From NCBI GenBank assembly GCA_026770025.1, contig JAMXDE010000067.1:178105-242104 (forward strand): a stretch of 64,000 bases of DNA. The letters run 5' to 3'. The notes beneath the pieces are model-generated. The model made no database searches, was not told the origin of the DNA, and saw only the letters and a list, made by a program, of their open reading frames with translations. Of this stretch, positions 1-64,000 are shown in pieces (the stretch's first letter is position 1; each line of letters begins with the position of its first letter). A program made the translations under genes and the position numbers. The stretch comes from Craspedostauros australis. Its lineage: Eukaryota > Bacillariophyta > Bacillariophyceae > Mastogloiales > Achnanthaceae.

Positions 1-3000
1 TCATCAGCGTTCGTGGTCTTTGCGTCAGCCTCTGCCTTTTCTTCCTCTTCTGGTTCGGCGTCAGCCTGAATCTCGGCCGAGGGCGCACCATCATCTGCAA
101 CTGCCGTGTCAGTAGTTTCATCTTGGGAATTTTCTGCCTTTTCTTCGTTTTCTTCTTGTTTCATCAGGAAAGGGCTTACAGAGATGTCAACTTCGATTCC
201 CATTTCTTGTTCCATGGCGGGTTCCGACAATTCGTCTGCGTTTGCCTCGCATCCAGAATCCACAGAACGGTTGGCCAAGATTTCGAAGTCGTCTTCGTCT
301 TCGTCATCTTCCTTCTTCTCTTCATCTTCCTCGGGCTTCGCCTCTTGGATTGGGGCGGGAACTTCAGCGACGGGGGTTTCTGCGGTCGGGGCGGAAGGTA
401 CCACAGTTGCAACCGCAGCGGGGGCTGCCGGCCCAAGTTCTTTTTCGTCGTCGTCTTCATCATCGGATGATCTGGTCTCGATGAACGCCCAAGCAAACTC
501 ATCGTCGGACTCTTCGTCTTCCTCTTCGATAGTGTCGAGGTTCCTGTTCATGTCCTCCTCTGCCTTTTCGAGGGTCATGTTGTTGATGCGATCAAAGAAT
601 TTCTGTAGAAGAGTAATGTAGCAAGGAGCAAGCACAATTCGATGTAGAAAAAGCAAGGAGGCGGAGAAAGAACAAGAAGGACGATTGTTCGATGAGGGCG
701 GAGCAGGCCAAAGTCAAACTTTTCAAAGAATAAGGAATGTATTGCACCAAGCTGGGCCGATCATATGCGTAGTGGACAAATGCAACCAGCTACAGTCCAC
801 ACGACAAGACGCTCCAAGCTGCCAACACTGAGTGCAGAATGAGAAGCAGTCCATTTCCAATCCATCGCCCGCAAAGACTGCTCCGATGAGCCCGTTCGTA
901 CCTTGCCTCTCACGAGCGCGTATATGAGAGTGATGTTGGTGTGGTACTGATAGTGGATGATCGTGTTGAAGGTTTGCAAGAGGTGCTCCAGGTACCGGCG
1001 GGCCTCCGCGGCATCATCTTCCTGGTACAGGTATTTGTGCTTGGAGAATTCGCCGAAGATGGTGATCAATTTCATGGCGGTTGTGAGGCTCATGTTGCAC
1101 CAATACGGCGAGATGTTCTGGATGATGGTGAGGAAACCCTCGTACAGGGGTTGGAGTTTGGGGTGACCATCCATCATGCAGTTCCACATCGTGTTTGCGA
1201 TCAGATCATGCTGGGCACCGGAGGTGTTTGGCAGATCCGTGGGGAGTTGGACGGTGGTGGGTTCGCGCAACGCCATGCCAAATGCGCGTTCGCTGCTCAA
1301 TTTGAGCAGGATGAAGGTGCAGAGGTGGACCATGTTGCTGCGGCTGGGGTCCTTGCGCGCTCCATTCATGAGGTAACAGATGGGGATGAGGAGTTCGTTC
1401 ACATCGCGTTGGTTGAGGACGTACGGCAGGAACAATGGGTTTTCCTCCATCGCCTTCCAGAGGAGGATGACCAATTCTTGGAAGCAATTGACCGTGGCGG
1501 CCGATGTAGGAAGGAAAGAGGCTTCAACCTCGTACGAAGTCTTGAGCAGACGCAAGAAACCGTCGTAGAGGAAACTGAGCTCGTTTTCCGTGTCGAGGCG
1601 CGCAAGCAGGGTGCGGTGGATATTGAAACCCTCCTCTTCGGCCTTGCAGTTCTCGACGACGGGGCCTGTGATGCCGTAGATCTGCTCGCAGGATCCTGGC
1701 AGTCCCCAATCGAGGAGAATGCAAAGGAACTGGGCGGATGTTTCAATGAGCTTGACGTGGCTGTCCCTGATCTCAGCCGATGTTGAATAGATGAAGGACT
1801 TGTACATGGCTGGGTCGAAGCCGAAGACAGTGTTCATGAGAGAGTAGAAGAGACTGCTGGCATGTGGGGTGTTCGTTGCCGTGAGCAACGACAGCCATCT
1901 CGATGATGTTGGGTCGTAGTGCTCCGCCGTGCAGTAGATCGGTCCGCAACAAGCGGACATGAGCATTCGCAAGACCTCCATGCGTCGCCTGTCGTACTTG
2001 CGGCGTGAAGGCAACGTCTCGTCAACCTCGACAGCCTTCGTCGATCCGTCGCTCGTCTTGCTGTAGTCATGGCTCTTCGGCGGGGCGCATCCTTCCACAA
2101 GCAAACCGGCAGCCCAGATTTCCGATGGTTCATCCGGTTGCAGCGGAAGGCCGTCATCTACGAAGGTCATCGCATAGTCATCCTCTGGCTTGAGGGCGGC
2201 GAACTCCGGCCGATCGTCGCACCGTTGCTTGAATCGCAAGATGTGGGTCTGCAATTCTTCCTCGTCAAACTCAACGCCAAATCCTCGCAGGAAGAGCATC
2301 TCCATCGCAGCATGGACGATGAGGACTGCAATTGGTTCGTCATCCATGTTGTCCACCACTGCAGCTGCTTCCTCGTCTGCCGCAACGCCAGGTTTGGAAA
2401 TGGTGTCGTCACCTGCATCCGACATGGCCGTGTCGAGCGTCATGCCAATGACGGCGTCTTCTTCTTCCGACTTGGGGCCAGTTGTGTCTGGGATGCCCCA
2501 GCAGAAGAGCTCCACGTTCTCATCGACATCTTCCAAGTCCTCTGAGATGCGTTGCGATGTGGTGCAATGCGATTTTATGTGCACATGTGTTTTGTCGGTC
2601 GGGTTGGTTGGTTAGTTGATTAATGAATTGGCATAGCATAGCATAGCATAGCATGGAGCAGAGTGGGTCGACGAAGTATCGAGATGCACGGACAGAAAGG
2701 GAGATGGGCATGGAGTGGGTATGATGCGTGAGCTGATGAGCGAAGTAGAGCAGATGAAATGACAAGCACAGACGCGGAGGTGGTATTGGCAGAACTTACC
2801 TTTTTCGAGGATGATAGGCAGCATGCGCGTGACAACACGCACGCAGTTGAGGACCTGCTCGAAGAACTTCTCCTCTGGAGTGTGCGAGATCTGGCACATC
2901 TGCGCTGTGGCCTGAGACACCATCACACAGAGGTTCTCAAAGTGTTCCTCCCGCAACGTCCTCGCAAGTTCGGGACGGATGAGCTCGTAGATGTCATTGG

Positions 3001-3118
3001 TGCTGGTGTTGATCGTCCAGAGCTGATCCCAGAACTTCTCATCATCCGGGCTCACATCGGTTTCCACCAGAGTGGTCACCGCGGCCTGGAATTTCTGACG
3101 TGAGAATGATGCTCCCAT
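1..3118 (-). CDS. HID1: HID1 (dymeclin-superfamily) protein, 3' end beyond window
   Basis: Three exons read leftward: 3118-2800, 2541-902 and 602 to the window edge, so the C-terminus is missing. The donors GTAAGT (at 2799) and GTACGA (at 901) and the acceptors CTCAG and CTACAG keep the frame. The start reads MGASFSRQKF, so Gly2 could be N-myristoylated, as in known HID1. The N-terminal pattern (FWDQLW, REEHFENL, LNCVRVVTRMLP, ELFCWG) and later segments (SLMNTVFGFDP, TIIHYQYHTN, ALVRGKKFFDRI) match the HID1 family, which acts at the trans-Golgi in dense-core vesicle sorting. The last exon is an extended Glu/Asp/Ala-rich tail, richer than I would expect for the family. Family assignment is from remembered patterns, not a search. 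Intron 1 carries a GCATA pentamer run (about 2632-2655). Confidence 0.82.
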
Positions 3119-6100
3119 GGTGCTTCAGTTGGTTGCGTTGCGTCGGTGGTCTTCGCCTATATTTGCTTGAAGTCGCCTGGCTGTGTCTGACTATGCCTTA
3201 CTATGCCTGATGTTGATTTGTCTTCTTGAACGGCGGCGAGATGCTCTGTCAGAAGCTAACCGACCGTGAGTCTCTTTGTGATGTACAACCACTCTTCACT
3301 CTTCGATGAGCACTCTGCACAAGATCAGAGATGAGCGACGCGAGTGTGTTGTGTCGTTGTGTTGCTGTCAATACACAAGAGGATATAGGAGAGCAAACAG
3401 AACAGAGTGGGTGCGGAATTGCTTGCAAGGTCGTTCCGAAGTTGTTGTATGAGTGGAACGTATCCGTTGGATGATGGTGTCCGTAGTCGTACGTATTGTA
3501 GGCCGTACAGTACCATACACGTATAGTACACAGTTGCAACCACAATTCACATGTATCGCAGGACAGCTGCGAGAATCAGTATGTTGCTGAAGCTGCGACT
3601 TGCTCTGATGTGCACACAGAACAAATGAAACTCGCACAGGATCTTGTGTCCGTGCTATTCCTATCGTGGAGTGCGAGATGATTTGGCGAGAGGGATAGTG
3701 CGCGCTTGTGGTCTCGTGGCTGGACTGTTTAGAATCGTACGAATGTGTTGCTGCGCCCAAGTTCAACCGCTGATGGGGTGCTCAATAAATGACGAGGTTG
3801 CGGAAGGAAGCACACAGAAAGCACGGAGATTGGTCGAGAGGCTTCACATCTCGCCTCACCCATCGATCCGTTTGGTTTGAAGTGGGTGCATGTGTTTAGA
3901 TATATATATTATATTAAGTGCGTAATATATTTAATCATCCTGAGAGCCGTTGAGAATGCCAATACATGTGGCGAAAGAAACATGTGCTCGTAAATTCTCA
4001 GCGTGGACCAACCAATCATAAACGGACAGTTATTAGAGCCGACTATCTGGTCTATGATATTAACGGACTGAATTTAATTGTTAATACATGAGTTATGTAT
4101 TTCACCGTGCCTTCTTGCAACATGTTGAATTTCCTGTTTGCGCTGCACTGTTCTGTGTTGTCGATCCACAGAAAGAGAGCGCTCTACTCTACTTTACTTA
4201 CTTTACTTTACTTTACTCGGCTCTATTCCATTCCGGAATACCGGACGTTCGGTACCATGACCACTCGTATGTTGGAAGCGGAAGGATGTTAGACCATAGA
4301 TATGAGCACAAAGCTCCGGTGATCCATGCTCTGCTCAAAGGTGCTGTTCCATACATATTGTGCCCTCAATATCTCCATCACGTGGCCTCATGATACGCCG
4401 CGAGTATCACAGCTTCGGAGAGGTGCAAGCGCCATGCACTCCTTCTTAGCGACGTGGCTGGAGCCAGCTGGAGCTGGGCACATGTGCAAATGAGTAGGCC
4501 GCGGGTGTCTGCGATCGTTGATCTCGCTGCTGCTGCACCTGAACCGGATCATGAGCGGAGCCAAAGTCGAAACGGAGTACGGGTACGTGAGGTTAGATCG
4601 ACCAAAGTTTCAAACAGCTTTCGTCAAGTGCACCCTCTTGCGACACCACTCCGGGTACGCGCGCAGCGGTCGGTTCATAGTACGTACCCGTAGCTCTGCA
4701 ATAACAGAAGCAGTCACCGCCATTTCCTGCGCGGTGATGGAGTAAGCTCTCTCTCTCTCTTTTTCAGAAAGTGATGTGATATGGTCCGCTGCAGAGTATC
4801 ACAACCAGCGCACCATACAGCTCTACGATAGAGAGTAGATCATAGTGGAGTACGCAGGCAAATGTGACTTGGACATTCACAACGATCACCAACGTTCAAC
4901 AGCAACACCGCCACCCACCGGATTCCAGCGCCCGAACCTTTCATGTCGCTGGCATCATCGACATGGTCAAGCACGGTTGCGTTTCATCTTCTCTATCCAT
5001 CACCGTTCGCCTTGCTCTCACTTTCCTGCCAAGCTGCAGCCGCCGCCATCGCCGTTTGTATTTCCCATCATCCGATTCTCGAAGATCCTTGGTGGACCAG
5101 CGACTGTTTGGTATGATGAGTATCGTTTGTTTGATGGTCGTGATCGCAATCTCACTCCTGCTTTCACTTGGGCGAGTATGGTGTTATACCTTGCATGCTC
5201 TTCATGCCTTGTGTTGTTGTCTTGTGTTGTTTTTGATTTGATGTGTGTGGACCTGTGCAAACAAGTATAGTAGCCTGAATCCACCGTAAATTGTGATGTG
5301 GTTGAGGTCGTGCATGCTGCCTCCAATAACGTCACGACACAACGGCGACGCGTTTGCGAATCGTGATATCGTTCCACGCAGTGTGACGATGTGCCACAAA
5401 GCGCCACGTTATCCCTTCGGGCCATGTCGCGTGCGCGCCGGTCGACGAGCGAGTCGTGATTTAAAAACGATTGGATGGATCGATCGACGAATATCAATCG
5501 GGACTGGATGTATTCTGACATGTGTGTGCATTGTTCATGGTTAGTTTGTGTGGATCACGAATGTGATCGTGGCCGGCTTTGGTTGGTTGGTGTGTTGTTG
5601 TGCTTGTGCGAGCGTGTAACGTACGCGAGCGTGTACGTTGGCGTGTACGTTGGCGTGTGCGCAAGCGTGTTGTGTTGGTGTTGTCCCGCGCTTTTCTGGG
5701 CTGTTGGGATTGTTCCTTGTTGTTTTCTCTTTTTATCGCTTGTTCTGTGTTGTCGTGGTTGGAGAAGTGGGGAAAATGGTGAGATGGAAGAAAACAGAAG
5801 GATGAAAGAGAGGAAGAAGAAGCGAATAAGAGGAAGGAGGAAGGAAGGAGCAAGTTGGCTGCACCTTTCATGCCAAACCATTCATCCCATCTTCGACTTT
5901 GATTGCACTTGCGCTCGCACTCGCACTTCGATTGTGATTGTGATTGTAGTTGGAGGTGTGGCTGAAAGTGTCGCCGTGCACATCCCCAGTGTTCCCACCA
6001 CTCCACCAAACTCCCAATTCATCCATCGTTCCATCATTCCATCGTTCCATCATTCCATCGTTCCATCAACATCCCAAGAAGAGTTCCTCTTTTGGCATCC

Positions 6101-6389
6101 AACAGAAGCCTGGGATTGGAGGCATCGCAACCATTGCTCTTTCCTCCCCTCCACATCCACGTACATATACATCTACACACACGCATACATATACACATAC
6201 CCTAGAGTATGGATGAGTTGAAGTGCACGAGTACAGAGTAGACGATAAAGACGAGGGGCAACAGACAATATAGAGCTTCCTCTGCGAGTACTCTGCGAGT
6301 ACTCTGTCCTACAAGCAGACCAGACTGAACTACATACAACAGATCACAGCAGATCACAACAGATCAGATCAACAAACCCAAGCTGAAAG
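3119..6389. other. Intergenic region, no gene recognised
   Basis: 3.3 kb between the divergent HID1 and cyclin genes. No open frame here looks like protein. It holds AT-rich DNA at 3898-3935, a TACTT run at 4190-4217, a CT run at 4746-4760, a repeated GCGTGTACGTTG unit at about 5624-5665, and a tandem repeat of alternating GTTCCATC and ATTCCATC at about 6026-6069. The promoters of both flanking genes should lie here, but I see no certain core element. Confidence 0.6.
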
Positions 6390-7338
6390 ATGTGGTTGGA
6401 CAAGCTTCTGGGGTCGCTGCCATCCCGGTCACCGCAGCAGCAGTCGTACTTGGGCGATCTCGTCGATATTGGTGTGGATGAAGGCATGGCAATTGACATT
6501 GACATAGATGCTGATATAGATGCTGACATAGATACTGACGCTGATGTGGATGATAGGGGAGATTGGGACGCCCATCATCGTCATCGCCATCGTCATCATG
6601 GGAATCAACATCGGCATCAACATCGTCATCAACAGTACCATGGATACCAATATGAGCAACAAACTCAAGCGGGGCGTATGCACCATGGTGGACAGGACAA
6701 ACGCAGGAAGGAGGTGCCTGCCAAGTATGCTAGGGAAGCAGCAGCAGCAGCAGCAGAAGCAGAAGCAACACTGCCAGCAAAAACCGCAGCAGTCACAGCA
6801 ACGGCTTCAGTGTCGGCGTCGGCATCGGCAGCACTCCCGATCTCCATGGAAGAATCGAAGGAGATGACGAAGTTCCGATTCTTGCAGTGCTTCCTCTTCG
6901 ACATGAACTTCCACCAACCAATGTCAGAGGGTCTTTTCCATTCCCACTCACATTCGCATCTGGACTCTGAAGTGCGAGGATATGAACAAGCAGAGTCAAG
7001 GGCAGATGCACATCCTGATTCACATGCAGATACGGATGGAGATGCATCGTCGCAATACAGCCAACAGCATGAACATGAATATGTGCATGAATATGTACAT
7101 GAACGGGGCCAAGCGCAAAGACACGAACGTCAAGGTGGAACTGATCAAAGACGTCAGCGCGGGCACCAGCATGAAGCACACATTGGTGTCAAGTCGGGTA
7201 TCAGACAGAGATCGGAACATGCCGTCCACAGCCAACGTGTTGATTACTCGCATCTCCCGAATCATGCGCATCATGCACGCCACGCACACCATCCACAACA
7301 GAAGCACCACCACTACCAACAACAGCAACAGCAGCAGC

Positions 7339-7370
<32 letters not shown>

Positions 7371-10300
7371 CCGCGGCGATCACAGGTAAACGCGACCGCA
7401 TCTCCAGTGTACCTATCGCACTCCGGTGATCCATCCTTGTCGTTTTCGTCGTCGTCGTGCTCTTCGTCTTCGCTCCTTGGGTATCGGCAAGTCATGAAAC
7501 AGCAAGATGCGGCAACCAGATCCCGCTCGAGCAACAACAGCAACGGTGCTGTGCATGGCGATGGAATCCCGAATCGGCAAGCCACTAACAGGGACAGCCG
7601 TCTTCCAACGAATGGTCGTGTTGCCAGTGGCGACAGAAGGAACAACAACAGCAGCAGCAACAGATCCAGCGGAAATGATGGTGGTGCTGGAGCTGGAAGT
7701 ATTGACTGTTCGAGCGCGGTTGTCGACTCACCCCATGATGCTTCCGCTCGTTCTCACAGGCAAGACCATGATCCAACCCACAACCTTCATCATCATCATC
7801 ATCATCAGCATCGTCAACAGCAGCAGAATCATCAACGGCAGTATCAACAGCACCATCATCAGCAGCATCAGCAGAATCAGCAACAGATGCAATATCTGCA
7901 CCATCTACAACACGCACGACAATACCAGGCACACCAGCAACATCAACAACAACATCACATACATCAGCAACAGATGTACCAACAGCACTATTCTCCTCGT
8001 CAACCTGTTCCTTCTCACCACCCACATCAGCATCACCACCAACACCAACATTCCAGCACCCACATCAACCCACAACGTGACCAACGTGACCAACGTGGCC
8101 AACGTGATCAACATAACCAACGCAACCAAAACAAGAACCAACCATACAAACTGGCACTCAACAAGCAACCCTTCGCGCCACCTCCTCTCCCGCCACAACA
8201 CCTGGTCGATTCGTGGAGGGCGACCATCGATCCTCGCACTCATCGAGAATACTTCTACAACACGCATACCAATCACACACAATGGAACAAACCGCATGAG
8301 CTCGTGGCCGTGGAGGAGTATCAGAGGTGGGAGAAGCGGCAGCGCGATCTGCACTTCTTCCAGCAGATGGAGTATCGCCTGCTGTCTCACATAGCTCACG
8401 GGAAGTCTTGGATCCCTCAGGAAACGATCGCACCGCAGAAGCCATCGAGCGTGAGCAGCAAGCGCAATCAAGGACAGGTCGAAGGGGTTTCCGAATACGA
8501 ATACTCGCACGAGAGATCGCTCGAAGCACAGTACAAGAGACCTGGGCGTGGAAATGAACATGAACGTGGAAATGGACACAAACGTGGACGTGGACGGGAA
8601 GAGCTTCGACATCATCAGCAAGATGGTGTTGACGGTGCAGATGCCACCTCCCATAGTCATGCAAGGTATTCGACCACGAGGGGAGGTAGACAAGAAACAG
8701 TGAGCACTGCAACACGACAGCAGAGAGAGTATGCGGAGATGAGAAATGGCGGAGGGGAGGTATCGTCGTCGTCATCATCATCATCGTCGCCATCGCCATC
8801 TTTGACGAACAAGAAAGTGCGACCGAAGTATGTGAGGATATCAACAAACAACCAAGCAAAAGACAGCAATAGCAACAGTGACATCGATACCGACATCGAT
8901 ACCGACACCGGAACTGGCACTGGCACACGCAGTGGCAGAAAAAGCAATGGCCGTGATGGCAATCGAAAGAAAGAGAGGAGGGAGAGGAGAAGACAGAGAG
9001 AACAGGGTCCTCGAATTCGCACGATCTCAGGCATGGACCTTTCTGTGCTTGCGGAATTGCAACGTTCAGAACCGCACCTGCAAGTGCATCCACGACAGAC
9101 ACACCAACAACAGAGGCAACAGCAGAGGCAACAGCAACAGCCACGAAAGAGACCGGGTCAGGCTCCACAACGCAAAGACAGGCATGGTCGCCAAACACAA
9201 CCACACCAACAACGACCACAGAGTGCGAGCCAGGACCCACAGCTCATCAATCACAAGGAACCGCAGTCCAAGGAGCGGAATGAGAACCAAGAGACGAGGA
9301 TCCGACCTCCACTCCCATCTCCATCATTGGGAGCGAATGGTCACGATGACGGCCGGCGTAATATCCAAACCAGTCCCAACACCGTTCTCACCGCTAGTGC
9401 CGCTGTCGATGGCACTTCCGATGTCGATGTCGATACCGCGAAAGCACAAATCGCAGCAGCCGCATCGGTATCAGTACCGGTACCAGTGCCGGCATCTATG
9501 GAAGGAATGAACGCCACAAACGCGGACACATCGCAGTGGGAAGGTCAGAGGCGGATGCGTCATGTCCGACGCAACACAGGAGATGGCAACATCAACATTG
9601 GGCCTTCCATGGTCAATCCAGACATCGATGCCACTATCAAGTGTGTGTGTGGCGTCTACAGGGCTCACATCGTGCAGTCCGTCCAAGCCATGGAATCGAA
9701 CGAGGTTTTCGCTCCTGCGTCTGCGTCTGCGTCTGCGCCCTCATTGACACACGCGTCTACATCCGTGTCTACATCCGCAGGTAGCGATCCTCGTTCATCT
9801 CAACCCTCAGGCAGATCAACAACAAGAGGAGGACAAGCAGCAGCCAGGACAGCTACGACCACAGAAATGGCAGCGGCAGGGGCAGGGGTAGCGACATCGT
9901 CGAGGTTGGGAGCAGGAGAAGCCAAGACCGAGATTGTGGTGGACTATCGATCGCCGGACTCGGTTGTGTCAGTGAATCCTGCCCATGCCAGTACATCAGC
10001 GCGTTCACTGGTTGCGGCTGACCCGTTTGCTCACATCTTCTCTGATCATCCACAGCCTCAATCTCAGCTTCAGCATCGCCACTACCACCGCCAGCAGCAG
10101 CAGCAGCAACAGTATCGACAACAGCAACAACAGCAGCAACCGAAATCTCACCATCATACTGGGAAGTACAACAACCGTGCTGTGGATGCGAACATTGCTA
10201 CATGTAACAGCGGCACTGGCGTCAACACTGCCAGTGGCAGCAACAGCAGAAGCAACATCCCAACACTCGATCACATCATCGACTTCTACACCAAGCTGTT

Positions 10301-11318
10301 CCGCAGAACGAAGATGGAGCAGGACACCATCATCATGACGCTGATCTATGTGGAGCGGCTGAAGAAGAGGACGAACGGGACGCTCGCACTCAATCCCTCC
10401 AACTGGAAGTCGATTCTGGTGTCGTGCATGGTGCTGGCGAGCAAGGTGTGGGACGATCTGTCCATGTGGAACGTGGATTTTTCGAACATCTTTGTTGCAT
10501 CTGGCATCGACGGTAGCATGGGCGTTGGTCGTGCCGATTCCACCAATGCTAACGCCTGTACAAACACAAATGGAAATGGAAGAGCTGGTACCAGCGTGGG
10601 AACCAGCACAGACCTCAGCAACGCCGACGCGCGTCGGCAACAAGAGCGTCAGAACATGCTGTTGGAGGCCGCCTGGAATTCTGGTGACAGCACGTTCCTG
10701 AGGTCCATGACGCTGATGAGGGTGAATCAGCTGGAACTGGCGTTGTTGCAGAGCCTGCATTTCGACGTTCGCGTCCCAGCAAGCGAGTATGCGAAATATT
10801 ACTTCTTGATTCGCAGTCTGTTGATGCGCGGTGGCTTGCTATCGTCATCATCCATGTCCCAGCCTGGATCGATGTCGTCGATGTCTTCCATACCATCAAC
10901 GTCACCGTCAACATTAACATCAACATCAATGCTATCAGCCTCATCAGTGAAACCTTCGAAGATGGGATGGAATAATGGCACAACGAAGGATGGAAATCGT
11001 GTCCATCAAGGAATGGACGAAGGAGAAGAAGCGAGACACTTCTTGAGGATGGAGAGCAAGACGAACAACTACCAGCAATCGATGATGTCGTCAATTCCAT
11101 CGATGCCAACTGACGCAACAAGTGTGAGCGTGAGTGTGAGGGGGAGTCAGCTTCGTCCATGGCCGTGGTCAAGCTCAATCACGAGCACACAAGAAGCACC
11201 ATCAGGTGCGGGCACACATCAAGGTGCATCGGGTGCGCGCCGTGAAGCGGGAACACGTCACCGTCGGTCCAGGAGCATGGACGGATCTCAATGTCAGTGG
11301 CTGTCATCACTGTCATGA
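6390..11318 (+). CDS. WW-domain and cyclin (cyclin Y/PHO80-like) protein with long Gln/His tracts
   Basis: A single uninterrupted frame of 1642 codons from ATG at 6390. Residues 1-600 are low complexity: Asp-Ile repeats near 30-55, Ala-rich, then poly-Gln and poly-His. A WW domain sits at about 603-637 (first Trp in DSWRATIDP, then REYFYN, second Trp in TQWNKP). The cyclin box lies at about 1292-1480 (HIIDFYTKLFRRTKM, CMVLASKVWDDLSMWN, VNQLELALLQSLHFDV, SEYAKYYF), the signature of cyclin Y/PHO80-like cyclins that activate a CDK; a Ser/Asn-rich insert splits the box. The tail is Ser/Met-rich. The WW domain could bring Pro-rich partners to the CDK; that is inference. The frame stays open through thousands of bases of repeats, which argues for selection on it. 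Confidence 0.8.
7318..7372 (+). repeat. CAA/CAG microsatellite encoding poly-Gln
   Basis: A run of CAA and CAG codons inside the WW-cyclin gene encodes about 18 consecutive Gln residues. The mixture of CAG and CAA at its 5' side and pure CAA at its 3' side suggests ongoing slippage in the pure part. Other Gln/His tracts follow at about 7785-8060 and 10095-10140. Confidence 0.9.
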
Positions 11319-11660
11319 TGACGATTATGATGACAATTTGATGACGATGGCCCTGACGCTGGTTGCGACTGCGACTGCAGTCCTCCATGGTTGCATACGG
11401 TTTGGTTTGATGCCACCGATACGGCCGTACGTGCGTGAAATGTAGAATAGTGAGAGTAGCATGGCGAACGCAGGTGCAAGTACTCTATGATGGTTTACGA
11501 TCTATTATACATACTCCTGATAACAGAGTTACGCTACGGTTGTCTGTGATGCTCCGACGGGTAGAGTACTCTATTCTATTCCACAATACCCACTGGATTC
11601 CGCGACTGCAGGTGACTGGGAAGTGTCCGACGAGTAATCGAGCGATAGAGCGCCACAGAG
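11319..11660. other. Short intergenic stretch before the LINE remnant
   Basis: 342 bp between the stop of the cyclin gene and the left target-site duplication of the truncated LINE. I see no gene in it. Confidence 0.6.
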
Positions 11661-11677
11661 TATGTATGATACATCAT
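11661..11677. repeat. Target-site duplication, left copy
   Basis: TATGTATGATACATCAT, identical over 17 bases to the copy at 12428-12444. The two copies bracket the LINE remnant exactly: one lies at its truncated 5' end, the other right after its TTA tail. The site is itself largely palindromic (ATGTATGATACAT). Confidence 0.9.
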
Positions 11678-12427
11678 GCGGTTGCAACAGGCGATGTCGG
11701 AGCAGAAGGCGATAGGGTGGGGAATGATGGTGCGAGGTCGGTGGTCCACGAAGTGGCAGAGAATTCAGGAATGCACGATGGAGGTCCGCGGCCAGCCGGG
11801 AAGGCCGGCCAATTGGATTGCGAGAGCCATGGTAGGGCTATGGGAAGTTCGGCGGAAGGCGTGGATGACATACAGCAAGTACTACACGAAAGTGAGCAGG
11901 CGGCAGCGGTGGCCAAAGTGTCTCAGAAGGCTGCGGATGCAGTAAGAGACGAGTGGCGCCATGGAGTACGAGGGATCAAAGGTGACGACACCAGGCTGCT
12001 GACCCACACAACGGAGGCAGCGGTTCGAGCACAATCGGCAGAGGACCAAATGTTGTGGGTGCGTCATGCACGGGCAGCCCGGCAAGCAGGGTTGCAGCGG
12101 AGTACGGGCGACCTGATTCAGCAACAGCGAAAGCGGAAGGAATATGCGACGAGGCAGGATATGGCAGGTCGCCGGGTTCGGCAGCGGCGCCTTTCGCGAT
12201 GACAGAAAAAGAGAGTGAAGTGCACGATGGCGAGAGCTGATTGCCCAGTGCGGTATGTTTTATGGCCTGTGGAATTGGCAACCCTGCGGTAGACCCAGGA
12301 GTGAGAGATCTAGGTAGGTCGTTCGAGCGCAGCCGGCCCGTCCGGGTTCGCTGTATGCCAGTGACGTTAAAGCTTTCGAGGCGACCCTCGTATGAGGGGA
12401 TAATCTGTGCGTTATTATTATTATTAT
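11678..12427 (+). mobile_element. 5'-truncated non-LTR retrotransposon (element C)
   Basis: About 750 bp holding only the last part of a LINE ORF2 and its 3' UTR. The frame from 11678 reads IGWGMMVRGRWSTKWQRIQE, NWIARAMVGLWEVRRKAW, and after a frame change near 11880 continues as LHESEQ, RDEWRHGVRG, RLLTHTTE, EDQMLWVRHARAAR up to the stop at 12202. It aligns by eye with the C-terminal end of element B ORF2 (IGWDKMVLGRWSRQWRQIQE, KAIRGLWDVRWAAW, LLTNTSEE, EQLAWVRHVVAAR). The 225-bp 3' UTR has nearly the length of that of element B (222 bp) and ends in a TTA run at 12412-12430. Flanked by a perfect 17-bp duplication, so this is a bona fide insertion; the frame change makes it a dead copy. Confidence 0.9.
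12348..12398 (+). other. Three stem-loops in the 3' UTR of element C
   Basis: Stem 1 at 12348-12364 (TCGCT, loop, AGTGA), stem 2 at 12372-12382 (GCTT, TCG, AGGC), stem 3 at 12385-12398 (CCCTC, GTAT, GAGGG), followed 13 bases later by the TTA tail. The same three stems stand at the same places in element B with different but still pairing bases, so the RNA fold, probably the recognition site of the reverse transcriptase, seems to be what is kept. Confidence 0.75.
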
Positions 12428-12444
12428 TATGTATGATACATCAT
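12428..12444. repeat. Target-site duplication, right copy
   Basis: Second copy of TATGTATGATACATCAT, directly after the TTA tail of element C; its first TAT may be shared with the tail, so the true duplication is 14-17 bp. Confidence 0.9.
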
Positions 12445-12976
12445 TGCAGCCAGTATCTGTGCGAGGACGACAAATGCTGAGGCACCTCCAATTGTTCGCT
12501 TGCCGGCTTATCCGCTTATCCGTGACGTCTGTCTCATACGAGCTACAGCTTCCGACCTCCTCTTTGTTTGCGCTGTCCGAGGATGTCGGACAACCAGACC
12601 GATGACGGGATGGGATGATTCCGGCTGGCGCATCGCCTCCCAAAGAACTAGCGTGCGCGGTGAACATCAAATGGATTCAATGGCGGAAGCCCAAGTCACG
12701 ATTGTGGAGACGAGAGTGTGGACGCATGACATCCACCGGGACCGAGCGATTCCATCCTCTTGATTTATCCTGATGGGTCCTTTTGCATTCAAATCGACCG
12801 GGTGATTCATCGTCTTCTGACGGGGTGAAGATGTCCGTCTTTCAATATTGTTCGGCAAAGGATGGGTACCCACGGGCGGGGGCATCCACCGGTACGGAAC
12901 GAATGCAATCTGGATTGTCGCGTGCCCCTTGATACTGTTGCTTGGGCCTGGTACTTAGGTCTAGTGCACGCTGTAC
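12445..12976. other. Intergenic, nothing recognised
   Basis: 532 bp between the LINE remnant and the end of the leftward SRPBCC gene. No coding frame or structured element was recognised. Confidence 0.6.
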
Positions 12977-13834
12977 TCAGCTTCCCACATCTGTCTCTTC
13001 CGTGAGGTGGGTGCTCGCTGTTGAATCTTTGCCGATGGTTGGGTTGAGGTGGCCTTCCTTGCTTGCATCCATCCTCCTCCTGACCTCGGTATATAGATCT
13101 TCCATGTCATCCGGAAAGGTTCGCATCCCATCTCTTTGCAATTGCTTGCCGCGGAACCACAAAAACAGTCGCCCTCGCCAGTTGTTGGGAACCAATGCAA
13201 AGGAATCGGCGATATGACAGGAACCATGCTCGTTGGCGTCACATCCTTGTTGCTGTTGTTTTTCGTCTGGCTGCACCTCATGCACCGTTTGTGTTGTAGT
13301 CAAAGTGCAGGACCTCACGGTCGTTGCCCATGATATTTCATAGCGATTGCTTTCCGAATCGACATCCACTCCCGTGATCGTGAGGATCGAGTTGTAGGTT
13401 TGGTTGCTACTCGCACCAAACGAAAATTTAGCTCTGTACTTGGAGCCCACTTGTACACGGTCGACGCGTCCTCTTGTGTTGCCCTCTTTGGAGGCTTCGA
13501 GCACAGTATCATCTGCAACACGGACTCTATGTGGAAGAGAATGAGCAGGAGCAGAGCTCTCTTTGACAGAAGCAACCCCGACATCAGGAGTCGATATGAG
13601 ATCCATCCGTGTGCACAAGCGGAAGACTCGCGGATGACAGCTGAAGTCGGCCAGGACATCGAAAGCCACATCAGCTGGAATGTCCACGATCACGCAACCC
13701 ACCATGCCCATGTGGTCCTTCGTCTTCACGAATGTCGTCGTCATGTTGCCCCCTGTTGCCGCATGTTGCTGACTGTTGTGCTGAAGGAGCTGCGTTTGAG
13801 CTCCTGCGCCAAAGTTCTTTTTGCGATTCGTCAT
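12977..13834 (-). CDS. START/SRPBCC-like (polyketide cyclase-type) protein
   Basis: One exon, 285 codons, from ATG at 13834 to TGA at 12977. After a Gln-rich start, residues from about 45 read VDIPADVAFDVLADFSCHP and RVFRLCTRMDLI, typical of the first strand and helix of a SRPBCC/START fold (hydrophobic ligand pocket). Then come alternating strands (SKYRAKFSFG, NSILTITGVDV, RYEISWAT) and a final amphipathic helix (DDMEDLYTEVRRRMD). No signal peptide. Proteins of this fold bind lipids or other hydrophobic ligands; the ligand here is unknown. A single Gln run interrupts the fold. The fold assignment is from pattern only. Confidence 0.6.
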   Translation of the reverse strand: MTNRKKNFGAGAQTQLLQHNSQQHAATGGNMTTTFVKTKDHMGMVGCVIVDIPADVAFDVLADFSCHPRVFRLCTRMDLISTPDVGVASVKESSAPAHSLPHRVRVADDTVLEASKEGNTRGRVDRVQVGSKYRAKFSFGASSNQTYNSILTITGVDVDSESNRYEISWATTVRSCTLTTTQTVHEVQPDEKQQQQGCDANEHGSCHIADSFALVPNNWRGRLFLWFRGKQLQRDGMRTFPDDMEDLYTEVRRRMDASKEGHLNPTIGKDSTASTHLTEETDVGS

Positions 13835-15266
13835 GAATGGTCATCAAATGCATAGAGCAGAGATGTGCTCGATGGAAGGCAACAACAAAGATGGTGGATG
13901 CCTCGCGGTGCATGTGGATGAGATGGTGCGTGTATGATCTGTTCCTGGCCCTCTCCAACGATCCGCCGGTAGCTCCGAACATGTCCATCCCTCTGGATGT
14001 CCAGCGGAGGGATCCGCGAGTACGTCATGTTCGTCTGTGTGGTTGGTTTTGGTCGTGGCTCGCATTGAACGAACAGGCTAGAAAGTGTTCCAGGCGCTCT
14101 ACACTTCTTGTTGTAGCCAACACCACACTTGTTCTGGCGCACGTGCCGCTGTACCGCGTGTGTGTGATACTGGGAGGTGCTCAGATGGGATGTAGGGCTC
14201 TTGGGGAGTCATAATTACATGTACGAGTATGATGACATGGATCACATCAACGCTTGGGGTCTATAATGATATAGAGAGTGAAGATTGCTCTTGTTTGGAG
14301 ATAGCGACCCCCTCACTACATGCTTGTGGAGGAGTGTCCTCTTTGCTATTAAGAGAGAGTGCGCTCTCCTCGGTTCCCTTTTCACAATCCTCACCCGGTT
14401 TCATGCAATGCAGAAACTGAGCCACACCTGCGCGTGAAGCCAGGATAGAACCGCTTCCTACATGAGGTGAAAAGGAATGATAATGACCATCCTCGGCACA
14501 TCCAGTGTCTTCAACCATGGGGCTGTTGGAAGGACGAAAGGATGCATGATACCAAATTGTAGAGAGTTGGAGGGAATTGTGTTGCTGGGAAGATCGCGAA
14601 CTATGTGCAGTTGCCGTTGATACTTGACTAGCTGTGTCTGTTGGCGCGCCAACGCCTCTTCACCTGCATTGACCTGGTGCGGATGTATTCGCTGGCGATG
14701 GGGGGCATGCATGAAACCCATGCAACTTGAGATCCGTGGCCCCATATGTTCTTGCGGAGACAGCGTGCAATGTGTCAACGCATCTGTTGTGAAGTGAACG
14801 GATCCCAGCCACCACAACAGGCTGCCACCCATGGTGATGATCTCGTTGCCGCCGAATCATGTTATCGGTAGTACGAGGTTGAGAGCAGTTTTTCCCGGGA
14901 ATGAGCACGGGTGAGATATGGACATGATCAACGGTCCGCAGGGGGTGTATACTCTCGCTTGTCACCGTTACGTTTTGCCAATGGTTTGTGCGCATACTGG
15001 TGCTGCAAATGTCCTCATACCCACAAGATGACGATCACAAGTGTGAGAGCAGCCATGTCATGCCATGTCACATCATGGATAACGTGTATATTGTGGGACG
15101 CTGTTTCGCCGCAGTTTCCAGAATGTGATCATCAGTGGAAATCTTTCCTCTTTGTGATGTGTCGGCGATGTATGTGATGAACCCGTTGGCTGGAGACAGG
15201 TACGAAAGTGACACCGAGAACAACCAGGCTGTGCGCACACTCTGTCCCATCACTTGAGTTGTGAGT
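13835..15266. other. Intergenic, nothing recognised
   Basis: 1.4 kb between two leftward genes. Several short open frames overlap each other in all directions with no domain, targeting signal or codon bias. The promoter of the SRPBCC gene should lie in the left part. Confidence 0.55.
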
Positions 15267-15998
15267 CTAGTTTGTCTCCTGCTGCATTTCCTCCCACTGT
15301 AATTGTTGTATTTGTTGTAGTTGTTGTGTCTGCTGCATTTGCTCTTGCTTGTATCGCAACGCCTCGCGCTTCCACTGATTCTCTGTGCGGAAGCGTTCGA
15401 TGGTATCGACTCTGAGGAAGGTTCCGCCATTCTCCTCCATGTGTCGAAAGTCGACTTGGTATCCATATCCGCACAGGTTGAGAACGAGACCGAGCGAGAG
15501 GAAGGCACCGAGGAAGATGGTGGTGTATGTCCACGCCTTGTCAATGACATCACCGACGGAACGTAGGATTGATTTGATGTCAACATTCTTTTTTGCTTTC
15601 TTGATTGCATTCTGGTCATTGTCTTGGTTGCTCTTGCCCTCGTTGCTGTTTCTGCGAGTCAGTTTGTCCTGATTGGTCTGATCCATGCTGTCTGCACTTG
15701 GATCATGTCTGCCGTGATCATTCTCATCATCGTTAGATCCGAACAGTACCAACGGTGACGGTGTTGCTGTTGCTGTTGCTGTTCTTGATGAAAATGATGG
15801 CAGTGATGTCACATCAATCAAGTGTGTGCACCTTGCACTGGAACTGGCACTCGAACTTGCACTCGAACTTGCATTTGTGAATGCTGTCGCTTTGGCTGTC
15901 GGTGATGGCGACGCTGGAACGAATGCTGCTTGGATCGACTGGGCCGCAGCCACAACCATGACCGCTGCCATCGCAGGTACCACCTGGGTTCTCCTCAT
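15267..15998 (-). CDS. Plastid-targeted single-TM protein, unknown function
   Basis: 243 codons from ATG at 15998; the frame runs further upstream but has no earlier ATG, and this start places a signal peptide first. The N-terminus is MRRTQVVPAMAAVMVVAAAQ then SIQA-AFVPASPSPTAK: a hydrophobic core, an Ala/Phe cleavage motif and a Ser/Ala-rich transit peptide, the bipartite plastid signal of complex red plastids. After an Asp/Asn-rich linker follow a basic stretch (KKAKKNVDIKSI), one membrane span at about 175-197 (TTIFLGAFLSLGLVLNLCGY), then a charged conserved-looking segment (VDFRHMEENGG, DTIERFRTENQWKRE) and a Gln-rich end. It is probably an integral plastid membrane protein. I do not recognise the family. 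Confidence 0.72.
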   Translation of the reverse strand: MRRTQVVPAMAAVMVVAAAQSIQAAFVPASPSPTAKATAFTNASSSASSSASSSARCTHLIDVTSLPSFSSRTATATATPSPLVLFGSNDDENDHGRHDPSADSMDQTNQDKLTRRNSNEGKSNQDNDQNAIKKAKKNVDIKSILRSVGDVIDKAWTYTTIFLGAFLSLGLVLNLCGYGYQVDFRHMEENGGTFLRVDTIERFRTENQWKREALRYKQEQMQQTQQLQQIQQLQWEEMQQETN

Positions 15999-16845
15999 GA
16001 TTGTTGCCTTTGCGACCACTCCAGCTGAAGCTTCGTTCGTCTTCACACCACTACTTGCAGCACTTGTAGAGTGTGTGAGGAGAGTACCATACAATTATAG
16101 TACGTTTATGGATAGGATCTTCCTTGTCTCACCCTCTCGTTCTTTCTCTCGCTCATTCCCTCTCTCTTTTGGTGCGCCATCATCCCCACCCATGTGAGTC
16201 ATCGCAGAGCATCATCGTCCGTGGATACTCCTCACGCTTCATGTTGTGTGGTGGAGCTGCACGAGTACTTGTCACGTGTATCGTGGTCGTACCGTGTATT
16301 GTTCCGGAACTTTCTTTCGTGTTCTTTTGTCTGATGTCTTTTGTGTGTGCCAACTCGTGTTTGAGCATTTGTGTGTTGTTGCGAAGGCTGACGTCATGTG
16401 CGGTGGCGATCGTGGTGATGATGACCGACTTCCACGACTAAACAGACTGCTTCACACCCCACCAATCAACGGCGAGCATCGAACATGACTCGACCATGGC
16501 GACCACACTGACCATTCAAACCGTGATGACACGTCAGAAATCAACGTCATCGTGACATCTTCCCTCCTTTCGCGATTTCATGATGACGTCAAATGTTGGA
16601 CAACACACGAGAAGGATCGCACATTTTCAAGATCCGTCAAAACCCATCAAACCACTCACACCACATTTCGCGATTCTCTCTCGCGCGCATTTTGTGCATC
16701 TCCACAACGCACATCCTGTACCAATACTCCATTGTTCTTCGTCGCCCTGTTTCATCATCTCTTCATCCCTCCACTTTGTCATAAACTCACAACCCAACGG
16801 CAATCCAACCCAACCCAACCCAACCCAACCGCAACACATTACAAC
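15999..16845. promoter_or_regulatory. Divergent promoter region of two plastid-protein genes
   Basis: 847 bp between two start codons facing away from each other. Just before the right-hand ATG stands a run of the pentamer CCAAC/CCCAA (about 16803-16831) that would lie in the 5' leader. Both products carry near-identical plastid presequences, so shared light or plastid-linked control is plausible. No core promoter element was identified with confidence. Confidence 0.5.
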
Positions 16846-18336
16846 ATGAAGTTCACGAGCCAAGCTATCGTCCTTGCGGCCTCTGCCCTGATGGCAGGCA
16901 ACCAGGCTTCCGCCTTCGTCCCAGCCTCCCCATCCTTCGTTGCCAAGAGCGCTGTCGCCCCAGTCGCCCCAGCAAGCCTCGTCAGCAGCAGCCGCCGCAG
17001 CAACGTCAACAATGACCTCCTCTCCACCACCATCTCCAGCTCCACAGCCCTCAACATGGGTCTGATCAGCAAGCTGTTCGGAGGCGAAGATGACTCCGTC
17101 GAGGTCACCGAGGGCAAGGTCGTTGCCCCACAGGAGATCAACGAGGAGCAGGTCCGCAGCCTCTTCACCCTCTGGAACGACGCCCTGGCCACCGGAGACT
17201 CCCGCATCGTCGCCAAGCGTTACGCCGCCGATCCAGTCCTCCTCCCAACCGTCTCCGACACCCCACGCACTGACTTCGGCTCCATCAAGGACTACTTCGA
17301 TGCCTTCCTCCTCAAGAAGCCACAGGGCAAGGTGGTCGATGGCAACATCCGCATCGGACACAACTGGGCACAGGACAGCGGCATCTACGAGTTCACCATG
17401 GGCGCCGACGGCTCCAAGGTCAAGGCCCGCTACACCTTCATCTACATCTACGAGAACAACCAGTGGAAGATCAGCCACCACCACTCCAGCATGATGCCGG
17501 AGGAGATGGTGAGCCCAGAGGCCATCACCGAGGATGAGGTCCGCGGACTGTTCGGTCTGTGGAACGACGCCCTCGCCACCCTCGACTCCAAGAAGGTCGC
17601 CAGCAGGTACGCCAGCGAGGGAGTCCTCCTCCCAACCGTCAGCGACACCCCACGCGTTGATTTCGATGGAATCGTCGATTACTTCGACGCCTTCCTCCTC
17701 AAGAAGCCTCAGGGTGAGATCCTCGAGAGCAACGTGATCGTGGGCACCAACTGGGCTCAGGATGCCGGAATCTACGAGTTCACCATGGGCGCCGATGGCT
17801 CCAAGGTCAAGGGTCGTTACACCTTCATCTACGTGTTCGAGGATGGCGAGTGGAAGATCAGCCAGCACCACTCCTCTGTCATGCCGGAGGGCATCCCAAC
17901 CTCCCAGCCAATCTCCGAGCCGCAGGTGAAGAATCTGTTCTTCCTGTGGAACGACGCCCTCGCCACCGAGGACCCAATCGCCGTCGCCAACCGTTACAGC
18001 AAGAACGCCGTCCTCCTGCCCACCGTGAGCGACGTGCCACGCACCGACCGCGATCTGATCGTGGACTACTTCGAAGGCTTCCTCAAGAAGAAGCCACAGG
18101 GTGAGATCCTTGAGAGCAACGTGATGATGGGCAGCGACTGGGCCCAGGATGCTGGCATCTACGAGTTCACCATGGGCGTCGATGGTTCCAAGGTGAAGGG
18201 CCGCTACAGCTTCGTGTACGTGTTCGAGGATGGAGCCTGGAAGATCGCCCACCACCACTCGTCGGTGATGCCAGAGGGCATCCTCGGAGAGTCGCCGAAG
18301 CCTGCTGAGAAGGAGGTCGCCGCTGCCGAGAAGTAA
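16846..18336 (+). CDS. Plastid-targeted protein with three tandem SnoaL/CaMKII-AD-like domains
   Basis: 496 residues from ATG at 16846, where a signal peptide begins (MKFTSQAIVLAASALMAG, then NQASAFVPASPS, a textbook ASAF motif). The mature part has three copies of one domain at about 95-223, 226-348 and 354-480. Each has LWNDALAT, VLLPTVSD, DYFDAFL or DYFEGFL, LKKPQGE, WAQDxGIYEFTMGxDGSKVK, RYxF and HHSSxMPE. This is the pattern of the SgcJ/EcaC, DUF4440 and CaMKII-association-domain branch of the NTF2-like fold. Codons are strongly biased to C or G endings, unlike neighbouring genes, suggesting very high expression. The function in the plastid is unknown; a carrier or assembly role is only a guess. 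Confidence 0.85.
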   Translation: MKFTSQAIVLAASALMAGNQASAFVPASPSFVAKSAVAPVAPASLVSSSRRSNVNNDLLSTTISSSTALNMGLISKLFGGEDDSVEVTEGKVVAPQEINEEQVRSLFTLWNDALATGDSRIVAKRYAADPVLLPTVSDTPRTDFGSIKDYFDAFLLKKPQGKVVDGNIRIGHNWAQDSGIYEFTMGADGSKVKARYTFIYIYENNQWKISHHHSSMMPEEMVSPEAITEDEVRGLFGLWNDALATLDSKKVASRYASEGVLLPTVSDTPRVDFDGIVDYFDAFLLKKPQGEILESNVIVGTNWAQDAGIYEFTMGADGSKVKGRYTFIYVFEDGEWKISQHHSSVMPEGIPTSQPISEPQVKNLFFLWNDALATEDPIAVANRYSKNAVLLPTVSDVPRTDRDLIVDYFEGFLKKKPQGEILESNVMMGSDWAQDAGIYEFTMGVDGSKVKGRYSFVYVFEDGAWKIAHHHSSVMPEGILGESPKPAEKEVAAAEK

Positions 18337-18978
18337 ATGAGCACGGTACTACGCTGCACTGTGCCTACGATGTACATGCTCGGACGTACAAAGCGGCGAA
18401 TATGGCAAGAAGGCACGGCGGTGATCTGTGCGTGAGGAATGGATGGAATGGAACGGATTGACACCAATAGGAATGGAAGAGAGGGTGGCCAGCAACGCGG
18501 CTTGGCCCCAGTACGCCTGCATATGTAAGGACGGACGCAAGCGCCCGATGCTGCATCCCTCGGAAGAGCGACAAACTGAACGTTGACAATGATCACAATG
18601 ATTAGAACAACTACAAGTAACATAGCAACAACTGTACAATGCGAAAAGAAGCGCTGCAAGTCTCTTATTGCACGATTCTGGGGGCCTCACGGCGATCGTG
18701 CTTCCCGATGCTTCCTGCAGGGAGACCAGGCAGCACCAACATACGAGTACGAACGCTGTTCGGCAGATCCAGACTATCGACTCTATCGAACTTCTCCAGC
18801 TGCCAATTCGGCGTACGTGATGTGCTGTACGAGTAGCGTAAACGTGCAAGTTGCGACTGCGCGTGTTATGAATTATTGTATGTGCAATGCTCGTCTTGCG
18901 TCGGCGTCTCAACAGGTGCGCACCCTGTCATCTTGCTGCCGACTGTCGGCAGGTCGAGATGACTCCGATCTACAGAGC
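18337..18978. other. Convergent 3' intergenic region
   Basis: 642 bp between the ends of the triple-domain plastid gene and the coiled-coil gene. It should hold both 3' UTRs. No gene was recognised. Confidence 0.6.
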
Positions 18979-21900
18979 CTACTGCTGCTGCACAGCGATG
19001 TTGTCAGGAAGTTCAAGTTCCTGATCTCCTGGGGTTGCTTCTGGCGTCGTCACCTTGGGCTTTGTCGGCATCACCAACATTCCGCGCATGCGACCAATCA
19101 TGCTGTTGGTACGGTCCACCTTGCGGCGTTGCTGTGTGGCGGGTGAGCCCAACTCCTCCGAACCTACGATGTTGTTTCCATTTTCCTTGTTTGCCTGAGC
19201 TGCACCCTTCATGACATGGTTCTCACCAATCGAGGACAAGGAGCAATCGTCACACGATGACGCCCGGGATCGGCCCATGGACGTCGCCAGGGAACGACGT
19301 CTGAACATGCGTTGCATGATCCCGGCCTTGGGAGTGATGTCGCTGTCACAGTTGCTTGGTGAGTCCGTCTCGTAGCTCAGGACGGAGGTGTTGTCACTCT
19401 CATTTGTGCCGGCCTTGCGCTTGCCATATTGCAAGTTCAGCGTCGGTAGACGGAAGAGGCCATGTTTGCCTTCGCGTGTGTTCTTGGACGTTTGTTGCTT
19501 CAAGATCTCGATTCCATCCACACCGATGGCATCGACGGCCTTGAGTTCATCCATCCCGGAAACACTTCCGTCGAGATTGAGCATGTCGTCTTCGGTGAAT
19601 TCCTTCGAGTCTTCAGGATTGTAGTCAGGGAGCGCCTCAATATCCTTACCATTCTCCGGCTTATCCCCGAATCCAAGGCTTCGGAAGGACGAGAAGAGCT
19701 TGTCGGTCTTGTTGAAGTCTTGAGATCCACCACCTGCTTCGTGCCTATTCTCACCATCGTCGACACTGCTGTCGTCTCCCTCTTCGATGATCTCAACGGT
19801 TGAACGCCGAGGGTTCTGAGGTCCCGCGCCAGGGTTCAAAGAAGTGGTGGAATTCGATCGGAATGATCCCAACCAACCTCTTCTGCCCGCAGGATTGGCC
19901 TTCGTGGTTTCGATCTGCTCAACCGTCTCCTGGATGAGCAATTCCTGGGTTTTCTTTTGTGCCTCCACAACGTCCTCCAGCCCAAGATCCAGATCACGGA
20001 ATGACTTCTTCAGTCGCTCCATCTGCAGCTGTTTCTCCATCTGAAGCCTCTCATTCTTCGATAGCTTCGGGCTCATCATTGGGTTCGGCTCTGCCCCCTT
20101 GGCCTTTGGCGTTGGCTGTTGTCGTTCATTCATAGTGTGAGTTTGAGTGCTGTACTGGTTTGGCACCATCGGCTCCACGGTAAGGTGTCTTGCGGACTGC
20201 GAGAAGCGTTTCAGCAAACCTGCCTTCGGCGATCGTCGGTCTTCGCTCATTGTGGGTATTCTGGACTCGTACTCGAATCGCATCGACGGGGCACGCTGGA
20301 GGCTGTTGCGTCTTGCGACTCGTTCGTTGCTCTTCTTGAGCATTTCGAGGACTTGCATAGCTTTCTGCCTTGCCTCATCCTCGTCGACAAAAGATTGCAA
20401 CGACGATATGGACTCGTTGTTGTCCAGCGTGTCATCTCCAAGCGTGCCATCTTCTGCAGAGATTCCTGTATGCTGCGAATCGTACATGTCGGCCATGTCG
20501 CCGTTCTCGCCCCCAAGGCTCAAGTCCTCCTCCTCATCATCATCGTCATCGAGGTCTGACACATCTGAAACATACGAATTGTCGTCGTCGTTATCATCGT
20601 CATCATTTTCACTGCCATCGTTTGTTGCACAGACGTTTGCACGTGCCGAATCATGACCGTCAACACCAGACTGCTCAGTGTTCGTAGATTTTGCGGCTTC
20701 TGACTCTGCCTCAGTGTCTTCCTTTGCGTTGGCTTCAGCTTCCAGTTTCGCCTTTTCTTCTGCCGCTTGCATTCTTGCCTGCTCCTCGGCCATTAGTTTG
20801 GCGGCCTCCTCTTCTGCTCGCACTTGTGCTTCTTCCTGTGCCTTCAAACGAGCAGCCTCGTGCTCGGCCGCGCGGTGCGCCTCTCTTTCGGCCTCCGCCC
20901 TCGCTTCCTCCTCGGCCATCAAGCGAGCAGCCTCCTCTTCGGCCTTGCGACGCGCTTCCTGCTCAGCCTTCAACCTTTTCGCTTCTGCTTTAAGCCTGGC
21001 AGCTTCGCTTTCGGCCTGCTGACGTGCTGCCTTCAAACGCGCAGCTTCTTCTGCTTCTGCCAGAATGCGGGCCTCTTCTTCTGCCTTCGACTGTGCGGCC
21101 TTTGCTTCGGCTTCTGCTTCCGCCTTGGCTTTGGCCTCGGCTTCTACTTGCAAGCGCGCCTCTTCTGCCTTCAACTGTGCAGCTTCTGCTGCGGCCTTAG
21201 ATTTCGCGTCCACCTCGGCCTTCAATCGTTCCGCTTCCGCTTCCTCAGCTTCCGCCTTCGCCTGCGCTTCCTCAGCCTCTGCTTTGGCCTTCGCTTCTGC
21301 CTCTGCCTTCAACCGAGCTGCTTCCTCCGCTTCAGCCTTGATCTTGGCTTTGGTCTCCTCATCCTCCTTCACGCGTGCTGCTTCCTCAGCCTCGGCCTCT
21401 GCTTTGGCCTTCGCTTCAGCAACCGCCTTGGCCTCTTCCTCCTCCGCTTTCACGCGCGCTGCTTCCGCAGCCTCAGCCTCTGCTTTAGCTTCTGATTCAG
21501 CCTTCAACTGTGCAGCCTCGGCTTCCTTCTCCGCCTTCAACTGTGCCTCTTCCTCTGCCTTCAATTGTGCAGCATTGGCTTCGGCCTTCAATTGTGCAGC
21601 ATTGGCTTCGGCCTTCACTTTTTCTTCGGCCTGCACGCGCGCATCTTCTGCTGCTTTGGCTCTTGCCTGTTTCTCAGCTCGAATGCGTTCAATTTCTTGT
21701 CGTGCGGCTTCGAGCTTGGCAACTTCGTCCTCGAGATTAATTTGCGACGCAATCATCTCGTCCTCCTTTTTCTCCTCGCTGTTGGGCATTGGCTGATGCT
21801 GTTTGGTGGCTTCCTTCTTCAGGTTGTACTGCGAGGCAAGGTAGTTGATGCGTTCCTGCTTGGTGGCTTCACGCCACTCAGTGGTTGTGGCATTATCGCC

Positions 21901-24624
21901 ATCGCCATCGCCATCAACATCCGCAGCAGCAGATTGCACAAGGAATCGTCGTGGCTCGAGTTCCTTCTTGATCTGCTTGTACATGGAGGACGTGAATTCC
22001 TGGTCTGGCACGACGTGCTGTGCGACAAGGTCAAGGCACACGAGCGTTCCAGGATGAGATGGATTTTGTGGCAGAACGTCCTCGTCGGTTGGTTTGATGC
22101 CGGCCAAGTCATCGGGCTTGATCTTGGCGCTCTTTTTCTTTTTGGAGAGCTTTGGTGATGCGAGCTTTGACGAAGCAGATTTCTTCTTCTTGATGCCGGT
22201 GTTGCTGGTGCTCTTGGAGGCCTGCTCCTCTTCCAGAGTTTGCTCCTGCCGCTGCTGCTGTTGCTCCAATGCAGATTTGGTCTTTTTGGATTGCTTGGCA
22301 ACTTGCAGGTCATCTTCACCCTATGAATGTTATCGAATACAATAGTACATTGTTTCAGTAGAAGAGAAGAGAAGAGAAGGAAATAGCAAAGAATGAAATG
22401 TGAATGTGAGTTCAGGCTGTTGCAACGCACCCACATGCAGACCCACATGCAGACCCACATGCAGGCGCCCTTACACGACGCGTACGCATGCACATACCTT
22501 CTTCTTGAGATTCTCGACACGTTCCTTCTGCAGCCTCGCTTCCTCGGCGCCGATGGTGTTGATCTTGATGTTCTTGCGTGCCTCCTTGACCTTCTGCGTG
22601 TCATCCTCGCCCTTCTTCTTGAGCTTCTGGACCCTTTCCTTCTGCTTGCGCTGCTCTTCCTTGCCGAGATCGTCGGGGTTGATGGACTGTTTGTTGTCCA
22701 TGACGTTGCGCAGCTCCTGCTGCTTCTTGGCGCGCAGGTGTTCGTAGTTCTGTTGGACGGAGGAGACCGATTCCACGACGGTGTTGGCGGCCCCCTTGCT
22801 CTGCGCCGTGGCCTGGAGCAGTTCGGCGGCACGCTTCTTGCGCAGTTCGGCGACGCGCTGTTCCTGCGCCGATTCATGGTTGGTGTCGGCGAAGTTGTTG
22901 GTCGTCTTGAGAGGCGCCTTGCGGAAGCTGTGGCTGCTGCCTTCATCCGTGCAGGTGGAGCTTGCATTGCTGGTCGTGCTGGTGATGCTGCTTTGCTTCT
23001 TCTTCTTCTTTTCGCCCTTCTTGGACGGACGCTTCCTGTTGGAGGTGCTGCCTGTTTTGGCGGAGACTGAGGAGATTGCCGACAGGTCCACGGTCGTGAC
23101 GAGATCGTTGACGTCGTCCATGAGTTCGCTGGCATCGGTGCAGATGGATGTGGAATCATCGGCATGCGCGTCGTCGCCGTTGGAGGAGGTGAGGGGCGGG
23201 GCATCGATGACGTGCTTGCGCGATCGTTTGGCTTGATCCGCAGCAGGTGCCTTGGCCTTTTTCTTTTTGGAAGCAGCGGCCGATTTGGGCGTCATGAGAG
23301 CATCGGTCACGGAGCCGCGAGCAAAATCGGCGGTGGCGGAAAGCGGAGGCTGAGGAAGCTTTTTGGTGGTGGAGCGCTTCTTCTTGTTCCTCTTCGGTGA
23401 GAGGTCTGCAGCCATGGAAATGCCCGTGCTGCCTCTGCGCGATGCCTTCTTGTGCTTCTTTGCTTTCTTGGACACCTTTGCGCTGGTGGCCGTGCTGAAG
23501 GAAGCGAGGCTGGCATCGTCATCGACAGACGTGTGAGAGCAGCAGCTGCCGGCATCGCTGTCGTAGTTGGTGGCAATGACAGTTGCGCTGGTGGTCTGCA
23601 ACGACGATCTTCTCTTTGCCTTGGACATGCCAGTGGGTGAGAACGCGAAGGACGCAGACGCAGATGACGATGATGCTGACGTTGAGTGGTGCATCGACGA
23701 AGACAGGGATCGGGTGGAGGATCCCCTCTTGAGCGCCTTGGACCGTGACTTGCGTTTGTCTTTGTCGGACGACTTGGATTTGGATTTGGACTTGCGGGAG
23801 CTTCTCGCGCTGCGCTCGCTGCAGTCATCGCTGTCATTGGCCGTGTCATCGTCCATGGCATTGGTGCTGCTGGAGTCAGCGTCCTCATCCATGTCCAGTT
23901 CCTCGTCCGTGAGGTCCTTGGCGCCGTAGGGATTGAAGGTGGGCATGGTCTGCCTCTGCGTGGTTCGCACGGACTCCTCCAAGTTGGTGAGCGTCTGGAT
24001 GGTCTTGCTGACCGAGAGCTTGGCCCTGCTGCTCCTCGGCTTGCCTGTTTTGGGCGACAGCAGGACGTTCCCAGCGGAAGCGTGGTCCTGAGCATCGCTG
24101 GAGCAAGCGGAGGATGCTGAGACGGAGGGCGCCGCAGAGCTGGCCGCGGAAGCGCAGGAGCCCGCATCGCTGGCCACGGAGAGGGAGCTGGACTGCCTCG
24201 TGAGTCCGGAGCGCCTGGAGGGACGCTTGATGTCGATGCCCGCCTCCTTGCAGAGCTGCTTGATGGTGGAGGAGGACCGCTTGCCGTACGCTTGCTCCAG
24301 CGAAGCCTCGTGGCACCTCAGCCTGTAGCGGTTCCAGAACTCCGCTTGCTCCAAACCTGCGTCCTCCACGAGGGCCTTGAAGAAGGCAGCCACCTGCGGG
24401 TGCGTCTTCTGGATGGAGGCGACGTCCAGCGCTGCGCCACTCGCCGCACTGCTGTCCAATTCCCGGAGCTCCTTGTCGTCGAGAGGCTTCGTGAAGGTGG
24501 ACTCCCTGGAGCGAGCAGCCTCCGCAGTGTGAGCCGCCAGCGCTCGAATGCGCTTCATGGTGGTCGAAGAGGAGTGCCCTCCTGTGGATTCTCCCGCTGC
24601 GGCTGTTCCTGCGGATGTCGTCAT
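18979..24624 (-). CDS. Giant coiled-coil/single-alpha-helix protein, two exons
   Basis: Exon 1 is 24624-22498 (709 codons) and exon 2 is 22320-18979 (1113 codons plus stop). The intron has donor GTATGTG and acceptor ATAG and is phase 0. Splicing is supported because the joint creates LKKKGEDDLQ, a repeat of LKKKGEDDTQ further upstream. The N-terminal part has a short conserved-looking segment at about 55-105 (HPQVAAFFKALVED, AEFWNRYRLRC) resembling a BSD domain, then a Ser/Lys-rich linker. Exon 2 has about 350 residues of Lys/Glu/Ala heptads (KAEAEAKAKAEAEE type) predicted to be a long single helix or coiled coil, an acidic patch, and phospho-site-like Ser/Arg regions. It is probably a cytoskeletal or scaffold protein; no family recognised. 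A shorter protein from exon 1 alone would result if the intron is retained. Confidence 0.72.
22429..22464. repeat. Intronic 12-bp tandem repeat, three copies
   Basis: Three perfect copies of ACCCACATGCAG inside the intron of the coiled-coil gene, about 30 bp from its 5' splice site. Nothing else was noted in the 177-bp intron. Confidence 0.85.
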
Positions 24625-25791
24625 GCTTGCTGCCGTGGTATTATATGTATTGCTCTTGTGATGTCTCTGTTGCAGAGGATGGGTGCGAACTATAATATGA
24701 TCTATTCTACAATACGTATGATATGATGAATGGGAGAATCTCCGATTGTGGATGGCTGACTGATTTGGACAGAGTTTGGCGCGATGAAGCGAAAATGGTC
24801 GTGGTCGTCGGCGTGAATTCTTGGTGGTTTCGCGCTGTTGGTGAGGTGTGATGCTTCTTGTTGCTATGTTTTGGTGTGGAAAACACATGGTTGTCTCTCG
24901 CGCATTGTCATGTGTTCCGTCGGCACTTCTTGCCCGCGACTGCCCTCCACGAACAAATGCGCACAACAAAAGATCGGCTTCGTGGCGTCGTGTCGCAGAC
25001 GTGTCCAACGAGCCAGTTGTGTATCACCCGAAGAGTTCCGCGCGGAGGAATAGCGTCGCAGTTTCGCTCTGCGTGGGTTCAAATCTCTCCTTCTGCGCGA
25101 GATACACACACGCTTTGCGGCTCTTCCAACATCTTGTGACACAACGTCGCGTTGGTCCGCTTAAACAAAACGTGTGCAGTACCCCATTTGTCGCACTTTG
25201 GGTCACTTCTGTTCTTGTTTTGTGCATGAAATACCGTGCCGGTAGTCACGATCTCCTTCATCCACAACCGCATTCTGATTTAACGAGATTCTCCATTGTG
25301 GCCAAGAATAATGTGGAAGAAGCCCCAATTCATGCCCAACGCGATTGGTGGTGATTCACGACCAACGGACGATCGCGACGTGAGCATGAACAGCCTCACA
25401 TCGTTGCAAAACGAAACAGACGATCCAAACCGACAGGACTTGACAACACCATCATCATCCAAACAGACAACACAAACGCATCCATGTCACATCCGCATGT
25501 GCACCAATAGATCGCATGTGCGATACGATCCACATCCACATCCACGCAGACGCAGACAGGAGCAAAAAAAGGGTTTGTGATGGAATGAAGCGGGATGAAC
25601 CATCACACAGGGCACCAACAACAACGCCACTGTCGCCACCGTTGCCAATACCATTGCTCCTTACGACTCTATGGATCTGTAATTCAATTCATTGTGTTCT
25701 ATCATGTGATTGTCTCTCTCATACACACTCACACCCACAACACCCTGACGATCCACCTTCAATATCGTCGCAAGCAACACCATGCCCAGTC
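24625..25791. other. Intergenic, promoter of the coiled-coil gene
   Basis: 1.2 kb upstream of the coiled-coil gene and downstream of the helicase gene. A tRNA-like T-arm (GGGTTCAAATC near 25076) is present, but no complete tRNA can be folded around it. No protein-coding gene was recognised. Confidence 0.55.
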
Positions 25792-28318
25792 TCAGGAAGC
25801 CTGCCGCAGCATTCCCAACAATGCGCTGGACGCGGCATTCTGCGCAGCCTTCTTGCTGGTGCCGTACCCTTCGGCGTTCAGGGAGCGGATCGTGGTCTCG
25901 TAGGTCAGCCTGGCCACAAAGCTCTGCTGTACTCCTGGACACGCATCGACGCTCTTCTTGATCTTACCCCTCGTCTTTTGGCAATACTCGTTCAGAACGG
26001 CGGTAGCATTCTTCGTGCGATTGGCCTTTGATGTCAGGATCTTCTTGGCGTGGCGATCGCGGTGGGCCTGCTCCCCGCGCTCGTCGATCTCCGTGTCCTT
26101 GATGGTGGACGGATCGTAGCCGACGATGATCTCCTCCTGCCGCTTCTGCACCGTGCGCAGCTTCTCCACTGGTCGGTCCCTGCGTTCCTCCATCACGATG
26201 AACACGCGGTCGATTTGGCGAGCGCGGCCTTCGCGTTGGCACAGCTCCACAGTATCCTTCATGTGATTGTACGAGATCACGACGTTGGCAGATGGCACGT
26301 CCAGACCCTGCAACAACAACAACAACAACAACAACAAGGAGGAGACATAGAGCATCCACGCGTGCATAAATTGAGTGAGTGAGTGATGGGTGGATGGATG
26401 GATGAAAAGATAAGTGAGGGACCCATGCGAACATTGATATTATAACCAGGGACGGACGCCCGACGAAACCAAGTACAGTATTCCACTCTGCGCACAACAC
26501 AGAACAACAGCCAACAGCCAACAGCCAACAGCCAACAGCGAAGACGCAGAAACTCACCTCTTCGGCTGCTGCGGTCGCAACCAGAACGTTGATGCTACCA
26601 TTGCGAAACTTGTTCAATGCATCATTGGCATTGGTGGGATTGAACTTGACGGATGGCGTGAGCTTGCCAACCCTGGTGAAAAAGTCGGAGACGATGCCGG
26701 CTGCCTGCAACGCCGGGTGTTTGTTGAGGAAAGAGGATATGGTGTAGGCGCAGATGCGCTGCTGCACGAAGATGATGGCGCGGAAGTTGCCCTTGAACCT
26801 GTTGAGCTGCTGCAGCAAGATGTCCGTGAGACTCTGCAGCTTCTTGGAAGGTTCCTTGGCCCTGTCTGCAACCTTGCCGATGCATCCCAGCAGGGGATGA
26901 CCCAATTCCCGCGGTGGTTGCAGGAGCAACGCCTGTTCCAGCCATTTCAACACGAGCGGGACCTCCTCCTCCCACGTGACGACGAGGAGGCGCAGCGCCA
27001 CGTACCATCCTTCCAGGAAGGAGAAGAAGTGACGTTGGGATTCAGTGTTGCGACGCCTACCCGCGAGGTTGTTTGCGTAGTTCTCCCACGATGATAGCTG
27101 TATCTTGGACAGGGGCGAATGAAAGTCCGGTGCCAAGTTGCTTGCGTGTTCTTCGAGGAGACGGATGGCATCCCACAGGATCAAGGCAAAGGAGGTTGCC
27201 TTGCGCGTGTGCACCCGATCCATGAAGACAGCATGCACGTTGTGCGGCTCGCGGTTTCGCACCGGCACGACATCGGGCGGGATATCATGCACGTCGATGA
27301 TCTGCACATTGCTCTGCTGCTTGACGTAGCCGCCGCGCTGCAGCTCGTCTTCCGTCGGCGAGCACATCCTCGTGATCTTGAGGTCCTTGCAGAGGTTGTC
27401 CAGCGCTCTCTTGATCTCCACGTTGTTGACGGCGTAGGTGAGGGAGGCCGAGAGGCCAATGACTTGAAGCTGCGCAGCGTGGGGGTTATCCTTGAGATGG
27501 ATCTTGATTCCCAGAGACAGCTTGCGGTAGGGGTGATCCTTGAGGACGTGATGGACCTCGTCAAAGACGCAGATGCAGAAGGTATCCCAGTGGAACTGAT
27601 CGTCGCCGCCCTGCAAGGCCTCGAAGGCGGCCGGCGTACTGACAAGAATCCGGCAATAGTCCATCACAGGTGTGGCGTTTCCTCCCCTGTAACGCGCCAC
27701 GCGTTCGTTGGGTCCCATCCAGCGCTCGATCGCGCTGGCCTGCTGTTCCACAAGGTCCACGGTGGGAACGAGCATGATGGCCTTCCTTCCGCTGCCCGTT
27801 GAGCTGTCGTTGCTGTGGCTGCCAACTCCATTGCCCTGACGATATGAATATGAGTACCCATTCGCATTGCCACCAGCATTACTTCCACCAGTGACCGTCG
27901 CAGCAAGTCCGACAGCAACACTCTCCTTCTCGGCTCGAAGACGCAAACGGATGAGCTCTGCCGCGACAAAGGTCTTTCCAGATCCAGTGGGCATCTTGAC
28001 AATGGCATTGGTGACACCATCTCCCTCATCGATCTGATCCACAACGCTCTGCTGGTACGATCGCAGTCTCAGTGGCTGTCGCGCTGGCTGTTCCATCTCG
28101 TGCTCATATCCGCCTATATCGTCTATGCGACCGAAGCCACCTTCCGCATAGTTGCGTGAAGCTGTGCTCACCGGATGCTGGCGGAGATTGCCTGCAGCAC
28201 CATTGCCATTTGTGTCGCAGAGACTCGTTCGAGGTTGGGTCTCTGGCTTCAATTGCGGCTGCCTTTGTTGATGCATGTTTGGAGGAGGAACGATGCTGGA
28301 GTCAGCGGTCTCGTTCAT
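25792..28318 (-). CDS. RIG-I/Dicer-type DExH helicase with C-terminal dsRNA-binding motif
   Basis: Two exons: 28318-26558 (ATG at 28318) and 26307-25792, 758 residues. Intron donor is GTGAGTT and the acceptor is TTGCAG; the junction reads AAEE-GLDVPSANVV, exactly helicase motif V. Motifs in order: LRLRSYQQSVVDQI, Walker A MPTGSGKT (about 109-116), VPTVDLVEQQ, Walker B FDEVHH (about 252-257), GLSAS, a 200-residue helical insert, IIFVQQR, VLVATAAAEEGLDVP, and motif VI QREGRARQ. The GRAR form of motif VI and the long insert between the two RecA lobes point to the RLR/Dicer/FANCM group, nearest RLR and Dicer. The last about 70 residues are a dsRBM (ATAVLNEYCQK, then YGTSKKAAQNAASSALL). No RNase III, PAZ, CARD or zinc RD domain. 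Probably binds and translocates on dsRNA, in silencing or antiviral defence. Confidence 0.82.
26311..26337. repeat. CAA microsatellite serving as polypyrimidine tract
   Basis: Nine CAA units which, on the coding strand, form (TTG)9 ending in the acceptor TTGTTGCAG of the helicase intron. The same 250-bp intron also contains four copies of CCAACAG at 26511-26538, close to the donor. Confidence 0.85.
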
Positions 28319-28900
28319 CAATGAGTTTGCGTTTGGAAGCTCAACACATTAACATTGTGCCATGATGGTTGTGGCCATCTTCGTCGCGCAGGGGGATGCA
28401 ATGGTGTGCGACCCATGGCAGGTGAGCCAGAGTATCCGCAACTCGCAGTCGCTTCTTTCTCTCTCTGTTGGATCTTTCCTCCATCCCGAACGCGTGGTAC
28501 TCACCGTGCGCTCTGAAATTTTTCTTTGATTTGTTCTCGATGAAGACTCCGCCGTGTTTTTCGTGTTTCGCACTGGATCGTGGATCCTCTGATGATTTGA
28601 GTCGTCCAAGTCGATCGCAAATTCCGCCGAACAAAAAATGGCGCGAACGTTGAAAAACGTAGCTGTTGTTCTTCACCACAGCGCAAGGCGCAAACCGGTG
28701 GTTGGAAATGAACATGATGTGCGCACAGATCGAACCTCCTGGTCTTTCACTTCCTTGCCCTTGCTTGGCATCATCTTCAGCACATGTCTGTCTTGTGGAT
28801 CGCCAAAGCACAGAAGTTCTCAACCATCCGCACATCCACGCATTCAGCCATCTCAATCGACTGCGTCAGTCCGAGAGCAACTTGTCCTCTTGAGTGAGCC
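28319..28900. other. Divergent promoter region, helicase and FkbM genes
   Basis: 582 bp between two start codons facing away from each other. No coding frame or clear motif was recognised. Confidence 0.55.
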
Positions 28901-30220
28901 ATGCTTCCGCTATCTCTGGAGCCTCGGCAGCAGCGCTCCGTCCGCCAGAGCAGCAGGCAGATGCGCAGCAGCAGCAGCAGCATCGGTAGCAGCAGCAGTA
29001 TGAACAACAAGAGCGACGGCAGGAGCAGACTCAGGATGACCACAAGAAGGATGATGCTGCTGCTTGACAGATACGGAGGCAAGGCCATGCTCTGCTTCAT
29101 CTTCCTCGCCTTCATCTTCCTCGATGACACCAAGACCGCCTACACCCTGGAGGACTACAAGCGCAAGCAGCCGTCGGCTTCGACGCTGGTGCTGCAAGGC
29201 AGGGCCATCCAGACGCGCATCGACAGCGATCTGCCGCCCATGAACTTCTCCATGCTCCTCTATCCGCTGTCCGCCGATGCCTACATCACGAAGAAGCTCA
29301 TCAATCCTCCCATCACCTACGAGCAGGACGTCTCCTGCTTTCTGCATGCGGTGTTGACGCACGACACCACCATCAGCGGTACCACCAGTGGCACCACCAG
29401 TGGCACAACCAGCGGCACCACCAGCCACAATCACAACCACAACATCATGCCCTATTGGGCCGTCGACGTCGGCGCCAACGTCGGCTATCACACCCTGCAC
29501 ATGGCATCGCTGCGAACCGCCAAGGTCATCGCCTTCGAGGCCGCCCCCGACACGGCCGAGCTCCTGCAGGCCAGCGTCACCCTCAACTTCCACAAAACGA
29601 TCACCGTCATTCCCAAGGGCGTTGCCGACGCCACGCGAACGAGCGGCACCATGATGCGTCATGACAATTCGCCAGGTTTCACCACCTTCGCGACGCCATC
29701 CCAATTCCCTCTGCGCGATCTCAATGCGACGACCGCGATCCCGCTCGTCACGATCAAGAGCGTGCTGGAGCATCATGGCGTGCCCGAATCAGGCCGGTTG
29801 CACAAGGCGCCGACGCCACCGCGTTTGAGGTTCCTCAAGGTGGACGTGGAAGGATACGAGATCTTGGCCTTGCGCGGGCTGGACCTCAAGCGGTATCCCT
29901 TCGAGTACGTGCAGGTGGAGTACTTTCCGGCACTGATCGAGGCCAGCGGGACGATCGCCAAATCAGCATCTCCTGCAAAGGGCGCGACCACGCCAGCGGC
30001 TGCGACGGAACTCTTGGAGCTGCTGGTGCTGGATCATGGCTATCGTTGCATCAGGTCATGGCCTGCGACAGAGTACCGTGCGAGTCAGCTAAAGACGGTG
30101 TTTGAGGATCAAGCCCTCAGCATCGGAGCGACGAAAGAGGAGCTGCATCGATGGAGCGGCACTGTTCGGCACCACACGAACCTCTTTTGCAAATCGACAA
30201 AGATCCCACTCGGGCTGTGA
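28901..30220 (+). CDS. FkbM-type methyltransferase, type II membrane protein
   Basis: 439 residues, one exon, ATG at 28901. A basic Ser/Arg-rich N-terminus is followed by one hydrophobic span at about 61-75 (KAMLCFIFLAFIFL), giving a signal-anchor topology with the enzyme in the Golgi/ER lumen or outside. The SAM-binding motif AVDVGANVGYHT lies at about 187-198, followed by VIAFEAAPDTAELLQ; the family motif LKVDVEGYEILALRGL lies at about 312-327, all typical of FkbM methyltransferases, which often methylate sugar hydroxyls. Four tandem GTTS units just before the SAM motif look like slippage of a 12-bp unit. The substrate cannot be deduced. Confidence 0.85.
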   Translation: MLPLSLEPRQQRSVRQSSRQMRSSSSSIGSSSSMNNKSDGRSRLRMTTRRMMLLLDRYGGKAMLCFIFLAFIFLDDTKTAYTLEDYKRKQPSASTLVLQGRAIQTRIDSDLPPMNFSMLLYPLSADAYITKKLINPPITYEQDVSCFLHAVLTHDTTISGTTSGTTSGTTSGTTSHNHNHNIMPYWAVDVGANVGYHTLHMASLRTAKVIAFEAAPDTAELLQASVTLNFHKTITVIPKGVADATRTSGTMMRHDNSPGFTTFATPSQFPLRDLNATTAIPLVTIKSVLEHHGVPESGRLHKAPTPPRLRFLKVDVEGYEILALRGLDLKRYPFEYVQVEYFPALIEASGTIAKSASPAKGATTPAAATELLELLVLDHGYRCIRSWPATEYRASQLKTVFEDQALSIGATKEELHRWSGTVRHHTNLFCKSTKIPLGL

Positions 30221-30608
30221 CACACGCACGACCATACTCGTGATTGTACTACCAGCTTTGCGCACATGATGTAAATATTATTCTACTCTCCTGACATGTG
30301 TCACTACACACGATGCTCTCTATTCGTAACGGTATGAATACCAATACCAATGCACCTCCGCAAAGAATACTTGCAGTTCGCGGCGCAATGACCAACGTCC
30401 CAACAACGTTTGTACAATATTCGTAGGATTCTATTGGAGCAGATTACTCGCAAGAGTATGCTCCCGAGAAAGGCAACGTTCTTCCGGATATGGATCTGCT
30501 TGTTCAGCCAAATGGATCACAGTGTTTGACGTGCGGCCAACTCATTCGGTTGCGTCTTTGGGATCGCACTTTACGCGCGGTTGCGCATGCACTTTCGCAA
30601 TGTGCTCT
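30221..30608. other. Convergent 3' intergenic region
   Basis: 388 bp between the ends of the FkbM gene and the membrane-protein gene. Nothing beyond AT-rich sequence was recognised. Confidence 0.55.
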
Positions 30609-33182
30609 CTAGGCCAGCACCCCGCCGCCACCGGCGCTGTCGCTGGAAAGCAGTTCGATCTCATTCTCGGCGGTTGGGGCCACACGATGACGGAGATACG
30701 CCAGCACCGTGAAAATAGCGGCCCCGGCTGCGGCGGCGAAGTGCAAGAACGCTTGCGTCTTGTAAAACTGCACCTCCTTGAAGTTCTTCTCCGCAAAGTA
30801 ATCCAGCACGTACGCATTGCATGTTTTGCAGCTGCCGTAGACCTGGATGGTCGGCCAATCGTCTTCGCCGGCTCTCGTCCTTGAGTCATACGACGCTGCT
30901 CCCATATCCGTCTCGAACAAATCCTGGCATCCGTATTCACCCCACGCTCCATCCCAATCGTAGTCCCAGTACGCGTCCTCATAGTAGTCGTCTTCGTAAA
31001 TGTACGTGGTGTAGTCGTTGTATTCCCACCCATAGTCGTCGTCGAACATCTTTTGCTCTTCGTACTCGTCCTCCACATCTTCGACGACCTCCTCTTCATA
31101 TTCGTCGTAAGCTTCGCATGTGGAACCGTTGTGGTGTGTTGTGTAGCGAAAAACACAGGGAATCGAATGGGAGGGTCAGTGGACAGACATCACATCACAT
31201 CTCGTTACTTGGTTGGTGGATTGTGGTAGGTTTGGCCAGAGAAGATAGGCAGGACGCGAATTCATTTACACTCTCCGCAACAATCAGAAATAGTATAGAC
31301 AACATGAAAACAAACGAGAAGAACTTACCTTCCTCAGTTGCTGCGACGTCTTCTTGTTCTTGCGCCGCAGTGGCGTTGATTGAGTCGTCGTATTCCTTGA
31401 CATATTGAAGGTCTATTTGACAGGAAGTGAAGCAAATTGGAGTTTAGGAAAATAGTGTGAGTTGAGGCAGGTGATGCGAGCACCAGTCTTGAGTTGTGAG
31501 CGCACAAGTGCTTGTACGAATTGCAGGAAACATAGAGACTTACCTTCGTCCTCTTCCTCTTCGATGATTGCTTCACTTTCGTCAATGGAGTTTTCCATCT
31601 CCTGATCAATGGCCTCGTTCTCATCCATTTCCCCGTTGTAGACTATCATCGGCGGAACGGCACATCGGCGAATGTGATTGACAAGAGCATAACAGCAGTG
31701 GGAGGTGAGATGGAGGCGTTCAGGTATACAGGCACGCGCCTTTAGTGACGGAAGATAGAGCGAGAACAGGAACGATCAACCAGGCCTACTCCGTACCTTG
31801 GTCGACAACTGCGTCTTCCTCGTCATAAGCATTTGCGACTTCGTCTTCCATCATGTCCACCTCTTCGTCCGCATTCTGCTCCACCTCCTGTTCCTCTTGC
31901 TTCATGTCTGCATGTGACACGTCCCAACAAGCGATATTTGGAATGAAATGAAAAGAATGAGATGTAAAGAAGAAGAGAGAAAGAAAGGTTGTTGCTGTGA
32001 GGTGGTTGGTTGGTTGGTTGATACTCACGACACTTGGCGATACGATCAGTCTTTCAGTACGCAAGGGATGGATGCAATTCCCACATATGGCCGATACGCA
32101 CCATCGAGTTCCTTCTGCAGTTCCTCGTTTTGCTTTTGCAGATCTTCATTCTGCTGTTCCAGAGTTTCGGATTGAGTGTCCGAGGCATCGTTGTTGCCGG
32201 ATGCTGCTGTCGTTGTGGTGGATGCAGCAGTTGTTGTTGTTGTCGACGAGGAAGAAGAAGAAGACGATGCAACACGGCGTCTGCGTTGTCGTCGCTTGCG
32301 CTGTCGTCGCTGGCGCTTGCGAACTCCACCATTCTCCATTAGATTGGCTTCCTCATTTTCCTCTTCAATCTCATCCCCCTCTTCCGTACCGTCGACATCG
32401 GCTTGGCACAGCACTCCCTGCACGTCGCTGCGGCAGACGGAACCGGTGAGCGGGCAGGCCCACCAATCCCCGAACTCGACGACGACATCGGAACGCGTGA
32501 TGGGGTCGTTGTGGCTGTTCATGTAGCTGGTCTGATCGTAGTCCACGATGCGCGCTGGTCCCTCGTAGATCTCCCCCTGCTTGTAGGTCTTGGTGGCGTA
32601 GGTTGCCAGGCTGAGGAGGCCGGCGATCCACAGGAAGAGGGTGAAGATGAGGCCCAGACGATCCACGCGCCGACGACGCAGCTCCTCGCCGATCTGGAAG
32701 CGCAGGAACATGGAGAGGACGCAGGCCATGCCGATGGTGCTGAGCCAGACGGGTGCCTGCGTGGTGACGAGCAGGAGGTAGTTGATGAAGACGAGGCAGG
32801 AGACGGTGGAGATCTGCATGATCTTGAAGGATCGGGAGACGCGTCTGCGACGGATGGGCGTCACCTTGTTCTCCGGGTCGTCCAGCTCGTCCGCAGGCAG
32901 CGACTCTGCCGCTTCCATCTTGCCGCTGGAGGCGCCCTTCGGACCGTTGGCCTTGGACATGGATGCATCGGCATTGCCGCCAGCAGCAGCAGCAGTGCTG
33001 CCAGTGGCATTGCCAGCAGCAGTCGCAGACTCATCCTCCATGGAGAGCTCCAGCTTGTTGTCAAAGAGCATGGACTTGTTGAGCTCGATCTCGATGAGGA
33101 TGCGCAGGATCCAGGCGCCGGAGAGCACCGTCAGAAAGGCGCATGTCCACCAGATGATCGTCAGTTTGGTGTCGTAGTCCAT
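30609..33182 (-). CDS. Multi-spanning membrane protein with acidic exon cassettes, five exons
   Basis: Exons 33182-32102, 31907-31797, 31642-31544, 31412-31329 and 31111-30609; 625 residues. Every junction was checked: donors GTGCGT, GTACGG, GTAAGT, GTAAGT; acceptors GCAG, ATAG, ATAG, GAAG. All four introns are phase 1. The N-terminal exon has four probable spans (WWTCAFLTVLSGAWILRILI; MQISTVSCLVFINYLLLV; WLSTIGMACVLSMFL; LGLIFTLFLWIAGLLSLATY), a Cys-rich loop (WWACPLTGSVCRSD, VLCQAD), a basic cluster and a Gln/Glu coiled coil. Exons 2-4 encode almost only Glu/Asp-rich sequence. The last exon is Tyr/Asp/Trp-rich, has CKTC, and a final span (AAAAGAAIFTVLAYL). I do not recognise the family; function unknown. 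Confidence 0.78.
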
Positions 33183-35415
33183 CGTTGCCTTTGCTTTTGA
33201 TTATAATGTGTTCGTGCTAATATGAATGGAATACCAATGCTCGTCGTGGTACTTGTAGTTGCAGGTGTCTTCGCAGGGTGCTTCTATCGGTCTGCTCCTG
33301 GAGTGCTGTATCACCTGTAGTAGCACTTGATGCACAATCAGGAGAGCGTGGATTGAGAATTGTGGATTGGGCACCGAATGATGGCTTCACCAGCTCGTCG
33401 TATTCGATCTATGCACAAACCCAGAAGAGCCCAAAATGGACACAAGATGGCAGAGTCGTCTCCCTGAGGTCGATGTCTTTCTGATCTTTGGCTTCAGTTG
33501 CCTCCTTTTCCTTTCTGCTTTCCAATGACAACTGCCCAACGACACGTTCGTTGGCTTTGCAATTTTATGATCCTGTCGCAAGTCGTGTTCTTTTGTTCCC
33601 AACAATCATCAACGCCACCACTGACCACAGCCACGACCACAACGACCAACTTTGACGGTTACCGTTACGGTCAACCTCGCGCAGACACGCCATCATCGGT
33701 CTTGTTACGAGCAATAGCGGTATGCCCAAGTGAGCGATGGATCGTGCTTCCTTCCTTGAGGCGTCACCGGCGCGACTGTTCTCGTCTTGGTCGTTTTTGA
33801 TTCGTGCAAAATGCTGTCTCCGTTTCAAAAAGTCCAACTCTCTTGGTTGCACATTATGGCGGTAAAAAGACGTTAATTCGTGTGGTTGATCACGATTCAA
33901 ACTGCTATCGCTTCTCCGTTTGTTTCGCGGGAATGACACTGGTTCCAGGCGATGCACAGACCAAACAATAGACAAATTGTGAATCATACATACAAGGACC
34001 TCGTGGGTCACTGATCCGTTTGTTCACGATTGTTTCAGTCGGTGTGGTCAACCGAAGATCGGACGGAACCAAAATGCAAACCAACATGATTGGAGTTTAT
34101 GCTGAGAGCATTGCGTCAGGCCTCAGGTTTACTCTGGAAATATAGTAGATGCGGAGCAGAGCAGGTACGACCACCATAAAGATTGGAACGAGTTCTGGCG
34201 CGGGTCCTCCGCGAGTGTGGACGTGGAACATTGCAACGAGGGAAACGAGAGTGTTCAGCAAGTGCTCTCCTCTGTGTGTACAATAACTGCGACACAGGCA
34301 ACTTCACCAACTTGGAAGTTGACACCGACATCAGAAGATCTTGTTGACGTTGACACGCGACAATTGGCGAACGTTGTCATCATGGTTGATTCGCAGTGGT
34401 CGCGAATCAGAACTGTGCGAATGGTTGACGTCATCAACCCAACGCGTCACGAGCTCCTCCAAGAAGACCTCTTGCTTGACATTTCTGTTTCCGTAGACCT
34501 CTCACGAAGCAAGACACCTTCGGCACATGCATCTCTGCGGTATACGATAAATTCCATCTCTCTGAAGGATGGAAGAGGAAGAAATCATGTACTCTAGCCA
34601 CATTTTAAAGTGATTTCCTAAGATTGAGCTCTTTCCAGAGAGGCGATTTGATTGTGTTGAGGACAAAGGTTCTCCTCTATCTCTCAGGAGAGAGTCTGTG
34701 TCTGTCTGTTTGTTCGAGTCGATCGAACGAGTCGACTGAAAGATTCCTTTTTGACATTTTGGACAGGTGTCATTTTGCTTGTTGGATTTCTTGTGTCTGT
34801 TCGTTTCGTGCTGTGCTTCTCGTCGTTGTTCGTTGTTCGTTGTTCTTCTCCAAATGGGGTTGTTGCTGCTGTTGGCGTTGTTCTTGTTCTTTGTTGTCAT
34901 CAACGCTTCACTTCAGATGGCGGAAGAGTGCAGAGCAAGTATTGCGTGGACGAGCTCCGCCTTGGGCAGCGCCGCTGTTTGGGGGTATTGCGTTAAGTTC
35001 TGTCGTGTGTGCAGTGGACCAGACGGAGACGAAGAAGAGGAAGACACAATCCGTGACGAATCGTCAGGATCACCACTAACATCAACAGGAGCAAACACAA
35101 TCAACAGAAGACGGAGTTCGCACCGCATCCGTCGCCCATTCAACGCAACAGCAAAGATCGGCAGCAAGGTGCGAGTGCGATGCTGCAGTTGAATCCGCAA
35201 CGCTGTGGATGCTACGAGCAGTCTGGAGAAAGCTGAAGCGGATTCGACGTCATCGATCCTCTCACACTCCTTCCGTCACTCACACACTCGCTCACTCACT
35301 CACTCACTCACCCATGCATCTGTGCTTGCCGTTGCATTCTCTACCTTCTCCCTGCCCATGGTACTCAATCCATACATACTCGTACTCATGTGCACACAAA
35401 ACCTGGCTCCTCTGA
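33183..35415. other. Intergenic, nothing recognised
   Basis: 2.2 kb containing only short overlapping open frames without domains. A CACT/CTCA run lies at about 35276-35312. The promoter of the membrane-protein gene should lie at the left end and that of the HNH gene at the right end. Confidence 0.5.
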
Positions 35416-35553
35416 ATGACCAATGACCAACGACCAATGGCATCACAGACACGCAACAAAATCGACGCTACGAGTATGATGAACGGCACCGCTTGTGACG
35501 GAAGAACGAGAAGAAGGACGGGATCTTTCACATCCGTCTCCGCTCCCCCCTCA

Positions 35554-37222
35554 ATGTTCCTCCTTGTGGTGGCATCCGTATGTCTCAGCTCCTGTGTCTG
35601 CGGCGCCTTCACTCCGATATCGCCGCACTTCAAGGTTCAAAGTGGAAGTTGCCGACCAACAGAAGGTGAGTCCGTTACTCGGCCTCTCCGTTCCTTCAGA
35701 TGCGGATGCTTTGAAAAGACTGCGAGTGCTCTTTTGTTTCGATATATCATGCACGAGAAGGATTCATGGCGGTTGCTCCCAAAGGTCTAGCATGCAAGTA
35801 CCAATTGCAATCAATCGTACGAGTACGAGTATGGTAACCTCCGGCGTTTTCACCACAAGGGATTCCACCATGCATGGCGATCATCCACGGCAATGACGAA
35901 TGTGATGGCCACCATCGCACGGTGGTTCCGCCGATCGACGATCGCAACCGGTCTGACGTTTCGTCTCAGAACTTCAACGTCTCAAATCTTCCTCCCAATC
36001 GCAATTACTCTGCACATGCATCTCACCACATCCTTGAATTATGCATGGTCCCACCATCCATCTCGCACCGCACGTCTTGCATTGGACGATCCCAAAATAC
36101 TGCGATTCATGCCAATCTGTTCTCCCCCCACCATACCATACTTCACCTTACCTTACCAATGCTCGATTGACCTGGCGACGGATTCGTTTGCTTGGTCCAC
36201 CATTATCTCACGTCGGAAAACTCCCATCATCGACACACACGGCATGCATTTACAACCGCAGCGCTGTTGCAACAAAAACTCCAAGCCACGCCAAGCGCCT
36301 CCGCCTCCGCAACCACCAATGCTGAAATTAAGAAGCAACGTAAGAAGAGCGGCAACAAGAAGAGCAAAAGGAAGCAGCGAAAGAAAACCTCCGCTGTGTC
36401 AGGCAAGCCGCGAAAGTTCCTCACCGAGCAGGATCTGGCGGACCACGTGTCTCACTTGTACCTGCACGGCCCCCGGAGGCATCTTGCGCGAAGATGAAAC
36501 AGCGGTGGCCAAGCGGTCCAAGCCGGCCAGCCCGCAGGCGGAATTCCTCAAGAAGCTCACGCACCACCCAGCGCTCGTTCTCAATGCCGACTACCAACCG
36601 CTATCCTAACCTCCCGCTGTCGCTGTGGAGCTGGCAGGAGGCCGTCAAGGCGATCTTCAGCGGCAAGGTCACCGTCGTGGATGTCTACCCCGATATCGCC
36701 GTCCGTGCCGCCAACCTCGAGATCGCCGTCCCCTCCGTCATCGCCCTCACGGAGTACGTGCCCCTGCACCACACCAAACCGGCCTTCACGAAGCGCAACG
36801 TCTATCTGCGCGACAGGTACCGCTGTCAGTACTGCGACGATATCTTCGCGACGCGCGATCTCACCCTCGATCACGTCCATCCACGATGCATGGGCGGCAA
36901 GCTGGAATGGGAGAATGCGGTCACCTGCTGCCGGCAGTGCAACTGTCGCAAGGGTTCCATGCCCGTCTCCAACCTCCCCAGCGTCGGCATGAAGCTGCAG
37001 CGCCCGCCCAAGACGCCGTCGCAGTTCGAGCTAGCTGCGGTTGCCGGGAAGATGTTGCCGCGCAGGGTCCATTCGTCCTGGAGGCCGTACTTGGGGTTGA
37101 TGGAGAGCGAGGTGGTCGGTTCGTCGTCATCATCATCATCACCGAGTGCAAACACCGCCTCTTCGGATTCCGTGTCCTCGATCCAGCAGGTTGGCGAGAA
37201 GCACGATGCTGCCGTCGTATAA
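35554..37222 (+). CDS. Plastid-targeted HNH endonuclease with two +1 frame breaks
   Basis: Exon 1 (35554-35665) encodes a signal peptide (FLLVVASVCLSSCVCG-AFTP) with a plastid-type Phe cleavage motif; the frame also opens at an earlier ATG at 35416. Donor GTGAGT, acceptor CCGCAG, exon 2 from 36262, phase 1. Exon 2 starts with ALLQQKLQATPSAS and a Lys-rich stretch. The frame must shift +1 between about 36470 and 36495 (CCCCC run, or the stop TGA), and again at 36605-36610 (TCC TAA C). It then reads LPLSLWSWQEAVKAI, RNVYLRDRYRCQYC, DLTLDHVHPRCMGG, WENAVTCCRQCNCRKG: the cyanobacterial-type HNH family with two CxxC zinc sites. Upstream of the second break stands ALVLNADYQPLS, the motif that precedes LPLSLWSW in homologues. 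Either an assembly error, a pseudogene, or recoding. Confidence 0.75.
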
Positions 37223-37946
37223 TACTCCACAGCGTTGCTGCGCAGATCCGCGGCCCGGTCAGCCAGAGCAACCGAGCCAGTATTGCACACAGCCATAATA
37301 TACTATTCGTACGAGGAGTAGTACGGCCAACTTTAGATGTTTCCTCTATTACTATTGCTATTTCGAAGATGTCATGGAGTAGTCCAGCGCACTACTCCAC
37401 CGCGACATGCAAACATACTACAAAAGGCATTATGCACAACTAATGCGATGCAGCAAACAGCGAAATCGGTCATGTCGATTATGCTACCTCCCTCCCTCCA
37501 GGCTGTAGACAGCAGCTATTATCACATTGACACTCTTCTGCCTCTCTCCACCTACCTCCTCGTTGCAATGCGAGGAAACAAACGAGGTGACGCTCTCTGA
37601 GACGTGAACAGTATCTTTGGACGAGTCGTGGCACAACACCCAAATGTTGTGGTTCCAAAACGGACAAAGTCACACTGGAAGATCCGAAGCGCCAACCTCC
37701 TTCGACAGCTCTTCCACACAAAAACAGAGAGGACACTACAAGCAGAGAGACAGGTGTGCGCATGTGAGTAGTCGTACGATCTACTCTCTGCCCGACAGTA
37801 TTCGTACGACCTCCTCATTGCTCATTCATCATCCTCTGCGCCTCAGCGGTGGTCGGCAACGCAGCTAAGCACCACAACGAAAACGACAACAGCAACGACA
37901 ACGACAACGACAACGACAACAGGACGCAGAGCCAACGGTTGATGCC
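37223..37946. other. Intergenic, 5' leader repeats
   Basis: 724 bp between two rightward genes. It ends with an ACGACA-type repeat (about 37878-37920) just before the next ATG. No gene was recognised. Confidence 0.55.
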
Positions 37947-38748
37947 ATGACGGCCAGAGTCACATCCACAACGAACGCAATAGCAAAGGCCACAGCAACA
38001 ACTGCAACTACTGCAACTACTGCAACGACAGCAACGACAGCAACTGCAACTGCAACAACAAACATGACGACAGGCAACCGACGCTTGATCTTTGCGTCAA
38101 AGTCGCACACAAACCCGATCCTCATCTTCTTTCCGATATTGATCATCTGCAACGACTTCTTCTATTTGTACATGATTAATCATTGGAAGAAACAAAAGTC
38201 CGCCTACTATCATGACCAAGACACGCTGGACTTCATCAACGGCCATATGACGTCCTTGGCTTCGACCAGGTACTTCTTTGGATGGGTTGGCACCATCTTT
38301 TCGATTCTTATTGCTATCCTGTACCCCATCCGATATCGTGTCTTCTCGGATGCGGTCCTGGAAGTGGACACCCCATTTCGCATCTGTCGGTTCGATCACC
38401 TACAATCGGCGCAGAAGAATTCGTCATTTCTAGAGACCTACAAACGATTTCGATGGGATGTTGCTACCGACTTCAAGCACCCGCGTCATTCTCAAACGCA
38501 AGAATACGAAGGATGGCAAGATGCTGCTCGAAGTCACGTGTTCTCCCAAGGATCCAGATGCGATGGTGCGTGCCATCAACGAAGTGTTGCAGCAGGAACA
38601 GCAGCAACAACAACCATCTTACGGCGGGGTGGATTCCAATGGCGAGGAGAGTGGCAGCATTGACAATACGGATGCATATCAAGCCTCCACTCTTCCATTG
38701 ATGGCCCATGTGGATGGTGCTCCCAGCAAAGAGGTCGAGATGGTATGA
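37947..38748 (+). CDS. Two-TM protein with bacterial PH-like domain, one frame break
   Basis: The first frame from ATG at 37947 has a Thr/Ala-rich low-complexity start, then two membrane spans (PILIFFPILIICNDFFYLY and YFFGWVGTIFSILIAILYP) and IRYRVFSDAVLEVDTPFRIC, which resembles the start of bacterial PH-like (YdbT/DUF1200-type) domains. The continuation is in the +1 frame: STRVILKRKNTKDGKMLLEV and SPKDPDAMVRAINEVL, matching the last strand and helix of that fold. The shift must lie near 38440-38480, long before the first frame stops at 38663. The stop of the second frame is at 38746. An alternative start is the later Met before TTGNRR. The domain call is tentative. Confidence 0.5.
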
Positions 38749-39342
38749 TGCTCCTGATACTACTGATACTCCTGATACAAATGATGGACTCTGCCATGCA
38801 GCCGCGATACACTTCTGAAGGTCCATGCCATAACCATGTACGCACTCCACCAGTGTATCGGATGGCTAGGATGACTTGGGGAGGGTCCTTGGGTGAAAAT
38901 GGAAACAATCCGAAGCAACGCGGGAGGTTCAGTTGCGGTTGGCCGAATGCAAGGCGTTCAAGCCTACCATGGAAACCAATAGGCTCCGTACTAGGAAGAA
39001 ATAGCACCCACGAAGCGATGATCATCGCTACCACACACACACACACCACTCTCCCCCATATCCATGTCATTTTCTCTTCGTTTCGCTGCGCCCGATTGTG
39101 GCCACATTCAGGACGACAAGTGATTTCGGAACGCCATCCTCCACCTCCAGGATGTAAACTTGTGCACATCTATATCTATATCTGTGTTTGTACATGTACA
39201 TGTGTCTGTATCTATTAATTTGTTTGCACAATGCGTGTTACTCTCTGCAGTACCACCTGCAGAGTGACAAGCTGCCTCGCTCCGCCGACCAATCCGACTT
39301 CTTCTGGCACAACTTGAACCATCCGTTGCTCCTGCTTTTCCT
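38749..39342. other. Convergent 3' intergenic region
   Basis: 594 bp between the ends of the PH-like and ETF-QO genes. Repeated CTCCTGATA/ACTGATA units lie at 38750-38778 and a TATC/TGTA simple repeat at 39168-39215. No gene. Confidence 0.55.
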
Positions 39343-41605
39343 CTACATGATCTGGTACTGTGGACCGCCACCGCCCTCAGGGACGGTCCAATCGATGTAC
39401 TCCTTCGGCATCTTGATGCTGCAGCATTTGCAATGGATGCAATTCTGCGCATTGATAACCAGCTTTTGTTTCGCAGCATCACTTGATGACGGGTCAGCAC
39501 CGCCACTCGTGTCGTTGACGTATTCGTACACGCTGGCAGGACAAAAGCGCTGCTCGGGGCCGGCGTAGGTCTGCAAGGAGACGTCCCGAGGGCAGCTCAG
39601 CATGCCAGGCTTGATCCGCAAATGGGCAGGCTGGTCCTCCTCATGGTACGTGTTGCTGCGTTGCAGGTTGGTCAGCAGGTCAAAGGTCACCTTGTTATCG
39701 GCAGGCGCGTACCTGCCGCTGATGCTGCCTTCGTCGAACGAAAGCGACGGCTTCGTATTGTCGGCATCTGAACTGGTCGAGGCTGACAGAGTCCACGGCT
39801 CTCGCCCCTTCGTGATGTGCGTGGCGATGCCTGTGTACACCATTCCAATGCCAATGCCCCACTTCGAGAAGGCCTGGTGGACGTTCCTGACTTGGTACAA
39901 TTCCTCGTACACCCAAGACTGTTTCATGTTCGCATCATAATCCTTGACGCGGTGGGGAACGTAGTCGGGATCCAACTCGCCCGTCTCCGCGACGGCAACT
40001 GGTTGTGCTGCGGCCGCTTCATCGGGGCTGCCGTCTTGGGCTGGTTTCCTCCAAGAGGGACTTGAAGATCGTTTCTGCCGCGACCATGCCTGATTTCATT
40101 GCCGTGTGGGTGCCCTTGATCTTGACGGCGTTCAAGAACCCCGCGCTGCAACCGATGAGCGCGCCTCCAGGAAAGGAGAGCTGCTGGGGGACGGAATGGT
40201 ACCCTCCCTCATTGAGGACACGAGCTCCGTAGCTGATGCACGTGGATTCCTCTTCCTCCAGGAGCGGGCGGATGGAATCGTGGGTTTTGAGGAGCTGGAA
40301 TTCCTTGTAGGGGTTGATGTATGGATTCTCGTAGTCCAGCCCAACGACCGTTCCCACGAGAACGAGATTTGGCTTTTGATGGTAGATGAAGGAACCACCG
40401 AAAATCTTGTCGAAGATCGACGATTGCAATGGGAATCCGACTGTATGCTGCACCAATCCCGGTTGGAAATGCTTGGACTCCGGATTGACCTCCCAAACCT
40501 CCTTGATGCCCAGCCCGTAGGTCTGAGGATGGTTCGATGAGGACGAACCCGCCCCTTCTCGGAGGTTGAGTTCTTTCATGATGGATTCCGAACAAGATCC
40601 GCGCGCGCCTTCGGCAAAGATGGTCTGCCGAGCGACCAGTTCCACGCCGCGTTCGAACGTGGACTTTGGCTCACCATCCTTGCCGATTCCAACATCCCGC
40701 GTAGCAATACCACGGACGCCCATTGGTGACGACGATGTGGCACTGCCATCGCCATGCTGATCGTCGCCGCCGTCGTAGTAGAGGACCTCCGATGCAGCGA
40801 ATCCTGCGTACACCTCCACTCCCAACGCTTCCGCCCTCTGCCCAAGCCAGCGGCACATCTGGCTGAGGCTGATGATGTAGTTGCCATTCGTGTTGTGCAG
40901 CTGAGACGGCAGCAGCACATTGGGGACGGTGAAACCGGAGGTGGATGAAGCGAGAATTCGGAACTGGTCGTCTGTGACGCGGGTGGGCATGGCCTGGTGG
41001 GAGGATGGCAGTTCCGCAAGCATGACATCGGACCAATGGTCGTTGCCGTCTTGGAACTCATCCGGGAAGAGCTCCAGCAGAGCCTTGGGATCGAAGACGT
41101 TGCCCGACAGGATGTGAGCGCCAATCTCGGATCCTTTCTCAATGACGCAGACGGAAAGATCCTGACCATCCTTCTGGCAGAGCTGCTTGAGACGGATGGC
41201 GGCGGCCAATCCAGCAGGGCCACCGCCGACGATGAGCACATCGAATGCCATCTGTTCGCGCGGTGCATTCAACGGAGAGTCATCGTCACTCTTGTTACTC
41301 CCATTTTCATCATGGTGGTCGTCTGATGCTGTGGCCGCTGTGGAGAATGGTCGAGCAGAACGAACTGCTCCGTTTCCATCCAGTCGATTGTGGAAACGCG
41401 CTTGCTGCGATGACCACGAAGACAGCATCGATGGCGGCACGGCTGGCGGCATGACCGGTGAAGTGCTGGTACCATCTGGCGACATGAACGAGCACATTCC
41501 CCGAAGTTGCAACTTCGATCCGGCATGGCCCGCGACGCCCTTGCTGCGGGCCAGGCTGGACATCGTCGGGCGCGCAATGCGCTTCATTTGATGGAGACGA
41601 TTCAT
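39343..41605 (-). CDS. ETFDH: Electron transfer flavoprotein-ubiquinone oxidoreductase, one frame break
   Basis: Passes electrons from reduced ETF, fed by fatty-acid and amino-acid oxidation, to ubiquinone at the mitochondrial inner membrane. From ATG at 41605 the first about 90 residues are basic and Ser-rich, a mitochondrial presequence (alternative Met at residue 7). FAD site VLIVGGGPAGLAAAI at about 124-138, then VIEKGSEIGAHILSG, IFAEGARGS, GLDYENPYINPYKEF and IKGTHTAMKSGM. The frame stops at 40019 but continues +1 from about 40020-40040 as SWVYEELYQVRN, EDQPAHL, YAGPEQRFCPASVYEY, NAQNCIHCKCCSI and VPEGGGGPQY to the stop at 39343. That second part holds three Cys of the 4Fe-4S cluster in CIHCKCC plus the earlier Cys. 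The shift lies beside a CCCC run, in a poorly conserved linker. Confidence 0.92.
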
Positions 41606-42695
41606 GGTGGTTGGCGACTTGCTATTGTATGATGCCGTCTGATGGAGTTGGATGCCTTCGGCTGTTGCAGATGCGATACTTTGTGAAAGGTGCAGAGTCG
41701 AAAACTTGAATTATATTAGCAGTCTGGTGCAGTACTCGTACTCTCTTCTGGTTGCTTGCTTGTTCGTATTGGTATAATGTGTCCTGTCGATCTCCCCCTT
41801 TGGATTTCTCTCTGCATCACTCACACTCGTCTGGGATGTGATGATGTGCGGAAGCCAAAATGGTGAGGTGTTTGATGGGCGATCTTTCTTTGTTCCTTCT
41901 CTCTCGCACGCACTCTCTCTTGACAGCCTTGACAACTTGTTGGTGTGACGCGTTGATTTTTGGGTTGATTGATGCGTTCTGATTATTTCGGAAGGTCTGT
42001 ATATGTACCATTGCTATACTCGCTTCGAATAACTGCAACGACATTGACACGACTCAAACTATGTCGTGACTGGATACGTTTGATACGATCAACACGGATT
42101 GATTCGTTGTGTTCTTTGACAATCTGGAACGCGAACACTGCAGAAGGTGTTCGCGTTCATTCCAGACCAGAATGCAGAATCTCAGTCGCGTCACTTCACA
42201 CGGTGATGATCTTCATCTGTTTGCGTGGGACATGGCGACACTTCTCTCTTCTCTTTGAGTTTGTGATGTCAAGGAAGAGCGAGAGAGTGAGAGTGAGTGA
42301 GGGAGGGAGATGCACCAACAAGGAGGCGTGGATGCGGGCGAGATAAGAGACCACCATCCTGCCTCTGCCTCTCTGCTTCTGTTCTTGCAAAGCGTCCTCA
42401 TCGAGCGGCAACTTGCCATCATCAACAACAACAACAACAGCAACAACAACAACATCTCCCCAACACTTCCAACAAGGCCCACAAAACACGAAAACGAAAA
42501 CAGCATACCTACCTACTCAACTGCAGATAAACAAAACGCGCAGACGCATCGCGACATTCTCGTACCATCCTCAACTGCCACACGCAAGGAGGGATACAAC
42601 AAGAGAGACGGCCACACACTGGTACTTGCATTGCCATCAGGTGTACCAATACATAGAATCCCTCACTCTGCCACTTGCACTCATACTCTAGTGCG
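41606..42695. other. Divergent promoter region, ETF-QO and TLDc genes
   Basis: 1.1 kb between two start codons facing away from each other. It contains the hairpin at 42123-42166, a GAGAGTGAGAGTGAGTGAG run near 42283-42302 and a CAA/CAG microsatellite at 42422-42452. No gene was recognised. Confidence 0.55.
42123..42166. other. Perfect 12-bp inverted repeat (hairpin)
   Basis: GAACGCGAACAC at 42127-42138 and GTGTTCGCGTTC at 42147-42158 are exact reverse complements around an 8-base loop; four more pairs (TCTG at 42123-42126 with CAGA at 42163-42166) follow after a 4-base bulge. It lies between two divergent promoters, so it could be a cis-acting DNA cruciform, a structured leader of the TLDc mRNA, or a small-RNA precursor. 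Confidence 0.7.
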
Positions 42696-45600
42696 ATGAG
42701 TGCCGCCGCAGCGACTAATCCTCTCACGATGGTACCAGCCAGAGCAACATCAACGGCAGCTACATCAGCAACAACGGCCATGTCAGACATTGACCTCCAC
42801 CATCATCAACAACAGCAACAACATCAACAACAACAAGCAGAAGAAATGCCGTCGACAGGAGAGACGTCGCCTGCATTACCAAGCAGGAATATGGTACTGC
42901 CTCCCAGAAAGGTCTCCCTATCTGAACATGAGACTTCTTTCCTCAACGCCATTCTCTTTGGCGGCACAAGGGCCCCACCGTCTGCCTCATCTCAGAACGG
43001 AACGTCAGTTGGTTCCGCCTCCGGTGGTCTCGACGACGTCCAAGCAAACCAAAGCACATGCACAAACACAAACAACAGCTCTTTGAGGCATAGCAAGCGA
43101 CTCCCCAGTATCGTGAGCCATGGAAACAGCATCGCTTCCGGGGACTCAGGCTACGCCACCGATGATGATCAGTCTCGTTCGCAATCCAAAGTACTGGACC
43201 AAACCATGCTCCTCACGGTCCCATGGAGCGAGAGGTTCCCCAATCCCTTGCTGCAGCACAAGGACTCTGCTGCAACCAGCAAGGCTTCTTCCAGAGCACC
43301 CTCCACGGTGGACCTGGTCGCCAGCGACAAAGGAGATGAGCTGGAGACCAACAAGTGCGCACGACCGGATGGATCAGCAATCGCGCAACGCGACAGTGGA
43401 GCTGCTGACTCATTTCCACAGCACAACAATCAAGCCAAACGGCCATCGACAGTCAAGCCTCCGCAGGAGTATCGCGGCTTAGTGGGAATCTGGCATGCAT
43501 TTGAAAAGGGCATCCTCAAAACCCATCACGGACCATGCCAGCATCAACAGCAACAGCAACAGCAGCAACAGCGGCGTGTGTCAGAACAGTCGCGCAGGGC
43601 ACAGTGTAGAACCGAACTCCGATGTTCATGTCGACGTGCGAGACGATCCGCAGCACAACGGATCCAACACTTTCGCTGGTCATGACGCAAAGATCGTCGG
43701 TGCCATCAACGATGACGTTGATAACAGCAATCCGAACGGCGACAACGACGAGTGTGCCAGCGACGTGGACAGCATCCCATCGGATCAGGAAGTGCGCAAG
43801 GAGAGGAAACCCAAACGGTACGTGCCGATTCGGTCTAACCTCACGGATAGCTCGGCGCCCACCAACAAGGCACACAACAAGAGAAGAAACAAGCGCAAGA
43901 CCGTGCGGCGCATCAGCTGGTGCCTCGTCCCAGGCAGCGAAGATGAGATTGCCAAAGACGCATTCCTCAGCGAGCTTCTTCGCCCCCAGCATCGTCATTC
44001 CACGACCCGTGACAGCAACGGCGGCGGCGATGTGCCTCATCATGATGACGACGGGAACAAAGCCGATAGCACTACCAATGACACCAACGGCATTGATGGT
44101 GATGATGACGGCGATGCCGATCAGCGCATCATCAGTCATGAACAAGACGGCAAAATCAACCAAATTGTGAACGAAGGAGACGGCGGCTGCGACGAATCTT
44201 CTACATCCTCCGCTTCCTCGTGGTCGATGGACGACGACGAATTCGACGACGGTGATGCCGACGGTGAAGACGAGCGCGATGACAATGCTCATGGCAAAGG
44301 TGTTGGCAATGCCCATGATGCTATTGATAACCTCGCAGCGCATAGCGGCCCGCACACAGCCACCATTCGCGAGCAGGACAGCGAGAACGACAACGATTCC
44401 AGCCAAAACCGCCGAAAGATTCGCAAGAATTTTGATGCATGGATGGTGCTCAAGGATGAATACGCCAAAGATCACGGCTACGACTACACACCCAGCAATA
44501 TTTCATCTGAATTCGATCATGACGACGACGTGGCTGGGCTGGAGCATCATGCCTTCAACATCCTTGGGACGTCGGCTGATGACGTTGCCGCGCATCCACA
44601 CGTCTTGTCCCCGCCGCTCATGGATTCCCTGCTCAACTTTGTGCCGGAGAAGTTCTCTGTCGGTCAGCAGAACTTCTGGCTCAAGTACAGTCTCATCAGA
44701 GACGGCGCCTCCATGGATACGCTGTTGCATTACACCCGGGCATCGCCCAACACGATCCTTGCCATCGAGACGACGAAAGGCGACGTCTTCGGTTGCTTCA
44801 CATCCACGGCCTGGAAGAAGGACATCCGCATGTACGGAGGTGAGTTTTTTTTCTGACTATGGTACTGTATCTGTCTTGCCCATCTTTCCAGCAAATAATC
44901 ACAGTTGACAATGCTGGAGCATGTCATTCCATGCCATCACGTCATGTGTTCCTGCCCCTGCGGGAACATGGTGCGATGTGGATGTGGATATGGATGTGGA
45001 TGTGGATATGGATATGACCATACCACCAATTGAATCCCATCTCACACACAGGACACACTTCCTTCTTCTTCTTCTTTCTCATGCTCATCATCATCATCTC
45101 TCTCTCTCGCACAATACTGTATTTGCTTTGCTTTACTTCTCTGTGTCTATCTATCTATCCTTCTTTCTATGTGTACTCCTTGTTCTCTCCGCCACTACCT
45201 CTTCAACTCCATGGTATACCACCACCAACCTAACTGCCTGCCGACTCTTTACCAACCAATACTACGCTGTGTGCCAAACGATGAATACAGGCCACCCGTC
45301 CTTCGTGTGGAAGATGAGGCATGGCCGCGACACAAAGTGCCACTCGTTGCTGGACAAGGCGCAGATGGAGAGCGAGCTGGACGTCTTCTTCTTCTTGTCG
45401 GAGAGAGAGGATTCCTTCGGCAACGTCCAATACTTGGATGATCAGGTCCAGTTTTGCAACTCTCGAATGATCGGGATCGGCAGCAACGGTGGTGCACAAA
45501 GCACGAGATCGCAGATCGGCAACAGCGGATATGGCTACTCGTACGACGATCAAGACGACGATGATCTGTACTCCGGTTTCGCAATCGCATTGGAAGAGGA

Positions 45601-46063
45601 TCTCCTCTGCGGAACGACGAGCTATTGCTTGGCATTCAAAAGCCCGAGTCTCGTGCGATCGAAGGCCGACAACAACAACAGCAAGACGACGAAGAAGACA
45701 GATATCGGTGAGCAATTCGAAGTGCTCAACCTGGAGGTCTGGGCTTTCACACCATGCGCCACCGTCGCCTCCGCCGAGAAATTGGAGATGACGCAGTACT
45801 TCGTCCAGGAGTCCATCCGATCAGCAAGCATCCGATCCACCGACTCCTCCTTCGGAAGCAGCGGCAACGACTGGTCGCCGGTCTTGTCGTCTCGCGATCA
45901 GTTCTATCGACGCGTTGGGCACGACGAGTCGGATGAGACGGAGCTGACGCGTGAGAATTGGCAGTACCGCAACATGATGGACGGTGGCGGCGGGGCCGGC
46001 ATGGGCGGGAGATCACACTCCACGTCGCGGACCTTCGGGATCTCGCCCAGGCACGGAAGCTAG
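42696..46063 (+). CDS. TLDc-domain protein, two exons and one frame break
   Basis: TLDc proteins act in oxidation resistance and as V-ATPase regulators. From ATG at 42696 the N-terminal half is Ser/Gln-rich with segments such as SLSEHETSFLNAILFGG and EYRGLVGIWHAFEKGI. The frame stops at 43685, and the rest lies in the +1 frame; the shift falls between 43483 and 43685, which contains a CAA/CAG microsatellite at 43540-43572. The second frame is Asp/Asn-rich and ends in the TLDc domain: LLNFVPEKFS, FWLKYSLIRDGASMDTLL, TILAIETTKGDVFGCFTS. Exon 1 ends at 44839 (GTGAGT) and exon 2 starts at 45291 after ATACAG, joining MYGG-HPSFVWKM. It goes on with FAIALEEDLLCGTTSYC, KSPSL, and FEVLNLEVWAFTP, the closing motif of TLDc. 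The intron has a GATGTG/GATATG repeat at 44975-45018. Confidence 0.82.
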
Positions 46064-46202
46064 AGAGTGCAATGACGAACGAGCCCGCCACACCATGCAC
46101 GTGCTCAGCTCGTAGAGTACATGCTTTAGCTGCAGTTGTCCTAGTAGCTCATTTGGCATCATACCATTATAAGGGAACAAACAAATAAATAAATAACTCA
46201 AT

Positions 46203-46274
46203 GATTAGTCTCTTAATCGACTGCGCCGACGGCGCTTTTCTCCGCCCCTTTTCAACTGCCCGCTACGCGGGCAG
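46203..46274 (-). other. Hairpin cluster in the 3' UTR of element A
   Basis: Three stems in the last 100 bases: CTGCCCGC/GCGGGCAG with a 3-base loop at 46256-46274, GCGCCG/CGGCGC around one base at 46223-46235, and GATTA/TAATC at 46203-46218. The TTTA tail begins 8 bases after the last one. The layout equals that of elements B and C although the sequence does not match. Confidence 0.75.
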
Positions 46275-46308
46275 AGGGCACGGAATCTGAAGTGTTGGGT
46301 TGAGTTTC

Positions 46309-49300
46309 TCATGTATTCTGTGTAGTGGGAGTGGGTTGGCGACCGGCCGACTTCCTGCGGCTGCTGCTGGCCCGGAGTTTGATCCACTTGAGCAGTGCCC
46401 CGGAGGCCACCGCCGTGCGTAGTCGAGCTGCAGTTTGCTCTATCCACACCAGGTGCGCTTCAACCGGGAGGTCGTCGGAAGGGCGGGTAGACAGTTGGCG
46501 TTCATGCTGGCCCGGTGCACGCCTGAGCTGCTCCTCAAGGGAGGCTGTCCTGGCGCGTACTGCAACCTCCATAGCACCTTCCGCCGAATCTTCGTTGTTG
46601 AACATGTCGTCGTTCCTGGAAGCCCACTGTAGCCAAGCGATGAGCCAGATGCGTCGAATCACCTGTGCCGCCCACTTGAGGGGGGACTTTTTGGAGCCGC
46701 TCGCCTGCAAAAAGGCTGACTGTGCCTGACGCCAGTGCGTGACCAGAATCCCTCGCCGCAAGGACTGGGGGCCCGCGGACGACTGCTGTCGCACTGCCTC
46801 TGCTAGCTCGGCACCCGCGTTGAACGGGATCAGGCAGTGGGTACCTCGCGCCTGGCTAAGCAGCAGCTGCATCATCACCTGTACCATTGTGGGGTGTGTT
46901 GGGTATGCCAACAGCCACTGACGGAGCTTCACCATCTGCCCGTCGGCGATTGTCGCTCGAGACGGCGATTGGCATGTCCAGAAGTGTGCCGTCGTCTCCT
47001 CGCTCGTACAGCTTGGGCATTGGGAGGAGCTGCGATGTTGCCACTGCAGCATTCTTCGCCCGACGGCTGCCTCGCCAGTAACCAACTTGAACGTCAGCGT
47101 TCGTTTGTTACGGTCCAACGCCTTCATGGCTCGGCCAGAGGCCTCCCAGTCGACGCTCCCCGTGTTGGAAATCACCTTTCGTTTGGTCAAAACCCGCATT
47201 GTTGCCTCCCGCATGTGCTGGCCGGCTATTGAGTCATACGACACCGCCGTGACCTTGTGCGTGAGGAACAGTGCGACTCTCTCCCCTTTGATAATGCCTG
47301 AATATGGCTGCTGCCGCTGGGTTTGCCGCTGGCACGCTCCGGCGAGATGGTCAGCCTCCACATTGAGCCTGGCCCACCGATCCAACCGATCCCACGGAGT
47401 TCCGTCATCCTGGTGGCCTTTGACGTGCCTCCCTCGTATTTTGATGCTCAACTCCTGGCATCGGGCTCTTACTGCGCGTTGGAGATCAGAGTCCGTAGTC
47501 CCCGGGTTCAAGTACCAGTCGAGGTCGATAGCATTCAAGGCGCCAGTGTTGTCGCACGCCACCGTGACGCTGCCTGCTTGTATTGCATGCACCCGGCATA
47601 TGGCATCGAGCATCACCAGCACGCTGTACAGCCCCGCGAGCTCAGCTCGATGGGACTGCATCACGCCGTCGGTGGCCGGAGTCTGTCCCGCGATCCACAG
47701 CTTCGCTGATCGTCGACCGTCAGATGCCGATATCACTGCTCCAGACGCCCCGTTGCCGAACGCTACTGATCCGTCGCTGCAAGCTATCGCAGTTCCCTCC
47801 CGGATAGCTGTCGCGAAGACATCTTCTTCGCCAACGACGTCCCAGTGCTGCACTGCCCACTTCTCACCGGCTTCCATCTGTTGCACGGCGTCTCGGAGAT
47901 TCGCGGGCGGTGTAAGCCGCATCGAAGCCACCCCATCGGCCGATGCCGTGAGAACCAGTTTGTCCCGGCGCATATAGCCGTCCGCCAGCTGATTGCCGAC
48001 CGTGGTCGCCACCCCTGACGGTTCGTATTCCTGGACTCGTCTGCGCCTCGGCGCCCGCCGGTACTCCATGTTGCTGTGGGTGTGCACTACCCTGTCTGCC
48101 TGATCGTCTTTTCGGAGAGTCGGGACTGAGGACGAGAAGCACTTCCACCGACCCAACGCCGGCTGTATGTAGCGCAACCCAGGGCGAGACGCTGGAAAAC
48201 ATTTCCACACTGCGTTCTTCCACATCCTCCACTTCGCCGCGCCTGGCGGACCGACTGGTGGCCATGCGATATTGGAAGATCGCATGGGTATTGGACCGGG
48301 CTCCTCTGCGCTGGGATGCAATTCCCGGCCCCCCCACGCGTGCTATGTCGGATATCCAGAAGACTTTCTTGGCGATTCGGCATTGATTGATGGCCTGCAT
48401 ACTCCTCGCGTCGAACCCCATTTCGCTCAGGCGCCGCATGATAGGCTCGTCGCCTTCCCGGGGGGGAGAGATCACCGGGTTTTCCATTGCCAAGGTCAAG
48501 CCCAGGTGCTGGAGTTCCTGCCACACACTTTGGATCCATGTGTTGGTTGTGATATGCTTCCACTTGTCCCAGTCCTCGTTGTAGAACTCGGGAAGACCGA
48601 CCTGAAGCGCTACTTGTTCCACTGTGTTGCGGAGCAGCTTCCCTGTGAGAGTGGGCTGGCCCCAGTGCCGTATAATCATGTCGACGTGTCGCGTGGTTTG
48701 AGAGTAGTAAAGATGCGGTACTCCCATGCCCATTGTCGCTGCTGGCCCGTAAACCAGATCCCTGGATACATTGCGCTGCACTCCTGCCGCCGGCAATGCT
48801 GCCCTTAGTGCTGGCCGCATGATGAGCTCCGCTTCGAGCTTTGAGAAGGTGGAGCTGGCTAACGGGTACTCGATGGTTTTCCAAATGGTTGCTTGAAGTG
48901 CCACCCACGCCTGATGCCTCTGCAGTCTGCTGCGCCCGATCTTATCGGCCCACTCTTGCGACTTCTGAATGTAGTAGTCAATGTTGCTTGCCTGGACTCC
49001 ATCGTGTCGTACCATGACCCCCAGCGCTTTTCTTGCCTGGTGGACTTCAAGCCTGGAGAGAGTCGCTCGCGTTTCCTGATCCGGCTTTCGTATGCTGATG
49101 GATCCCGGAAACTGCTCCGTTGGCACGTACTCCCATGTCTTCTCGGACCACTTGAAGGAGAGCAGATACCAATAGCTTTTGGACGGCTCCAACGCGCCTC
49201 CGGTAGCTCGCAGCATGCCTTCCCAGGCGTCGACCACGGCTTGTATCTCTTTCATGCACCCTATCTTGTCGCCAGGGTTCGTTCGGAGGGTGTGTATGAG

Positions 49301-52165
49301 GTCCGTATCGTCAACAAATGAGAAGCAAACCAGCTTGACCCTCTCGCGGGACACTGGACTGATTGTATTGAAACCAAAGCCTTTCGCCGACATTGCCTGC
49401 ATCAGCGGAGAACTCATGGCCACCCACCCTGCAGGTGATATGCCCAGCCCTTGCAAGAGCCCTTGTAGTTTGCTGCCACCGGTCGGGTATGTTGTGGAGG
49501 ACACTCCGTAACCTGTGAGAACGTGGTGCTGCATGGACTCCACTGACTGTATCACTCCCACGGAGAGGTGGGTTGGAACCCCCAAAGCTGTCATGCTGAG
49601 CAGAAGAGGAACATGGGCCATTCGGTCATAGCAGCTCTTTGCGTCGTTGGAGCAGATCATGGTGGTGGATGCTGTGAGTCGGATAATGTCGTCGGTGAGG
49701 CGGTTGTTGAGGCTGACCTCCGCGGCGCTCTTCTGTTTCCTGCTGCCGTATTGTTCCTCCGGTAGCAGAGATTGCCGTTCCGCATGACGCATCATTTCTC
49801 GTCCGATCCACTTGAGGTTGGCATTGAAGTCGCCTTCCACCAGGCTTATGGTACGGAAGCGATGCACGCGGTAGTTCCCGGCCTCTTTGAGCAATGTTAC
49901 GTCGGTGCACCGCAGCCACCGCTTGAGGTTGTACCCCGTGAGAAGCGAAATCTCGCGCATAGCCGCATCGACGCTGGCCAGCAGCTCGTCTTTGGCGTTG
50001 GCCTTCCATAGACCAAAGTGTAGTCCGGACGGGCCGGAGGCAGTTCGTTCCCTTGCCTTTGACCACTGCTGTTGGTGATCCTCCACCGTCAGTGTCAGCT
50101 GCTCTGGCTGCCATGGAGGCGCTGCTCCAGATTGCTGTAGCTGCTCGAGAAGCATAAGTGAGTGCTCGTCGAGGTCGTCAGACGACCGCAGGACGCCTGT
50201 GGCGCCGGACTGCATTGCCGCGGCTTCCAGATGCGTGCGTTGCAGTGGGGACGCGTACGCCTGCCTGTACTTGCCTTCGTTGGCCTTCATGCACGCCTGT
50301 ATGACTGCGTCCTCCCCGTCTGCGATGGTTTCTTCCCCGTCATCTGACGTCTCGATGACCATGGTGACTTTGCCTGCGTCTGCATTGCCGATAGCTTGTC
50401 GGATCGCCTTGAACGTCTCGACTGTCTCTTCGCGCTTCATGATCGCCACCAGAGCCGCCGCCGCCTTTTGGTTGCCGGCGAGGGCCTGTTCGTCTGCTCT
50501 TTCTTCGAGGAAGCTTCGTCGGTGTTGCAGCGCACTCTTCTTCACCTCGAGCCATTCCTTGTGGGCTGCCTTCCTGGCCGTGTCGATGTCGTCGTTTGTC
50601 ATGTGTGATGTTGGTTGGCTCACCTCGGCTTGTCGTTTGGTTCTATCATAGTACCGGGCGCTCACCTTTTTCCCGCTTCTTCGTTTCCACGCCAAGTCCC
50701 AGAATTTCTTTCGCAAGGCAGTTTGCTTGATGTGCGGCGAGTACGGGACCCGCCCCATGAACACTTTCCTCGATCCCTTTTCTGCGGCTCGCATAGCGTT
50801 CGCTCGGATGTCGTCGATGGCTTCCATTTCTCGTTGGCCCTGCAAACCGATAGTCTTGTGTCGCTGGACCGTTTTCCATAGCTCATGCACTCTTTGAGGG
50901 AGCCCTGTACTGGCGTATGCCGTGCGGAGGTTCGACTGGTATTTGGCCACTGTCTGTGGGAGGTTCATCCGTAGCCGACGACCTTCAAATTTCTTGGCCG
51001 GCTGGCTTGATGTCCCGAACAGGTCTTCTGCTTCCACGTCGATCCATGCGGTGCGGTGGTCCCAGCGGCCGAAGCTGCTGTAGCCTGCTCGCACGACGTG
51101 AATCGACTCCGACACCCATATTCCGTCGATCACCCTGTCTGACTCCGACCTGATGTGCGTCGCGGCCTTGGGTGTGTCAGCGTGTCGTGACAGAATTGCC
51201 TCCTTGAGGCCTTGTTGTCGCAGCATGGTTGCCATTTGGGACTTTTCCACGGGCATGTTGATGTCCCCGCCTATGATCACCGTTTGGTTTTCAGATCGCC
51301 AACCTTCGATGGCTGCCTGAAGGTCCACGAGAAGCTGTTGTATTGGAGTCTTGTCGTACCCGTTGGCTTCCAGCCATGATGCCTGTTGGTTGAACACTGT
51401 GCCAGCGCCTGATCCCCCTCTCGTCGGAACGTAGACGCTTACTACTCTGATGGAGTTGCCTCTCTTGCCGTTCAGCGTCATGCTAGTCCACCTACCAAGT
51501 CCTTTGGGGTCATCCTGCCTGGATCGAAATCTCCCAGCTGGGTGGCCCATGGCTAGACATCCTGTCCCGCCCCATTGTCTGGCAGTGCCCAGGGTCTCGT
51601 GTCGGTTGTATGCTAGTGAATGGCGTGCTTGCTGAATGTAGTTCTTCGTGCGCTCTTTCCAGGAGTCAGAGTTCGATACTTTCGACCAGTTGATCCCAAT
51701 TTCTGAGAGCATGGCCACATCGATCTTCTCCTGCTTGAGCCACTGCCATAAATCCTTATTCTTCCAGTGTCGACCAAGCTCGGGGAGCCCCCCTACATTC
51801 AGAGCAGCTAACCTGATACTGGACGTACTCTTGTTGAGGGTGGTGTCTCCCCATTCTTGGTCGTGGAGGCTTCGCTCATCGCGACCCGAATCCTCCTCCG
51901 ATGCACCCATTGGGCTTGCAGGAGCGGGTGTTGGTGCTTCCCTTACTCCCAGCCCTTGGCTAGTCTTTGGATCCTTCCCTGCTCGTGCTTGAAGCAGGGA
52001 CGTGCGGACGCTGATCCCCTTCTTTTTGGGATTGTAGCTCCGCAATGATTCGATCGAGTTCGGCAATCCGCTTGGACTGTTCTTGCACAGTCGTGCGGTC
52101 TTGTTCTGCCTGGTGCTTGGCTCGGACCTCCTGAATGGATTTCTCCACTTCGTTGGGTTGCTCAT
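46309..52165 (-). CDS. Element A ORF2: endonuclease, reverse transcriptase, RNase H; frameshifted
   Basis: Starts at ATG 52165, inside ORF1. An APE-type endonuclease covers about residues 115-375 (IRLAALNVGG, MLSEIGINW, VIIGGDINMP, SDRVIDGIWV, RWDHRTAW). The reverse transcriptase covers about 640-1010 (LPEEQYGSRK, SNDAKSCYDRMAH, GLLQGLGISPAGW, FSFVDDTDL, with FVDD in place of YADD). The frame itself runs on to 47864, but homology moves to the +1 frame near 48330, at a run of seven G on the coding strand. There follow RNase H (ACSDGS, SHRAELAGL, ACDNTGAL, HVKGHQDD, NVEADHLAGA: the DEDD residues are all present), and a finger CPSCTSEETTAHFWTC, to the stop at 46309. Either a mutation, a sequencing error in a homopolymer, or recoding. 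Confidence 0.9.
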
Positions 52166-54410
52166 CGGAAGATTCCGGATGGCTGCCTTGGGTGGTCGCC
52201 TCGGACTCCGGAATGCTGTAGTTGGTTGAGGTCATCGACCTTCCAATGGCTGTTCCGAACGAGAAGAATGACGCGTCTTCGAGGTTCTTTCTCTTGGGCT
52301 TTTCTTCGAGTAGGAGGTCGCTGAGACCTTCGATCACCAGCTTCCCCATGTCTTCGTCGACGATGTAGTCCAGCGTGTCTTCGGTGTCCTTGTCGACGTA
52401 GTCACCTTCGGGGGTTCTCACCATCCCGCTGCTGATCTCGACGACGTCCTCGGAGAACCAGTCCAGCGTGGAGTCGTTGATTTCCTCTTTGCACCTGATT
52501 GCAATGGAGTTGATGATACCTGTGGCTTTGTCGTATCGCTCGTCGAAGGCGACCACGTGGATGGCGTCGTTTTGTCCGTCTGCCATGTGTGTGGTATTCA
52601 CATCGTGGATGTAGGGATTGCCTTGCTCCGTGGTTTGGGTTGAGAGGAACTGGCGTAGAGTGGTCTGCTTGGTGCTGGAGTCTGCTTCATCCAGTGTAAA
52701 GTCCCCTTCCAGTGTGAACCCTCGTAGGCTTCGGACATAACTGATGTGCTTTCGCACCATTGCCCTGATCTTCGTGGCTGTCTTGGCTCCCAGGATGGTG
52801 GTCCCTGGATTCGGCACGTAGCGGTAGTTGAGTCCGCCTCGGTCGGCGTTCTTCGCGTTGAACAGCCGCCCCAGTGCTTTGGTCGCCCGCCTGGCATGTT
52901 TCAGCTCAGCATGCAGGTGGAGCGCCGCCCATGGGACGTTGATCCATCGCCCGCCATGCTGCTGGTGTAGCGCACGCTGAGCGTCGGTGACCTTGCCCAT
53001 TAGCCTCACCTTCCCGCCGACCTGTACTCCCAAATTCCGCTCTCGCAGCATTTGGTTGATGTACCGGACCGTTTGTTTTGCGTTGGTGAAGTTACCTGAG
53101 TAGGCTAGGAACCCGATTTCGGTGGTGGTTTCCGCGTCGCGCAGATCAGCGATGGAAGCGAACTCGCCTTCGCCGTAGGCTCCCTCCATTTCCGAGCGTC
53201 GGTGTGTGAACACTCGCATGTCGAGGTTGGATGCCATCGAGATCCTGCAGTATACTTTGTCGTCGGTGGACTTGGGATCTGCTCGGCCCACGAAGATTCT
53301 GAATTCGTCCCAGTCTTTGGGAATATCATTGGCCGTGACAATGCAACCTTGCTTTTTGTGTCGCTTGTACCACGGGTGGATGACGAGGGTCTTGTCCATT
53401 GCTCTGGCTCTGTCGTACCACAGCTTGAATCGCTTCTTGAAATCGTGCCTGGGCGTCATGGACCCTTTTGGGATCAGGAATCTCATGTTGAATCGCTCTC
53501 TGTACCTGCGTCGCGGGCCTGAGATGTTGGTCAGCTTTTCTGCGCCACTGACCGACCATCCTTTCCTTTGTTCTTCTGCGATGGTATCGGTGTCGGGCAT
53601 GGGTACTGCTGGGCTGATGGTGACCGTGTTCGACTTCTTTTTCAGTGGACTGCCAGTGCTGTTGGTGTGGCTCGCAGTGTGGGCTGTCATCGACGTCTGT
53701 TTCAGGACTCCCTTCCTTTTGTTGGCGAAGGTTGTCAGGTCGTACTCTTCTGTTGTCTCCATGTCGTCATCCGAGTCGACCTCTGGCGGCATGAGCTCTT
53801 CCGGGTATTGGCTGCCCAGGTAACTCACAGCTGCAGACCACGCAATTGTCATCTGATTCCTTGTCAGAGTCTTGTCTCCGTCCTGCAGTTCTCCTTTGAA
53901 GCACGACTTTGGCTCGGTTTGTGCCAGATCCGCGATTAGCTGTTTGATCTTGACTCTGGCTGGATCGTCAGTACTCACTTTCTCGGACCCGAAGTTGGTG
54001 GTTCTTCCGTCCATCACTGTTTGGAAGAACGCCGCGAGGTCCTTGATGCGGGGGAGTTCGTTGGAGATCGTCGCTGTGTCTCGTCCTTCCCATCGTGCCT
54101 TCTGTGCCAGCATGCTCTTGACCTGGTTGTGCATTGAGTGGTCGCCTTCGCTGTACACCTCCGATGCCTTGAACCCGTCTGATTTCTCCGCCACGTCTTT
54201 GCGGATCTTTTTCCACCGCGCGCTGTTTGGCTCTTTCCACTTGGTGGGAACCTTGTTTTGTTTCTCGAACAGTGCCATCTCGTCTTCAGCAGGATCCGGC
54301 TCCGGCGGTGGTCCCGGAAGCTGATCACGCCCATCGGTGGTGGCTGCTGCGTTGCTGGAGCCGTTGCTTGGAGGGTGGTCGTTCTGCGTTACGATTGCTG
54401 TTGGCGCCAT
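51960..54410 (-). CDS. Element A ORF1 protein, 816 residues, no zinc knuckle
   Basis: ATG at 54410 (MAPTAIVTQND) to TAG at 51960. It overlaps ORF2 by 206 bp in another frame. A Pro/Asp-rich start is followed by charged, mixed sequence. There is a central part (RFNMRFLIPKG, IHPWYKRHKKQGC, FLAYSGNFTNAKQTVRYINQ, KVRLMGKVTDAQRAL, RWINVPWAAL) that loosely resembles the PLGIRMRMVTP region of ORF1 of element B. The C-terminus has a coiled coil (VEKSIQEVRAKHQAEQDR, SKRIAELDRIIAELQSQ). No CCHC knuckle and no RRM that I can see, so this is not the usual ORF1p. It presumably binds element RNA. Confidence 0.78.
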   Translation of the reverse strand: MAPTAIVTQNDHPPSNGSSNAAATTDGRDQLPGPPPEPDPAEDEMALFEKQNKVPTKWKEPNSARWKKIRKDVAEKSDGFKASEVYSEGDHSMHNQVKSMLAQKARWEGRDTATISNELPRIKDLAAFFQTVMDGRTTNFGSEKVSTDDPARVKIKQLIADLAQTEPKSCFKGELQDGDKTLTRNQMTIAWSAAVSYLGSQYPEELMPPEVDSDDDMETTEEYDLTTFANKRKGVLKQTSMTAHTASHTNSTGSPLKKKSNTVTISPAVPMPDTDTIAEEQRKGWSVSGAEKLTNISGPRRRYRERFNMRFLIPKGSMTPRHDFKKRFKLWYDRARAMDKTLVIHPWYKRHKKQGCIVTANDIPKDWDEFRIFVGRADPKSTDDKVYCRISMASNLDMRVFTHRRSEMEGAYGEGEFASIADLRDAETTTEIGFLAYSGNFTNAKQTVRYINQMLRERNLGVQVGGKVRLMGKVTDAQRALHQQHGGRWINVPWAALHLHAELKHARRATKALGRLFNAKNADRGGLNYRYVPNPGTTILGAKTATKIRAMVRKHISYVRSLRGFTLEGDFTLDEADSSTKQTTLRQFLSTQTTEQGNPYIHDVNTTHMADGQNDAIHVVAFDERYDKATGIINSIAIRCKEEINDSTLDWFSEDVVEISSGMVRTPEGDYVDKDTEDTLDYIVDEDMGKLVIEGLSDLLLEEKPKRKNLEDASFFSFGTAIGRSMTSTNYSIPESEATTQGSHPESSDEQPNEVEKSIQEVRAKHQAEQDRTTVQEQSKRIAELDRIIAELQSQKEGDQRPHVPASSTSREGSKD

Positions 54411-54450
54411 GGTCGATCTTTTTCGTATCCTTCTACGCAAAAGTCAGTAT

Positions 54451-55194
54451 GGTTTCTACAGGTGTCAGTGAAGCAATTTGGTACTCTGTGATTGTGATTT
54501 TTGTGTTCGCTTTTTATTTGTGGAATTCGGATTTTATATAAGAGCCCGATCAGTGAGTCGACCAATCGTTTGAAATGAAGAGTCTAATCGGATTTCTGGG
54601 ATTTTCAAACTAAGCACATATTCGCAATCCTTGTAGTATCTTTATGTACATGTCACCTTTTCAGGTTTTAGTAAAGCTTATTTTACGTTTTATGCACCGA
54701 TCAATGTGTTCATTCTAGTCACGTGGATCCAACCACATAAAACTCGTTGGTAGTTGTCGAAGGTTCTATGATGTTCTCAAGTATTTATCGTCAGGTGGTC
54801 AGTCACGGACTAGCTCCCGAAGGTGTCGGTGGTTTGGTACGCGTTAATTACACGTTAGCATGTGCCACAGGATTCCACATTCTGGTCGTCACAAAGCACA
54901 TGACACAAAACCCATCACACAAAACACATCATCTCCATCATTTCGCAAAATCTCACCACACGTTCGCTCCATGTCACAACTTTCCTCGCCAATGCCATGC
55001 ACACTCGCCCTTTCGCTCAATGCCCGTTGTCGTCAGAGTAGTAGTAGCAGTAGTAGTAGCAGTTGTTGTTGTTGTTGCTGTTGCAAGCTGGTTTGCCTTT
55101 CATCGGATGCTCTCCTTGCTCACTTCGTCTCAGACCAGTGCACACCATCACATCCACCTGGCAAACCACACTACTCTCCACCAACAATCCCACC
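54451..55194. other. Region between element A and the unknown ORF
   Basis: 744 bp that should contain the 5' end of element A (leftward) and the promoter of the ORF at 55195 (rightward). It holds AT-rich DNA at 54500-54680 and a GTAGTA/GTTGTT run at 55037-55080. No gene. Confidence 0.5.
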
Positions 55195-56568
55195 ATGTTT
55201 CCCTCTGCTGCTGCCAAGGCCCTCTCCAAGGATGCCAACCCCTCCCCCAGTAAGAAGCCGCGTTCTGCTCGCCCTGCATCTGCTCACCCTGTGCCTGCTC
55301 CTCCTGTCGATTCGAAGGGGTTCCTGTTGCCAACCGCCAATCAGTTGTTGTCTGGCAAGCCGTCCGCTACGTTGAGGAAGCCGAGCACCATCACACGAGT
55401 GATTGATGTGAAGCCGATGCATGCAGCGGATGGCGGCCTCGTCCCGAACGGTACGCATGCGCACGCTCGTGAGCTGCATGTGTTCGTCCACATCCTAGAC
55501 AGCAACGGAGGCGTCTTTGACGACTCCCATGTCGAGGTGCGGTCGGAGGGACGAGGTGTTGGCGATGGAACAGTGGTGAGCGTTTTCGTGAACGCGCCAC
55601 CCCCGCCTGCTGCACCTGACGTTGCACCACCTGTCGAGCCTACCCCGCCAGCTAGGCTTCCCCGCCAATGCAATACGATTGTTGCTGGCCGCTACGCAGA
55701 CACCTCCAATGATAGCGACAGCACGTTCATTGACGAGGAGGAAAAGCAGACGCACGCCGGCTGGGGCAGGAGGGGCGGCAAGTTTGAGTGTGACCCGACA
55801 GAGGAGGGCAGCTGGAGGCATGATGCGATCGCTCGTGTGATGGCGGAGCTTGGATCTAACCTAGATTCAAAACTGTTGCAACTCATGCCAAAGAAAGGGT
55901 TCGTTCTCACAGGCAGACACGATCGGACCATCTGGAGCTACATCAAACAGGTGTGGAGTGTCGCATCGTGTGCACTTTGGAGTGTCCTGCTTCCAGAAGA
56001 GGGTGTGCCAACTTGTCAGATGGAACAGGTGGTTGCATACGTACGCGACAATGTGGAACTTCCTCCAACGATGTTGGCATCCAATCTCTACACTGTGGGC
56101 TTGCTCGGAGAAACTACGTCATCCCGCACAGTTAGAGCTGCTCTGGCCATGTCTGCGCTACATGCACTGTGTACTGCTATCCTGGGTAGGCATGCACAAG
56201 GATTGTCGGAGGAACAGAACGCCCGCATGCTTCCCAAACGCGACATCATCACGCAAAGCCAGGCAAGCACCTTGCGTCGCTACTTCGACAAGTTGAGTCA
56301 CGGCGAAATCGTACCTGCGCGAGTTCTTCAGTACCGTGTGGGTGCCTGCAATCTCTCTGGTGTGGTGTCCTTCCTCATGAACACAACTACGTACAAGGCA
56401 GGGTTGAGTCACACGGTAAAGTATGGTGGTGTCCAATTTGAAAATGTCCCAGTGTTCGATCGTGGAAGCACCACCATCCGAGACTTATTCGGCATGTACT
56501 CGTCAACGACTAACAACCCAGTGGGAAGGCCCGCCTTCACCACCATTATAATAATAATAACTCACTGA
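55195..56568 (+). CDS. Unknown protein, 3' end replaced by the tail of a LINE
   Basis: ATG at 55195 in a good context (CACCATG) starts 457 codons; the frame also opens upstream without an ATG. The N-terminus is Pro/Ala/Ser/Lys-rich (KKPRSARPASAHPVPAPP), then an acidic spacer, then a globular-looking part (HDAIARVMAELGSNLDSKLL, HDRTIWSYIKQVWSVA, TSSRTVRAALAMSALHALC, VLQYRVGACNLSGVVSFLMN). I recognise no domain. The last codons (Ile run, Thr, His, stop at 56568) are read from the TTA tail and 3' UTR of element B, which lies on the other strand. The frame is intact right up to the insertion point at 56545, so the original C-terminus is probably beyond the LINE, past the window. Confidence 0.6.
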   Translation: MFPSAAAKALSKDANPSPSKKPRSARPASAHPVPAPPVDSKGFLLPTANQLLSGKPSATLRKPSTITRVIDVKPMHAADGGLVPNGTHAHARELHVFVHILDSNGGVFDDSHVEVRSEGRGVGDGTVVSVFVNAPPPPAAPDVAPPVEPTPPARLPRQCNTIVAGRYADTSNDSDSTFIDEEEKQTHAGWGRRGGKFECDPTEEGSWRHDAIARVMAELGSNLDSKLLQLMPKKGFVLTGRHDRTIWSYIKQVWSVASCALWSVLLPEEGVPTCQMEQVVAYVRDNVELPPTMLASNLYTVGLLGETTSSRTVRAALAMSALHALCTAILGRHAQGLSEEQNARMLPKRDIITQSQASTLRRYFDKLSHGEIVPARVLQYRVGACNLSGVVSFLMNTTTYKAGLSHTVKYGGVQFENVPVFDRGSTTIRDLFGMYSSTTNNPVGRPAFTTIIIIITH

Positions 56569-56573
56569 CTATC

Positions 56574-56624
56574 CCTTGCGCACAAGGTTGCCTCGAAGGC
56601 TTTATAGTCGCCTGCATACGGCGA
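56574..56624 (-). other. Three stem-loops in the 3' UTR of element B
   Basis: Coding-strand order: stem 1 TCGCC/GGCGA at 56624-56608, stem 2 GCCT/AGGC at 56600-56590, stem 3 CCTTG/CAAGG with loop TGCG at 56587-56574. The TTA tail begins about 13 bases later. They match the three stems of element C at the same spacing. Confidence 0.78.
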
Positions 56625-56767
56625 GCCTAAACGGCCGACCGCGCAAGAACGACTTCTATAAGGATCTCACTTCCTCATCTTCCACTGTTTGCCATCACCA
56701 TGGGTCACATAGAACATACCGCACTGGGCACCCGATTCCACATCCGCCGTGCTCTTCACTAAAATCA

Positions 56768-59700
56768 TCATGCATTCCCGCGTCTCCTCCTCGCTCGTTT
56801 GCGTGTCGCCTCCTGAGACTTGGACCCGCGCCCACGCTTCCTCTTCAACCTCCGTCCCTCACTGTCTCGCATTGCATGCGTTCCCGATATCCTCGCTGCG
56901 CCGTCCGCACGCGACCTCTCACTTCTGGCCTCCGCCTGCTGGTCCCGGCTGGCTGCCGCTCCGACCCTTGCCGCCACCACGTGTCTGACCCAAGCGAGCT
57001 GCTCCTCAACCGTCATTCGTCGAACTTGCTCTTCGGACGTGTTCGTCAGTAAACCGCGATCCGGCCTTAGAAGCCCGCTGCTGCCTCGCCGCCACTCCCT
57101 AGCCACATCCTCACGGGCTTTCCGAGCTCGCTCTGTCTGCTTGGCCCATGCCTCACTCTCGTGCAGCGCCTGATTCCTGGCCTGCCACGCGGCCCATCGC
57201 ACGTCCCACAACCCTCGGATAGCCTTGCTGATCCAGCCTTTGGCTGTGCCGCGATGATTGCCTCTCCGAATGGCGCCCTCTTGTATTTGCCGCCACTGCC
57301 TGGACCACCTCCCCAGAACCATTTTATCCCATCCGATCCTTTGCTGGGCCGTTGCTGCTCGATGGACCTCCGACCAGCCTTCAGGTTCGACGTCCTGCCG
57401 TTCCGTCCACTTTCGCACTTGCCGCACAATCTCTCGCACCATATAGGGTTCGCCGTTGGCCTCCATCATCTCGTCTTCCCATTTTGCCATCGCCGACCGC
57501 CGCACTTGCACTGCCGCGGGGTGCTGGCACTGCATCACATGGGCCGTCGTCTCCTCTTCAGCCTTACACACAGGGCACAAGCTGTCGCTCCAGAACTTCC
57601 ATTTCTTCATATTCCGTCCCACTGGGCCAAAGTGCGCCGCATGTTTCACCACCCATCGTCTTCTGTTCGCTCCCAAACTGCCCACTGCCGCTTTAACTGC
57701 GTCGCCATCCAAGTCGTCCATGGCGTCACGCTTCAGTTTTGCCGTGCTGCCTTGCCACCTCTCAGTCTTTTGTCGCTGCACATACGACCTCAGCGTATCC
57801 TTGGTGCTCATGCACACTTTATTGCCGCCGACCCACACGGACCACTCGCTGTCATGCCATTCCTCGTCATAATCCTGCGCCGTCTTGCCTTGAGCATCTC
57901 CTGCCAGCTTGTCGACATCATCATTCCAGTAGGAGAATTCGTCGACCTTCACGCCGCGCGCTCGTTCCAGCTGGTGCCCGTACACATGCTTGTACACCAG
58001 CCTCACTGGCATGAGTCGCTGCTCTCTGCGGATCGCTCGCAGTATGTCGAAGTGTTGCACTTTGACTGGCACATCTCTGTCGAACTCCACTGCGTGGATT
58101 CCTGCCATGCGATTGTCACACGCGACCACGATTGCCGCGCTCTCTGGCCATTCTTGATCATACTGTAGGAGCACCCTTCGCGCTGTCTCGACAGCTTTGC
58201 ATATGCCTCCCAGCTCTGCCCTGTAGGCGCTCTGCACTTCCGTTCGCCCTGCTACTGGCCCGGCCATCTGGAAGCACCCTGCTCGCTGTCCTCGCACATT
58301 GAGTGAAAACGCGGCTGTGCTTCGGCCGTGTTTGAAGGAGCCATCGGTGCTAATCACAGCATTCCCTTCCTTCACGGCTTGCACCCATTCTGCCATGCCC
58401 GCTTCTGCTTGGTCGCTCGCTTGTACGCTTGCGCGGTCCTCGACGTAGGGTCCGGCTTCGACGACATACACTCTGCCTCGCGCCTCCCGCAATCTGACCT
58501 CTTTACCGTGTACTTGATGCCGCCGCCCCTTCTCTCCTGACCGGTAGAACCCTTGCATTCCCGCCGAATCCCCTTTCTGTGCGATCCACTCCTCCCATTC
58601 GCACTCGGTTGTCTTTGTCCATACTTTTTGGCGCTGTGGGTCCCATATCGAGTACCAATCACGTCTATCGCTTCCGTCATCCCCTGCACTGCTTTGCCGC
58701 GCCAGGAGTACAGCGCGCTTCCATAGCGCCCAATCAGATGCCGGCACTTCACCTTGCCTCGGCCATTGGATATGGCGCCGGCCGCTCCAGCTGCCTCGGG
58801 CCGTGCAGTGTTGAAGGACTTCATTCCCGCCTCGCACATCGTCCACCGTCATAGTCTTCATTAGCATCCTGCAGCGGTTAAGTCGCCGCATTTGCTGCCG
58901 GGAGTACCCTAGCCGATCAAATTCTTCCATCAGCCACCTGTCGTTTTCTCGCACCTTGTGTGCTCCCTTTGTCTTCTCCCGTATGTGTACCCCGTACTCT
59001 TGCGCTTCTAGCCATACCGTCTTTATCCAACAATCTGTCGCCAAGTAGCCCCATCGTCGGAAATCCATGTCGAAAAGTGGCTTGCCGGTGCCAATCTCAA
59101 TCTTGAGTGCTTCGATGGACCCTCTGATGAGCCGTCCCGTCATTGTTCCCCGCTCGCCATGCTCCAATACCATTGCTACATGTTCCACTATTTGGGTTGT
59201 GTGGAGCTCGTGCACGTCGGCTCCGAGCTGTCCTTTTGCCGCGTGTATCATTGCCCTTGGGAAACCACGATTGTAACCCATTTTGGACATCATCACTTGC
59301 CAGACCGGCTTCATCACCTGTCGGCACTCTTGTTCCGTGAGTTGAGCAACTGGTAGCACGTACTCCAGCTTCTTCAGCAGCACCGAGTTCATCGCCGCCA
59401 ATGCGTCCTGTTTCCGTATGCGCTTCGTGCGCACTTTCTCAGACCATACTTTCGCCTTGTCCTCGATCGCTTTGTACACCGCACGCCCATTGCCGTCTGG
59501 TGCCAGCCTCACGCCCAGTGTTTCAAACGCCTCTCCTGCCTCGCTGCGGGGCATCTGCTGTCTTTGCGCGCTGTTGCCTCTCATGGATATTTCAGCGGGC
59601 ACTTCCGAGTTGGTTGCGTATCTCCACGTTCCGTCTTGGCGCCACACAAAGTCGATTGCCCACCACATACTTTTTTCCACTACCAGCGCTCCTCCTGTAG

Positions 59701-62700
59701 CCCTCACTAGTCTCTCCCACTCGTCGACACTACCCTGCATTCGCTGCACTGCTGCGTCAATGCCTTCGCCTTCCCTTGCATTGACCACCAGATCGGTATC
59801 ATCCACGAAAGCGTACCCGACGATGTTCACCGTCTCATTACCAGTCGCCGTGGTGAATCTCGCAGTATGGCCCTCCTGGCGCATGACATCCAGCATGGGG
59901 GACGAGATCACTGCCCATATTACCGGTCCGGCTCCATTGCCTTGATATATGCCTTGCATGGGAGTTCTGGCATGCCTTCCACTGTACGCCGACTTGGAAT
60001 CCCCGAACACCGTTCTGATATAGTGCTCCAACTGCTGCAACGTGGTGAACATGCTGTGCACCTCCGTCATGGAGATCCCTTGTCGTTGGAGTCCGATAGA
60101 CGCCATGGAATGCACGATCCGGTCGTAGCAGCTTTTTAGGTCGTTGGAGCAGAGAAGGCCTGGTGTCCGTGTTTGCCGTAACCAGTCGAGCGTTAGCTGC
60201 TTGTTAAGAGCATGCTCGATGGCTTTGTGCCCTTTCCTGCTGCCGTACTGCTCCTCCGCGAACCCTCCTTGTTTTTCTGCTTGTATCGCCGCCTTCCTGC
60301 CAATAGCTTTGTTGGAAAAGTTGAAGTCGGCCTCGAAAAGGACTATCGTTCGCAGCTTGTCCACCCTGTAGCTGTTGGCCTTCTTCATAAGCTCTACATC
60401 CACACCCTGCTTCCACCTTTTGAACGAGTAGCCTGATTTCATCGCGATTGACGACATGCTGGCTTCGAATTCGGAGTTGTGGCGGTGCTTTGCAATGGCC
60501 TTGAAGTGGCCAAAATGTAATCCAGAGGGTCCTGCTGAAGTGTCTTCTTTGCACTTGTTCCACCCGTTTTGAAATTCGTCCGTCGTCATGCCTGCAGGTA
60601 TGCTGACTTCGGCCACCGTTCTTAGTCCTTTGATCAGCTTTGTCGCTCCTGGGTCAGTCCATCTCGACGCCTTGTAATCTCCGTTCAGCGTTGCTCTTGC
60701 CGCCGCCGACGTTCCCAGGAATCCAAAGTCCCGCGCGAGCTCTCCGTACATGAATGGGGTATTTTCGGTCTGCCGGAACCTTCTTTTATTCTCCTCCATG
60801 CATCCCCGTTCTATGCCTTCCTGCTCCGTGCGTTCCTCCCATATCCCTTGGGCGTTCGGTGCAATCACCATCGATATCCCGCCGACCCCTTCATTGCCTG
60901 CTGCTTGCCGTATCCGTCGGTACATCGCTCGCACCGCTTCTCGGCTTCGTAGCTGTCGTAGTTGTGTCGCCGTTCGCTGCTCTTGGCCCCGCCGCTTCGC
61001 TCCGCGTCCTTTGTTGGGTTGTCGTTCGGCTTCTTTTTTCGCCCGCGCTTCTGCTATTGTCTCCAGCCAGTTGCTTCTTGACTCCGCTGCCCTCCCTCGG
61101 AAATTTTTCAGTTTCGCGTATGCTGCATCCCGCTCCTTACTCACGTCCGTCTCGCTCATTCGCACCATTTCCGCTATTTGCCGATCTTCCTTGGCTCGTT
61201 TGGCCAATCGTTTGAGTAGTGACGTTGAGACCTTTCTGCCTTGTTGCTTCCGAGCCACGTGGTTCCACAGACCTATCCTCGCTTCAATGCTCTTGTACTC
61301 CGCTGAGTATGGGATACCTCCCATTCGGAGCTTTCTGCATGCCTTGTCTGCTTTCCAAATGCCTTCCACTCTTACTCGGTCCAGCGCTTCGGCTTCTTGC
61401 TCCGTCTCTTCGTCCCACTGTTGCTCCGCCTTTTTCTCCAGCAGAATTGCTCTGTCGTGTGCGTTGTGTTGTTTCAGATGCGCTTGGTATGCCGTATTGA
61501 ACTTATCCACAATTCTTGGATCATTCGTCTTCACTCTTCGTGACACAGCCTTCCTCAATGGCGGCATTTCTTGTCCTAACACTCCTTCCATGCTCACCTC
61601 CAGCCACAGGCACCGGTGATCTGCGCATCGCTCCTGTATCCCTTCATCCCACCTTGTCATCCCGGCTCGTTCCACCTTTATTGACTTGCTCACGAAGATC
61701 CCATCGATGGGCGTCTGGCCTAGTCGGTGCGTTGCTGTCGCGCCAGCTGTCCCGTCGTTCGCCGTCATCGCATTGGCCATATCTGTAGTCGCCATGAATT
61801 CTTTCATTCGTTTCGATCTCGTATCTTCGTTGCAATCCATCAGTACCACCACATGCTCCCCGTTAGCTTTCCAGAGCTTGACTTGGGCCTCCAAATCCTC
61901 CAGCATCCGGCTTCTCGGCTCGACATTCTGTCCTTTCTCGTTGTAGTATTTGCGTTGTTGCGCATATGTATTGAGTATGCCCTTTGTCCTTGGTCGGCAC
62001 GGTCGATACGCTACCACAATTCTCAATCGCTGTTGCTTTGCACCTCGGTACAGTTGCCACACCCATCTTCCCATCTTTGTCGCGTCTTTGCCTGCTTTAA
62101 TCATCCTGATAGCCGCTTGCGATCGGCTGATTATGGCCGTCCCTCCCCATTGTTTGCTCCTTGTCACTTCATCTGTTTCGTTGTTTGCTGTTGTCACTTG
62201 TATGGTCCCTGTTGGCCACCATTCCTTCGTTCTGTGTTTGAACTGCGCTTCCTCTGGGACCCCTCGCCAATCCACATTGACTTTGGTAACCCCGAAAACA
62301 TCAAACTCTCCTTCGTTCATCCACTGCTTCAGCCCTTCGTCGACATTGCCTCTCGCTCGTCGCAGCCCTCCGAAGTTTTGCATTCCTATTCTCATCCTCC
62401 CCTCCCTTTTCCTCATCATCATGTCTCCTGTTTCCTCCTGCCTGCCCTCCTCCTCTCTCCCCTTCTTGCTGCAATCACGTTGATGCGGTATATCGTTTGT
62501 GATTGCCGGCGCGTTCAGGCTCAGGTCGTGTTGCTGTGCTGCCCCCAGCTGTCGACCCTGCCCTCTCTGTTCAACCGTTCGCAGGCGCCGTTTCCGCAGC
62601 ACCTGCTTCCGAATTTTCGCGTGGATTCCTCGGGTCGTCGGCCGTCGGTTGGTCCTTCTGTGTACGCTGGGTCTGTGGCGACCGTGCTTCCCGCTCGTTC

Positions 62701-62710
62701 TGAGCGCCAT
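56768..62710 (-). CDS. Element B ORF2: endonuclease, reverse transcriptase, RNase H (intact)
   Basis: 1980 residues in one frame from ATG at 62710, overlapping ORF1 by 140 bp. An Arg-rich start is followed by an APE-type endonuclease at about 106-370 (RIGMQNFGGL, VVVLMDCNED, PIDGIFVSKS, ADHRCLWL). The reverse transcriptase has EEQYGSRKGHKAIEHALN, LCSNDLKSCYDRIVH, QGIYQGNGAGPVIW and GYAFVDDTDLVV (FVDD near residue 968). RNase H lies at about 1450-1600 (STDGSFKHG, SAYRAELGGI, ACDNRMAG, HVYGHQLE, NDDVDKLAGDA). A C-x2-C-x8-H-x3-C finger lies near 1717 (CPVCKAEEETTAHVMQC). It ends in a very basic tail (RRLKRKRGRG, RKRARRRR). All catalytic residues I can judge are present, so an active enzyme is likely. 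Confidence 0.93.
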   Translation of the reverse strand: MALRTSGKHGRHRPSVHRRTNRRPTTRGIHAKIRKQVLRKRRLRTVEQRGQGRQLGAAQQHDLSLNAPAITNDIPHQRDCSKKGREEEGRQEETGDMMMRKREGRMRIGMQNFGGLRRARGNVDEGLKQWMNEGEFDVFGVTKVNVDWRGVPEEAQFKHRTKEWWPTGTIQVTTANNETDEVTRSKQWGGTAIISRSQAAIRMIKAGKDATKMGRWVWQLYRGAKQQRLRIVVAYRPCRPRTKGILNTYAQQRKYYNEKGQNVEPRSRMLEDLEAQVKLWKANGEHVVVLMDCNEDTRSKRMKEFMATTDMANAMTANDGTAGATATHRLGQTPIDGIFVSKSIKVERAGMTRWDEGIQERCADHRCLWLEVSMEGVLGQEMPPLRKAVSRRVKTNDPRIVDKFNTAYQAHLKQHNAHDRAILLEKKAEQQWDEETEQEAEALDRVRVEGIWKADKACRKLRMGGIPYSAEYKSIEARIGLWNHVARKQQGRKVSTSLLKRLAKRAKEDRQIAEMVRMSETDVSKERDAAYAKLKNFRGRAAESRSNWLETIAEARAKKEAERQPNKGRGAKRRGQEQRTATQLRQLRSREAVRAMYRRIRQAAGNEGVGGISMVIAPNAQGIWEERTEQEGIERGCMEENKRRFRQTENTPFMYGELARDFGFLGTSAAARATLNGDYKASRWTDPGATKLIKGLRTVAEVSIPAGMTTDEFQNGWNKCKEDTSAGPSGLHFGHFKAIAKHRHNSEFEASMSSIAMKSGYSFKRWKQGVDVELMKKANSYRVDKLRTIVLFEADFNFSNKAIGRKAAIQAEKQGGFAEEQYGSRKGHKAIEHALNKQLTLDWLRQTRTPGLLCSNDLKSCYDRIVHSMASIGLQRQGISMTEVHSMFTTLQQLEHYIRTVFGDSKSAYSGRHARTPMQGIYQGNGAGPVIWAVISSPMLDVMRQEGHTARFTTATGNETVNIVGYAFVDDTDLVVNAREGEGIDAAVQRMQGSVDEWERLVRATGGALVVEKSMWWAIDFVWRQDGTWRYATNSEVPAEISMRGNSAQRQQMPRSEAGEAFETLGVRLAPDGNGRAVYKAIEDKAKVWSEKVRTKRIRKQDALAAMNSVLLKKLEYVLPVAQLTEQECRQVMKPVWQVMMSKMGYNRGFPRAMIHAAKGQLGADVHELHTTQIVEHVAMVLEHGERGTMTGRLIRGSIEALKIEIGTGKPLFDMDFRRWGYLATDCWIKTVWLEAQEYGVHIREKTKGAHKVRENDRWLMEEFDRLGYSRQQMRRLNRCRMLMKTMTVDDVRGGNEVLQHCTARGSWSGRRHIQWPRQGEVPASDWALWKRAVLLARQSSAGDDGSDRRDWYSIWDPQRQKVWTKTTECEWEEWIAQKGDSAGMQGFYRSGEKGRRHQVHGKEVRLREARGRVYVVEAGPYVEDRASVQASDQAEAGMAEWVQAVKEGNAVISTDGSFKHGRSTAAFSLNVRGQRAGCFQMAGPVAGRTEVQSAYRAELGGICKAVETARRVLLQYDQEWPESAAIVVACDNRMAGIHAVEFDRDVPVKVQHFDILRAIRREQRLMPVRLVYKHVYGHQLERARGVKVDEFSYWNDDVDKLAGDAQGKTAQDYDEEWHDSEWSVWVGGNKVCMSTKDTLRSYVQRQKTERWQGSTAKLKRDAMDDLDGDAVKAAVGSLGANRRRWVVKHAAHFGPVGRNMKKWKFWSDSLCPVCKAEEETTAHVMQCQHPAAVQVRRSAMAKWEDEMMEANGEPYMVREIVRQVRKWTERQDVEPEGWSEVHRAATAQQRIGWDKMVLGRWSRQWRQIQEGAIRRGNHRGTAKGWISKAIRGLWDVRWAAWQARNQALHESEAWAKQTERARKAREDVAREWRRGSSGLLRPDRGLLTNTSEEQVRRMTVEEQLAWVRHVVAARVGAAASRDQQAEARSERSRADGAARISGTHAMRDSEGRRLKRKRGRGSKSQEATRKRARRRRGNA

Positions 62711-64000
62711 CAGCTCTCTTCTTGAGCTCCCTGTTTTCCTCCATTGTTGCAGCCATCATTTCTTGCATTTGAGCCATCTGTTCGCGCAGTTCTCTCATCT
62801 CCCTCTTCGCCGTCTCTTTTGACCTTCGCGTGCTGCCTGACAGAGTCGACATTGCCGACCTTTGTGTGCGTGTCTCGAGCATTTCCGCGAGTTTCGCTTC
62901 GATGGACACCAGCCTCTTGCTAGTTCCTTCTGTACGCGATGTCTTGTTGGTTGTTGTAGACGCTTTCGTCCTTTCGTCATTCATCTCCGCTTCTCTTGCA
63001 GCTTCCTTCCTGGCTTCCTGGATCGTTGAAATCTTTCTCCATTCCGACGCGTTACGTAGCGATGGGATGGTATCGTTGTCGCCATAGTCTTTTTCTGGCC
63101 TTGCATCGCATTCTCGTCTGATTCCCTGTTCCTCGATCTCGATGTGTTCTGGCTTTGTGAAGTGCATGTCGTCGTCGCCTTCAAGCGCAGCTTCGACTGC
63201 CTTGTCCTTTTCTGAGATGACTCGGTTTGTTGCAGCATCCCATTTCATGGTCTTGGCTTCCGTTTTTGCCAATGCCGTAAAATACATCTCGATGCCGACT
63301 CCGTACTCTGCTACCAACCTCACCAGCAACCCCTTCACTACCATCTTTGCTTCCATTTCTTTGGCTGGATGGAATTGAAACACGTATCCTGACCCTCTCC
63401 ACCGTTTGTTCACTGATGTAAACAGCGGGGTGTTAGTGTTCCCGGTGGTGGCTTTGATCTGCATGATCATTGAGCGCAGTGTTTTGCCTTGGCCGACTGG
63501 CACTGTTTCCAGTGACTCGTTGATCAGATCGTATGATGCTACAGCTTTCGCTTCCTCACACCACCCGGCTTGTCGTTCCCTCAAAGCAAACCATCCGTTC
63601 CTCACATCCGTGTTTACGATGCCTGCCAATGGTGTCACCATTCGCATCCTGATGCCCAGTGGAAATTTCTTTGACGCCGTGCCGTAGTAATGCATCAGCG
63701 TTTCCGTCACCACATCCTTGTCTTCTGTTGCCGTCTCCACGTGTAGAGCCCTTGCGTCGTTCTCAGTGTTCCTGTCCGGGTCGAATTTGGTGCCATCGGA
63801 GATCCTTTTCCAGTTGGTTGCTACCGGTCGCTTCGTGCGCTTCGTCAGCTCCTCTTCAAGTTCGTCAACTCCTACTTGTCTTGTGGAGTACAGGAGCCAT
63901 CCGATTGTTGTGGTTGACGGTGCTTGGATCTTAGCCACACTGAACCGTCCCTTCTCCACTGCAAAAAAGTCAGTTAGCTCGTCAGTGGATTCCTCACTTT
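62571..64000 (-). CDS. Element B ORF1 protein, N-terminus beyond window
   Basis: The frame is open from the window edge to TGA at 62571; no ATG start is visible inside the window. It has a globular-looking part (WLLYSTRQVGVDELEEEL, LMHYYGTASKKFPLGIRMRM, TPLFTSVNKRWRGSG) and then Glu/Lys-rich segments. A heptad coiled coil follows at the C-terminus (KRLVSIEAKLAEMLETR, KREMRELREQMAQMQEMM). No zinc knuckle. It is shorter than and only distantly like ORF1 of element A, but shares the layout: conserved middle, C-terminal coiled coil, overlap with ORF2. Confidence 0.78.
   Translation of the reverse strand, partial: SEESTDELTDFFAVEKGRFSVAKIQAPSTTTIGWLLYSTRQVGVDELEEELTKRTKRPVATNWKRISDGTKFDPDRNTENDARALHVETATEDKDVVTETLMHYYGTASKKFPLGIRMRMVTPLAGIVNTDVRNGWFALRERQAGWCEEAKAVASYDLINESLETVPVGQGKTLRSMIMQIKATTGNTNTPLFTSVNKRWRGSGYVFQFHPAKEMEAKMVVKGLLVRLVAEYGVGIEMYFTALAKTEAKTMKWDAATNRVISEKDKAVEAALEGDDDMHFTKPEHIEIEEQGIRRECDARPEKDYGDNDTIPSLRNASEWRKISTIQEARKEAAREAEMNDERTKASTTTNKTSRTEGTSKRLVSIEAKLAEMLETRTQRSAMSTLSGSTRRSKETAKREMRELREQMAQMQEMMAATMEENRELKKRADGAQNEREARSPQTQRTQKDQPTADDPRNPRENSEAGAAETAPANG

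Follow-up and report, generated by a model that had tools for sequence, protein, structure and literature searches.

Two LINEs in the window, the whole 64-kb stretch of DNA analysed here, have 3' ends that keep a set of RNA hairpins paired across their sequence differences. Constraint at the RNA level on this shared end of the elements, named B and C, is well supported, and from two sequences it is not proven. The last ~100 bases of the LINE RNA would fold into a long hairpin I, an A-rich spacer, hairpin II with a 3-base loop and hairpin III, and on the 3' side of the hairpins would stand the motif TARTCNNTGNG and then a TTA-type repeat tail. By analogy with other LINEs, this is probably a 3' end of the stringent type, in which the conserved fold and the motif would mark the RNA as template for target-primed reverse transcription.

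Element C (11678-12427, plus strand) is a 5'-truncated LINE copy of 750 bp that holds the tail end of ORF2, the 3' UTR and a TTA tail, (TTA)6, at 12412-12429 on the plus strand. It lies between the copies of a 17-bp target-site duplication, the left at 11661-11677 and the right at 12428-12444, which agree at 17 of 17 positions; the flanks show no further match, and the first two bases of the right copy possibly belong to the tail. C is a genuine LINE insertion, as the 5' truncation and the duplication indicate. Its coding part matches ORF2 of B in two frames, with 42.6 and 46.4% amino acid identity (tblastn).

Element B (56546-63998, minus strand) runs off the window and encodes ORF1 (62571-63998, minus strand, open at the 5' end) and ORF2 (56768-62755, minus strand, stop to stop). 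Its tail (56546-56560, minus strand) has four TTA units, then TAA. A third LINE, element A (46192-54443, minus strand), has ORF1 (51960-54443), an ORF2 (47864-52231) that contains the RT and matches an endonuclease weakly, and a downstream part (46309-48342) whose frame differs from that of the RT part, all on the minus strand. No convincing target-site duplication of A was found in 54301-55300, where the longest match is 8 bases. The RT part of A and the part that matches the C-terminal part of B ORF2 lie in different frames, and in B there is a single frame. The split in A may reflect either a decayed copy or a frame change that the element uses. In A as in B, ORF1 overlaps ORF2 in a different frame, by 272 bases in A (51960-52231) and 185 bases in B (62571-62755), measured stop to stop.

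The Pfam family RVT_1 matches A with 40.7 bits, above the cut-off of 29.6, and B with 28.4 bits, just under it, and the RT stretches of A and B are 39% identical. Endonuclease matches in A are below cut-off (Exo_endo_phos_2, E 6.5e-5; Exo_endo_phos, E 1.2e-4), as are zf-RVT matches in B (E 0.0014) and A (E 0.076). B gave no endonuclease domain match in Pfam at E up to 1, and neither A nor B an RNase H family match at that limit. Both elements have motifs that look RNase H-like by eye, without a Pfam match. A search of the PDB with B ORF2 gave no match at E up to 0.001.

The 3' ends of B and C align without gaps over 63 columns that start at 12348 in C and 56624 in B, and they differ by 19 substitutions, 8 of which fall within 28 stem sites. 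The first-pass annotation had drawn three stems here, with three double changes and no lost pairing, and both its letters and its count are borne out: all the stem letters are present in the sequence, 14 of 14 pairs are standard in B and in C, three pairs differ on both sides, two differ on one side to give G-U, and none is broken. Stem 1 keeps its five pairs (5/5) through one C-G to T-A and one G-C to G-T change. Stem 2, which is hairpin II, keeps 4/4 with one C-G to T-G change, and stem 3, which is hairpin III, keeps 5/5 with a T-A to C-G and a G-C to C-G change. B and C are more conserved at the 3' end than at the coding end, with identities of 68/95 in the last 96 columns, 136/198 in the UTR and 272/530 at the coding end.

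Hairpin II (12372-12382, plus strand, in C; 56590-56600, minus strand, in B) has 4 pairs and a 3-base loop, with predicted pair probabilities of 0.37-0.65 for C alone and 0.77-0.94 for B, the values for B here and below coming from folds of its last ~140 bases. Since it holds only one B/C substitution, hairpin II gives no covariation from this pair of elements. Hairpin III (12385-12398, plus strand, in C; 56574-56587, minus strand, in B) has 5 pairs and a 4-base loop, carries two double changes between B and C, and is predicted with pair probabilities of 0.94-0.95 in C and 0.93-0.94 in B.

Hairpin I emerges when more upstream context is given: the consensus fold then swaps stem 1 for this longer hairpin, and hairpins II and III remain. 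It has 17 pairs in the B/C consensus (RNAalifold, 130 and 96 columns) and spans 12318-12365 (plus strand) in C and 56607-56653 (minus strand) in B. On the outside GTCGTT pairs with RGYGAC, and on the inside GCGCRGY..GG pairs with GGYTCGCYGTATGC; all pairs are kept between B and C (17/17), with one double and four one-sided changes. In B the inner 11 pairs have predicted probabilities of 0.78-0.99 and the outer six 0.98, 0.98, 0.98, 0.97, 0.46 and 0.15. In C alone the inner pairs reach 0.55-0.75 for 7/11, 0.34 for the two basal pairs and 0.0 for the two tip pairs, which shift register, and the outer six pairs are at 0.0. Stem 1 (12348-12364 in C) has a pair probability of 0.01 in B and 0.16-0.23 in C; B prefers the longer hairpin, which re-uses both stem 1 arms, and in C the preferred form is the inner part of that hairpin, where only the 5' arm is re-used. 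The main structure is thus probably hairpin I in place of stem 1, so that two of the three stems proposed at first, II and III, stand, and stem 1, at 0.01 in B and about 0.2 in C, was probably mis-drawn. An enclosing stem of B, GACTAT/ATAGTC, was dropped when its pairs were seen by eye not to be kept in C.

The terminal motif lies just 5' of the tail in C, where it reads TAATCTGTGCG (12401-12411, plus strand), and has counterparts in B, TAGTCAGTGAG (56561-56571, minus strand), and in A, TAATCATTGAG (46197-46207, minus strand). The pattern TARTCNNTGNG followed by TTATT has exact matches at three sites of the window, which are the three LINE ends from which TARTCNNTGNG was itself derived. When 34 TTATT sites were scored against the B motif, A matched at 9/11 positions, and no site other than the three LINE ends did better than 6/11.

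A has a long hairpin (46241-46284, minus strand) in place of hairpin I, with an MFE z of -3.63 and P 0.002 of 500 for the 80 nt upstream of the motif. With 500 shuffles the 3' end of A gave P values of 0.002, 0.004 and 0.01 for 80, 100 and 113 nt, and 0.27 for a 60-nt piece, a length that cuts the long hairpin; a separate run gave z of -2.79, -0.81 and -4.05 for 111, 81 and 131 nt. A hairpin with 5 pairs and a 3-base loop (46223-46235, minus strand) is near register with hairpin II, its loop lying 23 nt from the motif versus 25 in B and C. In shuffles, a hairpin of this kind that is no more than 3 nt out of register arises with P 0.03 for at least 5 pairs and 0.08 for at least 4 pairs.

Model searches rank A low. 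A covariance model of B and C, run on both strands of the window with filters off, placed A third of four matches at E up to 10 (11.3 bits, E 4.7), and a sequence-only model placed the A end sixth of 16 (5.1 bits, E 1.8); neither match is significant. In a three-row alignment that includes A, 97% of 66 cells pair and 10/26 pairs are changed on both sides, in an alignment that was fitted to the model and in which B and C are paired by construction. This pairing was reached by 0/500 shuffles, and slid structures pair at 33-50%. In the row for A, 12 letterless cells were set aside and 12 of the other 14 pair. Because the alignment leans towards the structure and the match of A is not significant, the three-row result is supporting and not independent. 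The claim that A carries a different set of three hairpins holds only in part. The shared tail motif and the near-register hairpin with the 3-base loop led to rejection of the idea that A is wholly unlike B and C, though the model matches are not significant. A search of the 64-kb window for a partner SINE found that model and motif match only the three LINE ends, plus weak matches.

The element's own ORF2 protein would bind the fold and the motif, bring the repeat tail to the nick in the target DNA and start target-primed reverse transcription there. The fold can be taken as a template mark because stringent-type LINEs usually have a conserved fold and a motif directly next to a repeat tail, and the earlier suggestion that the LINE RT recognises such a 3' structure is, by analogy with studied LINEs, the best reading. 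A basic stretch between endonuclease and RT, common to B and A near B residues 472-511, is a candidate RNA-binding site only; it is 35% identical, K or R make up 9 of 40 residues in B and 12 of 40 in A, and it is unexceptional along ORF2, where RT windows reach 53% identity.

The fold may instead be selected for another step (3' end formation, RNA stability or export, for example), with an RT of the relaxed type that needs the TTA tail only. The sequences speak for conserved pairing alone, and priming could come from the tail repeats by themselves, as it does from poly(A) in L1. The conserved block nevertheless adjoins the repeat tail, as does the recognition element of stringent LINEs (PMC4176376, PMC3747384), and it is the motif closest to the tail that A has in common with B and C, which makes selection for another step rather unlikely.

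Template marking has studied parallels. ORF2 of ZfL2 binds the 3' stem-loop with the region between endonuclease and RT (PMC4176376). A 3' stem-loop is taken as the template mark in UnaL2, ZfL2-1 and ZfL2-2, as proposed for B and C, but these elements have a single stem-loop, which is recognised in bipartite fashion through its stem and its loop, whereas the present LINEs have a hairpin set (PMC4176376). Binding (in ZfL2) and retrotransposition were shown for the UnaL2/ZfL2 group, in contrast to the present end, which is known from sequence alone (PMC4176376). As in UnaL2, the structure adjoins a repeat tail, which in UnaL2 is TGTAA (PMC3747384). The last 45 nt of a monocot L1 lineage are far more conserved than the rest and include a hairpin with compensatory mutations (PMC3747384). 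B and C resemble these L1-clade LINEs of maize and sorghum in their conserved 3' end, their compensatory hairpin changes and the short conserved sequence on the tail side, and differ in having a hairpin set and a TTA tail where the monocot LINEs have one putative hairpin and ~50 related nt (PMC3747384). Compensatory changes in a LINE 3' hairpin are already published for plant L1 (PMC3747384). The present case adds one structured, covarying LINE 3' end and leaves the accepted picture of LINE template choice unchanged.

The tails and RTs of the present LINEs are also like those of the I element (I clade), with TAA/TTA-type repeats, and RNase H-like motifs in A and B were seen by eye only. The I element ends in TAA repeats (PMC3747384). 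Ends of the (ATT)n or (TAA)n type occur in LINEs of both green plants and green algae, among them RandI and L1 families, and the ATT/TAA-type tails of the green-algal members are like the tails here, a likeness drawn from description and not from sequence (PMC3747384). In Chlamydomonas, the LINE L1-1_CR and the SINE SINEX-3_CR form a pair with a common 3' end of ~80 nt (PMC3747384). A composite model of hairpins I-III, TARTCNNTGNG and the repeat tail can be searched for in genomes, for further copies and for SINEs that borrow the end.

Absence of structural selection, with stems shared by descent and matching changes due to luck or to the reader's selection, is improbable. With the structure fixed and the 8 stem changes placed at random, all 14 pairs are kept in about 0.02-0.03% of trials. 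Since this structure was picked after looking, the search for the best common hairpin set was repeated on null pairs of three kinds, 20,000 each, obtained by random mutation in B, by random mutation in C or by shuffling of the columns. These nulls cover the choice of stems inside the 63 columns and not the choice of this stretch. The nulls reached 14 pairs in 0.08, 0.17 and 0.09% of cases and the observed score of pairs plus doubles in 0.015, 0.020 and 0.025%, and these search-corrected P values of 0.0002-0.001 argue against luck. The consensus energy argues the same way: RNAalifold gave -17.3 kcal/mol for the 63 columns versus a shuffled mean of -6.1 (z -4.44; 0.002 of 500 at or below). Control windows do so as well, and are mild ones. 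Among 655 overlapping 63-column B/C windows wholly outside the last 96 columns, some of them gapped and thereby lower in score, the best score was 6 versus 20 observed; among 829 gap-free codon windows of A/B ORF2, which are more diverged, it was 10 versus 20 observed, and none had 14 pairs.

The 96-column consensus keeps 26/26 pairs, with 3 double and 5 one-sided changes (RNAalifold). Its energy was reached by 0/2000, 0/2000 and 0.8% of 2000 nulls, and 26 pairs by 1.4, 2.4 and 6.6%. The number of double changes alone is ordinary, with at least 3 in 21, 21 and 36% of these RNAalifold nulls, and so is the folding of each single sequence against its own shuffles (z -0.14 and -0.11 for C; -0.58 and -1.08 for B); both favour the absence of selection, as does the small sample, with two clearly alignable 3' ends (B, C), or three with A. 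Taken singly, with the structure fixed and the search not corrected for, the hairpins retain every pair by chance at P 0.003 (I), 0.03 (III) and 0.26-0.33 (II), a spread that also leans towards luck; when at least the observed number of doubles is required as well, P is about 0.002 (I), 0.009 (III), 0.26-0.33 (II) and 0.04 (stem 1). The first-pass annotation had called the double changes direct evidence that an RNA fold is selected. The pairing does go beyond search-corrected nulls and control windows, and the term is too strong for two sequences.

Hairpin I and stem 1 may also be two states of one RNA, a proposal that is compatible with template marking. The shared arm TCGCY (12348-12352 in C) would pair either upstream, in hairpin I, or downstream, in stem 1, and its C-to-T change is matched by a G-to-A change upstream and another downstream, so both alternatives keep their pairing. 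The double change first reported for stem 1 is real in its downstream match, and the upstream match to the same arm had been left uncounted; it is ambiguous because hairpin I re-uses the bases of stem 1. Both states are predicted to be populated in C (0.68 versus 0.23 for the pairs at that base), but stem 1 is at 0.01 in B, and all three changes are transitions, of which one could plausibly match by chance with two sequences. Two kept states are therefore quite improbable, and equally so a switch that could take the RNA from a form that is translated to one that is reverse-transcribed.

Template switching between short inverted-repeat arms, a process at the DNA level, would yield double changes without selection, but it is very improbable here, as each stem has just 4-5 pairs and the one-sided changes produce G-U in the RNA sense (2/2 in the stems first drawn), which such a process does not favour.

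The longest identical run of the UTR alignment is an 18-base block, TGCCCAGTGCGGTATGTT, at 12242-12259 (plus strand) in C and 56730-56713 (minus strand) in B, ~40 bases past the stop codon in both 3' UTRs. Searched as 17 bases with up to 3 mismatches, this post-stop block was found only in B and C, and A is without it. IMG/VR had no match to the 18-base UTR pattern or to the B ORF2 protein, and its RT alignment gave 81 pattern stretches and no relative. The one IMG/VR match to the hairpin II pattern fell in a viral contig of 128 kb (L001), within an ORF of 407 aa. It was rejected as chance: blastn of the contig to the window at E up to 1 finds nothing beyond those 19 bases in B and C, and the contig has no tblastn match to A or B ORF2.

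GTDB gave 64 pattern stretches and one relative, a 3038-bp contig filed under a Nitrospirae genome (L002; PIVU01000306.1). Positions 1-3038 are a LINE relative in one open frame with 40% identity in the RT, and being open throughout in that frame it has no 3' UTR. L002 is most likely eukaryotic DNA in a bacterial bin, and by eye it also has the basic stretch seen in A and B. No further 3' end of the B/C kind was found in IMG/VR or GTDB. Rfam, searched with the whole window at E up to 1, had no match at the 3' ends of A, B or C and one weak match at 35215-35328 (27.1 bits versus a gathering score of 100). Searches of open-access papers turned up no account of this LINE 3' end.

The green-algal LINEs belong to green plants, whereas the present host looks, by eye, like a secondary-plastid alga. 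The peptide AFVPASPS occurs in ORFs 15267-16094 (minus strand) and 16489-18336 (plus strand), in each after a signal-like stretch near the presumed start. The peptide resembles plastid-targeting leaders of algae with red secondary plastids, and the host probably belongs to these algae. In the second of these ORFs, 16489-18336, a domain of roughly 120 residues also appears by eye to occur three times in tandem.
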